The translations under genes and the position numbers were made by a program. The notes beneath the pieces are model-generated. The model did no database searches. It was not told the origin of the DNA and worked only from the letters and a program-made list of their open reading frames with translations. Positions 1-64,000 of a stretch of 64,000 bases of DNA are shown here, piece after piece. Every line of letters starts with the position of its first letter. Position 1 is the stretch's first letter. The DNA lies in assembly GCF_965363235.1 (NCBI RefSeq), contig NC_134845.1, positions 20,214,524 through 20,278,523 of the forward strand, in the 5' to 3' direction. This DNA is from Mytilus galloprovincialis (Eukaryota; Mollusca; Bivalvia; Mytilida; Mytilidae).

Positions 1-880
1 TAGCTTCCTGTATTTAAGAGCCCAAAATTATAACCCTTAAAAGCATTTTTTTGTGGTGATTTTTGATTTTTCAATGGCATTTATATAAAATTGGCAATGA
101 CGAAATTAGAATATGACTTTTCTTTTAAACTAAACTATGTTCTTTGAAATACATATGTTTAGGTTGATAACTTTGAATTAAGTTGTACTATTCCTCCGCC
201 AATCATCTTTGTTATTGTGATAATTTCAGTTTGAAGCATGACTTCTGAGGTATCAGTAAAAGTTTATATAAAGGTCTTGTTATAACCGGGTCATTCGTTT
301 TTAGCTTTATTTACGATTTGGTTTCTCGGATTATTGAAGATTGTACGATTACATCAAGCTGTTCACACCTTTGTTCTTTTTTATTTATGAAAAATGTTTC
401 ATTGACAATCATACTATTTTTTTCATATGGACTGTTTTTTATCAGCCAAAACTAGATGAAATAAAATATTGGATAAACCAACGAATGGATATTCGGGTTT
501 GTTATTTCACATAAATGGACTGCATTTCTAATTGCTTTATATTTCTGAAACTGAAAGAAAAAAGTTTATATTACCTTTTCCAAAACCATGCGTAATCAAA
601 AAAAAAACAAAATAGCGCAAGAGTAATTGTTACACTGCAGTTGTTATATCTTGCTTAAAAATAAAACAAGTAGGCAAGAATCTTCTCTTTGTTCTCTTTA
701 GATATTCGTAAGTGTTAACTTGCATCATACTAGACGGACTATTTACGTTAAACAAAATATAAACGTGAATGAAATAAAAACAATACACATATTGAATTCA
801 ATAAAAATACTACCAAGATGCAACATACAGTCTTTATGAATTAACATATACTTAGTTTAAACATATTTTTTTATAGTGGA
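1..880. other. Non-coding DNA, nothing recognised
   Basis: AT-rich sequence with no exon, RNA gene or structured repeat that I can support. It could be an intron of the collagen-like gene whose last exon lies at 7.08 kb, or intergenic DNA. Confidence 0.5.
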
Positions 881-889
881 TTGGGAAAC

Positions 890-1190
890 AAGTTTTGCAA
901 CTAATATTAATCCCTTTTCACTTAGCGGGTGCGAGTGTTGCCTTTGAGCTGCATTAGCCTGCTCTTTTTCGAAATCTACAAGGGTGTCTTTAACGTGCAA
1001 GAGATATGGCTCTCTCTTAACACAGGTCAGCCATTTATCGTCCCCTTCCGACGGACTATCATCGTTTCCACAAGACCATACTCGCAAATGGTGTCAAGGG
1101 AGAGCCGAAAATTTCATCCCTGACGGGAATCGAACCAGGAACCTTTGTGTTAGTAGTCAGATGTACTAACCACTACACCAGGGCTCTCAT
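890..1190 (-). repeat. tRNA-derived SINE
   Basis: Read on the minus strand, the element starts near 1190 with a tRNA-like head. A box A region (TGGTGTAGTGGTTAGTACAT) is followed by a perfect box B, GGTTCGATTCC, at 1126-1136. About 240 bases of non-tRNA body follow. This is the RNA polymerase III promoter layout of a SINE, not a functional tRNA gene, because the head does not fold to a clean acceptor stem with the downstream bases. The body may be one of the conserved central domains of metazoan SINEs, but I cannot assign which. I see no clear target-site duplication. Confidence 0.75.
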
Positions 1191-1191
1191 C

Positions 1192-1936
1192 AAGACAGTT
1201 TTGTGAAATGTAACATAACTATGGAATGTAAAAAAACATATGGAGAGTGATCTATCTTGATACTCATACCACATCTTTTTATATCTATGTTCAAAAATAG
1301 TCCAGTTCTAAAGCATGCCGAGTATAACACAAGTCACGATTAAAAGAAACAAGCACGGGTTTCCTAATATTGGACACGTTGGATTAACAATATAAATTTA
1401 AAATAAATTTACATCCTACTTATTGGTAAAGTACAACCCAGTCCAATAATTAACAAAAATATTATACAGATGAAAAATAATCGTGTCTTTACTGTTGAAT
1501 GAAATCTCATTATTATTATAGTTCTACACAACAGTAGCAGTAGTTTTGTACTGGTTTTTATTCGGACCAACCTACTTATTTGACCGTCTATAATCGCATA
1601 CATTCCGCTACATAAAATCAATTTCAATCAACACAATGAAATGTTTGGGTAGATCAAATCTAGGTTGATCACTAAAAGGTTTTCTTAATACTTAAATTTG
1701 TAGATAATTTGTTTTTTGACAGAACATATAAGAACGTCTTTTCAAAGGTTTACGGTTTGTTTAGTGTTCATCAAAGCTTGATTAAATTTAATCAGAACAT
1801 TTCTGGGATGGTAATTTCAGTCTAGTGCATATGGAATAAATGAAAAAAACTTCTAAAGCAATAATCTATTCCATAGTTCGCGATGCTGTCGTCGTAATAC
1901 GATGCCTTGATCGATTACATTTCACAAAACTGTCTT
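1192..1936. repeat. Inverted-repeat pair flanking about 700 bp
   Basis: A 22-bp sequence at 1192-1213 recurs in inverse orientation, without mismatch, at 1915-1936. A second 11-bp match (1217-1227 against 1868-1878) lies inside it. The spacing of the two matches differs by about 30 bases between the arms. It may be a decayed TIR element abutting the SINE; no transposase is present. Confidence 0.5.
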
Positions 1937-2715
1937 AATATTTGCCAATTAATTATTAATATTGGTAGACATGATAGTTATATACATATATATTGAGAAT
2001 GAAAAAAACTTTATAAAATGTCTTCTGTTATTCAACAAATTCTACACCGAACATTTTAAAACAAACATCATTTGTCTCGTTGGAATGGCGTACTGTTATT
2101 TGTCAATCCGCTTACTAAGTTTTTTTCATATATGTTTGTAAAGTTATTGAAATGAGAGGCAAAGAAGGGTATTCTATTATGTTCGAAAAAAAGGTATCAT
2201 AAGAGTCCCCTGTATATAATTTAGTTGTAGTTATAACTTATAGCAACATTGAAATGTTATCAAAACAGATAGAAAATTTATATCTATTTGAAATCTAAAT
2301 ATTACAAATTCGGATTTTTAACAATCAATATGCACTCAAAATATCAATAAGGTGTTGCTTGCATCTTACATCTAGTGCAAATATTATAGCACTTAATCTA
2401 TGACTTGTTCAAAGTGTTTTTATGTAAGACATAAGTAACTGACAAAAAGGTAAATGTTTGCATGGCACACTCGCAATTATTCTGTTACTGTTCATTTTAG
2501 TTTAATTTTGTCGATTTTTTTATTTGCTTTCGTTTTATAAATCATCCCAATAAATCGATAAACAGATACATTATAGTAACAGACAGAAAACAATACGGAA
2601 TTTCATAATTCATGTGAGAGATACCGGGTGGGTCACACAGGGGTAAGTGTCTTTTTGTATTTAAACATAATGTAAGCAAGGATATCCAAACTTGTACGTT
2701 TCTAAACAGTAGTAA

Positions 2716-3109
2716 TAGTTATCAAAAGTACCAGAATTATAATTTAGTACGCCAGACGCGCGTTTCGTCTACACAAGACTCATTAGTGACGCTAATGTCA
2801 AAATAGTTATGAAGCCAAACAAGTACAAAGTTGAAGAGCATTGAGGATCCAAAATTCCTAAAAGTTGTGCCAAATACGGCTAAGGAAATCTATTCCTGGG
2901 ACAAGAAAATCCTTAGTTTTTCGAAAAATTCAAAGTTTTGTAAACAGGAAATTTATAAAAATGACCACATAATTGATATTCATGTCGACACCGAAGTGCT
3001 GACTACTGGGCTGGTGATACCCTCGGGGACGAAACGTCCACCAGCAGTGGCATCGAGCCAGTGGTGTAAATAGTTATCAAAAGTACCAGGATTATAATTT
3101 AGTACGCCA
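2716..3109 (+). repeat. Dimeric dispersed repeat, GACGCGCG-head type
   Basis: A 39-bp sequence at 2716-2754 (starting TAGTTATCAAAAGTACCAG) is repeated directly at 3071-3109, giving a unit of about 355 bp. The head after the first direct repeat contains GACGCGCGTTTCGTCTAC, then a middle section. The unit ends with the core CCACCAGCAGTGGCATCGA. Related copies or fragments lie at 13.96, 27.4, 32.75, 37.4, 37.64, 46.04 and 61.77 kb. The open frame across it has no known domain and is probably chance. Confidence 0.8.
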
Positions 3110-3408
3110 TTAGTAAATGTGCATTCATCAAAATAGGACTATTAATTGCGTTTTATAAATTCCTGGGCTACATATATCAGATGGGCGCGGACACAATGTC
3201 CTGGTAATGACACAGAACTGGTTTATCCTGGTAAACTAAATATATAGAGATATAAATGATTTAATTTTGGATGTAACGCGTCTTCTGATTGGATGACGTC
3301 GTTTTGTTTATCAGCTCATAGACATAATTTAGTTATGTGACCGTGACGTCATCAACGTTTTTTCATGGTTTACTCCGGTTAAAAATGGAATTTAGATTTA
3401 AATAATAA

Positions 3409-3519
3409 GAAATAACTGTTATGTTTTTTTCTGTCTATTCGGGCTACGCGGGTTATTCAGTGTGCACCACATTTTTAATGTTTATTTCTGCATAGACAGA
3501 AAAATATTACAGTCATTCC
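3409..3519. repeat. Hairpin (foldback) repeat
   Basis: Arms of about 29 bp at 3409-3438 and 3492-3519 are near-perfect inverted copies sharing TTTTTCTGTCTAT. The loop carries CGGGCTACGCGGG. It resembles other foldback MITEs in this window. A perfect cAMP-response palindrome, TGACGTCA, lies 60 bases upstream at 3344-3351. Confidence 0.6.
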
Positions 3520-3935
3520 TTCAATGTTAATAAAAACATTCAAAAACAAAAATAAAAATATGTGAATTTCGTTACATATTTTTTTTATTGATATGACAAG
3601 AGCACATAACAATATTGTTACTAAAAATGTTTCAAATAACTGACTTTTTTTACAAATTGATAGATTGGTTATTGATCTTTTATGCCATATTACTAACTCT
3701 AAGATATGTTTACATAGGCAGTATCCGGTGAGAATTATAGACCATTAGCTCGAATATTCCAAATCAACTTAAATCGGGATCGAATGCATCAGCCATAAGC
3801 GGAGTTTTGATTCAAAATATCAGTATTTACAAGCTACTGAACAGATAAAGGCACTATACAGACCATTCGGGCACCAATGCACGTGTTGTAAATGATGACT
3901 ATCAACATGATCAACAACCATCATATTAAAACACC

Positions 3936-4072
3936 CCCAAGGGTGACTGGTGTATATATGTCATTGTTGAAGGCCGTGGAGTGACCTATAGTTGTTTATT
4001 TCTTTGTCATTTTGGTCTCTTGTGGACAGTTGTCTCAATATTGGCAATCATACCCCATCTTCGTTTTTATAT
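3936..4072 (+). repeat. Mussel dispersed repeat, GTACGGTGACC family
   Basis: This matches the family seen best at 23.3 kb and 43.2 kb in this window, with the block TTGTTGAAGGCCGTGGAGTG and the end TTGGCAATCATACC. Further copies or fragments lie near 6.5, 10.5, 14.9, 16.0, 18.3, 23.3, 43.2, 45.0, 48.7, 50.9, 52.5, 59.1 and 60.8 kb. It has no coding capacity, and its class (SINE-like or MITE) is not settled by what I can see. Confidence 0.7.
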
Positions 4073-4704
4073 GTACTGTTAGCATACATAACGGAAGTAC
4101 AACATTATAAATAAAATATAAACGGCATAGCATCATAAGAATTATAAAGTCAAAAATATAATACCTGCATCATGTGCGGTCGAAAACAGACCAAAGTAAA
4201 ATCATTATAATTAGGGATTGATAGGAGTAATAAATTGGACATTTATTTGTAAACCTGATATTGTGAAATAGGTGCAGGATAAATTCCAATGTTCATCACG
4301 TTTCTAGTGAGAAAAAAAACACACATAACATTTTTAAAATATGCATAATGATTGCAAAATCAAGTTAGTAAGACCTGGTTTGAATTATAATAAACCTTTC
4401 TTAAATAATGTGTTAACTTTTCTCCCTCAAGCAATGTTGACCTAAGACGGATTTATTAAAATATTTAAAGTTCATTTTTGGTCATATAGCTTTCTGAATA
4501 TTTCAATTTGCAAATATTGATAGAGAGATATAACTCATTTGTACATTATGGTTATTATCTGTTAATGATTTTAACAACTGGTTTTTTCTTTAATACAGAA
4601 CTTTTTGTTTTTGGTTTGATTATGTCTTTTTTTCACCTTGTCCATATATGGTAAAAATCTCAAAAAGTGTAACCTTTATAAAGGAATTGTAGTGAATATG
4701 TTCT

Positions 4705-5516
4705 GGACCATATGAGTATTTTTGGACCATATGCGTATGACTGTACGCGTATGGTCGGGGTAATTTACAGGTTTACTTTCAATATTAACTCTTCATAAAA
4801 ACCCTTCTTGGGTTCAAAAATTAATAATAACAAGATTAACTAATTCATCACTAGTCAAAAGGAGAGGAAACACATTTTTTACCTATGGTCATTACCGATA
4901 TGTTACTACGAGTGAATGGCAAAATGTCGACTTTGGAAGATAACTTTCAAAACTATCTGTTACAAAAGAAGTCAACTGTTTAACTATAAACTGACGTAAA
5001 AATCCACATGCAGAATAAAGAGTTTCATCATTTGCTTACTTTTGAAACTTTATATAATTAGGATAAGCAATTCAGATTTTTTTTACTTATACGTGCTTTT
5101 TTTTTAATGAACGACGTCACCGGCAGGGACCCGAGCTTGTTTATTGAAGTTTTCTAGTGATATGATATACTTCAGTCGTGTTACGATATATATGATACAT
5201 TTTGTATCTTGGGCATCTTAAAACACCGAAGACACATTGGAACGACCAAGGACCAAAGAAAGGTTATTGTACCGTGTGGAAATAAATGTCACCTTACTTA
5301 AACATGCAAGAATACAATAAGCGATGAAAACTAAATTTGGGTTGATGTAGCTATAGCCTTTGAATATTAAATAATAAATTTTCATGTAGCCTTCATTGGT
5401 TCTTTTTTATAAAGTTTTCTAATATATACTATTGAATAAAAGTACCACATGGTCCAAATACTCATATGGTCATGCCCGTTAATAACCAAACAAGTATATA
5501 CTCATATGGTTGGGCC
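4705..5516 (+). mobile_element. Non-autonomous TIR DNA transposon, copy 1
   Basis: The left end carries stacked motifs (GGACCATATGAGTATTT, then ATGCGTATG). The right end carries their inverse (CCAAATACTCATATGGTC, then ATACTCATATGGT). A second copy with the same ends and the same interior landmark (GTGAATGGCAA followed by TGTCGACTT) lies at 29347-30230. I see no transposase frame, so this is a non-autonomous element of roughly 0.8 kb. The superfamily cannot be named without the target-site duplication. Confidence 0.7.
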
Positions 5517-5879
5517 ACAACTTGTTGCTTGAAAAAACACCCTGATCAATGCATTTTATTACTTGAAATGGATGTTATAACCTTATAATGATTTAATAAA
5601 TCGGTCTGATTTCTAAAGTGAGATGTAAAAATCTCCCTTATTAAGAAGAATAAATATGATATGATTTACGGGCGCTCTAAACATATTTTTGGAACAGCCT
5701 TCTTCTGAAACATTAGACAGACAGATATGTCAAAATAAATCTATTGTAAAGTTTTTGACAGTACAAAAACCTAGAGATCCTTTACAGAACAGAGAAATTC
5801 CGTCTATGTTCTGCTTTGAAGAACTTTTAACCTGGCCTTTAACGAACTCTCCTGTTTAAACAACGTTTAAAGAAGTAAA

Positions 5880-6485
5880 GACAATTTTCCACTCAAAAGA
5901 TTCTTATAAATTCTAAAGAACCTCTTGATAATTATAAATCTCGGTCTGTTTCTGAAACTAGTTCTTACATACTTTTGATTTCTTAACCCGGTATTACCAC
6001 CATTTCCCATATGAATTTTTTATTTAAAAGAAAAAAACATTGAACGGTAAAATTAAATTATTTTATATTTCTTAATGTGACATTTTCATTGTAAAATGCC
6101 ATACACGCGAAGCAATGCATGTGGTTTTTAAATTTGATAGATGCTTTTTGTGCTTTATTGTTAAATATTTGTTTGTTTTGTGATTGTGAAACAGTGATGA
6201 CTGTTGTACCCATAGTTTGACTATTTACCTACTATGTCTGTTTTGTTCACGCATAGTGGTAAATATAATGGAATTTGATGCGACTGTCATACAAGTGAGA
6301 GGTTTAGCACTATAAAACCAGGTTCAATCCACCATTTTCTACTTTTGAAAATGCCTGTACCAAGTCAGGAATATGACAATTGTTGTCCATTCGTTTGATG
6401 TGCTTTATCATTTGATTTTGCAATTTGATTAGGGACTTTCCGTTTTGTATTTCCCTCGGAGTTCAGTATGTTTGTAATTTTACTT
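5880..6485 (+). repeat. 640-bp dispersed repeat, copy 1
   Basis: Shares a long collinear similarity with 17050-17695 (+) and 12690-13335 (-). Landmarks are AAATCTCGGTCTGTTTCT near the left end and AAAATGCCTGTACCAAGTCA near the right. Partial copies lie near 56.7 kb (-), 58.3 kb (+) and 60.7 kb (-). The repeat has no convincing protein. It could be one end of a larger element, but no partner domain is visible here. Confidence 0.7.
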
Positions 6486-7077
6486 TTTACAGCTTTCAAT
6501 AATTGACAAAACTCATACAACATAGTCAGCTATAAAAACCCAGAAATTACAAATGTAAAACAATTCAGTCGAGAAAAATAACGTCTAGTTAACATTAGTT
6601 TTCTTTGTTTTGCAATGAGCTGAACCGGATTTACTACTAGTATTAATAAGAAAGAGAAGTTTATGAAATGTTAAAATGCATAATCGCCCTTTTTACATAC
6701 AAGTATAGAGTTATTGCACAAATGCTGCGATCGGCATTTCAACTGGTTTGTATCAAATATTAAGTATGATATCCTTCAGTTCTTTAGGTTAGTATCTTAC
6801 ATTGGGTATATAATTAACCTAGTATCTTTTCATTTTTTATCTACACAAAGGCAATTGTTGCGTGTGATTGCTCTAAAAAAAATCAAGTATTTGAAATTGT
6901 CATTTAAGCAATGGGAAAACACATTCGAACACTTTGCATGTACCACATGCATTATGCTTTGAAAAGGTAATCCCCAGTGACATGTAAATGACTGAAGTGT
7001 CAAATTTGACGAAGCAATATAAACATGACTATTGATATTTGTCGTTAATTGGAGCATCATTTGTTTTTATTATTCAG

Positions 7078-7535
7078 GTTGGGCTGGTGGTAGTTATTTC
7101 AATAGCCCAGGTGGTGCAGCAGAATATGTGTGCTTACCCCCAGATCCGGATTTTGTGAAAACAAGTGGTGGTGATCATGGTCGTATGTTTGGTGCAGAGT
7201 TTGATTCAAACTTCTTTGCTAGTGATGCTCATGACGAGGATGTCCCATGTGCTTTGTGTAGACCAAAACATTCGTCATCTTCAATCATGACTCCTGGGAA
7301 AAATACATGCTACCCTGGATGGAAAATAGAATATCACGGATACCTTGCATCTGGTCATCACACATATCCATCAGCAAACTCTTTTGTGTGTGTAGATATA
7401 AACCCAGAATATAAAATAGGATTAGCTGCACACAACGGCAAACTGTTCTATGAAGTTCTTGCTAAATATGGATCCCTCAAATGTCCTCCATACAAGCCAG
7501 ACCATCCCCTCACTTGCGTTGTTTGTACAAAATAA
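7078..7535 (+). CDS. Short-chain collagen C4-like protein, last exon
   Basis: This is the 3' terminal coding exon, about 152 residues, entered through a strong acceptor (TTTTTATTATTCAG, ending at 7077) with one base of the first codon supplied upstream. It starts with GWAGGSYF and contains GGAAEYVCLPPDP, DVPCALC, CYPGWKIEYHGYL and SFVCVDINP. It ends with a CxxC pair (CVVCTK) before TAA. This Cys-rich domain is what I recognise as the C-terminal domain of mollusc and sponge short-chain-collagen-like secreted proteins, usually placed after a signal peptide and Gly-X-Y repeats. No Gly-X-Y exon or other upstream exon is visible in 1-7077, so the 5' part lies outside the window or across a long intron. 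The domain assignment is from family memory; the function (extracellular matrix or haemolymph) is inferred. Confidence 0.75.
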
Positions 7536-7536
7536 A
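7531..7536 (+). promoter_or_regulatory. Polyadenylation signal overlapping the stop codon
   Basis: AATAAA at 7531-7536 contains the TAA stop of the collagen-like exon (7533-7535). If used, the 3' untranslated region would be only about 15-30 bases. Another AATAAA lies near 7612. Confidence 0.4.
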
Positions 7537-8123
7537 GTCAATGCTGAAAAATTGATCTAACGTTGTTTTTTTTATTTCACAGGATTATTTTTATGGTATG
7601 CATTGATACGAAAATAAATTTCTGTCTCAATGATAAGGGTAGTATTAATGATTTAGCATTATTGATATGATCATCATATATGTCATAGTGAACATTACAT
7701 TTTCAATTTTCTTAAAAAAAAATAAGATATGGATTTACTTTTAAACGAGTAGTTCACACTGTCAAATGCAAACTACCGTTACTTAAGATGAATGATAAAA
7801 ATGGTAACGATTACAGCAAACATTCAAACAATTTATACAATTTTTGTCAGAAAAAAAGACATGGCCATATACACAACATCAGAATTAAAAACAGAAAAGA
7901 TGAACCATAATTGTATTCAAAGAAAAATGTGTCAAATTCGTCAGTGTAGATCATTTCTTTAAAATCAAGACAAGTAATATGTTTAAAGGTATTATCATGG
8001 GTCATATTCATATGCACTGTTTCATCCGTTATGTTGTTTATTTTGATGTCATTACGTATTATTTTCAAGGTGTATTTTACAGGTGAACATATTAGGTACG
8101 ACTAGCAGTGTTTTATTCTTTTT

Positions 8124-8552
8124 GGATGTAATATGTTTGATGAGGATAAGGAGTGCATTTCTTTCTTACACAAACGATGCAAACGGCTAAGCGCGCACAT
8201 GTTTTGATCATTTCTTTCAAACATACGTTTGCAAGTTTACATAAATTTTGACAAACTATGCACACCCACAAAACTGCGTCTGCAGTTTGTCGTTTGTCGT
8301 TTGTTAGTACAAACGCTACATGTGTTTCTAACTTTAACCTGATTAAACGAAGTATTTGTTTCTACGTTTGTAAAAGGTCTGTTTACCAACAACATGGGCA
8401 TGCATTATTGAAAGTTTAAACAGGGTCAGTAAAGACTGATTAAACGATGTATTTGTTTCTACTTTTGTAGCGTTTAGAAAACAACAACAAACGCGACACA
8501 ACGTTTACAAAATTTTGGTTAGAAAGAAATGCGTCCAAGGTCATATACATCC
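8124..8552. mobile_element. MITE-like element with imperfect TIRs
   Basis: The left end (GGATGTAATATG, then GTGCATTTCTTTCTT at 8153-8167) is matched in inverse at the right (AGAAAGAAATGCG at 8521-8533, then CATATACATCC). The interior is rich in CAAACG/CGTTTG. It holds a 32-bp direct repeat (TATTTGTTTCTACGTTTGTA near 8352 and a close copy near 8451). There is no coding potential. Confidence 0.5.
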
Positions 8553-8733
8553 ACGTTTGTTTTGCTATGCAAATACTGTCATTTGCAATTGTTGTGCGCA
8601 AACACATGCACGCTCCACTAGGGACATTTACATCATTTTATGTAATTTAAATTCCGTATGCCTATGTGAACTCTATTACAGATGAGGAAAATTGCACAAT
8701 ATATTGCCTTTCACATCACAGCTTTCATTATAA

Positions 8734-9370
8734 TTACCAATTAAACCAAAATCGAAGATATCTAACAGATATGGTTGCATAATATGATGATTTCAACTTC
8801 ACCCTTTGAAACTCTCGGTTTAATAGCTTTCTTGTGAGCAGCATCCCTCTATTAGGAAAATCATGATAGGAAATACAAGCCCTGGAAAATCGTATCAATT
8901 GAGAGATATATACTCCATATGCTTGTTCTGCTTGAATTTTGCTACATGTACGAAGATATAGAAAGTTCACAATTGTGAAAGCTGAAATCATTGTAAAGAT
9001 TTATTTTTAACTCATTGTCAATTTTTAGTTTAGATGTAAGTCAAGATATGCGGAAGACTTAACTGTATATGTTGTATCATTTATCTCTAGTTCGATGGGA
9101 TTGATGCGTCCAACATAATAACCACATTTTGAACTATTTAGCGATAGAACATCACATATGTAACGGAAAGTAAAGTTAAACAATATTGCTAACTTGGTTT
9201 TGTTTCTTTCTAAGAAGTTTTTGTAAGAAGTCAGTATCATAAGAATTAAGGAACATGTCGACAAGAAAAGGGACATCATTTGTTTCCATGGGAATGCTGA
9301 TAGTTAGTTGAAAAACACGACCCCCAAACGCAACAAATATGTTGTCAATCAAGCAATCTAGCATCTTGAA
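8734..9370 (-). mobile_element. Reverse-transcriptase element remnant, copy 1 (fossil)
   Basis: Minus-strand frames show pieces of a reverse transcriptase of an invertebrate retroelement family. Landmarks are a fingers/palm segment near 9.2-9.36 kb, the segment around ICDVLSLN near 9.15 kb, and the conserved downstream block containing GVYISQLIRFSRAC near 8.9 kb. The element is clearly broken, with several breaks, and old. It is probably a non-LTR or Penelope-like lineage, but I cannot fix the lineage by eye. Confidence 0.65.
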
Positions 9371-9419
9371 AATGCCAGTTTCATAGAATTTTTTTTTTGA
9401 ATCAGTGTTATTTTTTACA

Positions 9420-9995
9420 AAGTAGGATTTCTCCTTCCTTAAACAAGATATTTGTATCTACGTTGGTCATTATTTTTTATGAAACTAAGCAATACCAACT
9501 CTTTCAATTTTTCTTTTTAGTTTGGAATGGGGAATACTTGTGTAAAGTGTAGAAAGTCAAATGTTTTATTACTATTGCATATAAAATGGGTAGTTTCACA
9601 ATAACTTTTCAGTACAAGTCTTCATAAGAGAACAAAATACACAGAAATTGTCAATTTCTAGACGTAAGTCAAGATATGCGTAAGACTTAACTGTATATGT
9701 TGTGTCCTTTATCACTAGTCGATTGGATAGATGCGACTAACAAAATAAACCACATTTTGTACTATTTAGCGATAGAACATCACATATGTAGAGTTAAAAG
9801 ATATTGCTGACTTTTTTTTCTTTGTAAGAAGTTTTTGTATTAAGTCAGCTTCATAAAAATTAAGGAACAAGTCGGCAAGAAAAGAGACTACCTTTGTTTC
9901 CATGGGAATGTTGATAGGTTGTTGAAAAACACGCCCCCAAACGTAACAAATATGTTGTCAATCAAGCAATCAATCATCTTGATACTGTCAGTTTC
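9420..9995 (-). mobile_element. Reverse-transcriptase element remnant, copy 2 (fossil)
   Basis: The DNA repeats the 9.02-9.36 kb part of copy 1 in the same orientation: compare GTCAAGATATGCG and ATAGAACATCACATATGTA, present in both. It is a second, shorter and more decayed copy standing head-to-tail with the first. The two may come from local duplication or from two insertions. Confidence 0.55.
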
Positions 9996-10019
9996 ATAAA
10001 ATTGGATTTACTTTAAAAG

Positions 10020-12640
10020 TGTGCTTTATACATCCATGCCTTTGTAACAATTGATCTTTTTACTTGTTAAAAAGTAAAAAAAAATACAAATAGACACGAC
10101 TCTGAAGGTGTTCCTAGATTGTCAGAAGTTATGAACTAGAGATAATGCATTTGTTAACATTGTATAAATAGGAACATTGTTTAGACAAACAAGTGGTGCA
10201 TATTGCAGAATAACGAAGCAAATAAACACGTAATTCATAATTGATATTTCAATATTGAATTTCTGTGCGCAAAATATGCATAGTACAACGAACATGAATT
10301 AATGACAGTTGATCGGAACCGTAATACACAAAGTTAATTTTCCGGCATTTGGTGTCTGAGACGAGACAAGTCTGTAATTCTTTAACGCATTCAAGCCAAT
10401 AGCTGTTGTTGTATTTCAGCTGCATCATAAAGCAACCAATCATAATCTATTTGTTATAAGTAATCATTTCAAGATGACGTGTATGTCGACTGAAACTAAT
10501 AGCTCCTCATCGTGATGTAAAGCAAAACAAAAAAACTCACTGAATTACAGGCTCCTGACTTGGGACATGCACATACATTCATACAGAATGTGGCGATTTT
10601 GAATATGTTAGCGGCAACCTTACCCTTCCCTAATCTGGGACTGTGGTCTTACAGAACAACTTAAGAAGAACTAACTATAAAAATCAAGTATATATGAAAT
10701 AGAATTAAAGTATGTGCGCCGCCAAGAAACAATTTATACCTGTATTTGATGAGTCTATGTCAATAGTTATGATACGACTACTCTTAAATTATTTTGTTGT
10801 CTCTCGATTCTGGACATGTTTCCTCAAAATATATAACAACGAAACACTGTCTACATTCACCAGTATTCTTTATTTTGCATTAAAACGGCGCATAACATGA
10901 CAGAGTTTTGACATCTTAACATAAAATTCTCATTTAATTCACTTATATTTCTTGATTTTATATATTCCAAACATACTTAAAAAGTTTTGTTTTGCACAAA
11001 TACTGGGATTTAATGCTCCTACTCCTTTGTATATTTTAGACTACTTAAATCTAAGGGAAAAGAGCAAGTCACCTATTCTTCCCTCAATTATTCAGAGGTC
11101 GAGATATATGAACATCACAATACTATGTATCAAATTGATAATGCAATAGAACAGTACTATAAATCGTTTTAGCAACTTTCACCAACAGCTCTGGCAAAAC
11201 AAAACCTTATAAGGTAATAAAATAGACAGATAATATCAGAAGCGTAACACTTTTGAAAACAATACATTAAAGAAATTGAGTTGAGAATGTATCTTCTTTT
11301 GGTAGGCATTTGGATCAGATAATGTGGAGATGGTGTGTTATCTTGTAGAACACTGGTTATAAAAAGAATGTATTGGGATAGGAGAATACGACGAAAAAAG
11401 GGAAAGGTAATGAAGCAATTCAGATTTGTGTCACATCCAAATGTTCATCTTACAAATTTCAGAGTTCTGCTCATGTCACGTTAACGTACATGCAATCCAA
11501 CATCAGTATAAGTACAGATTCAGATTCGTATGTTTTTCATAGTCAGTACACAACCACATTATTCATTCACACCTATTAATTTATATGAAATTTTATTTAT
11601 TTTTTTAGGTCCTTTTTTTTAAGCAACTACATTATAGAAATGTCATTTGAGACAGACAGCTAGATACCATAAACATACTATGTATACACATGCCGGATTC
11701 TGAGCTAGATTTGCTATATGATATCAAATCTGAACTGACGAAAAAAGGTCATTCATTCAAAATCATGAATTGCAAAAAAAAAACATTTTGCCAAATAAAA
11801 CATTTGATATAAAAGTTAATATTTAATATGAAATGATAATACATAATTAATACGAAATTACATCAACTAATATCATATCAATTGAATAAATGACAAGAAT
11901 AGCAGAGGTGGGAAGACAAATCGGCCCCATAAAAAAACATATATACTTCAAAAGATAACATTAAGGGAGGTATGTGGCTGGGAATTTTTAACAAACTGTT
12001 TGATAAGGATCACAAGTTAACACATCAAATGCTGATGATAAAAGGAAGTGATCACAATGCACTGACACGTGAACTCGTGCTGACCCGCAAAACCGTTAAC
12101 CAAAAAGAAAGATGAAATTCAATCTTGCATGGGTCATAAGTGAAATTTCTCTGTACGTGAAAACATGTTATCTGATTTCAAACAAATGTTGTTTAATTAA
12201 GTAGGACACTCTGACCCTCTGGTCAGACTAGAGACATCTTAAACTTACAGTATGAATAGCTCACTCTTTATTTAGGTCGAAAAAGTAAATAACCAATTAA
12301 AACAGAATTATCATCTCTGCTGTCTTGAATTATTTTATTCAGCTTAATTTTCAATTAGCAAATAAAAATGGTTTTAATACTTTCTCCGTCAGCTTAGTAC
12401 ATCTATTGATAATATTAATATGATGAAATGCTATTGTTGAATCATTCTTATAACAAGTGTATATCTACAAATACTTGAATTCAATTAATCCGTTTTGCTA
12501 TTTTTACCTGGAATACGCTTTCATAGACTATGGTGCATCATATTTGGCTGTATTTCAGAGAGAAATCAGGAAAAGCTTCGTCTTTTGATTTTAATTTGCT
12601 TGATCTTTAATTCTTTAAAAGCGTTTGTAATGTTTCATGG
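10020..12640. other. Non-coding DNA with scattered repeat fragments
   Basis: There is no exon that I can support. A minus-strand fragment of the GTACGGTGACC family tail (ACAGGCTCCTGACTTGGGAC) lies at about 10505-10665. A small perfect stem (TCTGACC/GGTCAGA) lies near 12212. The short frames here have no recognisable domain and AT-rich composition. Confidence 0.4.
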
Positions 12641-12689
12641 TTTTTTTCCTGGTAAACGGGAGATAACCAAAAAGTTATTTAAAAATTCA

Positions 12690-13335
12690 GTTAAGATACT
12701 TAATGTAAAAAGTAAAATCACAAAATTACTGAACTTAGAGGAAAATCAATTCGGAAAGTCTATAATCACGTGGCAAAATCAAATAGCAAAACGCATCAAA
12801 AACGAATGGACAAGAACTGTCATATTCCTGACTTGGTCCAGGCTTTTTCAAATGTAGAAAATGGTGGATTAAACCTGTTTTTATGGCGCTAACCCTCTAA
12901 CTTTGATGACAGTCTCATCAAATTCCGTTATATTTACATTGATGCGTTAACTAAACTAAACACAATAAATAAAATAGTCAAAATATGGGTACATCAGTCA
13001 TCATCGTATAACAATTTTAAAAGGAACAATTTAACAGAACACAATAACATCTATCTACAAACACATTCATTGATTTGTGTGTCTGACGTCAGAAAATTTT
13101 ATACGTCACATAGATTTGTCGTTAAATATGCATACAAACAATTTTAAAATTTACATAGGCAATGTTAGCATATAGGGTTAAAAAATCAAAAGTATGTAAG
13201 AATAAATTTCAGAAATAGACCGAGATTGAAAATAGTTCAAAAGTTATAAATAGAATTTATAAGAATCCACAATTAGTTAATTCCACTACGCGATTGAATG
13301 ATTTTGACGTTTATGGTTCAACGTATTTTGTAATT
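12690..13335 (-). repeat. 640-bp dispersed repeat, copy 2
   Basis: Inverse orientation copy of the repeat at 17050-17695. It shares TCTGACGTCAGAAAATTTTA and ATTCCACTACGCGATTGAA. A minus-strand frame across the neighbouring 12.5-12.86 kb has no known domain and is treated as repeat-derived. Confidence 0.7.
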
Positions 13336-13639
13336 CATAATAGAAATATATCATAATGACATAAACTAGAACAATATCATACTGACGGGATCTTTTAAAG
13401 TACAGAGTCACGTTCTAAGAACCAAAGAAATACAAAAAGTCGCATATACAAAACACGCCACCAAAAAATGAAAGACAATACAAACACATTGACGAGATGT
13501 ATAAGTACCGAGCCACGTCAAACGGATATCACATAACATGCATAAAACCATTCAACAGTAAACGTAATATTGATAATAGAACAAAGACAAATGAAAGAAC
13601 TATAAAACACGCTGTTAAGATGATAAACAACATCAGTAC

Positions 13640-13980
13640 GCAAAATCTATACCATCAAGACCATCGTGTATTATTTGTGAAGTTGATACGGAATATTTAT
13701 CAACAAGGTCTTGGTACCTTCCGATAAACTTTTTTAGAAAAAGGACGAGACGTTCTTTGACATACCCCTGGTTCATCAACTTTCTACTCAGACACTGATG
13801 ACGTTTTACAAAGTCTGAGTAGGAGCTGCAAGCTCTTGAATATCGAATAAGTTGGGAAATATATATCCCATATGCAGGTGAAGTTGGTATATTGCTACTA
13901 AGGTGGGGGAAATTTATAATTTCAAAATTAAAATCGTCTTGTTTGTCATAGATTCTGGTACTAAGATGACTGTGCAAGTC
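13640..13980 (-). mobile_element. Reverse-transcriptase element 3' remnant (fossil)
   Basis: A minus-strand open stretch holds the conserved C-terminal block of the same retroelement family as at 8.7-9.4 kb (landmark AYGIYISQLIRYSRAC). Only this end of the element is present. It is broken and probably old, though this block is better preserved than copies 1 and 2. Confidence 0.7.
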
Positions 13981-14571
13981 AAATTCGAGATATACCTAAA
14001 CTTGTGTACACCAAATGTGCATTTCGTATACAAAAGACTCATTAGTGACGCTCAAATAAAAGAAGTTCAAATGACGTCTTTGCATTAATTCTTTGAATGT
14101 TATTAGTTGATACTTAAGTGTAGGAGAACAATATTTGGAATACATATATATATCAGCTTGTTAGAAGAGGTAAATTGTCTGCTAGTATGATGAAAGTTTT
14201 CCATTTGGTGCACTTAAAACTTGTTTATCTATCATCCTGATTAAATGTTACATATGATGATTCTTATTTTAAAAAGAAATTGACAATATGCTTATATCCA
14301 ATTGATTTGAACTCACGTGGGTAGTTGACTCATTTTGGCATTCATACCACCCCTCCCAATTTTTATATAAAGTTTAATTAAACAAGTCAATCTTTTCATT
14401 TAAAGGATCAACGATGATTATATCTTAAAAGTGTATTAACTTATGACGCTATATTTTTCTCCTCTTCCTTCTATCTTGTTTACTGGAATGTGAGGCATTT
14501 TAAGAATAGAAATCGCGACATATTTTCATACCAATGTTCCATGTTTGTAATCTGTAATGGTTTCTTTTAAG

Positions 14572-15881
14572 ACTGGCTTCCAAACTGTAAACCTGGTAGA
14601 CGGTGGAACAACTGTAGCTATGAAAACTGGGTGTATACAAAGAGACATACAAGGCAGAGGTGTATTGAGCAAATTAGCAGAATTCATCATGAAACACAAT
14701 CTAAGCTTGACACATGTTGTATTTGCTACTGGCACAAATTTACCAACTATCTTGCAGAATACAAGAAATGGACAATATAAATTAGTTGCGAAAACGGTAT
14801 TTAAATATCATATATCAATACTAAATATAAGACGATGCGGTATGATTACACAGAGACCACATAAAAAAAGGTAAACAACTGTACGTCACCGTACAGCTTT
14901 CAACAATGAGCAAAACTAATACCACAAAATATAACACAAGGAGTAAAGGCCCCGAAATAAAGATTATGAAACAAATCAAAAGAGAAAAGATAACGGTCAG
15001 ATATATGTACAAAAAAAAAAACCAACGGAAAACAAATATGATATATACATGTAGATGTAGCTGTCAACGTAAATATGTTCCGCCTAACATAAGTTCCTGT
15101 GGAAACTTTGTTATAAACAATGTCAAAATATATGTTGGACCCTTTATTTAGTTAGGAACAAATACTGGAAATAATATTACAGAACATATCTTCCGTTTGG
15201 GACTTATCTTATGACGGAACTATGTATTCCATAACACAGCTACAGACGACTGGTCTACAAATGACCGTGCATCTTTTATTATTATTACATTTTTCATGTA
15301 ATTTTTCTTTTTATGTTTGTTTGCTTTACAAAGGCTTATAAAATGATCATGTTATTTTCTTTTAGGTTTTTCGTTTTACCAGGCTTAATCATATTCATTA
15401 AAAGAACCTTCACCTGATATAGACACACTGAAAAGAACGAAAGTTCTAAGTTAACATGACTTAATACAAATTATCAAAGAGCAAGACTTTTATTCCCAAA
15501 TGTTTAAAGACAATCGAATTATTATAGACGGTCATCCATACCGACTTATGGAATTTAACATTTCGATGATACTCATAAAAAAAAAGAAGAAAGGCAGTGG
15601 CATCGTATCTCGACGACAATAAGAAACGTATTGTAACCTTTGGGAATTATTTCAAGCTTAGCAATGGTGAAATATTTTGCAAGTTAGATATCTATGGAGA
15701 TGTAGGAAAGGCATTGGCTCACCATATTTGCATTCATATTCAAAATTTTATTAGTAATATTATAGATATTTTCACAATTGAAGTTCGGTGTTACGAATCA
15801 TCGCCAACCATAAATAAGGCAATGTCAGAAAATGGACTCATATTGGCACCGGCTGGTGAATTTACCCGAAAAAACTCATAA
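14572..15881 (+). pseudogene. Broken GNAT N-acetyltransferase, NAT16/histidine acetyltransferase-like
   Basis: Two blocks on the plus strand match the NAT16/histidine N-acetyltransferase-like group as I remember it. Block 1 (14572-14810) holds VNLVDGGTTVAMK, the acetyl-CoA loop DIQGRGV and KTVFKYHIS. Block 2 (about 15478-15881) holds RIIIDGHPYRLMEFNI and KLDIYGDVGKALAHHI and ends with a stop at 15879-15881. Block 1 is entered at a plausible acceptor (TTTCTTTTAAG). Block 2 needs at least one frame change: 15503-15575 and 15600-15881 are in different frames around an A-rich run at 15577-15594. About 650 bases between the blocks contain a dispersed repeat and could be a former intron. I found no N-terminal exon between 14.0 and 14.57 kb. 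The family transfers acetyl from acetyl-CoA to free amino acids such as histidine; this copy is probably dead. Confidence 0.6.
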
Positions 15882-16229
15882 TTGGTACTGACTATCGTTG
15901 AATATGTATATATGTAAATAAAGACGAAAATGACGCTTTTTGTTGAAACAAAATTAGATGTTTTTTGTGTTCGTGTCTCGTTAGTTTCTTATCGAAACAA
16001 AAAATAAATTAACAATTACATGTCACCGCGGCCTCGAACAATGACAAAACCCATGCCGCATTGTAAGCCTATCAAATACCCTGAAATAAGTATTTTAATG
16101 AACATAACAAAACAATTTTAACTAAGATGAAAAACTTGCATCAAAAACGATAAACATACACTAAATTTTTATACTGTATGGTGAATCTTTAACAAATATC
16201 TGGTACTTGGATAAAACCAATAAGACAGG

Positions 16230-16425
16230 ATAATTCATAATATATATGTTCATTACTTCAGGTTTCAGGCAAGCTATATAATGTAACATATCTGGCTTAG
16301 AGTTCAGAGAATAAAGACTGTTAGCAGGGAATGTCTGAGAACAAAATATAAGTCCCTTGCCGGATATGTCACATTATATACCCTGTACATGTCTTGCACT
16401 TGAATAACATGTAGTATATCCTCGC
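16230..16425. repeat. Palindromic repeat just after gene A stop
   Basis: Imperfect inverted arms share ATATAATGTGACATATCCGG. The same family, in better condition, is at 30934-31085. It lies 11 bases beyond the gene A stop codon, so it probably forms the 3' untranslated region or displaces it. No AATAAA is visible on the minus strand in the first 100 bases after the stop. Confidence 0.55.
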
Positions 16426-16435
16426 TTAAGGAAAT

Positions 16436-16634
16436 TTACTTTTTGACAAAGTTCAAGACTGTAACGACAGATGATGCATCTGAAAAATTATCATTCCAAT
16501 GTGAACTGTCATTCTTCAAACCTAATTTTCTCGTGATAACTGACATAAAAGGTTCACTGTCAGTATGACTACTTGTATATTGTGTCGAATCATTCCTGCT
16601 GCCATCTATTTCTGCTTTCATTTCTTTTCTTCTT
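16436..16634 (-). CDS. Gene A exon 17: cytoplasmic tail and stop
   Basis: Acceptor ACTGTTTTCAG precedes the exon. It codes the basic stop-transfer RRRKEMKAE (first Arg shared with exon 16), then a polar Ser/Asp/Asn-rich tail ending VVTVLNFVKK and TAA at 16436-16438. The tail aligns with gene B at the start (RR-K/REG-MKAE), at a tyrosine (QYT) and at the end (N-SD-SSVVT). The conserved tyrosine and C-terminal block suggest a docking or trafficking role, which is inference. Confidence 0.8.
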
Positions 16635-19600
16635 CTGAAAACAGTATTAAAAAGATGTTATTAACTTGTTTCTGAAAGAAAATTGAAAAAGTATCTAGCT
16701 TACTTTACGATATTTGTTTTGTTCTTTGTCAGAGACGTTCATCAATGGTTGCGACATCTACGTCATGTTTGTAATTATTAGATAGTAAGTAGTCCCATTT
16801 TATTCACAACCGGTTGTTGTTGAGGTCCGAGTTGCTATGTTTTTAGGATTCTATGTTGTTTTTTGTTTACAGTTCTCTGGCTTTTTTTCATTTTTCTTTT
16901 AGGGCCTAGGTGGCCGAGTGGTCTAAGTAGTTACTACTACTGTAACAACTAGCCAGTCAACACTGAGGTTGTGATTTCGAACCCTCATGTGCGAGTGCAC
17001 TCGATTCTAATCTTAATTGACTAGGATCGTCAGTTTTCCTATCGAAGGTCGGTTGTTTACAATATACGTTGAACCACAAACGTCAAAATCATTCAATCGC
17101 GTAGTGGAATTAACTATTTTTGGATTCTTATAAATTCTATATATAACTTTTGGACTAGTTTAAATCTCGGTCTATTTCTTAAATTTATTCTTACATACTT
17201 TTGATTTTTTTAACCCTGTATGCTAACATTCCCATGAAAATTTTAAAATTGTTTGTACGTACATTGAACGACAAATTTATGTGACGTATAAAATTTTCTG
17301 ACGTCAGACACTCAAATCAATAAATGTGTTCGTAGATAGTAGATGTTTTTGTGTTCTGTTAAATTGTTCCTTTTAAAATTGTTAAACGATGATGACTGAT
17401 GTACCCATATTTTGACTATTATATTTATTGTGTCTGTTTATTTAACACATCAATGTAAAAATATCGGAAATTGTTGAGACTGTCATTAAAGTGAGAGGGT
17501 TAGCGCTATAGAACCAGGTTTAATCCACCATTTTCTACATTTGAAAATGCCTGTACCAAGTCAGGAATATGACAGTTTTTGTCCATTCGTTTTTTATGCG
17601 TTTTGTTATTTGATTTTGCCATGTGATTATGGACTTTCCCAATTGATCTTCCTCTAAGTTCAGTATTTTTGTGATTTTACTTTTTGGCAGCAGTCCTTTT
17701 GCGCCAATTACTGTTTTTCAGGGCTATCATTTGCGCCAAATTTTGTTTTCAAAATGTATTCATTTTGCCAATATTCGGAACTCATTTAAGCCAATTTACC
17801 TGTACACATATCTATCATTTATCGTTTTGCAGCAGCAGTAAGAAGAAAGTATCGTTCAAAAAAGGAAACATTTGCCATTTAAGCTGCCGGATCCAAGGAA
17901 AAAAACAGGAGAAGGGAAGTCATTTTTATTCTAATTGGCGCAATCGTATGTTCTATTTTTGGCGCAAATGATACCATCTATACTATTTAACGAGAAGACC
18001 TCATTTTGTGTGTCGCTTCTCTTCTTTCCACAATAAATTAATCAACACGCCTCTGTGTCCTATAGGTACAGTGCATAGTCGCATTTGTCATCCATGGAAA
18101 ATGAATGCATATAAAATTCTGAAAATACACTTTAGTCGTAGTATATGTATGTTCAAAGTATACAGAAAAACGCAAACCGGAAGTCTAATCTGACTTAAAA
18201 TTTCGTCCAATGACGGAACAATATCCGGATGCCTTTTTTCTCGTTTTTCTCCTAAAATAACTCAAACTAAATAATTATATGAATGGATAACAAATGCGAC
18301 TATGCACTGTACCTATAGGCCCCGAAATGACAATGTAAAACAATTCAAACGAGAAAACTAGCGGCTTTATTTATGTACAAAAAATTAACGAAAAATAAAT
18401 ATGTAACACATAAACCAACGACAACCACTGAATTACAGGCTCCTTACTTAAATGTTACTAAATGTATGTTCATATTAAAATTGATAGAAAACCAAAAATT
18501 GGAAACTTTGGAGAATGTTCAGAATACATGTATTATACAGATAAGCGTGTTAATAACATACTAAATCTATGTCCATATTAAAATTGATAGAAAACCAAAA
18601 ATTGGAAACTTTGAAAATAAAGGTGGAGGGATAAAAAATAATTCTTCCAAAAACACTTTACATACTTTAAACTACACTCTGAATGCCCGTGATTTCGCGG
18701 ATGTGTTCTAGTGTAATTTTAAAACAGGTGGCACAAACGTAGCATTAAAGAAAAAAAGTGTGGCGTAAAAGGACGCATTTTTGGCGCAAACGGATCTCTC
18801 CCGATGTTTTTCTCCGGTCGCTCTGGCTTCCTCCACCAACAAAAATGGCCGCCACGAAATAGCCCAAAAGCGGTGCTTAAAAGTGGCGTTTAAACACCAA
18901 AGATCAAAATCAATTCAAATAATTTTCTTTTTACCAAAACGATGTCAGTTTATTTTCGACTTATGCGTAAATATGTCCTTGTGATCACTTTAGCCTCTCT
19001 GTTTCAATCATACCAAATTGTCTTTTTTTCATCATTAAAAGGCTTATAGTTGATGTGTAACCCGGATTTGTTTTCTCTCAATTGATTTATGACTTTCGAA
19101 AAGCGGTATACATATACTATAGTATATTATACTACAGTACTGTTGTCTTTGTTTACATATAATTACCTGACACAGAATACTGCAATTGTAACCAAAACAA
19201 TTGCAAATCCTAGTAGAGATAGAGTAATAATTTCCAGCATCAGTATGTTGTCATTGTCATTTTCTACAAAATTGTTTGTATATTTAAACGTAGTAAACAA
19301 CAACAAAATTACAATAAAATGTTTTTAAAAGATTGCTAGCTAGAATTTTTTTTAAATTAAAGTGGCATATCCAAATTAAAAAAAAAATGTCACGGCAAAT
19401 GCCTCATTTATTACTTTTGCATTCAATGTTCAAAATAACACAAAAAGTAGTTTAAAATACCAACGGGCTAATGAAAATTAAATAACCGAAGTGAGATAAA
19501 AAAAAATGAAATAAAAAAAAGACCATGAACAATGATAAGACAAGCAAAAGCCTACAAATCAAATCAACTGCAAACTTAGCAAAACGAACTCCAACACAAA

Positions 19601-22600
19601 GGGTTTTACTTTACAAATCAAGCTGTATATATTTTATGGTGTGTTGACATATATTGTAAGGTGTATGGGGAATGGTTAATTGAATATTGCATTGGTTTTT
19701 TATTCTTATTCTTTGAATAAACAACATATTAAAATCATAATTCCATGTGAGTAAAATTGCATGTTACGAGCCGTTTGCTTAAGACTTGTAAGCAAAACAT
19801 TTTCATAACACTGTACTGATGAACAATAGAAAAGTACTCATTAAACAATAAGCAATGCTAAATACTGAGAAGCGTAAAGATATTAAAAATAAGATAGTAT
19901 TAAGCATGTGTCTATTTCAACTAGCTTGAAAAGTGCCTGATGAGTTAAAAAAAAAAGCAAGCTATTTTTTTCTTTTCTTGAAGTCCATTTATATCCCATG
20001 TAAAACATATAATAATTTAGCAGGCCAGTCATCTAATATAATACAAATTGCTGTTATTCAAATAATCAGCACTTACATTTCTATACATACAAATATATCG
20101 TAAGACCGTCAGTCTATATCAGAAATAGTTTTACGTATAATATTTTTGCCGTCAATCGTAAATGAACTATGAATATGGATTATGAAAATGATATGAACAT
20201 AATGCTTAATACAGATTGCAAAATAAACTGAATGTATATATCTGATGACACTGTTCAAATAATGTTATAGCATGTCTGCATGTACACACGTAGCCAAAAC
20301 TATAGATAAAAATCAAACTTCAACTAACCGGTCACCAACTTTAAACATTAAAAAATTTAACGTAATACAAGACATAAAAATACCTTCATATTAAGAATTC
20401 ACACACAAAAGAATAACAGATGCGTTCAGGTAAAAACGCAGACCCCATTACAACTTATTTAAGCTAAGCACAAATGGTTCGGTCTCTCAAGAAATGCATT
20501 TAAAGTAACCCCCGACATATATTGTATCCCAACAATATCCTGGCAACTTTAATATTATAATGATTTGACTATTTACTATTATAATGATTTGAATATTTAA
20601 TATTATAATGATTTGACTATTTAATATTATAATGATTTTGATTTGAATATTTAATATTATAATGATTTGACTATTTAATATTATAATGATTTTGATTTGA
20701 ATATCTAATATTATAATGATTTGACTATTTAATATTATAATGATTTTGATTTGAATATTTAATATTATAATGATTTGACTATTTAATATTATAATGATTT
20801 GACTATTTAATATAGTAATGATTTGACTTTTTAATATTATAATGATATGAATATTAATATTATGATAATTTGACTATTAAATATTATAATGATTTTGATT
20901 TGACTATTTAATATTATAATGATTTGACTATTTAATATTATAATGATTTGAATATTAATATTATAATGATTTGACTATTTAATATTATAATGATTTGAAT
21001 ATTAATATTATAATAATTTGACTATTTAATATAATAATGATTTGACTATTTAATATTACAATGATTTGAATATTAATATTATAATGATTTTACTATTTAA
21101 TATTATAATGATTTGACTTTTTAATATTATAATGATTTGAATATTAATATTATAATGATTAGACTATTTAATATTATAATGATTTGACTATTTAATATTA
21201 TAATGATTTGACTATTTAATATTATAATGATTTGGCTATTTAATATTATAATGATTTGACTATTTAATATTATAATGATTTGACTATTTAATATTATAAT
21301 GATTTGACTATTAATATTATAATGATTTGACTATTTAATATTATAATGATTTGACTATTTAATATTATAATGATTTGACTATTTCATTTTAAGTCCCTTC
21401 CGGTCATATGTCTCACAATGTTTGTAAATAAAACTAAGTATGTATACATCCCTTTCATTTTAATGTTTGTTTTTTAGAATTCATGAAGAAATTAATCTAT
21501 AAAAGCGCTTCTGACTCGAGAAAATTATTTAGTGTCGTTTTTATCTACTAGAATTAGGTCGATACTTCTACTGGTTGACGGTACGTTTCCAAGGTTTTCA
21601 TTAACCCAGTAGTCTGTGTTTTAGAATTATGATGATTTATAACATACTCGAAACTACCCCATTGATATATTAAAATAGTTTCTTATAGTCAACTCCCTTA
21701 GGAAAGTTGACTGTACATGAATCTGGTTATTTGTTTGTATTTCCTATTCAGTCTTAAAGCTTCTAACGTTTCCGTGTATTTTTACATCATTGCATAAACC
21801 ATTTTTAGATTTGAACGTTCATAATTTAAGATACACACTTAAACGCTATATGCATTGTGTTATTGTTATTACATACAGTTGTACAGGACTACATTATATC
21901 ATACTCATGAAGTCAGGAAACTTCAGGCAGTTATTTTAGATTGAATTATAACAAATTAAAGGAATAAAGAATAAACAATTGTTTTATTCTGTTTGAAGTT
22001 CCGATTGATGTCTATTCAAACTTACCTTATGTCTTTTCAAACTCATAACTGAACTTGCAGCATTTATTGAGACGAACCTTCTAAATTCTACATTTGCATG
22101 AATTGCTGCGCAGAAAAGTGCGCAGATAAGACCATACTTGCAAGGATTTTTCTTATGTAAATGCAAACGGTCGTTTTTTTTTAAACTTGTTACATGAATT
22201 TTTCCACGTCTGTATATTTATTCATTGGATGTGTATTGACTACATATTTCACTTTGGGAAACATAATTTGCCCTGAACTCGTTTTTCATTTAACACGTTT
22301 GAAAAGAAATCATTTGCAAAATGTCCATAATATTTTTGTTCATGTCAATATTTTGAAGAAAAAATATTTGGCTCTACATGTTTACTAGTAATACTACTAG
22401 TATATAAGATAATACATTAAGGTAGATCATTGGTATATATTTTCTCGGATAGATTTTTTTTATACTTTGTCAACGTGCAGATTTTACTACGCTTTTTTTC
22501 AAAAATAAAGTATGGGTCACCGTGCTATTTTTCAAGCTATGAGTCGTTCAAAAATGCAAAATTGTGCTTAGATTGTTCATGAAAAAAACACATTGTTGTG

Positions 22601-25600
22601 CGTAAAAAAATTTGTGAGATAGAATTTTGAATTAAAATATGAGAAGATAGTTTTGATAATATGTTTTAAGAAAATAAAAAGAAAACATGGTTCCACCGAA
22701 CTTTCGTTCTTGCTCAAAGAAATTAAAAAAAAAAAAATCCCTATCCGTTCAGTATAAATTTTGTACTACCCATTGAAATTGCTTATTTGAAAAATTGATT
22801 CTAAAAACACACATTGTTGGTATTTGTTAAAACAAATCGATAATGTAATGAATCTTTAAGTGATGAAATGAAAATAAACAGCCAAACAGTAAATTGCAAA
22901 TCGGTCTCAAAATTTGCAAATTTAGGTAAAGACCTAGACCGACTATGTACTGTGATTGTACAACCCAAGTTGGCGGTATACCATGAATCTACCTTCAATT
23001 TAATAGGATGTAGAAACTAACAGCATTATGTTTTTACATTTCTCTATGTATCAACTCTTTTGGAATGCTTTGTTTTAATCATACCTTTTTTCTGAGGTAC
23101 TGGTTTTCTCGATATGGTTAAGTTATGAATGTTATTGGATGTTACCCTTCTTGAAGACTTCTGTTGGGGGGTAGATGTCATCGCTGTATTAATTTGATCG
23201 GTTCCTTTTGCAGGTATGGGACTATTCAGAGACGCCATCCTAGTCGAAACCGAGTATTCTATCACCTGTTAACGAAAAACAAACTTACGTGTCTTAGACA
23301 GTATAACAAAGAAGATGTGGTATGATTGCCAATGAGACAACTTTCCACAAAAGACCAAAATGACACAGACATTAACAACTATAGGTCACCGTACGGCCTT
23401 CAACAATGAGCAAAGCCCATACCACATAGTCAGCTATTAAAGGCCCCGATAAGACAATGTAAAACAATTCAAACGAGAAAACTAACGGCCTTATTTATGT
23501 AAAAAAATGAACGAAAAACAAATATGTAACACATAAACAAACGACAACCACTGTATTACAGGCTCCTGACTTGGGACAGGCACATACATAAATAATGTGG
23601 CTGGGTTAAACATGTTAGCGGGTCCATTATGGTAATGTTGAATCCAGAAAACTAGTCAACAGTTTTATGCTATTCTGTCTAACTATATAAAGTGAATATG
23701 ATATTTGATCTATTGATATTTTTTGGTAGGAAAAATTAAAAGAACATTTAGAGTTTAGAGTAAACTGATTTTTTTGTGTGTTTAATACATTTACAAAAGG
23801 CATGAAAACAACTAATTTCAAATTACAATAGTCTTGATATATATCAAATAAAAACCAAAATAGATTTAACAAATCACCAGTTTCATTCCAGTAGCTACAC
23901 ATGTAGTACCTCGGTACTAGAATGAAAATGTGGATATTGTGTTATCATAATTTGATGTTACAAAAGTTTGGAAATTAACATAGAATAAGGAATATATCTA
24001 CCTAATAGACAGCTCTGAATCTTTCACTTGTTTTGGGTCTGTTTGTTTTTTGTTGTTGTTTTCTTTATGAGGCGGGGATTTTAAGCCAATCATCTTTTAA
24101 CTGAGTTTTTGATTTTCAATACTTTAGCCGCGATCATCATTGAATTATACCCTATTTATCTTTTTAAAAGGTTTTGGATTTTCAAATAGTTTGGCCTCGA
24201 TCATCACTAAATAGAATATTGATGTTAAAATACGCATTTGGTTTCAGAAGATTTGGCACCAAAATTACCTTGGTCTGGTGTATGTTGTCTTCGCATACAG
24301 CAAATGCAGTTGTATCTCGACTATTACAATCAGTATTATAATCGCATCTGTTTCCATTGCCGATTTTATTTATAGTGCAAAGTTTGCATCGCACGATCTC
24401 TTTTGTTTCAATATGTTGACCTATAGAAAAATACGCAAATATGGAGACTGACAATATATTTGCTTTGATTTCAATAACTAACGAGAAGGTGTAGTAAAAC
24501 TGATATTTTCATATGAAAGTATGCGCATTCCATCAATTAATTGTATTTAAGTACATATATTAACCATTCATGCTGCGTCCCTTATTTAAAGAAGGACGAT
24601 GGTATGGAAATAAACCATACAATAAGGGAGAAATGTATCAGGAAAATTATACTATTTCCTGGGTTCATAATAACATGAGCAACACGACGGGTGCCATACG
24701 TGGAGCAGGATCTGCTTATTCTCCAGGAGCACCTGAGATAGTTTTCTATGTTTTGTGTACTATATTCGTCTGTTTGTCCTTTTCCTTTTTTAGCCATGGC
24801 GTTGTCAGTTTGTTTTTGATCTATGAGTTTGAATGTCCCTCTGGTATCTTTCGTCCATCTTTTATGTTTATGTGCGATTATCTCGCCAATCTAGAGAAAG
24901 AAACAACAATTTAAAACTTGCAAGGATTCTTGAATCTTTAGAAACTGGATTAAAAAAACATATTTTCACTGCGTTGTAAAAACAACGTCTACAAACAGGA
25001 CCCTGTTTATTCTGAAATCCGATCTAAATATACAGTCACACAATACTCCCAATTTCATATATAATTAAAAACCAATTGTTCAGAGAACAATTGAAAGTCT
25101 TTCCACACCAAAGAAATTTTGATAAGATAGTTTCTTCATACTGATGCGATAAATAATGGTTTAATTATATTAATGAGTGATGTAAGGGAGATAATAAGCT
25201 ACTTCCGGTGAAATGAATATCACTTCCGGTCTCATATGATAGCTTTTTTGACACTGATTCCAAAAATATATAGTTTCTATATACTTTTATATGTAGAATG
25301 GCAGATAATTGGCCACTTCCGGTTTGTTGGAAGTCATTTTTAGTCTTCAGTAATCAGTTTATGTATCTTAGGACAAAATATATGGATTCTGAGTACTTTT
25401 ATATGAAAAAATTGCAAAAAAAAGGCTACTTCCGGTTTTCTCAAGGTCACTTCCGGTAGTCATTTTTCAAGGTCATTTGTCACCTTACCTTTTGTACAAG
25501 GTCAAATGCCTTTATAATGAACTTAATTGAAGTTATAATCAAATAACTTCATATCAAGACATATTAGGGGCACCAACTCCTATAAGATGCCATTAAATTG

Positions 25601-28600
25601 TATCAAACTTAATGTATCATATCTTCATAACAATAAAACAGACATTTTGCAATTGTTTTTCTTTATGTATCTTTCAAAGCGTCAGAGAAAATGCAAAAAC
25701 AAGCAAAAGTCACAAATTAGAACTTGACCTTGACCTTTGACCTTGACCTCATTTTCTAAGTTAGGACATAGGGGACTCAAATAAAAACATTCCAGGGTTA
25801 TACGGTTAACTGTTATTGAGTTAAAAAAACATAACGACAAATTTATTTTGTAAAGGTAGATAACTCCTATAAAATTTCAGCGAATCGCTTCGACCCAAAT
25901 GAGCCAAAAATTCCTGAGGATGTAACGAACAATTTGTAAAAAGAATTTTGTCGATATCTTTTTTTGTTACGAAGAAGATGCACACAGATGATAAACAGTG
26001 AATAGGGAGATAACTCTTACAAAGAAAATGGTTTGGCTTAGTAGGGTTAAATTTAAAAGCGCATAAACTATACGATACCATATGAGAAATATCTAAGCGA
26101 CATATTGCGAAACAAACATTTATCGCAAGAACAAAATTTGGCGGAAAAAAAAAAAATAATAATAAATATTAAAAACCAATTGTTCAGAGAACAATTGAAA
26201 GTCTTTCCACACCAAAGAAATTTGGATAAGAAGGTAGTTTCTTCATACTGATGCCATAAATAATGGTTTAATTATCTTTTTCAGTGATATAAGGGAGATA
26301 ATATGCTACTTCCGGTGAAATGAATGTCACATCCGGTCTCATATGATAGCTTCTTTCACACTGATTCCAAAAATATATAGTTTGTATATACTTTTGAATG
26401 TAGAATGGGAGATAATTGGCCACTTCCGGTTTGTTGGAAGTCATTTTTAGTCTTTAGTTATCTGTTCGTGTATCTTTATGACAAAATATATGGATTCTGA
26501 GTACTTTTATGTGAAAAAATTGCAAAAAAAGCTACTTCCGGTTTTCCCAAGGTCACTTCTGGTAGCCATTTTTCAAGGTCATTTGTCACTTAACCTTTTG
26601 TATAAGGTCAAATGTCTTTATAATGAACTTAATTGAAGTGATTATCAAATAACCTCATATCAAGACATTTCAGGGGCATCAACTCCTATAAGATGCCATT
26701 TAATTGTATAAGACTAAATGTAGCATATCTTCACTACAATAAAGCTGACATTTTGCACTTGTTCTTTTATATGTATCTCTCAAAGTGTCAGAGAAAATGC
26801 AAAAACAAGCAAAAGTCACAATTGAGAACTTGACCTTGACCTTTGACCTTGACCTCATTTTCTAAGTAAGGACCTAGGGGACTCAAATAAAAACATTCCA
26901 GGGTTATACGGTTAACTGTTTATGAGTTAAATAAACATACGACAAATTTATTTTGTAAAGGTAGATAACTCCTATAAAATTTCATCGAATCGTTTCGATC
27001 CAAATACGCCAAAAATTACTGAGGATGTAACGAACAATTTGTAAAAAGAATTTTGTCGCTATCTTTTTTTGTTACGGAGGAGATGCACACAGAGGATAAA
27101 CAGTGAAATGGGAGATAACTCTTACATAGAAAATGGTTCGCCTTAGCAGGGTGAAATTTAAAAGCGCTTAAACTATACATACGATACCATATGAGAAATA
27201 TCTAAGCGACATATTGCGAAACAAACATTTTGCGCAAGAACAAAATTTGGCGGAAGAAAAAAAAAAAATAATCAGAAGAAGAAAAACAATAAGTCTTTCC
27301 ACAGAAAAGTGGAAAGACTTAATTACCCGTCAAGTCCAATTTGTTTAATTAGTTTAACATCAAACCAGTTTCGATACGCAGTCAAAACAATATGAAAAAT
27401 TGAAAACAACACGTTAAATAATTGCAATGCGTCCAAAGCACTTTTTTATATACCTTCATCAGAAACGCTCAAAGCCAAACATTTGAAATCGAGGGATGTA
27501 TAAGGACCGAAACCGTTGAAGAGCTCTATGACAATACTACCTACAATTGATAGCCAAATTCATCTAAAGTCAACTTTGCCTGAGGGTTTTGAAACCTTAG
27601 TTTCTTAATAATTTCAAAATTTATAAACGGACAATTTAGTAAAGTTTGTTAAATCATGTCAGTACCGAAGTAAATGTACTGACTACTGAGCTGAAGATAC
27701 CCTCGGTGACTGATAGTCCACCAGCAGCGGTATTGACCCAGTGATGTAAAAAATAAATTGAAAACAACACGTTTAATAATTACAATGCATCCGAAGCGCT
27801 TTCTGGATTTACGTTTATCAGGAACGCTTTAATTCATACAAGATATTTTTTATTAAATAAAATCAATTAGCATGGCATGAAATAACAGTACTAGGGATTC
27901 ATTTATTTTTGTGAGTATCTGATTTCGTGGTTGTGCCATTCTACACACAAAGCCTATAGAAATCTTTGTATTCGTTGAACATTTGAATTCGTGGTTCACA
28001 TGTACCCACGAAACCCAAGAAAAATAGACGATTCGTCTTTATTTCTGACTACACCGGTTAGCTTTAATAAATTAAGCAATGTCTAATCCTTTTTTTGTTA
28101 ATATCAGTTATGATTGTAATAATATATTGTTTTTACATGTACAAGTAAGTGATTTGTAAATGACAAAACGCTACATTCTAGTAAAGTTACTGTTACCTCT
28201 ATCCACTGTTGGGTAGACTTGTCGGGCTGCACCCAACCAAAACTGGCTATTTATTTTCATCAAATGAAATGTCTTCATAGTTTGTATAGCCTGGCTGCTC
28301 GATGTCATATTACCATACAGATAACTCCCATTGTTTTTACAAATTTCGACTGAGGCTTCCCAAGTAGCTATGTTACGTAGTGCATAGTTGTCTGCTGTTG
28401 GGAGAAAAAATGTAATAACTATATTAAAAAAGTGAATTTGATTCAAGAGATTGTTGTTTGTATCTTGCTGACAAAATTGTAGTATGGGAAGTACATAACA
28501 ATTAAAAATATAAAAACCTATATTTCTAACATTAAAACTCACAACAGTACAAGGTTAATTTTGTACGTAAGGCGTGTGTTTATAATTTTTTACAACACGT

Positions 28601-31600
28601 CCTGGTAGATACTAGCTTTTTATCAACAACAGGCTTCTGTCCACGATTGGTATGAATCCAGGATAATTTGAGAAAGTTGTTATAATTTTTAAAACTTTAA
28701 CCCCAGAGTGGATGTAATGGTGAATGGCAGAAAGACTAATGTTTTTTTATAAGACAAAAAAGGATAAACTGGATGTTTTGTTATACAAAATTTACCTCTG
28801 GATACTATCTTACAATCATAAACAAGCTTCTGTTCAAATTTGGTAGAAATCAAGAATAGTTCAAGATAGTAATCAAACTTTTAAAAGCTTTAACCACAGA
28901 GTGAATATATGTTGATTCGCTGACGACGACGACAATGGAATGAAGAATCGCTATGTTTCGCTTTTCGCAGGCTCTTCAAAAATAAGAGACACCAATAGTT
29001 ATAAGTATACAACCTGCAAAATAAAACTTTATCAGATGCATACCGTTATTTTCACAAATTCTGTTCCAATATGGAGAACTACACTTGGACGGAATTAAAT
29101 GGCAAACGTTGAGTGTATCCATACAAAATAATCTCAGGCATAACATACTTGAATTGTATCTATCTAAAAATAGAAGTTAAATGTTTGTAGAAAATTTGTT
29201 CTGCACATTTTAAGAAAATCAGTATAATGTCTACAAAAACATAATACATGACATGATTTTTTTTCTATAAACCAGACTAATTCAGTAATTGTTTTCTTCG
29301 AGCTGTTTCATATTTTGTCATGTGAATGCCTTGTGTATTTGTTCCCGACCGTATGAGTATTTGTACCATACGCGTATGGTCATGACCATATGGGTATATA
29401 CTCATATGGTCCAACCATGCGCGTATGATCCGACCGTATGCGTATGGCCGGGGTAATAAACACCCTGTTACAGTTTACTTTTAATACTTCTTAACTCTTC
29501 ATATGGTATGACCATTCATTAAAAAGACGCTATCATATAGGTACTTTTATTGTTATATTATAATAAAACGATTAGCTAAATAAAAATTAGAAATTTCACA
29601 CAGTTACTTTGACTTACTTGTCAAAACTATAATAAACACATTTTATACCGATGGTCATTACCGATTTGTTATTACTAGTGAATGGCAATATGTCGACTTA
29701 AGAAAATAAATTCCCCATAAAATGTAATGAACTGTTAAACAAGAAGTCACTGGAAAGTAACATAATTTATTTAAATTATCTTTTGAGTATGGTGTATTGC
29801 AGTCATGCTACGATATTTGAGATCTAGATCACCGTAGACATATCGGAATGGCCCAAGACCTCGGTATCACTGTACGCAGCTACAAAATGGCTAGCTGTTC
29901 ACTTGCAAACAAAAGGTGTAAATGAAAGGGATCGTGTACAGCCAAGACTTGCAAATGCAAAAAAGCTATGGTACTGTGTGGAAGTAAATGTCACCCTAAG
30001 CCTACTTGCAAGAATGTAATTAGCGATGAAAACTAACTATTACATCAATATTTAATTTTTACGTAGTATTTGAATTATAAATGAAAATAATACATTGTCA
30101 TCGTATTCATCATTGTTATTTTAGATAAAGTATTTGTATAATGGAAACTTTTATAATGCAATTTAAAAAAAATACCTGTATAGTCCAAATACTCATATGG
30201 TCCGGCCCGTTAATAACCAAACGAGTATCACCCTTGTTTATGTTCCCTCTGACAATCATATGCTATTTTATTATTTTATTCATACATATGACCCCACAAA
30301 ACCAATATAGAATTATGTATGACGGATTACAAATATGTCGAGGTTTGATAACAACATAGAGATGTCAGTATATATTCAGGAAATTGCCGGGGTATATACC
30401 ACGTCTTCATCCCAAATTGAAACCTCATAAACGTCATCATAACACCAGTTACTATGTGACGTAGTCAAAAAGCTGTACAGAACACTAAGGAATGTCAGAG
30501 GCTCACAGAGGGAAAATAATAACGTACATCAATCAATAATACATTTTCAATACAAAATCACACAATGTACACTTTCAATACTTAAATTTAATGTGAAAAG
30601 TGTTATTATAAATTATTACAAACACGATAAAACTATTTTAACAGCAAATTACAAAAGGCTTCACGTATGCGAACATATCAGGTTGGGGTTTTCAATATAT
30701 ATGTTGTAAAAATCAAAACCGCACACTCATAAAAGTACAAAATATGAAATCTAAACACTTTATTGAAAACATTTTCCTCAAGGAAAAAAAATTGTCAAGA
30801 TAAAAAAGATGTATTTAAATGGATTACTCAAAATATAAAGTAACAATATTCATGATGTAATGAATATACATGCTGCATCATGAATGTTTAACAAAAAACC
30901 TGCACTGGAAAAACATTAAGACAGAGGTAATCCGTAATATATGGTAATTCAGGTCTCAGACAGGGTATATACTATGACATTCCCGGCTTAGGGCTTATAT
31001 CTCCTATGCCTTCGGCTCAGGGGATATACACTCTAAGACGGGAATGTCACAGTGTATACCCTGAATAACATATAATATATTATACCTGTCAATAATTCAA
31101 AACAATTTCAGGAAAAGTACGCAATTGAACAAAATACATCAAAAGTTTTTACTCTCTGGGTACGAACTGTACTTTAAGTATACTGCTGTAGTTTAAGATT
31201 AACAAAAACATGATAAAACTTTAGAATAAGAATTCGAATATATTAAGGATTCGTCAAAAATTGAAAACTAATTAATTAGACATACATTTTGCACAAAATA
31301 CGTTAAAACACTTTTTGACGATACATTATTCAACATTTATGAAATATTCTAATGCAATTATTTTGTATCAATGGTTCTGATTGGATGACAGTTAGCGTAA
31401 CATTCTCTATCTCCTTGTCTGTAAATAAGGAAGCCGACATTTTGAATTGCTGAATATATTGACATGTAATTTCTACAATAATAAGCAAAAAAGACTCACA
31501 TGTTGCACCTAAAAATCTTCATTTTATCAAATTTTATTACATTCTGAAACGGCACAAAAGCCAGAAAACGCCCCGTATTTATGTTTGACGCCGGAAGCAT

Positions 31601-34600
31601 ACCTATGATGTCACCTAGTGTAGGGACCAAAGAAGATCTTTTCGCGGAATTTTCTTTAATGAAGATTTTATACTGAAATAATGATTGAAATTTAATTATG
31701 ATCTTGTTTTGCCTTAGAATAGAGATAACTGTATTGTATTTGAAGCTTAAAGGACGTCCATCGGTAGTTTTACTGTCTCAAATACCCGTTTACCTGTCTC
31801 CGCTATGCGTCGCCAGGTAAACTAAATTTGCGACAGTAAAACTACCGATGGACGTCCTTAAAGCTTCAAATACAATACAGTTATCTCTTAATTTGTCTCT
31901 TGATACATAAAGCAAATTGTCCCAAAATCTTCAGATTACTTTAATTATTGATACAAATAGAATTGAATACTCGGAATACCTAATTCAATTCATGTTATCG
32001 TAATTTATTTTGATAGTGCATACCATGCTGAGTCACAGTTCTAGGTGACGATGTATACACATTAAAAATACTTGAGTCATATGTACTGCCGCAATCATTC
32101 GGTACAGTGTGGAACGTCTTGAAGTGTTGTTGGTACGTTTCACATCTCCCATCGCAAAAATGCGGAGACAAGCCACTGTCTTCAGGAATGTGACGCAAGC
32201 AAACACATTCTTTGCTCTACAAAATAAAATTAAAACAACATTTGAAAAAAGGGAATCAATGTTTGTTGTCGTTTTGCATTCCAATTGAACGCTTTTTTAA
32301 AGCTACTATAGAGGGATTACTAAATAACTCCTTTAACGGCATGTATTGTGTGTCAGACATTTATTCATTTGACCATGAGAATACCTCACCAAGATAAAAC
32401 ATAGCTGTATCCTGAAGTATTTACCTTTATAGAAAACGCAAAGGTTGTTAAAGGCTGACAAAGCTCCTGGCACAATCCAAGGGATGACCGAGGTAAAGTC
32501 ATCGAGGTACTAGGATCTGTATGATACCTTAAATAACTCCAATTATAACAACCTAGGGATATAAAACATAATGCTAGTAAATGACACAAACTTTAACAAA
32601 TCGTTCATATGTGTTTTGAGTATTTCTGTTGCCTTAAATTAATGTATGGTGATTTTATTTCACCGAAGGTATGTGCACAAAAATAGGATATACTTAACAT
32701 TTGTTTTGATTCTATTTTTGAATTTTTGAAATGCTAAGGCTTTTCTACCTCAGGAATAGATTACCTTAGCTGTATTTGCCAAAACTTTTAGAAATTTTGG
32801 TGCTTAATGCTCTTCAACTACGTACTTTATTTGGGCTTTTCAACTTTCTTGGATTCGAGTATCACTGATGAGTCTTTCGTAGACGAATCTCTCGTCTGGC
32901 GTTAATACAAAATTTGATCCTGGTATCTAGGATGACTTTATTTATGTTTTATTGTGAATTCCGAGTTACAAAACTAGTATAATAATTTGACCAATAATAT
33001 TGACATTGATTATGTCTTTTCTGTTTTTTCCGTGACATATCATTTGTTGGAAAAAGGTTTTATTTTTACCTATTTCTAATTGATGTTGAACGACCTTGAC
33101 TTCCAATGAGGGTTTCGCACGGTCGATATCGTATTCATTGCCATATATTGACATCTCATATTGAATTTGTTATTGGAATTTTATCGTTACGTTCAAGAAG
33201 AAATGAAATTGATAAATGAACTTTATTTATGTCTGCATATGAACACTATATGCATTTCATGTTTGTTTCTTTCAATATAACTGTTTAATTTTTTAAACGA
33301 TACATTTCGATAAATATGTCATATTGTTTGACCACAAAACAAAAACGAAAAACCTTCAGTCTAGTTTTGATAACTATTTTACTGATAACCTTTAGGAGAG
33401 TGCATTTAAAAACACAATTATTATTGTTAGTTTTTTACCATTAACCTAAAATATCGTAAAAACAGCTGACCCAATTTTAAACTGTATTTCATTTATTCTT
33501 CCTTTTTGTGAGATTATTATTGAAAGGCACATTGAACTAATGTTTATCGGATCATAATTTATATAAACAAGCAACCAAAATATTTTCAATTAAAAAAAGT
33601 GCACGTAATTGTCGAATAGTATAATAATGAATGATAAAAGTGTGTCTTCTCTTGTTGAATGAACACTTGCAAGATACTAGTACTTCTTTGTTATGTAAAA
33701 TTCTCTTGTTTACTGAAAGTTACCTGCCGAATAACACCTATCATTGGTGAAGGCTTTGTATGGGTACGAAGAGTTTTTCTTTTGGAGCAGGATCTATAAA
33801 TCCTTCTCGAGCACCCGAGACCAATCCCGGTTTTTGATTGTGCTCGAGATGCACAGTTTTGGGGGTTTTGATACTGTGTTTTGTAAACTGTGGTTTGTCT
33901 TTGATCTTTTGACCGTTTTTTACCACTGTTAAGGTACGACAAAACAGTCCCTTATGTATGTTTCGTCTTTCTTTGGCAAATTATTGCAATACTGTGTGCC
34001 ATATAATATTTTATTAAATTTGATTTATCTACCTATGATATGTATCCAATCGGATAGTCTATTGTATTCGCCTCTCCAATAGTCGCTGGTCATGTTGTCA
34101 ATTTTACGTTGTATCATGGTGCTGTTTTTACTCTTGCAGAAGTGATTTGCTTCTATCCACGTCATTTTATATTCAGAAGTTATGTTGACTTTCTTTTATT
34201 ATCACAAATAAACAAGCAAATGGTTAATAGACATTTCGACCGAACAACTTTATTTCTGCATTTCATTATTTTAAATTCTTGAGATTGGTTTTTACCTTCA
34301 AACCATTTATAGTAACGTGTTTTTTTTCCTGACATTTTATTTTGGTCGTCAGGTTTAAAGTTGAAATAAATATCACACAAAACTTAATTCAAAAGTTTTC
34401 TTGCTATTAACGAAAATTAATTTGAAGTTAACTTATAAAAGTCACCTGAGCAACGCAGATATTTAACTCAATGTTTTACGGGGTTTTGTGTCTGAATAAA
34501 GTTTTGATCTTAAAATTAAGACATACATTTAAACATTTAACCGGTAAAATTTAGTTCATTTCAATTTTAGTTTTATAAATATTCAATAAGAAATCATTTA

Positions 34601-37600
34601 AAATTATAATATTTGTGGCTCAATTTGCTTCCATTTCTCCCTCTTTTCTACGACGTAATATAACACAGACAATATATATCAGAATATTGTGTTCCATGAA
34701 GAGAAATGCAGTTTTAAACCATAACTACGTATGCAATTCAAATGTCAATAGCAGAACCGGACAATCATTTAAATCCAATATGAACAAGATAATCGCTTTA
34801 ATATTAAAACTGTGTTGTGTTGAATTGTAAAAATTGATAATCTCAACAGTAGTTATCAGTGTCACTTTTGTCACTCTTTTATCTTTCATTGATCTTGTTT
34901 AATATTTTTAATATAATTTCAAATTTTAAAACTTTATTATTTAGTTCAGTAAAATGAATGAAATTAAATTAATTCGTACATTACATTGATAATTGTAAAC
35001 TGCAAAAGATCTGATTTTTATTTTATTTTTTATCTTTTTTCAAATGGACTTTACAACGATTTTGCATCACAAGAATCGTTTTTGCATGTTGGCCGTCTTA
35101 CCTGAATAGCCATTAATTTAGGCTTATCCCCTCTACATACAGCTTGTAATTTTCTACCTTGACTATCACAATCATCCACGAAATTTCCCAGTAAACCATC
35201 ATACATTTTGCACTGTATAACCAATCGTGTGTCAGTAGGTTTTCCTGTGTAAAATAAAATGACAATTCCGTCTTCTCGCAAACTGTATGATTTCAAAGAT
35301 TTTCATGACGCGTGGTCTTCATCAAAAGACAAAATTTAAATGTTATCTAAGCAGGTATGAGTATTTGTTAGGCTAAATGACCTTTTGGGACAAGTTACAA
35401 GCCTGTTCTATAGTGCTATATACTGGCTGTTTCTGTCATTGACCTGTGATAGATTTGAGGTTTTCTGTTTTTGATCCGAGACTCGGAGAGTCGTTGCCTA
35501 TGACAGCAGATCCAAAATGTATTTCATGCTCGAAACTATTCTCCATTGTCTTCTACCGGTTTCACTAGTACTGTTTCACAGATATTAATGGATATGGTTA
35601 CTAGTGTTGTCTCTTTTTGAGACCAATAGACCTATAAAAGTTGCATCAAAAATCTATCTTCCTCTCTCGTTTTGTCTTCCTTGCCTGCCAGTTTTGTTTA
35701 TCTCAATGATTTAAAATGTGACGTTTTCAAAACAATGCCTTTCTATTAAAAGATGTCCTTTGATTGGGCATATTCTTTCTTTTGTATAAAATGACCGATG
35801 GTTATTCAGTCCGAAGTTGCATGGTGTTTCTTTTTCACCAAAATATTGCAATTTGCTAGTGCCACACGTTAGAACAGAAATACAATTTAGCGTTTGCATT
35901 TGGATGATATAAAAATGTTGAATTTATTTTGTCTGACTGTACTAACGAATTGGGTTTTAATGTTGGCGTGTTTGCAGCATTTACAATTGCCTCTTTTGTA
36001 TGATTTATAACCTCCTATTGTCGATGTATCCTGTTTAGATACCTTGATGTAACTTGAAAATCTTTGAGTTGGTCTGCGGTAAGCCATAACGGAAAGGTGG
36101 TGGAAAAATCTCTTTTAAAGAAGGGTAATTTTCAGTAAGATATGGGTCGTCATAGAAATAATAATTTTGACAAGAACGTATTAAAAGACACTAAGTAGTG
36201 ATTTGAGAGTACACGCAGTTACTGACAGCTACATTTAGTTCAAAGTGAATGACAAGAAATAAAATAACATGTTTCTAATAACAACAGAACGACAGGAAAT
36301 GAAGTGTCGTATTCCTTACTTGGTACATAAACTGCTGACGACACGGTTAATTGAATATGGTTTTATAGCTAGTTGAATCTCCCTCTTGTGAAACAGTTGG
36401 AAACAGTTTTTTTTTGTCTATTTTGACGACAAAATTGTGTTAGCAACCCAAAACGACATAATTGGTTAAGCCAACTTCACTTATACGGATTTTGTTTAAA
36501 GTGTTGAAGAACGCCAACTTGTGATTGGTCAATCGAAAACATCCATGAATACATCGCTCGTTTCCGTAAATTACTCGGATAAACTTGCAACAACTCGCAG
36601 GCATCGTATATCTATATACAAATGTTAATGCTAAAAATCTTATTGTGATAATAAGTAATTTTTACCTGTATCTGTTGTTAAATATATTTTTCTTGCTATA
36701 CCAAGCCAATGCCAAAAGGTCGTCTTTTCTTTCACGTTAGATCCATTGATCTTGTTACCTGCGTCTGCTTCACTAGTAATGTTTCCAAACAAGTAAGATC
36801 CATTTCTCTTGCATGCTTTAAGGGCATTTTCCCAGTTTGTATAGTCATTCATTTTAAACAGTTCGTCTTTATTATCTGTGACAGACATAAGTCATTGGTG
36901 ATCATGTGTTGGCCAAAAACAAATATATATTTATAACAAAAAACATTTGTTTATTTTTCATGGCAGAAGCTAAAGCATTGTCGAGTGATACAAACAAAGA
37001 AACTTACCAGGTGCATACCATTTGGGTAAAAACATGACGTAAATTTCATCAAAATCTAACATGAATATAAAAAATAACAGGATTAATTAGAACCATTATT
37101 TGCCCCTGTAAATGCAAAATAGTTCAGTTTCTCAATCTTTTCAAAATCATTTTAGTTATGTCAATAATTGAACAATAATAAATCATTTTGAATGTCGAAC
37201 GTAAACTTCACGTTTGATATCATTGGGACGCCATCAACATTGTGATACACATTATAAAGATAAAAGGTTAAAAGGCTTTTTATTGATGCTACTTAAACCA
37301 TCTCCTTTAAACATCTCAAACATATTCAGATATTTTGGGAGTGTAAATAAACTCATCATAAATACCAGGATTGAAATTTATTATTTTCGCCAGATGCACG
37401 CTTCGTCTGATGTGACTCTTCTTAATTTCAAAATTATTAAGTTTGAAATCTATTATTGTTTTTCTTCCATTTAAGATTAATTTCTACGTGTACAGGATTA
37501 AATTCAGATATATATTGCAGACGTTGAGGTAAAAATGAAATTCAGAATGGAAAACAGTCCAAAGGCAATGATTGGTCTTTAAAACAACAAGAAAATACCG

Positions 37601-40600
37601 CACCCGGATTCGGGATTTAGCTGAATCTGAATATAATAAAATTAACGGTACTACTTTTCTTGCATCAGATGCGCATTCCGACAATACATGTCTCTTCAGT
37701 GATGCTCGTGGCCAAAATATTTAAAATCCAAAGCTTATATAAAAGATGAAGAGCGATAATCCAAAAGGTCCAAAAAGTATAGCCAAATCCGTGAAAGGAA
37801 TCAGAGCTTTGCATGAGGGAGATACATTCCTTAATTTATAATAATTTCTATCATTTTGTAACAGTAAATTTTAATAACACAAAAAATCCGTATTTTCATG
37901 CCAGTACCGAAGTACTGGCTACTGGGGTGGTGATACCCTCGGGGACTAATAGTCCACCAGCAGAGGCATCGACCCAGTGGTAGTAATAAAATTAACGGTA
38001 CTAATTTTCTTGCACCAGAAGCGCATTCCGACAATACATGTCTCTTCAGTGATGCTCGTGGCCAAAATATTTGAAATCCAAAGCTTATATAAAAGATGAA
38101 GAGCGATAATCCAAAAGGTCCAAAAAGTATAGCCAAATCCGTGAAAGGAATCAGAGCTTTGCATGAGGGAGATACATTCCTTAATTTATATATATATGAA
38201 TGTATTGGTAGTGTAAGTGACAATATTAAAGATTTTGAACTGATGCAATATTGGACAAAATACATACCACTTCTTTGGCATAGTCCTCTACTTGCTGATG
38301 CACAGGAATCAGGTCGAAAATAGTATGTATCAAGGAAGTCGGTACTATAGAGGGACAGACATAATTTCTTTACATCATATTTATCTGAAATAAACAAAGT
38401 CTGAAGTAAATGCTTGACACACGTACGGTTATTATTAGGTTTATTGATAAATAGGTATTGTTTTATACATTCTATGTATCTTTTGGTATGACAGATGAAA
38501 TTTGAACCATGTTTACCCTCCTGTCGGTATATTCCGCCCTTGAAATACAACAGTAAATACCATAGCTGGTAACGTAAGTATGTGTTTGCTTTTAAACAAC
38601 AGAGTCACAGTTCAACATGTTCAACGTTTTCATCGCTATATTTTCGTAAGATCTTTAACATTGTTTTAGTCGATCGTGCATCTCTGACAAAATCATTTGT
38701 TTATAATTTATTGTCACTAGTAACTATATAACGAATATCACTAAATTGATTCTCAGCTGACTTCCACAAATTGTTTGAGTTAAGCGTAATACAAACGGAT
38801 TCCAGTTTAGAATATCCGTTCATACGGTCTTCAACAACAACAATAAAAAGTCTTTACAATATGCTTAGTCCCCAAATCCATTATATTATTGTTTTTGGTA
38901 AATACCAAGCAGAAGGATTGAGTTGAAATACTTTGTGAGAAATAATGGGCTTGAAAAGACATGTAAGGTTTCATTTTTTTTTAAATATCACGTTTCATCA
39001 AGTTATGGATAAGCAAATGTGTTCGGTTGTTTTGGGATCTCAATAGGATCAAACAGTTTCAGTGTGTATATTTTCTAAATGCTTTATATTCATCTCTTTT
39101 CTTTTAACAATGATGTGATTTATAATCAAAATAAATAAAGTGATTCTTTTCATTTTTAATTGTCCATTATAGCTTAAGTTTAATCATACTTGCCACTAAG
39201 ACTAATTTTCCCTTTTTTGTGGAGATATTTCTTTGCACCATATCTCACTGTGTTTATATTTCACAAGTCTATTCTGTTGTCACGACCGACACTCGGCTAA
39301 CCGAGAGATTGGTCGGTTAATCTATATTGAGTATGCGGCTATATCGGCGGTTGGTCTGTTAATCGGGTTGTCTAAAGTCTGTTAATCAGGTGTTATCGAG
39401 AAAATCATTGAAAGTTTAGCATGTTTCATTGTAAAACGTTTTAAATATATCTTTATTATAAATATCATTCATGTCTAACAAAACAATTCAATATACTGAA
39501 TCCAGTGGTGTAATTATTATTTTTCTAGCTTCGATGTACGATCTAAAATGAAAAGGCGGGTTACTCATCAATAAATTTATACACATTTTACACACACTAA
39601 ATGAACACAAAATGACACGTTGGTTGATTTTACTTGCATGCAATATTTTGAACATCCAAAACAGACAGGCATTATGTTTGTTAACCATATTGATATCTTT
39701 GTGTGAAAAATCTACCTGAAAATCTGTATTTTGGTGACATAAATCAATCTTTTTTTAAAACCTGGTCTGTTAATGGGTCGGATGAATAAAACCCGGTCTG
39801 TTAATTGGTTAAGAGTTATGAATGGCAATAAAAATATAATGTTATTGCTATATGGGGTGTTATCGGATCAAATTGGTAGGCTCAAGACGAGCAGCTAAAA
39901 TATACGGAAACAACACATGAGCAATGAAACATAAAATATATGATAGCAACACATGAACAATTAACAATTTAGACAATTGAAATTGAAAATTGATAAAAAT
40001 GGTTTCAAAAAGTGTTATTTTAAAGTAATATTAATTTCTTTCAAGAATGGTAGCATATATCGTATGGATTCTGTTTACATAATGAATGACACCAATTTCT
40101 CATCTTCATTGGTAACCAGTATATAAATCAGAGATAAACGTCGTAATGTAACTAAACATCAGTAAGTAAAATATATTGGGATGCTAAAATATAAAGAATA
40201 GAGCATTTCCCGTGCCTCAGGGAGATATGAAGATTCGTTCAATGACACGTGGGATAGTCTCAACAAATCAGATATTGATTAAACTATCAATGTGTATAAA
40301 CAGTGGAATAATATACAATTATAGCCTTTGTTTGTATGAGGGCAATACAAGAATATATTGACCTGAAAGAAGTATATTAACTGAGGACGAAGTCCTAGGT
40401 CGAAATACTTTTTTGGGTCGATATATCCTTATCAACCTCATACATAGGCTATACTTGTTATATTATTAAATTTCCAACCATATTTGTATCAAAATCGTCA
40501 TTTGATTTTGTTTGAATTTTATAGATATCATATTGTCTCCTATACATTAACGACATATAAATAAACCGTGCAATATGCTTTTTGCTGTGCAATATGCATT

Positions 40601-43600
40601 TTGCTATCCGCCGTTTTTGATCACTTTCGATAATATAGTTCAACATGTGACTATCCCTGAACGAATCAAATAAGTTAAAATATACGAATTAATAATACTG
40701 AGTAAGATAAATAAAATGTAGAGAAAAGTGACTTTACAATTTAAAGAATACAGAAATAAACACCACCCTCAATCCTGACCTTCATGGTATACACGAGAAT
40801 CTGGATGGAGACGCAGAATATAGAATAGTAGATAAGGACAGTCGAGATTGATGCATTGCTAAAAAAGAGAGAAAAAATAATAATTGTTTAAGAATACAGA
40901 CATGAAACACCCCTGGGTGTTGAAACAGTAACGGATTGCGATTTACTCATATTGGTCATGAATGCTAAAAGTTTAAATGCGGACAACTGCAGTTCTCCTC
41001 TGCACTTATGTAAAAAGGAACTAAACGGAATAAAATAAATTAAATCTTTAGTAAAAAAAATGTAGCTGCATTTGCTCCTTTCCATTTACTTCTTTAGAAT
41101 GATTTGAAAACAACATATAATTAAGAAATAGAAGAAAAGAACCAATTGGATGATGCTGACGAATTAGGGGTTAACGTCCAGTGACAAATAACATGTGCAT
41201 ATGAGAACGACAACACGTTATATGTACCCCTCTGTTGTATTAGAAACACACTTTCAGTCGGATTTGATAACGTGCTACTTTGAACAGATTCAAAAATTAA
41301 GGCTGATTGAAAACGTTGATATTAAATTCATGCATATTCCAGCGGTCAATCCATATCATGCTATATTGAAGTGACACACCCTTCAATAAAATGCAAAGAA
41401 AGTCAAAATAAAAATGCTCTTACTAGAACGATACTGTTGCACCTTATTATTTTTTTTTACTCAAGAACATCTCATTCTTTACTTTTTCAATGGCAAAATA
41501 TAAATGTAGCAAAACTATTGCAGTGGCTAAATAACTCTTAACTAACACAATTTCAATTGTCCAACCCATTAATAGACTTTATTCCCATAATTTCCACTAA
41601 AACTTGGTATTATTCACGTTATAATACAATTATGAAATATTTACTAATGTCATTTATGTTTTTAGAACCAAAGTACTATTTTGTGTCCTTTAAATGATAT
41701 CTAAAATTGTTTGTTTCGCCTTTTATTAAAAAATTGCTATGCGTATAAGCATTAATTATACATACTTGCGCGACGCCTTTTAGTGTTACTGAAAACTGCG
41801 CAGACTATGAAATGTGTTTACAGGTGGAAAATATTCTATGATAGATATCATTTTGTCAGACACTTTTCTTTTTTTGATTTGGTTCTTATAATATGCCAAA
41901 AATTTGTATATTTAATAGAGTTTTACATAAAATTGTGCGTTTTACTCTTAACAGACGTATAACCAACCCGATTAACAGACCATTTGCACATATAGCCGCA
42001 TACTCAATATAGATTAACCGACCAATCTCTCGGTTAGCCGAGTGTCGGCCGTGGTTGTGACGTTTTTTATTTTAACTAACGTTATCTATGTATTACTGGT
42101 AAATTATCAAGACAGGGATTTCGGTACCACACATTACTTAAAATCGTTTCTAAATTCTCCCATACATACAAAAAGATTTGGTTTTGAAGTTTGGTTGTAT
42201 CTGTAGAAAACTTATTTTAAAGGAGAAAGCACATCCTCATTATTTCGGAAATGATGTTTACAGTGTCCGGAAATTTAGAAACGATCCTGGTAAACTTATG
42301 ACCCATTAGATAAACTTATTCTAATAGGTTACCAATTCAACACTGTAATTAGATCATTAAATATTGTTTATATTCATGGTATTGATATTGATTTTGTTAT
42401 CAGTAAATTGAAAGCAAACTAAATAGTATTGTTTAGTTTAGTTCATTAAAGAAAATGCAGAAGACTGCGAAACTGGAATATATTATACACAATATTAATT
42501 ACAACATAGTTCATAATATAAACATTATACATTGTTGGATTATACATCCTCAGAAATAAGTCTTTGTTTATAACAGTTTTAAATTAGACAAGCATCTTTT
42601 CTACCTTAATTAAAAAATGACAGCTTAGACAGCACATTACTATAACAATATTGAAGCATGTCTAGTACTTTTTTTTACATTTGGATATTTTAAATAATAT
42701 GGAGGTATGAACTTCCCCCTGAAATCCTTAACTTCATAATTGATTCATTCACATATATAGATGTATACATCCCCCAAACCAGCTTTACAAATTGGACAAA
42801 TTCTCTCATTTCGCGGTACATTTCTCCATCTTCCTGTTTCGATGGGAAACTTTGTATTACATACCCTTAATTTACATATATTTACTCTTTATCCCCGCCT
42901 TAAATTTAACAGATATTGTTATATACATATTCACATTCATGGATCTTCAATCTGTCGATAACTGTATCTTTGCATTGCGTAAGGTCTTTTTTTTCTCTGA
43001 CTGTTTATGACGTCTTTACATTAAATCCATTGGATAATGGATGTGTACTGATTGATAATTCAGTCTTAGATACATGATTTTTTTATAAGTTGTTAGTGGC
43101 TTTGAACTAGCTGTCAGTTACTGCAAATACTCACATATCTGTACGTAATTCAGTTGTTGTCGTTTGTTTATATTTGTTACATATTTGTTTTCGTTAACTT
43201 TTTATACATAGATTAAACGTTAGTTTTCTAGTTTGAATTGTTTTACATTGTCATTTCGGGGCCTTTTATTGCTGAGTATGCGGTATGTACTTTGCTTATT
43301 ATCGAAGGCCGTATGGTGACCTATAGTTGGTTATTTCTGCGTCATTTGGTCTCGTGTGGAGAGTTTTCTCATTGGCAATCATACCACATCTTCTTTTTTA
43401 TATTGTAGAAAATCCTTTATACCTATACCGTTCATACTTACCACTCATTGTCATCGTGTTCGGCGATGTTGTATAAACATTGAATATGTTTTGATCACTG
43501 CTACTTCCACAATCATTAGGGCACGACTCATGACATTTACCATCACACGTCTGTGATGATAGGCCATTTCTTTCCGGGATTTTACCCAAACACAAACACT

Positions 43601-46600
43601 TGTTAGTCTACAAAAATAGAGGGCATGTTATTTGGTTTTTGATGAAGAGTTATTTGGCAATCATACCACATCTTCTTGTGATACAGATACAACCTGTACC
43701 TGTGTGCATAGACCTTTATCTAAATGACGTGGTTTTCAGTTTTCAGTCCCTCATATATTTTAATGAACAGTTTGGTTAAGATAAAATTTATACATGATGT
43801 TGATAATGTATAATATGTTATACTTACACTTAAGGAGGTAGACCTAGATACAGGGAAATAACTCTTAAAATCATCAGTTCGTTTGTGTCAACCATTTTAA
43901 TAAATACATTATAAGCTTCTATTTTACTTCTAATTTGTTCCAGGCACATGCTTAAAATACATTGACGAAACCTGACTATTACAAAACCATAACTGTTTTA
44001 ATGAGTTATCTTTCTAAACAAAGGTTTGCCCATAAAGAGGATCAATCAAACATAATAAAGTTTATCTTGAAGTTCATTGCATATACATGATATAAGTAAT
44101 GAAAACAATTACCTTAATTGAAAATGCAAAAACGTTGACCGGCAAACAAAGTTCCTGACATATTCCTAAAGAAGGTGTCGATAAAGAGAGCGTACGCTGT
44201 ACGTCTGTATTCTCGCTCAAGTAATTCCAACTGTAGCACCCTTTTACACAAAAAAGGAAAAATATTTCCTATTATGTTACTATTAAACGAACTGATTTCA
44301 GTTAATTGTCATTGCAGAAATAATGCGGCATGAAAGTCATAGAATTTTTGAATTTTGTTCATGGCGCGGGCCATTATATTTGAAACATTATCCCGAGCGT
44401 TAGTGATATATATAAATGATTTCAAAATTAAGGCTATAAATAAGAAGAGTTTGTATGAGAACCAATGGGATAATTCTCCATCCAAAAATAGGCTTTTGAA
44501 TAGGAATAACAGTTCTGCCTTTTCTTCTTTTTTCAATTTCAATTTGAACACAGCAAAATCCACATAGTTTGCATTACATGTGGATCTACGAGGGAGATAA
44601 ATAGTAACAGCCATTTATATATTCATCTTTAGTAAATACTTAGTATCGAAATATCTAGAAATTTATCAATCAATTGTTTACAGAGCGAAAGAAGCATGTC
44701 ATCAAAGAATTGCAATAAGTATACTTTTTAACGATACTATTTATTGAATTAGGAACATTGTTTTGAAAACAAACGATATATTACTTGTGAAAGTGTGTTT
44801 AGAATGAAACAGATCGTAGGTTTTTTTGTTCTGAAGTATTTTAAAAGTTTTCATACCAGCCTTGATACATTAACATATGATATGGGTTGTTGTGGATATT
44901 ACAGTAGGGTATCGTGGTGTACATCCTTTGTTAAGCCTTTTGTGCCTATCAATACTTTTATATAATAAAGTCATTATTTTGTACATGAATCGGGCCGTTA
45001 GTTTTCTTGTTTCAATCGTTCAATGTTTGTCATTTGGTGCCTTTCAAAGCTGACTATGCGGTATGGGTTTTACTCATTGTAGAAGTTCATGTGAGGACCA
45101 AGAGTTGGTTATGTCTGTGCCATTTTGTATATTTATTGTGGAGAGATGTAACATTGGCATACTATATCTCTAATTATATTAAAATAAAAGTGATTTTTCT
45201 TATTATGATTGCTGAAATTCTTTGTTTGTTTTCCTCGGAGTTCGAAATTTTTTGTTATTTTACTTTTCACTTATACGAAAATATATCAAAATATCGGTAT
45301 CATTATTACATGTACCTATAATATGCATCCAGGATGACAGCCGTTTGTATTCTCCTGTCCAGTACTCCCCACGGGCATGTTGTGAATGTCCTTGTACTAA
45401 GGAACTGTTACTATCGCTACAGTACAATAGTGCCTCATTCCATGTGAGCGTAGAGTTTGATGTCCATTCACTTTCACCTTTTGGTAAACAATAATAAAAA
45501 TGCTACCATTATTTATCATTTTGTACTTAAAGACAAGACGTTTCTTACGGCGTTTATATATCTTAACAAAAACGCAATATGTTCACACATCACGCTACAA
45601 GTGGCTGATAGTAGTTGTACAACAATAAATGAATATTCTTTCGGCGCATCCGGTCTCGTCTCTTTTAGAGTTCATACGATCATCCTCTTTCTTGTTTGTA
45701 GCCTTTGTCTGCACCTCTTTCATCAATTTAGCCGATTCAAACATCATTAAACTACTGTTGTCTAATTGATTTTACCAATAAAGAATTTCGATTTGGCTAA
45801 ATAACAGATACCGATACTTTTCATTTACGCAGTGTTATACTTTTGAAGGTATTGTTTTAGAAGAACCTTATTATCTTATTCATTCGGAATTTTGTTTGTG
45901 TGTCTATTGTCTAGTTTTTCTCGTTTAATCATTGCATTTTAGAAATTTCTCTATTACTGTGGATCTATTACCAATGTGCATGGATAAGGAAAACTTTCAA
46001 GTTCATTGATATTTAATTTCCTTATTTTGCCAAATAGTTATCAAAGGTACCAGGGTTATAATTTTATACCGCAGACGCGCGTTTCGCCTACATAAGACTC
46101 ACCAGTGACGCTCAGATCAAAATAGTTAAAAGCTAAACAAGTACAAAGTTTAAGAGCATTTAAGACCCCAAATTCACAAAAGTTGTGCCAAATACGGCTA
46201 ATGTAATTTATTCCTTGGATAAGAAAATCCTTAGTTTTTTTTTTTATTAATTCAGAGTTTTGTAAACAGGGAATTTATAAAATGACCATATAATTGATAT
46301 TCATGTCAACACTGAAGTGCTCAAATCTGTATATACGTCTATAGGTTATTTGTCGTTCGTCAAACTTTAAATAGCGTGGATCACCTTTACCCATGAAATA
46401 TCCAACGAATCATAATTAATTGTCAGTATATGTTTTATCGATGTTAAATAAAGTATGATAAAATGTGCCTGACATAGTGATGGTCGTGTCACTAATATTG
46501 ATGATAAATTGTATTCTGAAATGTCACATTAAGGCGGAGGGATTGTTGTTATAACATAAATTTAATTTTTGAATTTTACTCACCTTCTTTGATAATCATA

Positions 46601-46632
46601 AGTATGATGATACTTATTGCAAACAACTTCAT
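16436..46632 (-). CDS. Gene A: membrane receptor with two CTLD(WSC)-CTLD modules, 17 exons
   Basis: Predicted type I membrane protein of 816 residues. Exons in transcript order: 46584-46632, 45316-45477, 44113-44240, 43442-43607, 38268-38384, 37008-37055, 36666-36875, 35102-35244, 34033-34192, 32425-32552, 32024-32216, 29044-29163, 28197-28394, 24269-24420, 23085-23265, 19167-19263, 16436-16634. These sum to 2,451 bases, a multiple of three, and every junction agrees in phase. Order: signal peptide; module 1 (lectin-like half, WSC, lectin-like second half, second lectin-like domain); module 2 (same); Ser/Thr-rich stalk; one helix; tail. WSC and C-type lectin-like folds bind carbohydrate in other proteins, so glycan recognition at the cell surface is inferred. 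The weakest join is 35102 to 34192. The alternative is two genes: a secreted 357-residue protein ending at 35051 and a 489-residue membrane protein with its own signal exon near 34652-34697. The five-exon partial paralogue B at 56-63 kb supports the exon borders. Confidence 0.6.
16800..16900 (+). repeat. Dispersed repeat fragment, GAGCAGGATCTGC family (weak)
   Basis: Weak similarity (GATTCTATGTTGTTTTTTGT) to the repeat at 24560-24860. It sits directly before a tRNA-derived SINE, and together with the 640-bp repeat forms a nest of insertions in the gene A intron. Confidence 0.35.
16901..17058 (+). repeat. tRNA-Leu/Ser-like SINE
   Basis: A class II tRNA-like head: box A TGGCCGAGTGGTC at 16911-16923, and a degenerate box B GATTTCGAACC at 16973-16983. 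The body (GACTAGGATCGTCAGTTTTC) continues to about 17058, where the 640-bp repeat starts. The spacing of the boxes fits a tRNA with a long variable arm. It is a SINE relic and not a tRNA gene, as the 3' side does not pair with the 5' end. Confidence 0.6.
17050..17695 (+). repeat. 640-bp dispersed repeat, copy 3
   Basis: The best-preserved plus-strand copy. It begins near CAAACGTCAAAATCATTCAA and contains TCTGACGTCAGACACTC and AAAATGCCTGTACCAAGTCA. It is collinear with the minus-strand copy at 12690-13335. Confidence 0.7.
17700..17975. repeat. Repeat with inverted ATCATTTGCGCCAAA ends
   Basis: ATCATTTGCGCCAAA near 17726 recurs in inverse near 17955-17970, and TGCGCCAATTA pairs with AATTGGCGCA. 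The block also holds further TTGCGCCAA motifs, and a related TTTTGGCGCAAACG lies near 18780. Probably a small MITE. Confidence 0.45.
18059..18319. mobile_element. 261-bp MITE with 37-bp TIRs
   Basis: Left TIR 18059-18095 and right TIR 18283-18319 are inverse copies with one mismatch. They begin CCTATAGGTACAGTGCATAG and end in ATCCAT. No coding capacity. The right flank runs straight into a GTACGGTGACC-family fragment (CCCCGAAATGACAATG), which suggests insertion into or next to that repeat. Confidence 0.75.
19167..19263 (-). CDS. Gene A exon 16: transmembrane segment
   Basis: Acceptor AATTTTGTAG and donor AG/GTAATTA. The exon codes acidic ENDNDN, then a hydrophobic run (ITLSLLGFAIVLVTIAVFCV) of about 23 residues ending at an Arg whose codon is split with exon 17. 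Gene B has the same exon at 57799-57889 with the same phases and the same closing V-C/Y-x-R. This places the N-terminal side outside and the tail inside. Confidence 0.85.
19330..20550. other. Intron of gene A, nothing recognised
   Basis: AT-rich sequence between the membrane exon and the minisatellite. I see no exon, RNA gene or clear repeat. A fragment at 19040-19110, just before this stretch, resembles a dispersed repeat at 58490-58615 (shared AGCGGTATAC). Confidence 0.4.
20550..21386. repeat. 24-bp AT-rich minisatellite, about 35 units
   Basis: Tandem unit ATTTGACTATTTAATATTAT followed by AATG (24 bp) over about 830 bases. Variants include a 23-bp form with GAATATTAATATT and units with an extra GATTTT insert giving higher-order pairs near 20.63-20.76 kb. 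It lies in the intron between gene A exons 15 and 16. Copy number is likely to vary between alleles and assemblies. Confidence 0.95.
21400..23080. other. Intron of gene A, nothing recognised
   Basis: AT-rich sequence between the minisatellite and exon 15. The short frames have no recognisable domain and no acceptor/donor pair in phase with the gene A exons. Confidence 0.4.
23085..23265 (-). CDS. Gene A exon 15: extracellular stalk
   Basis: Enters in phase 0 after TTCGTTAACAG and leaves after one base of a codon at AAAG/GTATGA. It codes 60 residues rich in Ser, Thr, Asn, Pro and Lys, with no Cys. Examples are MTSTPQQKSSRRVTSNN and PVPQKK. This looks like a flexible, probably O-glycosylated stalk between the last lectin-like domain and the membrane. 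Gene B lacks it: there the lectin exon joins the membrane exon directly. Confidence 0.75.
23310..23625 (-). repeat. GTACGGTGACC-family repeat, long copy
   Basis: Long minus-orientation copy. It runs from GAAGATGTGGTATGATTGCC through GGTCACCGTACGGCC and GGCCCCGATAAGACAATG to ACAGGCTCCTGACTTGGGAC. It sits 45 bases upstream of exon 15, inside the intron. Confidence 0.8.
24269..24420 (-). CDS. Gene A exon 14: second half of lectin-like domain, module 2
   Basis: Acceptor TTTTTCTATAG; donor AAG/GTAATT, phase 0. The exon carries six Cys in the pattern C-x2-C-x(9)-C-x(5)-C with a final AFAVCED. The last part (DC then FAVCE) is like the C-terminal end of C-type lectin-like domains. Compared with module 1 it has an additional Cys pair (KLC and RC). 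Confidence 0.75.
24560..24860 (+). repeat. Dispersed repeat, GAGCAGGATCTGC family
   Basis: Contains GGAGCAGGATCTGCTTATTC and TAGCCATGGCGTTGTCAGTT, repeated in weaker form near 33740-33930 and 52780-53000. The open frames across it have no domain. It is a transposon-derived block of unknown class. Confidence 0.55.
25064..26167 (+). repeat. 1.1-kb tandem duplication, left copy
   Basis: Starts ATTAAAAACCAATTGTTCAG and ends with CAAGAACAAAATTTGGCGG plus an A-run. The next 1.1 kb is the same sequence. Near the start is a stem, CAATTGTTC-AGA-GAACAATTG. The copy holds several ACTTCCGG sites and a cluster of four TGACCT half-sites at 25725-25749. Confidence 0.9.
26168..27275 (+). repeat. 1.1-kb tandem duplication, right copy
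   Basis: Head-to-tail with 25064-26167, about 1,104 bases offset and high identity throughout, with scattered substitutions and a few short indels. The TGACCT cluster is at 26831-26855. A hairpin (AAGTCTTTCCAC/GTGGAAAGACTT) follows at about 27291-27321 and echoes the AAGTCTTTCCAC near the start of each copy. Confidence 0.9.
27397..27830 (+). repeat. Dimeric dispersed repeat, GTCCGAAGCGC-head type
   Basis: AAATTGAAAACAACACGTT at 27397 is repeated directly at 27755, a unit of about 358 bp. The core CTACTGAGCTG with CCACCAGCAGCGGTATTGAC lies just before the second repeat. The core is the one found at 2.7 and 37.6 kb, but the head (AGCGCTTTCTGGATTTACG) differs. Confidence 0.75.
28197..28394 (-). 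CDS. Gene A exon 13: first half of second lectin-like domain, module 2
   Basis: Acceptor TTCTCCCAACAG; donor AGAG/GTAACA; phase 1 on both sides. It contains the helix motif TWEASVEICKNNGSYLYGN and later FWLGAARQVYP. W-x2-(S/A)-x3-C, G-S-Y-L and F-W-x-G are typical of the N-terminal half of C-type lectin-like domains. There is a glycosylation site at NGS. Parallel exons are at 36666-36875 and 61143-61355. Confidence 0.85.
29044..29163 (-). CDS. Gene A exon 12: second half of the WSC-split lectin-like domain, module 2
   Basis: Acceptor TTCTATTTTTAG; donor AACG/GTATGC; phase 1 on both sides. It codes MLCLRLFCMDT, then IPSKCSSPYW and RICEN. The spacing C...IP-x2-C...(I/L/F)C(E/Q) matches 38268-38384 and 62720-62839. 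It resembles the closing C-x-C part of a C-type lectin-like domain. Confidence 0.75.
29347..30230 (+). mobile_element. Non-autonomous TIR DNA transposon, copy 2
   Basis: Same ends as 4705-5516. The left end is GACCGTATGAGTATTTG with extra stacked CATATGG motifs; the right end is CCAAATACTCATATGGTCC, then CCGTTAATAACCAAACGAG. The interior landmark GTGAATGGCAATATGTCGAC is shared. It lies in the gene A intron and has no transposase. Confidence 0.7.
30934..31085. repeat. Palindromic repeat with 50-bp arms
   Basis: Arms near 30961-31010 and 31020-31072 are inverse copies around GACATTCCCGGCTTAG and CTAAGACGGGAATGTC. The loop includes CCTTCGGCTC. Same family as 16230-16425; a fragment may lie near 30375 (TTGCCGGGGTATATACC). 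Confidence 0.75.
31721..31888. repeat. 168-bp hairpin MITE, 57-bp arms
   Basis: 31721-31777 and 31832-31888 are inverse copies with one mismatch, starting AGAGATAACTGTATTGTATT. The 54-base loop has an inner stem TTTACCTG/CAGGTAAA. The near-perfect arms suggest a recent insertion or ongoing arm conversion. Confidence 0.9.
32024..32216 (-). CDS. Gene A exon 11: WSC domain second half, module 2
   Basis: Acceptor TTTATTTTGTAG; donor CATG/GTATGC. It codes CVCLRHIPE, FCDGRCE, PNDCGS and FNVYTSSP. CxC, CD-x2-C, CG and NVY are the signature of the second half of WSC carbohydrate-binding domains. Module 2 has 9 more residues than module 1, between the CDGRC and NDCG motifs. It enters in phase 0 and leaves in phase 1. 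Confidence 0.85.
32425..32552 (-). CDS. Gene A exon 10: WSC domain first half, module 2
   Basis: Acceptor TATCCCTAG; donor AAAG/GTAAAT. It codes GCYNWSYL, then LGLCQELCQPL and FAFSIK. The C-x(n)-C-x3-C layout and FAFS are WSC-like. It has the same length (128 bases) and phases as 44113-44240. Confidence 0.85.
32740..32935 (-). repeat. Dimeric-repeat family fragment
   Basis: In minus orientation this shows the middle and head of the family at 2.7 kb, with ACGAGAGATTCGTCTACG and AGACTCATCAGTGATACTC. No second direct repeat is visible. Confidence 0.5.
34033..34192 (-). CDS. Gene A exon 9: first half of the WSC-split lectin-like domain, module 2
   Basis: Codes MTWIEANHFCKSKNSTMIQ and DYWRGEYNRLSDWIHIIG. 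These parallel TWNEALLYC and EYWTGEYKRLSSWMHIIG of exon 2. Two acceptors are possible. AATAAAAG ending at 34193 gives phase 0, which fits the preceding exon 35102-35244. AAAGAAAG ending at 34189 gives phase 1, which fits a separate signal exon. The first AG is normally preferred, which favours the single-gene model. Confidence 0.75.
34652..34697 (-). CDS. Possible alternative first exon (signal peptide), gene A module 2
   Basis: ATG at 34697 opens MEHNILIYIVCVILR and reaches a weak donor (CGTC/GTAGAA) in phase 1, the phase used by the signal exon at 46584-46632. If used with the 34188 acceptor, it would make module 2 a separate 489-residue gene. The hydrophobic run is short and the donor is poor. 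The unspliced continuation (RRRKEGEMEAN, then stop) looks like the juxtamembrane stretch of gene A and B tails, so a relic tail exon is the other reading. Confidence 0.25.
35017..35053 (-). promoter_or_regulatory. In-frame stop and tandem poly(A) signals after exon 8
   Basis: If the donor at 35101 is not used, the frame runs on as VRRPTCKNDSCDAKSL and stops at 35051-35053. Two overlapping minus-strand AATAAA signals follow at 35022-35027 and 35017-35022. This would end a secreted form of module 1. An unspliced read-through of an AT-rich intron could give this by chance. Confidence 0.35.
35102..35244 (-). CDS. Gene A exon 8: second half of second lectin-like domain, module 1
   Basis: Acceptor TATTTTACACAG; strong donor CAG/GTAAGA in phase 0. 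It codes LVIQCKMYDGL, DDCDSQG and LQAVCRGD. It matches exon 14 and gene B 58683-58829, but lacks the extra Cys pair found in both. Confidence 0.8.
35711..36087 (-). mobile_element. GIY-YIG-type retroelement remnant (fossil)
   Basis: Two overlapping minus-strand frames show pieces like the GIY-YIG endonuclease of Penelope-like elements. One is a Cys-rich lead (NCKCCKHANI). The other has LTCGTSKLQYFGEKETP and NNHRS. It is broken and looks old. It lies in the intron between exons 7 and 8. Confidence 0.5.
36666..36875 (-). CDS. Gene A exon 7: first half of second lectin-like domain, module 1
   Basis: Acceptor TGTCTGTCACAG; donor ACAG/GTAAAA; phase 1 on both sides. It contains NWENALKACKRNGSYLFGN and TFWHWLGIARKIYL. 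It aligns well with 28197-28394 and 61143-61355 (conserved C, SYL-GN and the W-x-G-x-A-R block). Confidence 0.85.
37008..37055 (-). CDS. Gene A exon 6: 48-base mini exon (optional)
   Basis: Codes FDEIYVMFLPKWYAP with good splice sites (acceptor TATTCATGTTAG, donor CCTG/GTAAGT) and phase 1 on both sides, so it can be included or skipped without changing the frame. I found no counterpart in module 2 or gene B. It could be an alternative cassette or a chance pair of splice sites. Confidence 0.45.
37635..38190 (+). repeat. Dimeric dispersed repeat, CAGATGCGCATTCCG-head type
   Basis: A 206-bp sequence at 37635-37840 (starting TAATAAAATTAACGGTACTA) is repeated directly at 37984-38190 with only a few differences. 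The core CCACCAGCAGAGGCATCGAC lies between. The two direct repeats are nearly identical, so this looks like a recent insertion. The long minus-strand frame here is mostly repeat sequence overlapping exon 5. Confidence 0.85.
38268..38384 (-). CDS. Gene A exon 5: second half of the WSC-split lectin-like domain, module 1
   Basis: Acceptor TGTTTATTTCAG; donor AGTG/GTATGT; phase 1 on both sides. It codes KLCLSLYSTD, FRPDSCAS and RGLCQRS. It matches exon 12 and gene B 62720-62839 in Cys spacing. A young dimeric repeat stands 78 bases away. Confidence 0.8.
39279..42061. mobile_element. 2.8-kb TIR DNA transposon without transposase
   Basis: Left TIR 39279-39344 (GTCACGACCGACACTCGGCT onward) and right TIR 41990-42061 are inverse copies with few differences over about 66 bases. 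Subterminal repeats GGTCTGTTAAT(C/G/T)GG occur at about 39353, 39768 and 39798, and inverted near 41967. No frame inside codes a transposase. A hairpin repeat at 40320-40453 is nested inside. It lies in the gene A intron between exons 4 and 5. Confidence 0.85.
40320..40453. repeat. Hairpin repeat nested in the 2.8-kb element
   Basis: Inverted arms TATAGCC-TTTG-TTGTATGAGG and CCTCATACATAGGCTATA enclose a loop with GAGGACGAAGTCCTAGGTCG. It resembles the other foldback MITEs but has more diverged arms. Confidence 0.6.
42100..43150. other. Intron of gene A, nothing recognised
   Basis: AT-rich stretch between the 2.8-kb transposon and the repeat at 43.15 kb. No exon in phase with gene A was found. 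Confidence 0.4.
43150..43405 (+). repeat. GTACGGTGACC-family repeat, plus orientation
   Basis: Runs from GTTGTTGTCGTTTGTTTATA through GGCCGTATGGTGACCTATAG to TTGGCAATCATACCACATCT. It is the reverse of the copy at 23.3 kb and ends 37 bases from exon 4. Confidence 0.8.
43442..43607 (-). CDS. Gene A exon 4: WSC domain second half, module 1
   Basis: Acceptor TATTTTTGTAG; donor AGTG/GTAAGT. It codes CLCLGKIPERNG, TCDGKCHE, CPNDCGSS and FNVYTTSP, the second-half signature of WSC domains. It enters in phase 0 and leaves in phase 1. Confidence 0.85.
44113..44240 (-). CDS. Gene A exon 3: WSC domain first half, module 1
   Basis: Acceptor TTGTGTAAAAG; donor TAAG/GTAATT. It codes GCYSWNYL, LGICQELCLPV and FAFSIK, typical of WSC first halves. 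With exon 4 it makes a 294-base unit with phase 1 on both outer sides, so it can be moved or lost without breaking the frame. Confidence 0.85.
45000..45140 (+). repeat. GTACGGTGACC-family repeat, decayed
   Basis: Recognisable from GGGCCGTTAGTTTTCTTG, GACTATGCGGTATGGGTTTT and the following block, with many differences from the 43.2 kb copy. Confidence 0.55.
45316..45477 (-). CDS. Gene A exon 2: first half of the WSC-split lectin-like domain, module 1
   Basis: Acceptor TTGTTTACCAAAAG; donor ATAG/GTACAT; phase 1 on both sides. It codes LTWNEALLYCSDSNSSL and EYWTGEYKRLSSWMHIIG. W-x2-A-x3-C and Y-W-T-G are like the N-terminal half of a C-type lectin-like domain. There are glycosylation sites at NST and NSS. 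The expected closing cysteines come only after the WSC exons, in exon 5. Confidence 0.8.
46035..46321 (+). repeat. Dimeric-repeat family, truncated copy
   Basis: Starts TAGTTATCAAAGGTACCAGG, continues through GACGCGCGTTTCGCCTAC and breaks off near CACTGAAGTGCTC before the core and second direct repeat. It lies between exons 1 and 2. Confidence 0.65.
46584..46632 (-). CDS. Gene A exon 1: start codon and signal peptide
   Basis: ATG at 46630-46632 opens MKLFAISIIILMIIKE, a Lys followed by a hydrophobic run, typical of a secretory signal. It leaves at GAAG/GTGAGT, a strong donor, in phase 1 to join exon 2. I chose this start because no other hydrophobic in-phase exon lies upstream in the window. 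The promoter is not recognisable; upstream is AT-rich. Confidence 0.75.
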
Positions 46633-46699
46633 GGTTTAAAAATGCATATAGTATTTCCTTAATGCAGCATATCAATAGTTCACAGAAATAAACCAGATT

Positions 46700-48020
46700 C
46701 GAATTGTAACAATATTCAAAATACAGTGCACATAAAAACCAAAAGCGATATTAAATGTTATCTTAGTGTCAAACCCAAATACCAACGTATCCATTCGTTA
46801 AAATGAAATTAATTCTCACACAATGAACGGAAGTTGATCTCAGGAATTAATTAGGAAACACAATATCTATATAATTCTAATTGTTTCAAACCAAAAGTAA
46901 TTTGACTTCTTTTTGAATAAAGACTTGTTTATAAAATAGTTTAATTACATATAACAAAGGTATGTTTAAATGATACTACGAAACGTTGCAATTCATATAT
47001 TTTGTAGGTCAACAAAATTCTTTTTAAGTTTCATATTAATAGTTTAATATTGCTCTTTACTTAGTGATCATGCATTTTCATGTTATATGAGTTCAAAATA
47101 ACGACATGTGAGAGTACATATATATGTTCTTTTGAAATCAAATCAACGACGTAACAATATCAAGAGACATTTATTATTTTGGGAAAATCGGGAATTCGTT
47201 TGATTACAAGGTTTTGTTGATATGTTCAATTGATATTATTGGTGATAATTATGTAAATCCTTGAAACATATTAGTGAATGAGTGGGGTAATGGGGGATGA
47301 AAACAACACATTAGAATTTTCATTCGTCCGAAGCGCATTTCTGAATTTTTTCTATAGGATTTTGGCCACGGTGTTGTATGTCGTCTCGTGTCTTTTTATC
47401 GACCATTGATATTATTTTAGAGTTACAAAAGCAGAAAGACACCAAAGAAAATTGGTAACTAACATCCCAAAGTCCAAAAAGAGACAACATAATGGCGATC
47501 AACAGATTTAGATCAATTATATTCTAATAATGTTTTGACTGATACGATAGACATTTTTGTTATTGCAGGAGGGCTTGTTATTCACCAAAATTAGCATCGT
47601 AGCTTTTTAGTTTGCTATTATCCAAGACATTTTCACATTGACCCAAGAATATGATATTTCAACATATACATGTATGCTATCTAAAATAGATATTCATAAT
47701 ATTGAAATATGTTCAGTTGATAATTCTGAAGAACCTGTTACAGCCCGTAACAGAGTAGTGATCGAATTCGCGTTTCTTTACCGTCAGAATAAGTTACGTT
47801 ATCGGTCGTCCCACTGTCTATATCACTCTGTTCAGCTCTTAATATTATTTCGTATCATGTCTTTGTGACGTCAAATACGTTGACCCGGCCTTAATAACTT
47901 TGACCCGGACATATCAGCGACGTCATAATGTTTGAACCGACGTTAATAACTTTGACCCGAACTTATTAAGTCATCTTTTGTGTGCTGGTGAAGCAAAGAA
48001 AACACTTCCGAAACACGCAA
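46700..48020. other. Upstream of gene A: no gene seen; CRE palindrome and short repeats
   Basis: No exon is supported. A perfect TGACGTCA lies at 47866-47873. The block TTAATAACTTTGACCCG occurs twice (about 47890 and 47943), the second copy preceded by GACGTCATAAT. These may be regulatory or repeat-derived. Confidence 0.4.
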
Positions 48021-48028
48021 ATATAACC

Positions 48029-48209
48029 CGATAAATCGATTATCAGATTATCTGCATATTGATATTGTAAAATATCAGCTGCTTGACATTATATGAAGGC
48101 TTTTTGATCTCGTTCGCTACGCTCACTCGACAAAAAGCTTCATATTATGTCTCGCAGCTGATATTTTACGATATCAACATGTAGATAACCTGATAATCGG
48201 TACTTATCG
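48029..48209. repeat. 181-bp hairpin MITE
   Basis: Arms of about 80 bp share ATTATCAG-TTATCT and TAAAATATCAGCTGC in inverse orientation around a loop GTTCGCTACGCTCACTCG. It is a foldback element like those at 31.7 and 57.5 kb. Confidence 0.85.
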
Positions 48210-48674
48210 ACAAACTTATTTCAGAAGTGACATGATTTAATTTTCTTCATCGACAAAATATTTCATGTCCAACGTATAAGTTTTCATTGTTTAAGTCGAA
48301 GTTTTTTTTAACACAGTAAAACATTTTTTATAATCAACCTCTGGCATTTTCATTTTAAGGGTAAAGGATCAAATACGGGAGCTCCGAAATTTCTATCATT
48401 TGTTACGAGGAAATCATTATTCAATCAAATATATGTCTTTGTTCATGACACATATTATGAAATACAAAGGAGTTGAAATGATCAAGTACTTTCGAACTGA
48501 CGGAAACAAAAATACATAATCTAGAATGTGTGTTCTGTCATAAACAATGGCTTCGTCGTGCGAATTGACGAGATCATGTTACATGTGACTGATCTTAGCT
48601 GTAGAAACAGTTGGTGCGACCTCGATAAAATCTTTATCAATTTAATATAAGCGATAAATATGCATGACTACAAT

Positions 48675-48842
48675 GAGGCCTTTAGTTTTCTCGTTTGAAT
48701 TGTTTTACATTGTCTTATCGGGGCCTTTTATAGCTGACTATGCGGTATGGGCTTTGCTCATTGTTGAAGGCCGTACGGTGACCTATAGTTGTTAATGTCT
48801 GTGTCATTTTGGTCACTTGTGGACAGTTGTCTCATTGGCAAT
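48675..48842 (+). repeat. GTACGGTGACC-family repeat
   Basis: A well-preserved stretch with GACTATGCGGTATGGGCTTT, GGCCGTACGGTGACCTATAG and GACAGTTGTCTCATTGGCAA. Confidence 0.8.
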
Positions 48843-49199
48843 ATAACTTCGATTCATAGGACAGTTTTGCAAGACTGTTATCGGTGTAGTAATAGAGGAC
48901 AAGTTTTATATTGTTTATTAAATGTTAACATGAACACAGAACGTTACTGAAATACATGACTTGTGTTAACATACTTGATATGTTTTCACCAATATTTGTT
49001 TGATTAAATTCAAGATTGCACAACATATATTTTACTTTTTGTAATATGTATATCAACCGAATTTGTTGTTATTATATCATTATTATCAGTTACAGATAAA
49101 TCCCAAAACACCATCGTTATTTTGAATACATATTATTACATAAACTGCTTGATAAATGATATAGGTATTGACAATTCACTTTTAAACTCAACAAATACT

Positions 49200-50310
49200 C
49201 TCAAGACACTTACTACTAAGGAAATCCAGGAAAATCATAGGTCTGTTTTACGTTCCTTTTGAGATTTATAACCAAAGCTACAGGATCCTCAAACACTGTA
49301 TTAAATACCCAAACTACCTAAGAGTCCATACAAACAACAATATATATATTGCTGGGTCTTCCAAGTCCTTTTTCTGAATTATTTACATCAATTTTATCAA
49401 CAATCAAAGCCGAACTTCAAATTTATTGTATAGCAGCCTATTCTAGTGAAACGGATGTGGATTCTCGAAAGCTCGAAAGATCTTTAAGAATACATACAAT
49501 CTAGGACTATGTCATCTTGTAATAGTATTTAAACATTTGGCTTTTCTACTCGTTACATGAGTATTCCCCATTTCAAACTAATACACAAATTGAAAAAATA
49601 ACGTCAAACGTAGATACAAGTTATTTGTCTTAGGGAGAGAGTAATCCTACTCTGTAAAACATATCTCTGATTCAAACTAAGAATTCTCTGAAAATAACAT
49701 CATCAAGATGCTTCTTGTCTTTGGAGACAACATATTTGTTACGTTTGAAGGACTTTGTTTTATCTTACTATCGACAATTGAAACCAATTGAACCCTTCTT
49801 CTTGTCGACTTGTTGTTTTATTCTTTTTAGGCTGACTTCATACAGGATCTTCTTCGGAAGGAAGAAAAGAAGTTAGCAATATTCTTTAATATTACTTTCC
49901 CCTTTAAAGATAATGTTCTCTCATTAAATAATTCAACATTTGGTGACTCTATTGAAAGCATCTACCCAATCGAACAACTAGAGATGAAAGTACAACAGAT
50001 ACTGTTAAGTGTGTCTCATATCTTGGCTTACACCTAGAAATTGACAACTGGTGTCAGTCCAATACAAAACTATACAAAAGAGATGATTTCAGCTCCCCAA
50101 TTTAGAATTTTCCATTTTATGTAGCAACATTGCAGCAGCACCTACAGACGGATAATATATCTCCCAATTCATACAATATTCCCGGGCATGTATTTCCTAT
50201 CATAATTTCCGCGATAGGCGGTTGCTGCTTACAAGAAAGCTAATAAACCAATTGTTCCAAATGGTTATGTTGAAATCACCCCTCCGTAAATAAGTTGGAC
50301 CCATAACGAT
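49200..50310 (+). mobile_element. Reverse-transcriptase element remnant, plus strand (fossil)
   Basis: DNA and short frames match, in inverse orientation, the retroelement family at 8.7-10 kb (for example GCTAATAAACCAATTGTTCC near the 3' end and AATAATGTTCTC-like blocks). It covers more of the polymerase region than the other copies, but it is heavily broken with many breaks and looks old. Confidence 0.6.
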
Positions 50311-50335
50311 TTGGTTGGCCGTTATAAGGCAATGA

Positions 50336-50731
50336 ATGAAATGCAAGAATACGAATAGCTTATGGTTTATTTGTAAAATAAGAATCGTGTACTCGATTAA
50401 AATTCATATCAGGACAGTAGAACGTTTAATTTTAGTAAACTTTTCCATAGGATTGTTTTTGTTTATTTTGTGGTATTTTACACAGATTGCAATAATAAGT
50501 ATAGTTCAAGGTAATGTTGTTTTGCATTTTTATAATTTTGAATATAAAATAGAGCTAGTTGGGGAGACGACCATTTTACAATTTTGTGGTTATCCATTTG
50601 TTCTGTACCTTTATGTTTATGATAGTAATTTCATCTTTCTCTTATATGTTACCGCGATAAAAACCTCATCAAATACAAAATGTCCTTCAGTCAAAATAAG
50701 TACAGATAGGTCTTTAATGCATAATTTTTGA
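50336..50731 (+). other. 131-codon open frame, unknown
   Basis: An open frame with long hydrophobic runs (LFLFILWYFTQIAIISI; FVLYLYVYD) directly after the retroelement remnant. The composition is what AT-rich, T-rich DNA gives by chance. I recognise no family, see no splice partner and do not call it a gene. Confidence 0.15.
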
Positions 50732-50849
50732 TACACTTCACAAGAGCATGTTCTCGTTGAGTTCTGTCAATGTTTCTAAGAACTACAAGAAAAATGAGTT
50801 AGAAACGACTCGGATTGGCTTTTTCTGTGGAAAAATATAGGAAGATGTG

Positions 50850-51025
50850 GCATGCGTGCCAATGAGATAACTCGTTATCCAAGTCACATTTTATAAAGGT
50901 TAACCAATATAGGTCGAATGACGGTTTTCAACACAGAGCCTTGGTTCACACCGAACTGCAAGCTATACAGGGCCCCAAAATTTACTAGTGTAAAACCATT
51001 TCAACGGGACAATCAACGGGCTAAT
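50850..51025 (-). repeat. GTACGGTGACC-family repeat, decayed
   Basis: Minus-orientation copy starting GGAAGATGTGGCATGCGTGC, with AATATAGGTCGAATGACGG and GGGCCCCAAAATTTACTAG. Confidence 0.55.
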
Positions 51026-51561
51026 CTATATAAAAATGATTGTAATAACTATGAATTGTAAAATTAGCAAACTACCTAAAAATATGAATTCACTGAAAAA
51101 ATTCTCTGGTTATCCAGACAAATTAACTGCTGTAGGTCAAGTAATTTGTCATAACAGCAAAAACAGTGCAATAAAGATATTATTTTAGGAAAGAAACAAA
51201 AAGAGAAACGAGAAACACACCAACAAACTACAATTACTGAACTGATCTATTGAAACATATGAATCCTTTGAACAAACTTATTATCAAATGGTTAATGAGT
51301 TTAACACAGTGGTTAAATCTTGTTTTGAAATTTTGAAAAATTTTGAAACATCAAAAACACATCTCAATTTGTATCCTTTATTTGTGTACAGTTATAAGAC
51401 TCATGATTATTCTGTTTATGACGTCTTTAATTACAATTAATCCGTTGCATGTTGTCCTTGTGTTATGCTAAACACGACTGTCAAAGGTTATTGGGAGTGC
51501 TGAGCGCTCATAACCATGTTTATCCCCTCCATTTTATGTACAAATGATGTATGTACAGCCC

Positions 51562-52400
51562 TTGGATGGTGTAAACTTCCTAAACCAACGTGTTGATGAA
51601 ACGGTGTATGGCATATGGTGCAAAAGTAGGAGGTGTATGGTGTAGGGGGAATGGTGTATTGGTGTTATGTGCGATCGTTTTCTAAATAAATCAAATTATA
51701 GTCGCACGCTTTCTTTGAAATTAAATTGCGTTATGTTGTAATCTGTAAGGTGTCTAGGTCGTTTTAACCAAACATTTGCAAAAGTTTTGGATTTCAATGA
51801 ACTGCAATTTCATATTTAATTTGCCCTTGCAACGGTTGTAATTGGAGCAACACTAATGTGTGTTTGGACGTTTAATATCATTGGTTGCTGGTTTTTTTAA
51901 GGATTTCAAAACATCTTTGAAATGATTTTTGCATACAAATTAATTAATTTAATTAAGAGATATTATATAAAAAAAAGACATATACATTCACTCAATCAAC
52001 GGGTTAAGTTGCAAGTCGCTGTAAAAATGTCGATGTGTTCGCAATTTCATCCCGTTCATATACTATACACGAATCAGACAAAACAACCGTGCTAACATCT
52101 ATGCATTTTGCATACACAAAATTTTATGGTGTAACGGTGTATGGTATATGGTGCAATGTAAGGGGTTGTATGGTGTAAGGGGAATGGTGTCATTGTGTAA
52201 CAGGCGATCGTTTTTTAAAACAAATAAAACAAATTGTAGTCGCACACTTTCTTTGAAATTAAATTGCATTATGGTGTAATGTGTAAGGTGTATGGTGCAA
52301 AGGTGATGACGAATCGTCTTATAGATTATGGTATGGTGTATGGTGAATGGTACAATGGTACAATGGTGAATGGTGTAAGTTGGAAGTTTACACCATCCAA
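51562..52400. mobile_element. 840-bp TIR element rich in GGTGTA motifs
   Basis: Left end TTGGATGGTGTAAACTTCC (51562-51580) is matched exactly in inverse at 52382-52400. The interior has two direct copies (about 51595-51770 and 52130-52290) of a segment with GCGATCGTTTT and AGTCGCAC-CTTTCTTTGAAA, plus many GGTGTATGG/GGTGTAA motifs. No transposase. Confidence 0.75.
51759..51882 (+). repeat. Direct repeat copy 1 (pair with 53289-53410)
   Basis: Shares ACTGCAATTTCATATTTAA and TTGCCCTTGCAAC with 53289-53410, about 1.5 kb away and in the same orientation. Confidence 0.65.
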
Positions 52401-53288
52401 TAATTGTAGCTTGAAGTTTAGAGAGTTATTTCTTATTTTTCATGTCAGAGCATTTTTTATGGCAGACTTTACGGTATGGGTTATTCTTATTGTTGAAGGC
52501 CGTACGCGTACGGTTGCCATAATTTCCTTAATCCATTTCATTTGAAATTTGTAGGATAGTTGTCTCACTTGATATTATATCACATCTCCTTTTTTGAATA
52601 TCGATCACTTGAAGAAATCTTTACCAGGAGTATATTCAGTAAGTTGATGACTGAATCTATATTATCCCTGAATTATAAGCCTGCTAACTGTGATGAGTGA
52701 ATACTAGGATGAAGCCGCTGGTGTTTTTATTGTATTTCAAGAATTGAATCAAATTCACAAACCAAGTAGTCACCATTGACCATATCACCAAAATTGAATG
52801 ATTTGGATCAGTGGCAGGGTATAACTACTTCGACCATTTTCTTAGGTTTAGTGTTTAGCAGCCTTTTTTTCTTTGTTGTGATATATTGTTTGTCCGTTGA
52901 TGTTTTTTCGTTTTTTGCCGTGGTATCGTCAGTTTGTTTTCGACCACTATGTTTGAATAGCTTTGGTATCTTTTGCATCTCTGACACTGTCTTGTCCTGT
53001 TTTTAACTCTTGGTATACATGTTTTACTTCACATTGGTTTTTTTTATTCTTTGTCGGAACATGCCGTTAAATAGATTTTATCATGTGCCACTTATCTGTC
53101 TTATGAAGATGAAAAATACTTTGGAAGAGTTTATACAACCAAAGTTTTAAATCCACCAATTTTAAATTAGCAGCCATTTTGTGTTAGCGTGAAGCCACCA
53201 ATGAGACGATAATTGTATGTAAATTGTCTTCTTATCAAAGTTGTGTTACTACACTTTTACTTTCAACAGCCACATATTAACTAAACAG

Positions 53289-53410
53289 TTTTAACCAAGC
53301 CTTTTTCAAAAACTTTAGATTTATATGCACTGCAATTTCATATTTAAGTTGCCCTTGCAACTGTTTTAATTGGAGAAGCACTAATGTGTTGTGGACGATT
53401 AATATCATTG
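53289..53410 (+). repeat. Direct repeat copy 2 (pair with 51759-51882)
   Basis: The same 120-bp block outside the TIR element. The wider region was therefore duplicated, or two related elements inserted. Confidence 0.65.
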
Positions 53411-53852
53411 ATATTACCAATGTTATTTCAACTGATCGGGCGGAGCTTATGTTTTAATTTGCAGTCTATTTGACGATGTGAGTGATAAGGTTGATTGCCG
53501 TTATTATTGATCTATAATCATCTATCAGTGTCACCGAACGGATATACAACAGAACTGAGTGTATAATACGGGACAAATAACTGGAATCTTGTTACATAGT
53601 ATGATATGCTAATGTTTTCCCTCCGAGTACTGTGTTAAAAGAAATCACATAGTTTTCCTACTTAAAATTACCCTTTTTTCATATTCTAGTAACCAAAGTT
53701 CATTTTGAGACATGTCACACAACATGTACTTCCAATGAGCTAAAAGGTAGGCGCCACTTCTTGAGCAGGAGGATCTTTAAGAGCAACTGATATCTTCCCC
53801 ATTTTTGTGAAGTTACTAATGCACATGCGTATTTTTTTCTATTTAGAAATAT

Positions 53853-55310
53853 GTTACTGTGCTTATCCAGTAACCTTTGTGGTATTACAAAAGCAATTGC
53901 TAAAACAGTTTAACAAATTTCAGTTAGATTTCTTCTCCAACTAACTGATCAATTAGTAACATATTTTAACAGATTGCTGAAGTGAAAGGTTGTTAGTATG
54001 AAGTGTGTGCTGTGGAATGGAAATTAATACTTACAATCCAGTTCCAGTGAGATAATGTCTGTCATGAATTTCAAACCAAATAGGTACTAACCATCAAATG
54101 AGTCACTGATTTAGAAGGTCTAACTTTTACATGAAAACATTCTTCATAAATAAATTTGATAAAATATTAGTTCAAAACTTGTTTTGCAGGTCAATATTAT
54201 ATAGCTTTGTTTTCTAAGATGAAGTATAAAAGTATTTGTGATTTTGATAAAATTTTCTATAAGACTTACTGATCTGCTGGCATTAAGGGTAAATACTTTT
54301 TATTGAGTCCTTGTATATTAACAAAATAATAAATGATACCAGACTTTTGATTTTGCTTACAAAAGATTCATCAATACCACTTGAATAAAAAAAAAAGAAA
54401 TGCAAAATTAATACAAAGTTTAACAGCATTGAGAACAAAAAATATAGGTAAGGTTTTGCCAAATAATGCTTATACTTGTCGTCTTATTCTGGGTAGTAGA
54501 AACTCATAAGGACTAAATTGAATAATTTAAAGTTTTACAAAACAGTTAATCTATAATTGTACCATACCAATAAAAATACATGTCAATAAAGAACTGGTGA
54601 CTTTAGGCAGGACGATACCTACTTAATTTATAAAGGAATTTGAAATATTCATAGAACTTTGAATGTGCTCAAAAAAATAATTTAAACTGTTTTGTTTTCC
54701 AAAATTTAATCATATAAAAAATAAATTATGGTGTTCTTTTAAGAAGAAAGGATAATAGTTCAATAATCAGGGAAATAATGTAACAAACAAATTACTTATA
54801 AAATGATAAAAGTGGATATTTGTTAGAAATATTTTGCTGATTTTATGGTAATTTGGATTATTCCCGCTTAATAGTAGAAGATTAAAAAGAAAAGCTTTTG
54901 AAAAAATTGTTCAAATTACAATTACGCACAACCTGTTGTTGGAAAATGTAGCTATAAATTACAGACTTACAAAAGAACGTTTTGAACTCATTATCTATTA
55001 GATCTATTTATGATTGAAGTTTACATGTCACAGTAAGACCTTCTAAATCAGCGACTCATATTTATGGTAAGTCATCATTTGGTTTCAAATTCATGACAAA
55101 GACATCAGCTTCTAACTGGATCTGGATGGTAAGTATTAATTCTTATTTCACAGCACTCACTTCGTACTAACAACCTTTCACTTGAGCAATCTGCTTAAAT
55201 ATTTTACCAGTTAATCAGTTAATTGGAGAAGAAATCTAAATGCAATTTGATAAACTGTTTTAGCCATTGCTATTGTGATACCACAAAAGTTACTGGATAA
55301 TCAGTGTAAC
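53853..55310. mobile_element. 1.46-kb element with 270-bp inverted repeats
   Basis: 53853-54120 and about 55037-55310 are diverged inverse copies over about 270 bases. Shared blocks are TTATCCAGTAAC, TAAAACAGTTTA, GAAAGGTTGTTAGTA and AGAAGGTCT. The 0.9-kb centre has no transposase. It is an old foldback or long-TIR element. Confidence 0.75.
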
Positions 55311-55867
55311 TTGTTTTTTTTTTGTTGTTTTTTTTTTTTTTGGTTACCGTATGTTGTCATAGTGATGTGGTTATTTTCTACTTTTAGCTTCGAATGGTCC
55401 TCAGGTAATTTATGCTATGTTTTTTCTACCTATTTGTAAAAATCATTTTCATAACAGATATATGTCGTCAATTGAATCAAACTCAACGAAGACAATAATG
55501 TTGGCATATGCATACAGGTACATTAACGAATTACTAATGTTTGAAAACACCTAAATTTGTAATTGTAAAATTATTTTATTCAATACGTACAAAGCAAACA
55601 ACTATAATGACAAGTATGCGGCACCAAAGGAAATAATTGAAATTTTTAATATAGTTATTTGTCAATGTTTATTATCACACTTTGTACAATTGTATATGTT
55701 AAGATCTGATAGAAAGATATTTATAATGACGCACTCAAACTATTTAAATATCAATTGACTGAATGTGATTGATATTATCAGTCCACAACAAGAAAACATT
55801 TTGCAAAGTCAATCCATAAGCAAGAAATCATCGGTAAATGTTATAATCGAATCATATTTACGATTAA

Positions 55868-56043
55868 AGTGCAACCTGGCTTATCCGACACCTGAGTATT
55901 CCAACATCCTACTTTAACCGACACATTTTCATGGTCCCAAAATATGTATATCCTTCCAGAAAAAAACTGATTATCCAACAACCTGCTTAATACGACATTT
56001 TTTTTCTGGTCCCCCAGTGTGTCGGATAAGACAGGTTACACTG
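55868..56043. mobile_element. 176-bp pogo/Tigger-like MITE next to gene B stop
   Basis: The ends CAGTGTAACCTG-CTTATCCGACAC are inverted (the left end is diverged: AGTGCAACCTGGCTTATCCG). The interior has a second inverted pair with CCAACA/TTATCC. The CAGTGTAACC..CTTATCCGAC end style is like pogo/Tigger elements of the Tc1/mariner group; the assignment is by end motif only. It ends 15 bases beyond the gene B stop, so it lies in the 3' untranslated region. Confidence 0.65.
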
Positions 56044-56058
56044 TGTTTACATTCCCTT

Positions 56059-56269
56059 TCAATAAGATCTATTTTTGAACAAATTTACGAGTGTTACAAC
56101 AGACGATACATCTGACAAATTATCTTGACAGTTTGGTGTGTCATTCCAAAAGCTGAGTTTGCTGGTGATAACTGCCTTTAGACTGTGAATATTTCTAGGA
56201 CCATTTGTATATTGTGAGGAATGGTTGGTACTGGCGCTGTCGTTCTCTGCTTTCATCCCTTCTCGTCGC
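56059..56269 (-). CDS. Gene B last exon: cytoplasmic tail and stop
   Basis: Acceptor ATAATTTTCAG. It codes the basic stop-transfer RRREGMKAEND, then a Ser/Asn-rich tail with SSQYTNG and the end LSDVSSVVTLVNLFKNRSY, then stop. It aligns with gene A exon 17 at both ends. The Tyr-Thr-Asn here fits a Y-x-N (Grb2-type SH2) motif by pattern only; gene A has QYTSS instead. Confidence 0.8.
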
Positions 56270-59200
56270 CTGAAAATTATTGTGATGCATTACTCATTTT
56301 ATTCATGCGTAAAAAATATTTTAGTTACGGAAGTATTGGCAAACATGATAAATGAAGCATTGTCAATACCAAAGGTGGTTTCGGTGGATGATTGATCTAA
56401 GTAGTTCAACTACAGTATCGTTAGTATGTCAACACACAGTTTGATAGCTGTGCTGCACCTCTAATCGAAGTTGTATGGCCGAATTTTAAAGGTACTTTTC
56501 GGGTACTTCGCCAATAAAAACTAACTGAAACGAGATAAGTGCCGACCGTGGCTTTGAACAACAGTCAATTAATGAATGTCAATTTCATGTTGACTATCTT
56601 TTTAATAGCTATGAATCGAAACAACATGTAAAAAGTAAAATTATAAAAATACTGAACTTTAAGGAAAATTCAAAACGGAAAGCCCTTTATCAAAAGCTCA
56701 AACACATCAAAGGAATGGATAACAACTTACGTATACCTGACATGGTACAGGCATTTTCTTATGTTGAAAATGACGGATTAACCTGGTTTTATAGCTAGCT
56801 AAACCTTTCACGTGTATGACAGTCGCATCCAATTACACTATATTGACAACGATGTGTGAACAAAACAAACAGACATAATACGTAAAAATGTCAAAAATAG
56901 TGGTCAGGATCGTGTAATAATCTTAATCACTGTAAAACAAACAAATATGTTACAAAAATGCACTAAAATGCATAGAGACAAAGCACATTAAAAAAAATAA
57001 AGACAAGAATACAAACTTACCATAGAACAATAACACAATGCCGGGATGTATAAGTATTTATTTTACCTCCTATACATTTCTAGGAATGTGATTGGTTATA
57101 AGCGCCCTTGTGGAGACCGTGTATATTTGATATTAGGTTAGTAGGGAGGCGGGGCTTATCTCATACACGGTTAGTAGTAGTGTTACGTCCCTTTATATTC
57201 CATATAAGGTAGTAAGCAGGCGGGGCTTATTTCATTCACGGATAGTAGTGGTGTTACGTCCCTTTATTAAACCAAAACTGCACTGATTATTAAGATTTAA
57301 ATTAATTAAAAACACATTAAAAACATTTCAACCTAACAAGTTGTTATTGTTTGTTGGTATCTGATTTTGTAAGATCAATGGAGTAGTTTCTTAATGCTAA
57401 CAGTATTGAAGACTTGCTCATTTAGATAGGTCTAAATTTCACACGCTAAGATAGTCGGTAAGATAAATTCGTTACATAGTGTGATAGTGACCTACTACGG
57501 TATATATGGGATCAGTAAATTCCATATGGATTTTACTGATCCCATATACACCGTATTAGGTCACTAGCACACTATGTAACAAATAATATTCTTCGTTCCT
57601 CTATTAAAATTGATTTGTTTTATTTTACATTTTCCTAATGTTTATTGGTTGTAGTTTTGGGGGTTTTTTTTGTTGTTTTTTATTGGGGGAGGGGTGTATG
57701 TGACTGACCAAAATGTGTATAGAATAGTTGAAACATATTCATCACGAGTTTTATCATTGACGTAAATTAATGAATTACTAGATGGATACACATAATACCT
57801 GATGTAGCATACTGCTAACGTTACCAAGCTTATGACAATAAAACATCCGATTAGAGGAAGGATAATTTCTATGGTGTTAGTCTTGGTATCTAAAAATAAT
57901 ATAGAAATTGTAAATAAACATTAATATATTGTGCAGTAGATACACAATTATTCGTTAATCGTTGTCCTTAAATGTAAATGATAAACACATACTAGAATGT
58001 CAGTTACTACCAGTTTAAAAAGCGATTTATTTTCAAATTCATAAATTATTGTTTTAGCTTGTCGTTCGACATACAAACTTAGGTTCGATCGGATATCAAA
58101 ATGTTGTTTGAAAACGTGTATAGTGACTTGAATTCAGAAGTTAACTCATATCGAAAGCTAAATTGTAAGACACATAGTGTATTAATCTGTAAAATACCTG
58201 CTGTTTTCATTGTTGTTGTTCTTCGGTTTGCATGTTTTGTCGACTTTTATATTATTTGTTTGTGCGTTCCGTTTGTGTTTTTATTGTATTGCTGTCATGT
58301 AGTGTAATCATATAAGCGATTGTTTTTAATATTGTCATAAAAGCGGGAGGTTTGACTACATAAAACCAGTTTCATCTCATCATTTTTTTTTTCTAAAAAT
58401 GTCCTTTTTCAAGACAGGAATATAGCAGTTGTTACCAAAAAGATCGATTCTATATATGTTGGCGTTTGTTTTTGTGGCAGTTAAGTCTTCCTGTTATTCC
58501 TTTGTTTTCGTCTTTTGATTGATGTGTTTCTCTGGGTTTTAGTTTGTGACCCGAATTCGTTTACTCCCAAATCGATTAATGACTTTTGAACAGCGGTATA
58601 CTTTATTTATGCATCTGGTTCTAGCAACCTTCCTTAAAGTAGCATACGTTTCTATACAACAAGGGTTTGTAAACACTCCTACCATCTTTGGTGGGTTTTG
58701 GTTGACGCTGATCACTGCTACATACAGCCAATAGTTGTTCATTCTGATTATCACAATCAGACGTAAAATAACAACGTGACCCGTGACACTTCTTACACTG
58801 AATTACCGACTTGGTGGCAATAGATATTCCTGTCACAGATTGAAAAGAATAATCATGTAATTCGTCTGGGTATTTTTCAATATTGTGAAAATGAACAAAA
58901 AGTACATGCATATTTGTATCAAAAATTTGACTAAAGGTTAGCCGTATGAAATGATGAGTTAAACTTTCTTGTTTTTTGTTTTTTGTTTTTGTTTTTTTAT
59001 TATTATTATTTTATGCTTAAATCACCTTAGTACCAGTCACCTTGAATATGATTAGATAATATGTCTACAATCATTTGACAAAGAGCAAAGCCCATACCGC
59101 ATAGTCAGCTATAAAAGGCCCCGATAAGACAATGTAAAACAATTCAAACGAGAAAAATAACGGCCTTATTTATATGAAAAAATGAACGAAAAACAAATAT

Positions 59201-62200
59201 GTAACACATAAACAAACGACAACCACTGAACTACAAGCTCCAGACTGACTTGGGACAGGCACATACATAAATAATTTGGCGGGGTTAAACATGTTAGCGG
59301 AATCCCAACCCACCCCTAACCTGGGACAGTGGTATAACAGTACAACACAAGTTTTTATTTGGATTTTGAAAAATTTTCCCTCTCTCCATCCCGTTTTTTA
59401 AATTTTTTCTTAAATAAGTAATTTTATTATGTTATTTTTAATACACTGGGTGATTTGTTTTGACTAACAAGGGTATTTTGTGCTTAGCTTAGTTGACTCC
59501 TTTTCTAGGCCAAGCTATTGTATTATGTTATATGTTATGTAATATGGTATTATAGTGTTTATGTATTTCATTCATTATTATCGTGTTGTACAGATGTATA
59601 ATATATATTGTGTATTTTGATATGAAAGATTTTGTAAAAAATAAGTAAAAATTCTGAAATTTACTTTCTAGGTTCTCCGTTCATATATACATTGCACATA
59701 CGATATAAAAAAGAACTACTAGTTGGATTCTGACACTTACAACATATCAGATGGTTTGTTACGGTTGTAGGAAGATTGCATAAATATTTATATTTAATTG
59801 TTATTCAATAGATCTATTTATTATGACAGAAGTGCCATCATCAGGGGTCCAACCATCAATTTTATGTTAAAGTCTTTGACTTTGATCTATTAAGCATTCT
59901 AGTATCTTCAATACTCTTATGTTGGCTATACGCAGATATTAGTTCTGTATTGAATATTTTGAAAATGGACGTCGTACTAAATGTCAAATCATATAATTAA
60001 ACTAAAGAGTTGATATCACACACAAAAAATTAGAACTAGGATTGGTCGTAAGTCATGAACAATTCAGTATACTTAGTAAGTTTTTTTGTGAAACCGACTC
60101 CAGTTCGTTTACATAGTTTTTTTTTAAATCGTGTCAATATATTCCGATAAGATTGTAAAAGGATAGTCTTACTTTTTGTTTTGCAACTGAAAAATAGGCC
60201 TAAAAAATACGACTGCAACGACTATTTGAAATGATATCAATACATAACCCATTAAGGTGAAGCATTAAACTTCTTAATGTACTGTTTATTAAAACTATCA
60301 ATCCTATCCTTAATTGGACAGGCATATTGTCTACAAAATAAGTTTTCAGCATGCCACATTTGGTATGAAAAAGCTTATTTCAGACTTTATTTTGTTCTCG
60401 TCTTGAATTTGTATGAAATATTCATCACTAGACGTACCATCATACGAATAATTCAAAAAACAATTCCAATGGTCCATCATGCAATTCCAAAACCATTAAC
60501 TGGTATTCAATGAAAATAGTAACGATAAAAGAGGCGGTAATTAGCAAAACAGAATTTGTAGCGAAACGGTCGATTTAAGTGCCATATAAAAAAGGTAAAA
60601 ATAAACGACGGAAATTCCAAAACTGACAGATGGCAAATTCATATCTCACACACATTCGACAGATTGAAAACAACAGTCATATTTCTGACTTGGTACCAGC
60701 ATTTCCTTATGAAGACAATGGTGGATGGAAATTGTAGTTTGTAAATTATTGGTTTATATAGGATGCATCTTATGGCATCTACCTTAACTAAAGCTCCAGT
60801 TGTGGTAAGCAACCATCTGTCGCAGTAAATCAAGTCGTACGGTAACCTATAGTTGTTTATTTCTGTGTCATTTGGTCTCTTGTGGAGAGTTGTCTCATAG
60901 GCAATCATACCACATCTTCTTGTTTTACATTTGTCAGATAGCTATTCTTCTGCATTTACTAATCCTATCAATTGCTATTTTGTTTTATTGTTATTCGTTT
61001 AAAATCAACTTTTAATTGTTTGGTATGTTATTGAAAAACCAAAGATTTAAAGGTGCAACCACGCAAATAAGTAAACTCGAAGTAAAGCAAATTTTCATCG
61101 GTATTTTAAGGTACCTGTAACTGATTGTAAATAAATTAATACCTGTGTCTGATGATAGATAAATTTGTCTTGCTATACCAATCCAATGCCAGAGGCCGGT
61201 TTTCCCTTCAAATGTAGATCTATTGATCATTTCCTTGGCTTCTATTAAAGTAGAAATGTTTCCATACAGGTAAGAGTCTATATCTTTTTTGCAACTATCC
61301 AGTGAATCCCTCCATGTGCCATATTCTTTTAATTTGAAGAATTGATTCTTGTCTTCTTAAAAAACATAAACATTCTTTATCATTATACTAATTATAAGTT
61401 TTAGCGTTCTTGCCTACTAATATTCTAATTAGTATAAATGTAATCATAGTTCAGTTTAATGTCAAAAGTGTTTCACCTATATAAAATTTCCCAAATATTT
61501 TTAAATAAAAATAAAACACTCAAATTTTGTCCAAATGTTGCATTGGAACAAAAAGGCGCAATCAAAGCAGGAATGTATGTGGACTTCGTGCAATCCTATC
61601 GAGTACGTGCACGAATCTGTTGGATCTTTTATATTTTAAAATTAAGAATTTGTAAATACAAATTGGAGCATTCGATTGTAATATAACAAAATTTTATTGT
61701 TTCGAGTTCTTGAAAAACAAATGTCGGTAGAAATTATCGTCAATAGTACAGCTTCTGTACGGCATCTAATTAGTTATCAAAGGTACCATAATTATAATTC
61801 AGTACGCCAGACGCGCGTTTCAAGAAATACAATTACAAAGTTGAAGAGCATTGAGGATCCACAATTCCAAAAAGTTGTGCCATATACGGCTAAGGTATTC
61901 TATGCCTGTGATAAGAAAATCCTGAGTTTTTCGAAAAATTCAAAGTTTTGTAAACAGGAAATTTATAAAAATGACCACAGTATTGATATTCATGGAGTGC
62001 TGAATACTTGGCTGGTAATATCCTCGGAGACGAAACGTCCATCAGCAGTGGCATCGACCCAGTAATGTAAATAGTCAAAGGTACCAGGATTATAATTTAA
62101 TTATAAAATGACTTAGTGCATGTGGTATGTATGGCGTATTTTCTTTGTTCTTACTTTCCATTTGATAAAAAGATATTTGTCAGTCCTAATAACTGCAATG

Positions 62201-62839
62201 AAACTTATGAACAACTGCTGACTTGTCTGTACAATGTATTTCATTTCTCATAATCAGTTACTCTACCATGACTTCCTCGGTCTGCGATGCACCCAATCCA
62301 GGTGATCTGAATTGTACTACCACTTATAAATTGTGAAACATGTTAAACATATTATTTGTAAACTGATCAACAATTTATCACCCAGCAATGTTTTCGAAAT
62401 TGAAAAAGAGTTTTACTATTTACACTTAATACACACACTCCAATATACTCCAAAATAAGGATAAAATGAAATTAAATACAAGGTGTTGTGTTCAAAATGA
62501 ACAATCTTCATGGAATGAATTATTCATAAACATTTTTTGGCGACGATATGTAAGCTTGTATAATGATATGATAGGAATATATGTTATCGATAAAGAAATT
62601 AAGGCAACAGTAGTTAATGATCTATCCTTGTGTAGATAGATATATTCACAATCGATTTGGCGAAAACGAATGCGAGTAAGAAAACCAAAAACGAGGGAAA
62701 CATATCATAGAATACATACTTTTCTCTTGACAAAATCCTCCAGCTACAACTTGATCACAATTCATAGGAATAAATTCGTATTTGTCAGGAGAGTCGGTAG
62801 TGCATAGGAAAACACATAATTTACTTGTATTGTAGTTAC
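56059..62839 (-). CDS. Gene B: tandem paralogue of gene A, 3' part
   Basis: Exons in transcript order: 62720-62839, 61143-61355, 58683-58829, 57799-57889, 56059-56269. They give 260 in-phase codons including the stop. Order: second half of a WSC-split lectin-like domain, a second lectin-like domain in two exons, a membrane helix and a tail. Phases match gene A, except that the lectin exon joins the membrane exon directly with no stalk exon. The WSC, first lectin half and signal exons were not found in 62.84-64 kb and should lie beyond the window. Same orientation as gene A, about 9.4 kb upstream of it, so the pair is a tandem duplication. A cell-surface glycan receptor role is inferred from the domains. 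Confidence 0.7.
56640..56885 (-). repeat. 640-bp dispersed repeat, partial copy
   Basis: Minus-orientation fragment with ATACCTGACATGGTACAGGC and GGATTAACCTGGTTTTATAG, as at 12.8 kb. It lies in the gene B intron between the tail and membrane exons. Confidence 0.6.
57135..57269 (+). repeat. Tandem 70-bp duplication with GC boxes
   Basis: Two head-to-tail copies (about 57135-57197 and 57206-57269) share AGGCGGGGCTTAT and GTGTTACGTCCCTTTAT. Each has one GGCGGGGC box, unusual in this AT-rich region. It lies in a gene B intron. Confidence 0.75.
57471..57580. repeat. 110-bp hairpin MITE, 49-bp arms
   Basis: GTTACATAGTGTGATAGTGA at 57471 is matched in inverse up to 57580, with few mismatches over 49 bases. 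The 12-base loop is centred on TCCATATGGA. Confidence 0.9.
57799..57889 (-). CDS. Gene B exon: transmembrane segment
   Basis: Acceptor TATTATTTTTAG; donor TCAG/GTATTA. It codes TKTNTIEII, then a hydrophobic run LPLIGCFIVISLVTLAVCYI ending in Arg. Same phases and position as gene A 19167-19263, two residues shorter. Confidence 0.85.
58490..58615 (+). repeat. Dispersed repeat fragment, AGCGGTATAC end
   Basis: Has GTTTTAGTTTGTGACCCG and TTTTGAACAGCGGTATAC. A shorter relative is at 19040-19110. It lies 68 bases downstream of the next gene B exon on the other strand. Confidence 0.5.
58683..58829 (-). CDS. Gene B exon: second half of second lectin-like domain
   Basis: Acceptor CAATCTGTGACAG; donor GATG/GTAGGA; phase 1 on both sides. 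It codes SVIQCKKCHGSRCYFTSDC and LLAVCSSDQ. It matches gene A exons 8 and 14 and carries the extra Cys pair, as exon 14 does. Confidence 0.85.
59080..59345 (-). repeat. GTACGGTGACC-family repeat, distal half
   Basis: Minus-orientation copy from GCAAAGCCCATACCGCATAG through GGCCCCGATAAGACAATG to CCCCTAACCTGGGACAGTGG, within a gene B intron. Confidence 0.8.
60640..60922. repeat. Two abutting repeat fragments
   Basis: About 60640-60725 is a minus-strand fragment of the 640-bp repeat (TCTGACTTGGTACCAGCATT). 60832-60922 is a plus-strand end of the GTACGGTGACC family (GTACGGTAACCTATAGTTG up to CAATCATACCACATCTTC). Confidence 0.6.
61143..61355 (-). CDS. Gene B exon: first half of second lectin-like domain
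   Basis: Acceptor TATGTTTTTTAAG; donor ACAG/GTATTA; phase 1 on both sides. It codes GTWRDSLDSCKKDIDSYLYGN and, later, LWHWIGIARQIYL. It is closest to gene A exon 7 (the WHW-x-GIAR block is shared). The NGS site of gene A is replaced by DIDS. Confidence 0.85.
61771..62107 (+). repeat. Dimeric dispersed repeat, GACGCGCG-head type, copy 2
   Basis: Direct repeats TAGTTATCAAAGGTACCA at 61771 and TAGTCAAAGGTACCAGG at 62072 enclose the core CATCAGCAGTGGCATCGACC. The head is shortened after GACGCGCGTTTC. The middle is very like the copy at 2.7 kb. Confidence 0.75.
62720..62839 (-). CDS. Gene B exon: second half of a WSC-split lectin-like domain
   Basis: Acceptor TTATTGTTTTAG; donor AAAA/GTATGT; phase 1 on both sides. 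It codes SKLCVFLCTTDSPDKYEF and IPMNCDQV, then GFCQEK. Cys spacing matches gene A exons 5 and 12. It is the most 5' exon of gene B visible here. Confidence 0.75.
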
Positions 62840-64000
62840 CTAAAACAATAAGGTGTTCATCAATAATAAATTCAAGTCTGACACACAGCTAAAATTTTCA
62901 GTTTGTAACACAATATAACAAGATAAGAAGCGTAAATGTATGCTATTCGTTAAATCTAACTTTAAGAATTAATTTTAACATGTAAATCACCTTTTACATT
63001 AAAACCAATAAGTTCTCTTCTAATCTGAAATCATACAATGTAATGAGTATTTCCAAGACAGTATCGATTATATTGGACATACATAGCAAAAATATATCGT
63101 TCCTTGTATTTCAAAGTCAATGGTCAATATTATGAAAACAATAACTTATCGTATTATATGGTGAAAAATAATTTCTTTTTGGTGTAGACATGGCAACAAT
63201 CTGCATTTATTTAATACACAATATTTCATAAAGTGGGTAAAAATGTCAAACAGTTTCGTCCAATTGAGAATTTCAAGTCATTAAAGTCATAAAATTTCTG
63301 ACACCTTAGACATGTATCTATTGAGAGGTCCAAACGAATCATACATTTCTGCTCCTTTTTTCATCAAATTGAATTGAAAAAATCGAGGGTTAAATCTTTT
63401 TGAAAAACACTACAAGAATTTCTGGACCCATGGACTTGAACATGTGGACAGTCAAATAGAAAAATGTCATATACAACACGAACAAAACAAAATTGATGTC
63501 GATATAACCCACTTGGAAGGCTATATTATTCTTTCACTATCAAGAATTAAAGTCATATGAAACCTCAAATTAAAAAAACAATATACATATGGGTTTTTTT
63601 TATAACAAAATGGATAGTTTTCATTATTAAACGTATGTACATATACATTTTCTGAAGAAAATTCGTTAATTTGTCCACATTTAGAAGAAGTTTACTTTTT
63701 TGTAATTTCTTGCTTCCAGGAAGCAATTCGTCGACATATTTTCCGTATGCAAAGTGACCTTAGCGTGAACCTTCTCGTAAAAATGCGGTGATCGCAATAC
63801 GCATGGGTCTGTAACTGAAATAAACTATTATCTGATTGTACATGTTAAACACGTGCTAACTATCCATACTTTTTTGTTGATTGTTTACTTTAAGGTGACA
63901 ACCGGTAAACCTCGGAATCAAAACACGGCATTTAATGAGCTGCCATATTTGTTAAAACATAACAGACAGAGAGAAAAACATTGACGAGTATATGATATAT
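62840..64000. other. Non-coding, probably intron of gene B
   Basis: I looked on the minus strand for WSC-like CxC and CQELC blocks and the Y-W-x-G-E-Y block and found none. The expected 5' exons of gene B therefore lie beyond the window. Confidence 0.45.

Follow-up and report, generated by a model that had tools for sequence, protein, structure and literature searches.

A gene on the (-) strand of the 64-kb window (the whole stretch of Mytilus galloprovincialis DNA that was analysed) raises the question whether a WSC domain can be placed inside a C-type-lectin-like domain (CTLD), between two halves of the latter that are encoded by separate exons. The exons of this gene, gene A, were re-derived with splice sites from genomic sequence, and the phases given are those of the sites chosen; all features located in the window lie on the (-) strand. 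A signal-peptide-like exon 1 (46584..46632; MKLFAISIIILMIIKE) ends in phase 1. Exon 2 (45316..45477, phase 1-1), assigned to the first half of the nested CTLD, contains a single cysteine, reads TWNEALLYC...YWTGEYKRLSSWMHIIG and has a weak acceptor and a weak donor (0.1 and 1.1, respectively, in the splice score of this analysis). Exon 3 (44113..44240, 128 nt, phase 1-0) and exon 4 (43442..43607, 166 nt, phase 0-1) correspond to the first and the second part of the WSC domain, and exon 5 (38268..38384, phase 1-1), with three cysteines, is the presumed second half of the nested CTLD. An uninterrupted CTLD follows, its first half in exon 6 (36666..36875, phase 1-1) and its second half in exon 8 of the first-pass annotation (35102..35244, phase 1-0). 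These exons constitute module A1, in which exons 2-5 joined together encode 191 aa. Starts weakly resembling exon 1 were found ahead of module E (E-value 0.11) and of module C (0.38), and a search for such a start for module B gave none.

The same split, previously noticed at 34.2-29.0 kb, was found at 34192-29044 and constitutes module A2. Its first nested CTLD half (34033..34192) ends in phase 1; a phase-0 reading puts its start at 34192 and a phase-1 reading at 34188, with no acceptor passing the score. The WSC domain is split into a first part (32425..32552, 128 nt, phase 1-0) and a second part (32024..32216, 193 nt, phase 0-1). The presumed second half of the nested CTLD lies at 29044..29163 (phase 1-1; a phase-2 acceptor 4 bases on slightly outscores the chosen one, 5.1 vs 4.8), and the halves of the uninterrupted CTLD at 28197..28394 and 24269..24420. 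A candidate transmembrane exon (19167..19263), which starts in phase 1 after an exon ending in phase 0, was tentatively assigned to gene A. Similarity between the two modules was beyond chance for exon 2 and the first exon of A2 (46% identity, E 4e-15) and for exon 4 and its counterpart (46% identity, E 1e-19). The earlier view that A1 and A2 belong to one gene was supported by the phases at the module junction, which agree in both two-module genes: module 1 closes with an exon ending in phase 0, and module 2 opens with a phase-0 start, whose acceptor was scored only in module D and was read by eye in A2. A separate second gene starting from a signal-peptide-like exon at about 34.69 kb was considered and dropped; in the matching gap between modules E and D no exon of this kind was seen, and the junction phases fit one two-module gene instead.

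In gene B, the second half that had been noticed at 62.7 kb was located at 62839-62720 (62720..62839), the nested first half and the WSC pair lying just beyond the window edge. The uninterrupted CTLD of gene B occupies 61143..61355 (the chosen phase-1 donor scores 1.0 and an alternative phase-2 donor 1.7) and 58683..58829; it is followed by a transmembrane exon with the start of the tail (57709..57889, far end uncertain), which has a counterpart in gene C. The genes form one tandem cluster at C8:20.238-20.359 Mb with six nested modules. The order of CTLD half, WSC pair and cysteine exon recurs in all six, and each nested module then has a CTLD without WSC. The layout described by the first-pass annotation is therefore real and extends to six modules, although the interval assigned to it, 43442-45477, covers exons 2-4 only and exon 5 lies 5 kb further on.

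Judged by its sequence, exon 2 is the first half of a CTLD. The residues TW, A, C and W-x-G of the signature TWxxAxxxC ... WIGL are invariant in the six nested domains, and exon 2 holds one lone cysteine in every module. Searching the Protein Data Bank (PDB; E<=10) with the nested CTLDs minus WSC returned 22 sequences, all of them CTLD proteins (best E 0.0081). Comparison of the same nested CTLDs with a CTLD profile gave P 1.7e-5, and the match spans 34 columns, among them the WIGL-like WTG; in this test the plain CTLDs of the cluster reached P 1.3e-4 and the WSC set, which served as negative control, P 0.64. The single cysteine, the profile and the 22 PDB matches bear out the original description of exon 2 as a lectin-like opening half without closing cysteines. 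Pfam Lectin_C matched none of the six nested CTLDs with WSC removed and three of the six uninterrupted ones (E<=10, best E 0.0037); of the latter matches, two have scores of 15.3 and 18.4, under the 22.6-bit cut-off. A PDB search with the plain-CTLD profile (E<=10) returned six sequences, none of which was a CTLD. Nested and uninterrupted CTLDs are 20-24% identical, and their profile-profile comparison was not significant (probability 0.8%).

The nested domain has in common with ordinary CTLDs the TWxEAxxxC motif, a WIGL-like W-T/R-G, a phase-1 boundary downstream of WIGL and, apparently, the four-cysteine frame. Unlike these, it is shortened before WTG, lacks the long loop, has C1 separated from C2 by a complete WSC domain, and yielded neither EPN/QPD nor WND motifs when these were sought in the six nested domains. 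With the WSC domain removed, C1 and C2 of A1 are separated by just 42 residues, vs 59 in the uninterrupted neighbour and at least 67 in 14 ordinary CTLDs; the alpha-2 region therefore also appears shortened. EPN/QPD was likewise not found in the six uninterrupted CTLDs, among which the sole W[NDS]D match is a WSD near the start of C_C.

Exons 3 and 4 are identified from their sequence as a WSC domain. All eight WSC cysteines are complete within these two exons alone in the six modules, A1 and C carrying a ninth. The domain resembles WSC PF01822 (yeast Wsc1, Kremen) in the eight cysteines, in the 3-1-3 close pairs of Wsc1 (PMC9024836) and in the two-exon 1-0-1 unit, which was also read at a locus elsewhere in the genome. 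It differs in the CTLD halves on both sides, in the CGG motif, for which all six domains have CGS instead, and in its Pfam scores: four of the six members matched at E<=10 (best E 3.9e-5), and the scores shown (20.3 and 24.2 bits) are below the cut-off of 27.8. The WSC fold is an antiparallel sheet with the strand order beta1-beta5-beta3-beta4-beta2 (PMC9024836), and its two ends should therefore lie close together.

The splice phases point to the way in which this domain was acquired. They are identical in the six modules given the splice sites chosen, a site of another phase outscoring the chosen one in three places (the exon 5 acceptor of A2 and the exon 6 donors of B and C). The WSC exon pair had been proposed to be a symmetrical phase 1-1 unit of 294 and 321 bases, and this was confirmed in A1 (294 nt, phases 1-0-1) and A2 (128+193 = 321 nt). 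In all six uninterrupted CTLDs the WLG...G segment is followed by a phase-1 intron, at the position that matches the WSC pair in the nested CTLD. Six other CTLD exons of the genome were chosen by their Lectin_C match, which ends at position 61-68. In three of them a phase-1 donor directly behind WxWxxG was accepted, further donors of these three exons also passing; in the remaining three, the in-frame phase-1 GT at this point failed the consensus filter. A search within 2.5 kb for the downstream exon of ordinary CTLDs covered three stretches, of which two gave three unconvincing frames and the third gave none. Fish type II antifreeze genes contain an intron downstream of WIGL, reported without its phase (PMC514892). 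A WSC unit at C5:70.9 Mb has the phases 1-0-1 and an inner intron one codon from that of the cluster (by eye, at this one locus), and the same split, from profile position 1 to 45-47, was seen in 27 of 129 genome WSC rows (150 of 370 candidates scored). A symmetrical 1-1 unit within a phase-1 intron, which characterizes an exon-shuffled module, is present in all six cases with the sites chosen. Because the phases are uniform, the insertion point equals the phase-1 intron of the neighbouring plain CTLDs, and donors as well as a 1-0-1 WSC unit are found elsewhere, an entry of the WSC domain into a CTLD intron by exon shuffling, as originally suggested, appears well supported.

We consider the following account probable as a whole. 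A WSC exon pair (1-0-1) would have entered, by exon shuffling, a phase-1 intron that splits a CTLD gene where the long loop region opens, just past strand beta 2 (the WIGL region). The product would be a single discontinuous CTLD, made up of exons 2 and 5, in which a whole WSC domain replaces the long loop; this nested module would then have been fused to a plain CTLD, and tandem duplication of module and genes would have led to four receptor-like genes with six modules. Exon 5 would complete the CTLD fold with C1-C4 and C2-C3 bridges. Since the nested CTLD is devoid of the EPN/QPD or WND calcium-sugar motif, it may act as a scaffold on which WSC forms the ligand-binding face of a recognition protein, either secreted or at the cell surface.

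The part of exon 5 in this account was assessed separately. Contrary to the first-pass annotation, its cysteine spacing is not that of exon 8: in A1 the inter-cysteine residues number 18 and then 7 in exon 5 vs 13 and then 10 in exon 8. The C3-C4 spacing, which has no counterpart in D, is 7-8 in the five other exon 5s vs 7 in all 14 ordinary CTLDs of this genome, and C2, C3 and C4 are placed CTLD-like in five of the six modules. In module D, exon 5 is devoid of the last cysteine and of a donor. With D omitted, the exon 5 profile had no match in the PDB, and its comparison with CTLD ends gave P 0.022 over 14 columns, a value equalled by 3 of 60 shuffles. Order, phase and cysteines thus weakly suggest that exon 5 is the closing half of the CTLD. 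This is the weak point of the interpretation first given, which stands for the CTLD nature of exon 2, the WSC unit and the insertion point.

The weak profile match of exon 5 would also suit an arrangement of the domains like beads on a string, in which exon 2 would be the remnant of half a CTLD, retained to cap WSC N-terminally, and exon 5 a small independent cysteine-rich domain or a linker, so that no CTLD is completed. The additional cysteines of A2, B and D are in line with this, as is the pN of exon 5, which exceeds that of the other five exons in each of the four pairs tested; its dN/dS in A2-D is 1.44. Overall dN/dS was 0.31-0.35 for the pairs A1-E, B-E and A2-D, and 0.87 for B-C, with few changes. 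However, exon 2 is under strong constraint (dN/dS 0.13-0.17 in A2-D, A1-E and B-E), its lone cysteine needs a partner in all six modules, and the phase and order of exon 5 mirror the halves of the neighbouring CTLD in six of six modules with the sites chosen. We regard such an arrangement as unlikely. Far less credible is that exons 2-5 form one enlarged WSC/PAN-type domain and that exon 2 resembles a CTLD through a short motif arisen by chance: the failure of Pfam Lectin_C to reach any nested domain would fit, but the 22 of 22 CTLD proteins in the PDB, the profile match including WTG and the eight cysteines confined to exons 3-4 speak against it. It is equally improbable that the WSC pair is a skippable cassette, so that plain CTLDs and CTLDs with WSC are products of the same genes: the exon 2-exon 5 join does stay in frame (phase 1-1) without exons 3-4, but the resulting plain CTLD would be unusually short.

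Polycystin-1 and REJ proteins also pair WSC with CTLD; in these the two domains are separate and in series, and PKD and multi-pass parts are added. Such PKD and multi-pass parts were not seen in the mussel cluster. Polycystin-1 and sea urchin REJ, whose family includes CTLDs, are known WSC-bearing proteins of animals (PMC1934368). In bivalves, WSC has been named among the domains joined to CTLDs in unique architectures (PMC10140915); that study names WSC + CTLD as an architecture, and no mention of nesting or introns was found in its main text. The combination is thus already published for bivalves, and for a WSC nested in a CTLD no description was found in the portions of the literature on these domains covered by our search.

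Insertion of one domain into another is less common than domain fusion, and the mechanism behind it can seldom be seen. Here one genome shows the unit, the target intron, a sister domain that lacks the insert and ordinary representatives of the two families. Domains of this kind are easy to overlook: the 129 genome WSC rows (150 of 370 candidates scored) include none from the cluster. The chances seem to us about even that the long loop of the CTLD has been swapped for a complete foreign recognition domain and the lectin fold reduced to a clamp displaying WSC. The route of a 1-0-1 cassette into an intron at the loop mouth would in principle be repeatable with other cassettes. Should the fold be confirmed, a CTLD would be able to exchange its binding loop for another recognition domain by way of a phase-1 intron at the variable-loop mouth, and such loop exchange would be a route of receptor diversification in animals without antibodies.

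Exon models were derived from splice sites and reading frames in the genomic DNA of one genome (1.38 Gb, 331 contigs). All genes of the nested-module cluster discussed here lie on the minus strand; the GC content of the window (C8:20214524-20278523) is 27–33% (4-kb steps). In module A1, a signal-peptide-like exon 1 (46632-46584) is followed by exon 2 with one cysteine (45477-45316), by the WSC pair, exons 3 (44240-44113) and 4 (43607-43442), and by exon 5 with three cysteines (38384-38268). After this nested C-type-lectin-like domain (CTLD) comes a plain one, encoded by 36875-36666 and 35244-35102. Two almost identical segments, separated by some 350 bases, lie in the intron after exon 5 (37668-38185). 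The first-pass annotation had seen the split layout again beyond A1, and a second copy of the whole pattern (A2) was indeed read at 34192-24269. Elsewhere in the window, on the plus strand, an open frame at 15579-15878 matched Pfam Hisat_C (histidine N-acetyltransferase, C-terminal; E 1.9e-6, 28.2 bits, cut-off 27), and a cysteine-rich open frame of 168 codons was found at 7029-7532 (WAGGSYFNSPGG...), whose 7080-7532 part had no Pfam match at E<=0.01.

Searched with the nested module, the genome yielded 23 matches (E<=1); 20 belong to a single cluster, and the other three are weak and lie elsewhere. With neighbouring 10-kb stretches added to the window, six modules could be read: A1 and A2 inside it, B across its edge, and C, E and D outside. 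A1 and A2 form one gene and E and D another, whereas B and C are single-module genes, each with a transmembrane exon. Gene A has a candidate for such an exon, tentative since its phase does not fit that of the exon before it; the E-D gene showed none. B and C, a recent pair, share tyrosines (RYYVYPSSNSLIYVND) in the tail that follows the transmembrane segment (gene B exon, 57889-57709, and its gene C counterpart); these might form a signalling motif. About 62 kb past the cluster, on the opposite strand, lies a WSC match containing stops (C8:20421351-20421542, plus). Identity among the nested modules was 40-86%. dN/dS was 0.31-0.35 in three of the four module pairs tested and 0.87, based on few changes, in the recent pair B-C; pN was highest in exon 5 in all four pairs. 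In module D, the last cysteine is missing from exon 5 (C8:20341153-20341040) and the first from the plain CTLD (C8:20335440-20335243); since each CTLD thus lacks one frame cysteine, D may be degenerating.

The WSC part matched the Pfam WSC profile in four of six modules (best E 3.9e-5); the two scores available both fall short of the curated threshold. Its eight conserved cysteines are in place in all six modules, A1 having a ninth, and the close cysteine pairs given for yeast Wsc1 are also seen (PMC9024836).

The CTLD halves were assessed by profile comparison. With E up to 10 allowed, a profile of the six nested CTLDs with the WSC part cut out retrieved 22 sequences from the PDB. All are CTLD proteins, some of them judged so from the protein named, and the best match (E 0.0081) covers exon 2. 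Against a reference profile of 13 CTLDs of the same genome (a fourteenth, holding a stop, was excluded) and eight domain pieces from the PDB, P was 1.7e-5 for the nested CTLDs, 1.3e-4 for the plain CTLDs of the cluster and 0.64 for the WSC control set. The earlier assignment of exon 2 as the opening CTLD half is thereby borne out. The plain-CTLD profile alone found no CTLD among its six PDB matches, and an exon 5 profile (five modules, D excluded) had no PDB match. Aligned to CTLD ends, the same five exons 5 gave 14 columns, with C3 on C3 and C4 on C4 (P 0.022, a level that 3 of 60 column shuffles also reached); the plain CTLD's exon 8 fared no better (7 of 60). The C3-C4 spacing is 7-8 in the five exons 5 and 7 in all 14 ordinary CTLDs of the genome. 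These alignments weakly suggest that exon 5 is the second CTLD half. The cysteine spacing of exon 8, claimed for it earlier, was not found: 18 and 7 residues separate the cysteines, versus 13 and 10 in exon 8. Without the WSC part, the cysteine of exon 2 (C1) and the first of exon 5 (C2) are 42 residues apart in A1, compared with 59 in the plain neighbour; because it is short also before WTG, the nested CTLD may be strongly reduced.

At the chosen sites, exon 2 ends in phase 1, exons 3 and 4 are 1-0 and 0-1, and exon 5 starts in phase 1 in all six modules. The WSC pair is therefore a 1-0-1 unit, symmetrical (1-1) at its ends as the first reading had it for the 294-nt pair of A1 and the 321-nt pair of A2 (B and C 318, E 315, D 327 nt). 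The plain CTLD is divided by one phase-1 intron in every module, again at chosen sites; this intron corresponds to the one holding the WSC pair, the two agreeing in phase and each following a WIGL-like segment. From elsewhere in the genome, six CTLD exons were chosen for a Lectin_C match stopping at profile position 61-68. As they were selected for ending there, only their phase counts as a test: three had an accepted phase-1 donor directly after WxWxxG, each with another passing donor too, and three an in-frame GT there that failed the filter. Many CTLD matches among those listed (150 of 1034 candidates scored) start instead at profile position 35-44. According to Zelensky and Gready, fish CTLD genes of the antifreeze type have an intron downstream of WIGL (PMC514892). 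Phases 1-0-1 were also read by eye in a WSC unit at C5:70.9 Mb, whose inner intron lies one codon from the cluster position. Profile position 1 to 45-47 was spanned by 27 of the 129 genome WSC matches listed. Since single-exon WSC domains also occur (open frames in two other WSC loci, L001 and L003), the genome has at least two kinds of WSC unit, among them the two-exon form. Taken together, the WSC pair was probably inserted by exon shuffling into a phase-1 CTLD intron, giving the nested CTLD and WSC. Our confidence in this, which is moderate to good, is lowered slightly by alternative splice sites of other phase: a phase-2 acceptor four bases on scores slightly higher in A2 exon 5 (5.1 versus 4.8), as does a phase-2 donor at the exon 6 end in B and C (1.7 versus 1.0). 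The acceptor of the A1 first CTLD-half exon scored 0.1, no acceptor passed for the first exon of A2, and D exon 5 had no donor.

The association of WSC with CTLD is already known, having been reported as an architecture of bivalve proteins (PMC10140915), and polycystin-type proteins carry WSC (PMC1934368). No description of a WSC domain nested in a CTLD was found among the literature entries listed, which for two of the searches cover a small part of the matching papers.

By alignment, the site of insertion, which follows the WIGL segment, would lie at the mouth of the long loop. Eight residues separate this boundary from C2 in all five modules measured, and besides the WSC domain little long loop appears to remain. 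EPN/QPD, absent from the six nested CTLDs, was likewise present in none of the six uninterrupted neighbour CTLDs. Wsc1 has an antiparallel sheet of strand order beta1-beta5-beta3-beta4-beta2 (PMC9024836); on this printed topology the WSC chain ends should lie side by side, and would therefore suit loop insertion. The reduced CTLD would clamp and present the WSC domain, with the plain CTLD alongside, and the predicted products would be recognition proteins, secreted or membrane-bound. Because a fungal lectin that binds beta-glucan contains a WSC domain, as does Kremen, which takes part in Dickkopf-LRP complexes (PMC9024836), a microbial glycan or a protein is a plausible ligand.
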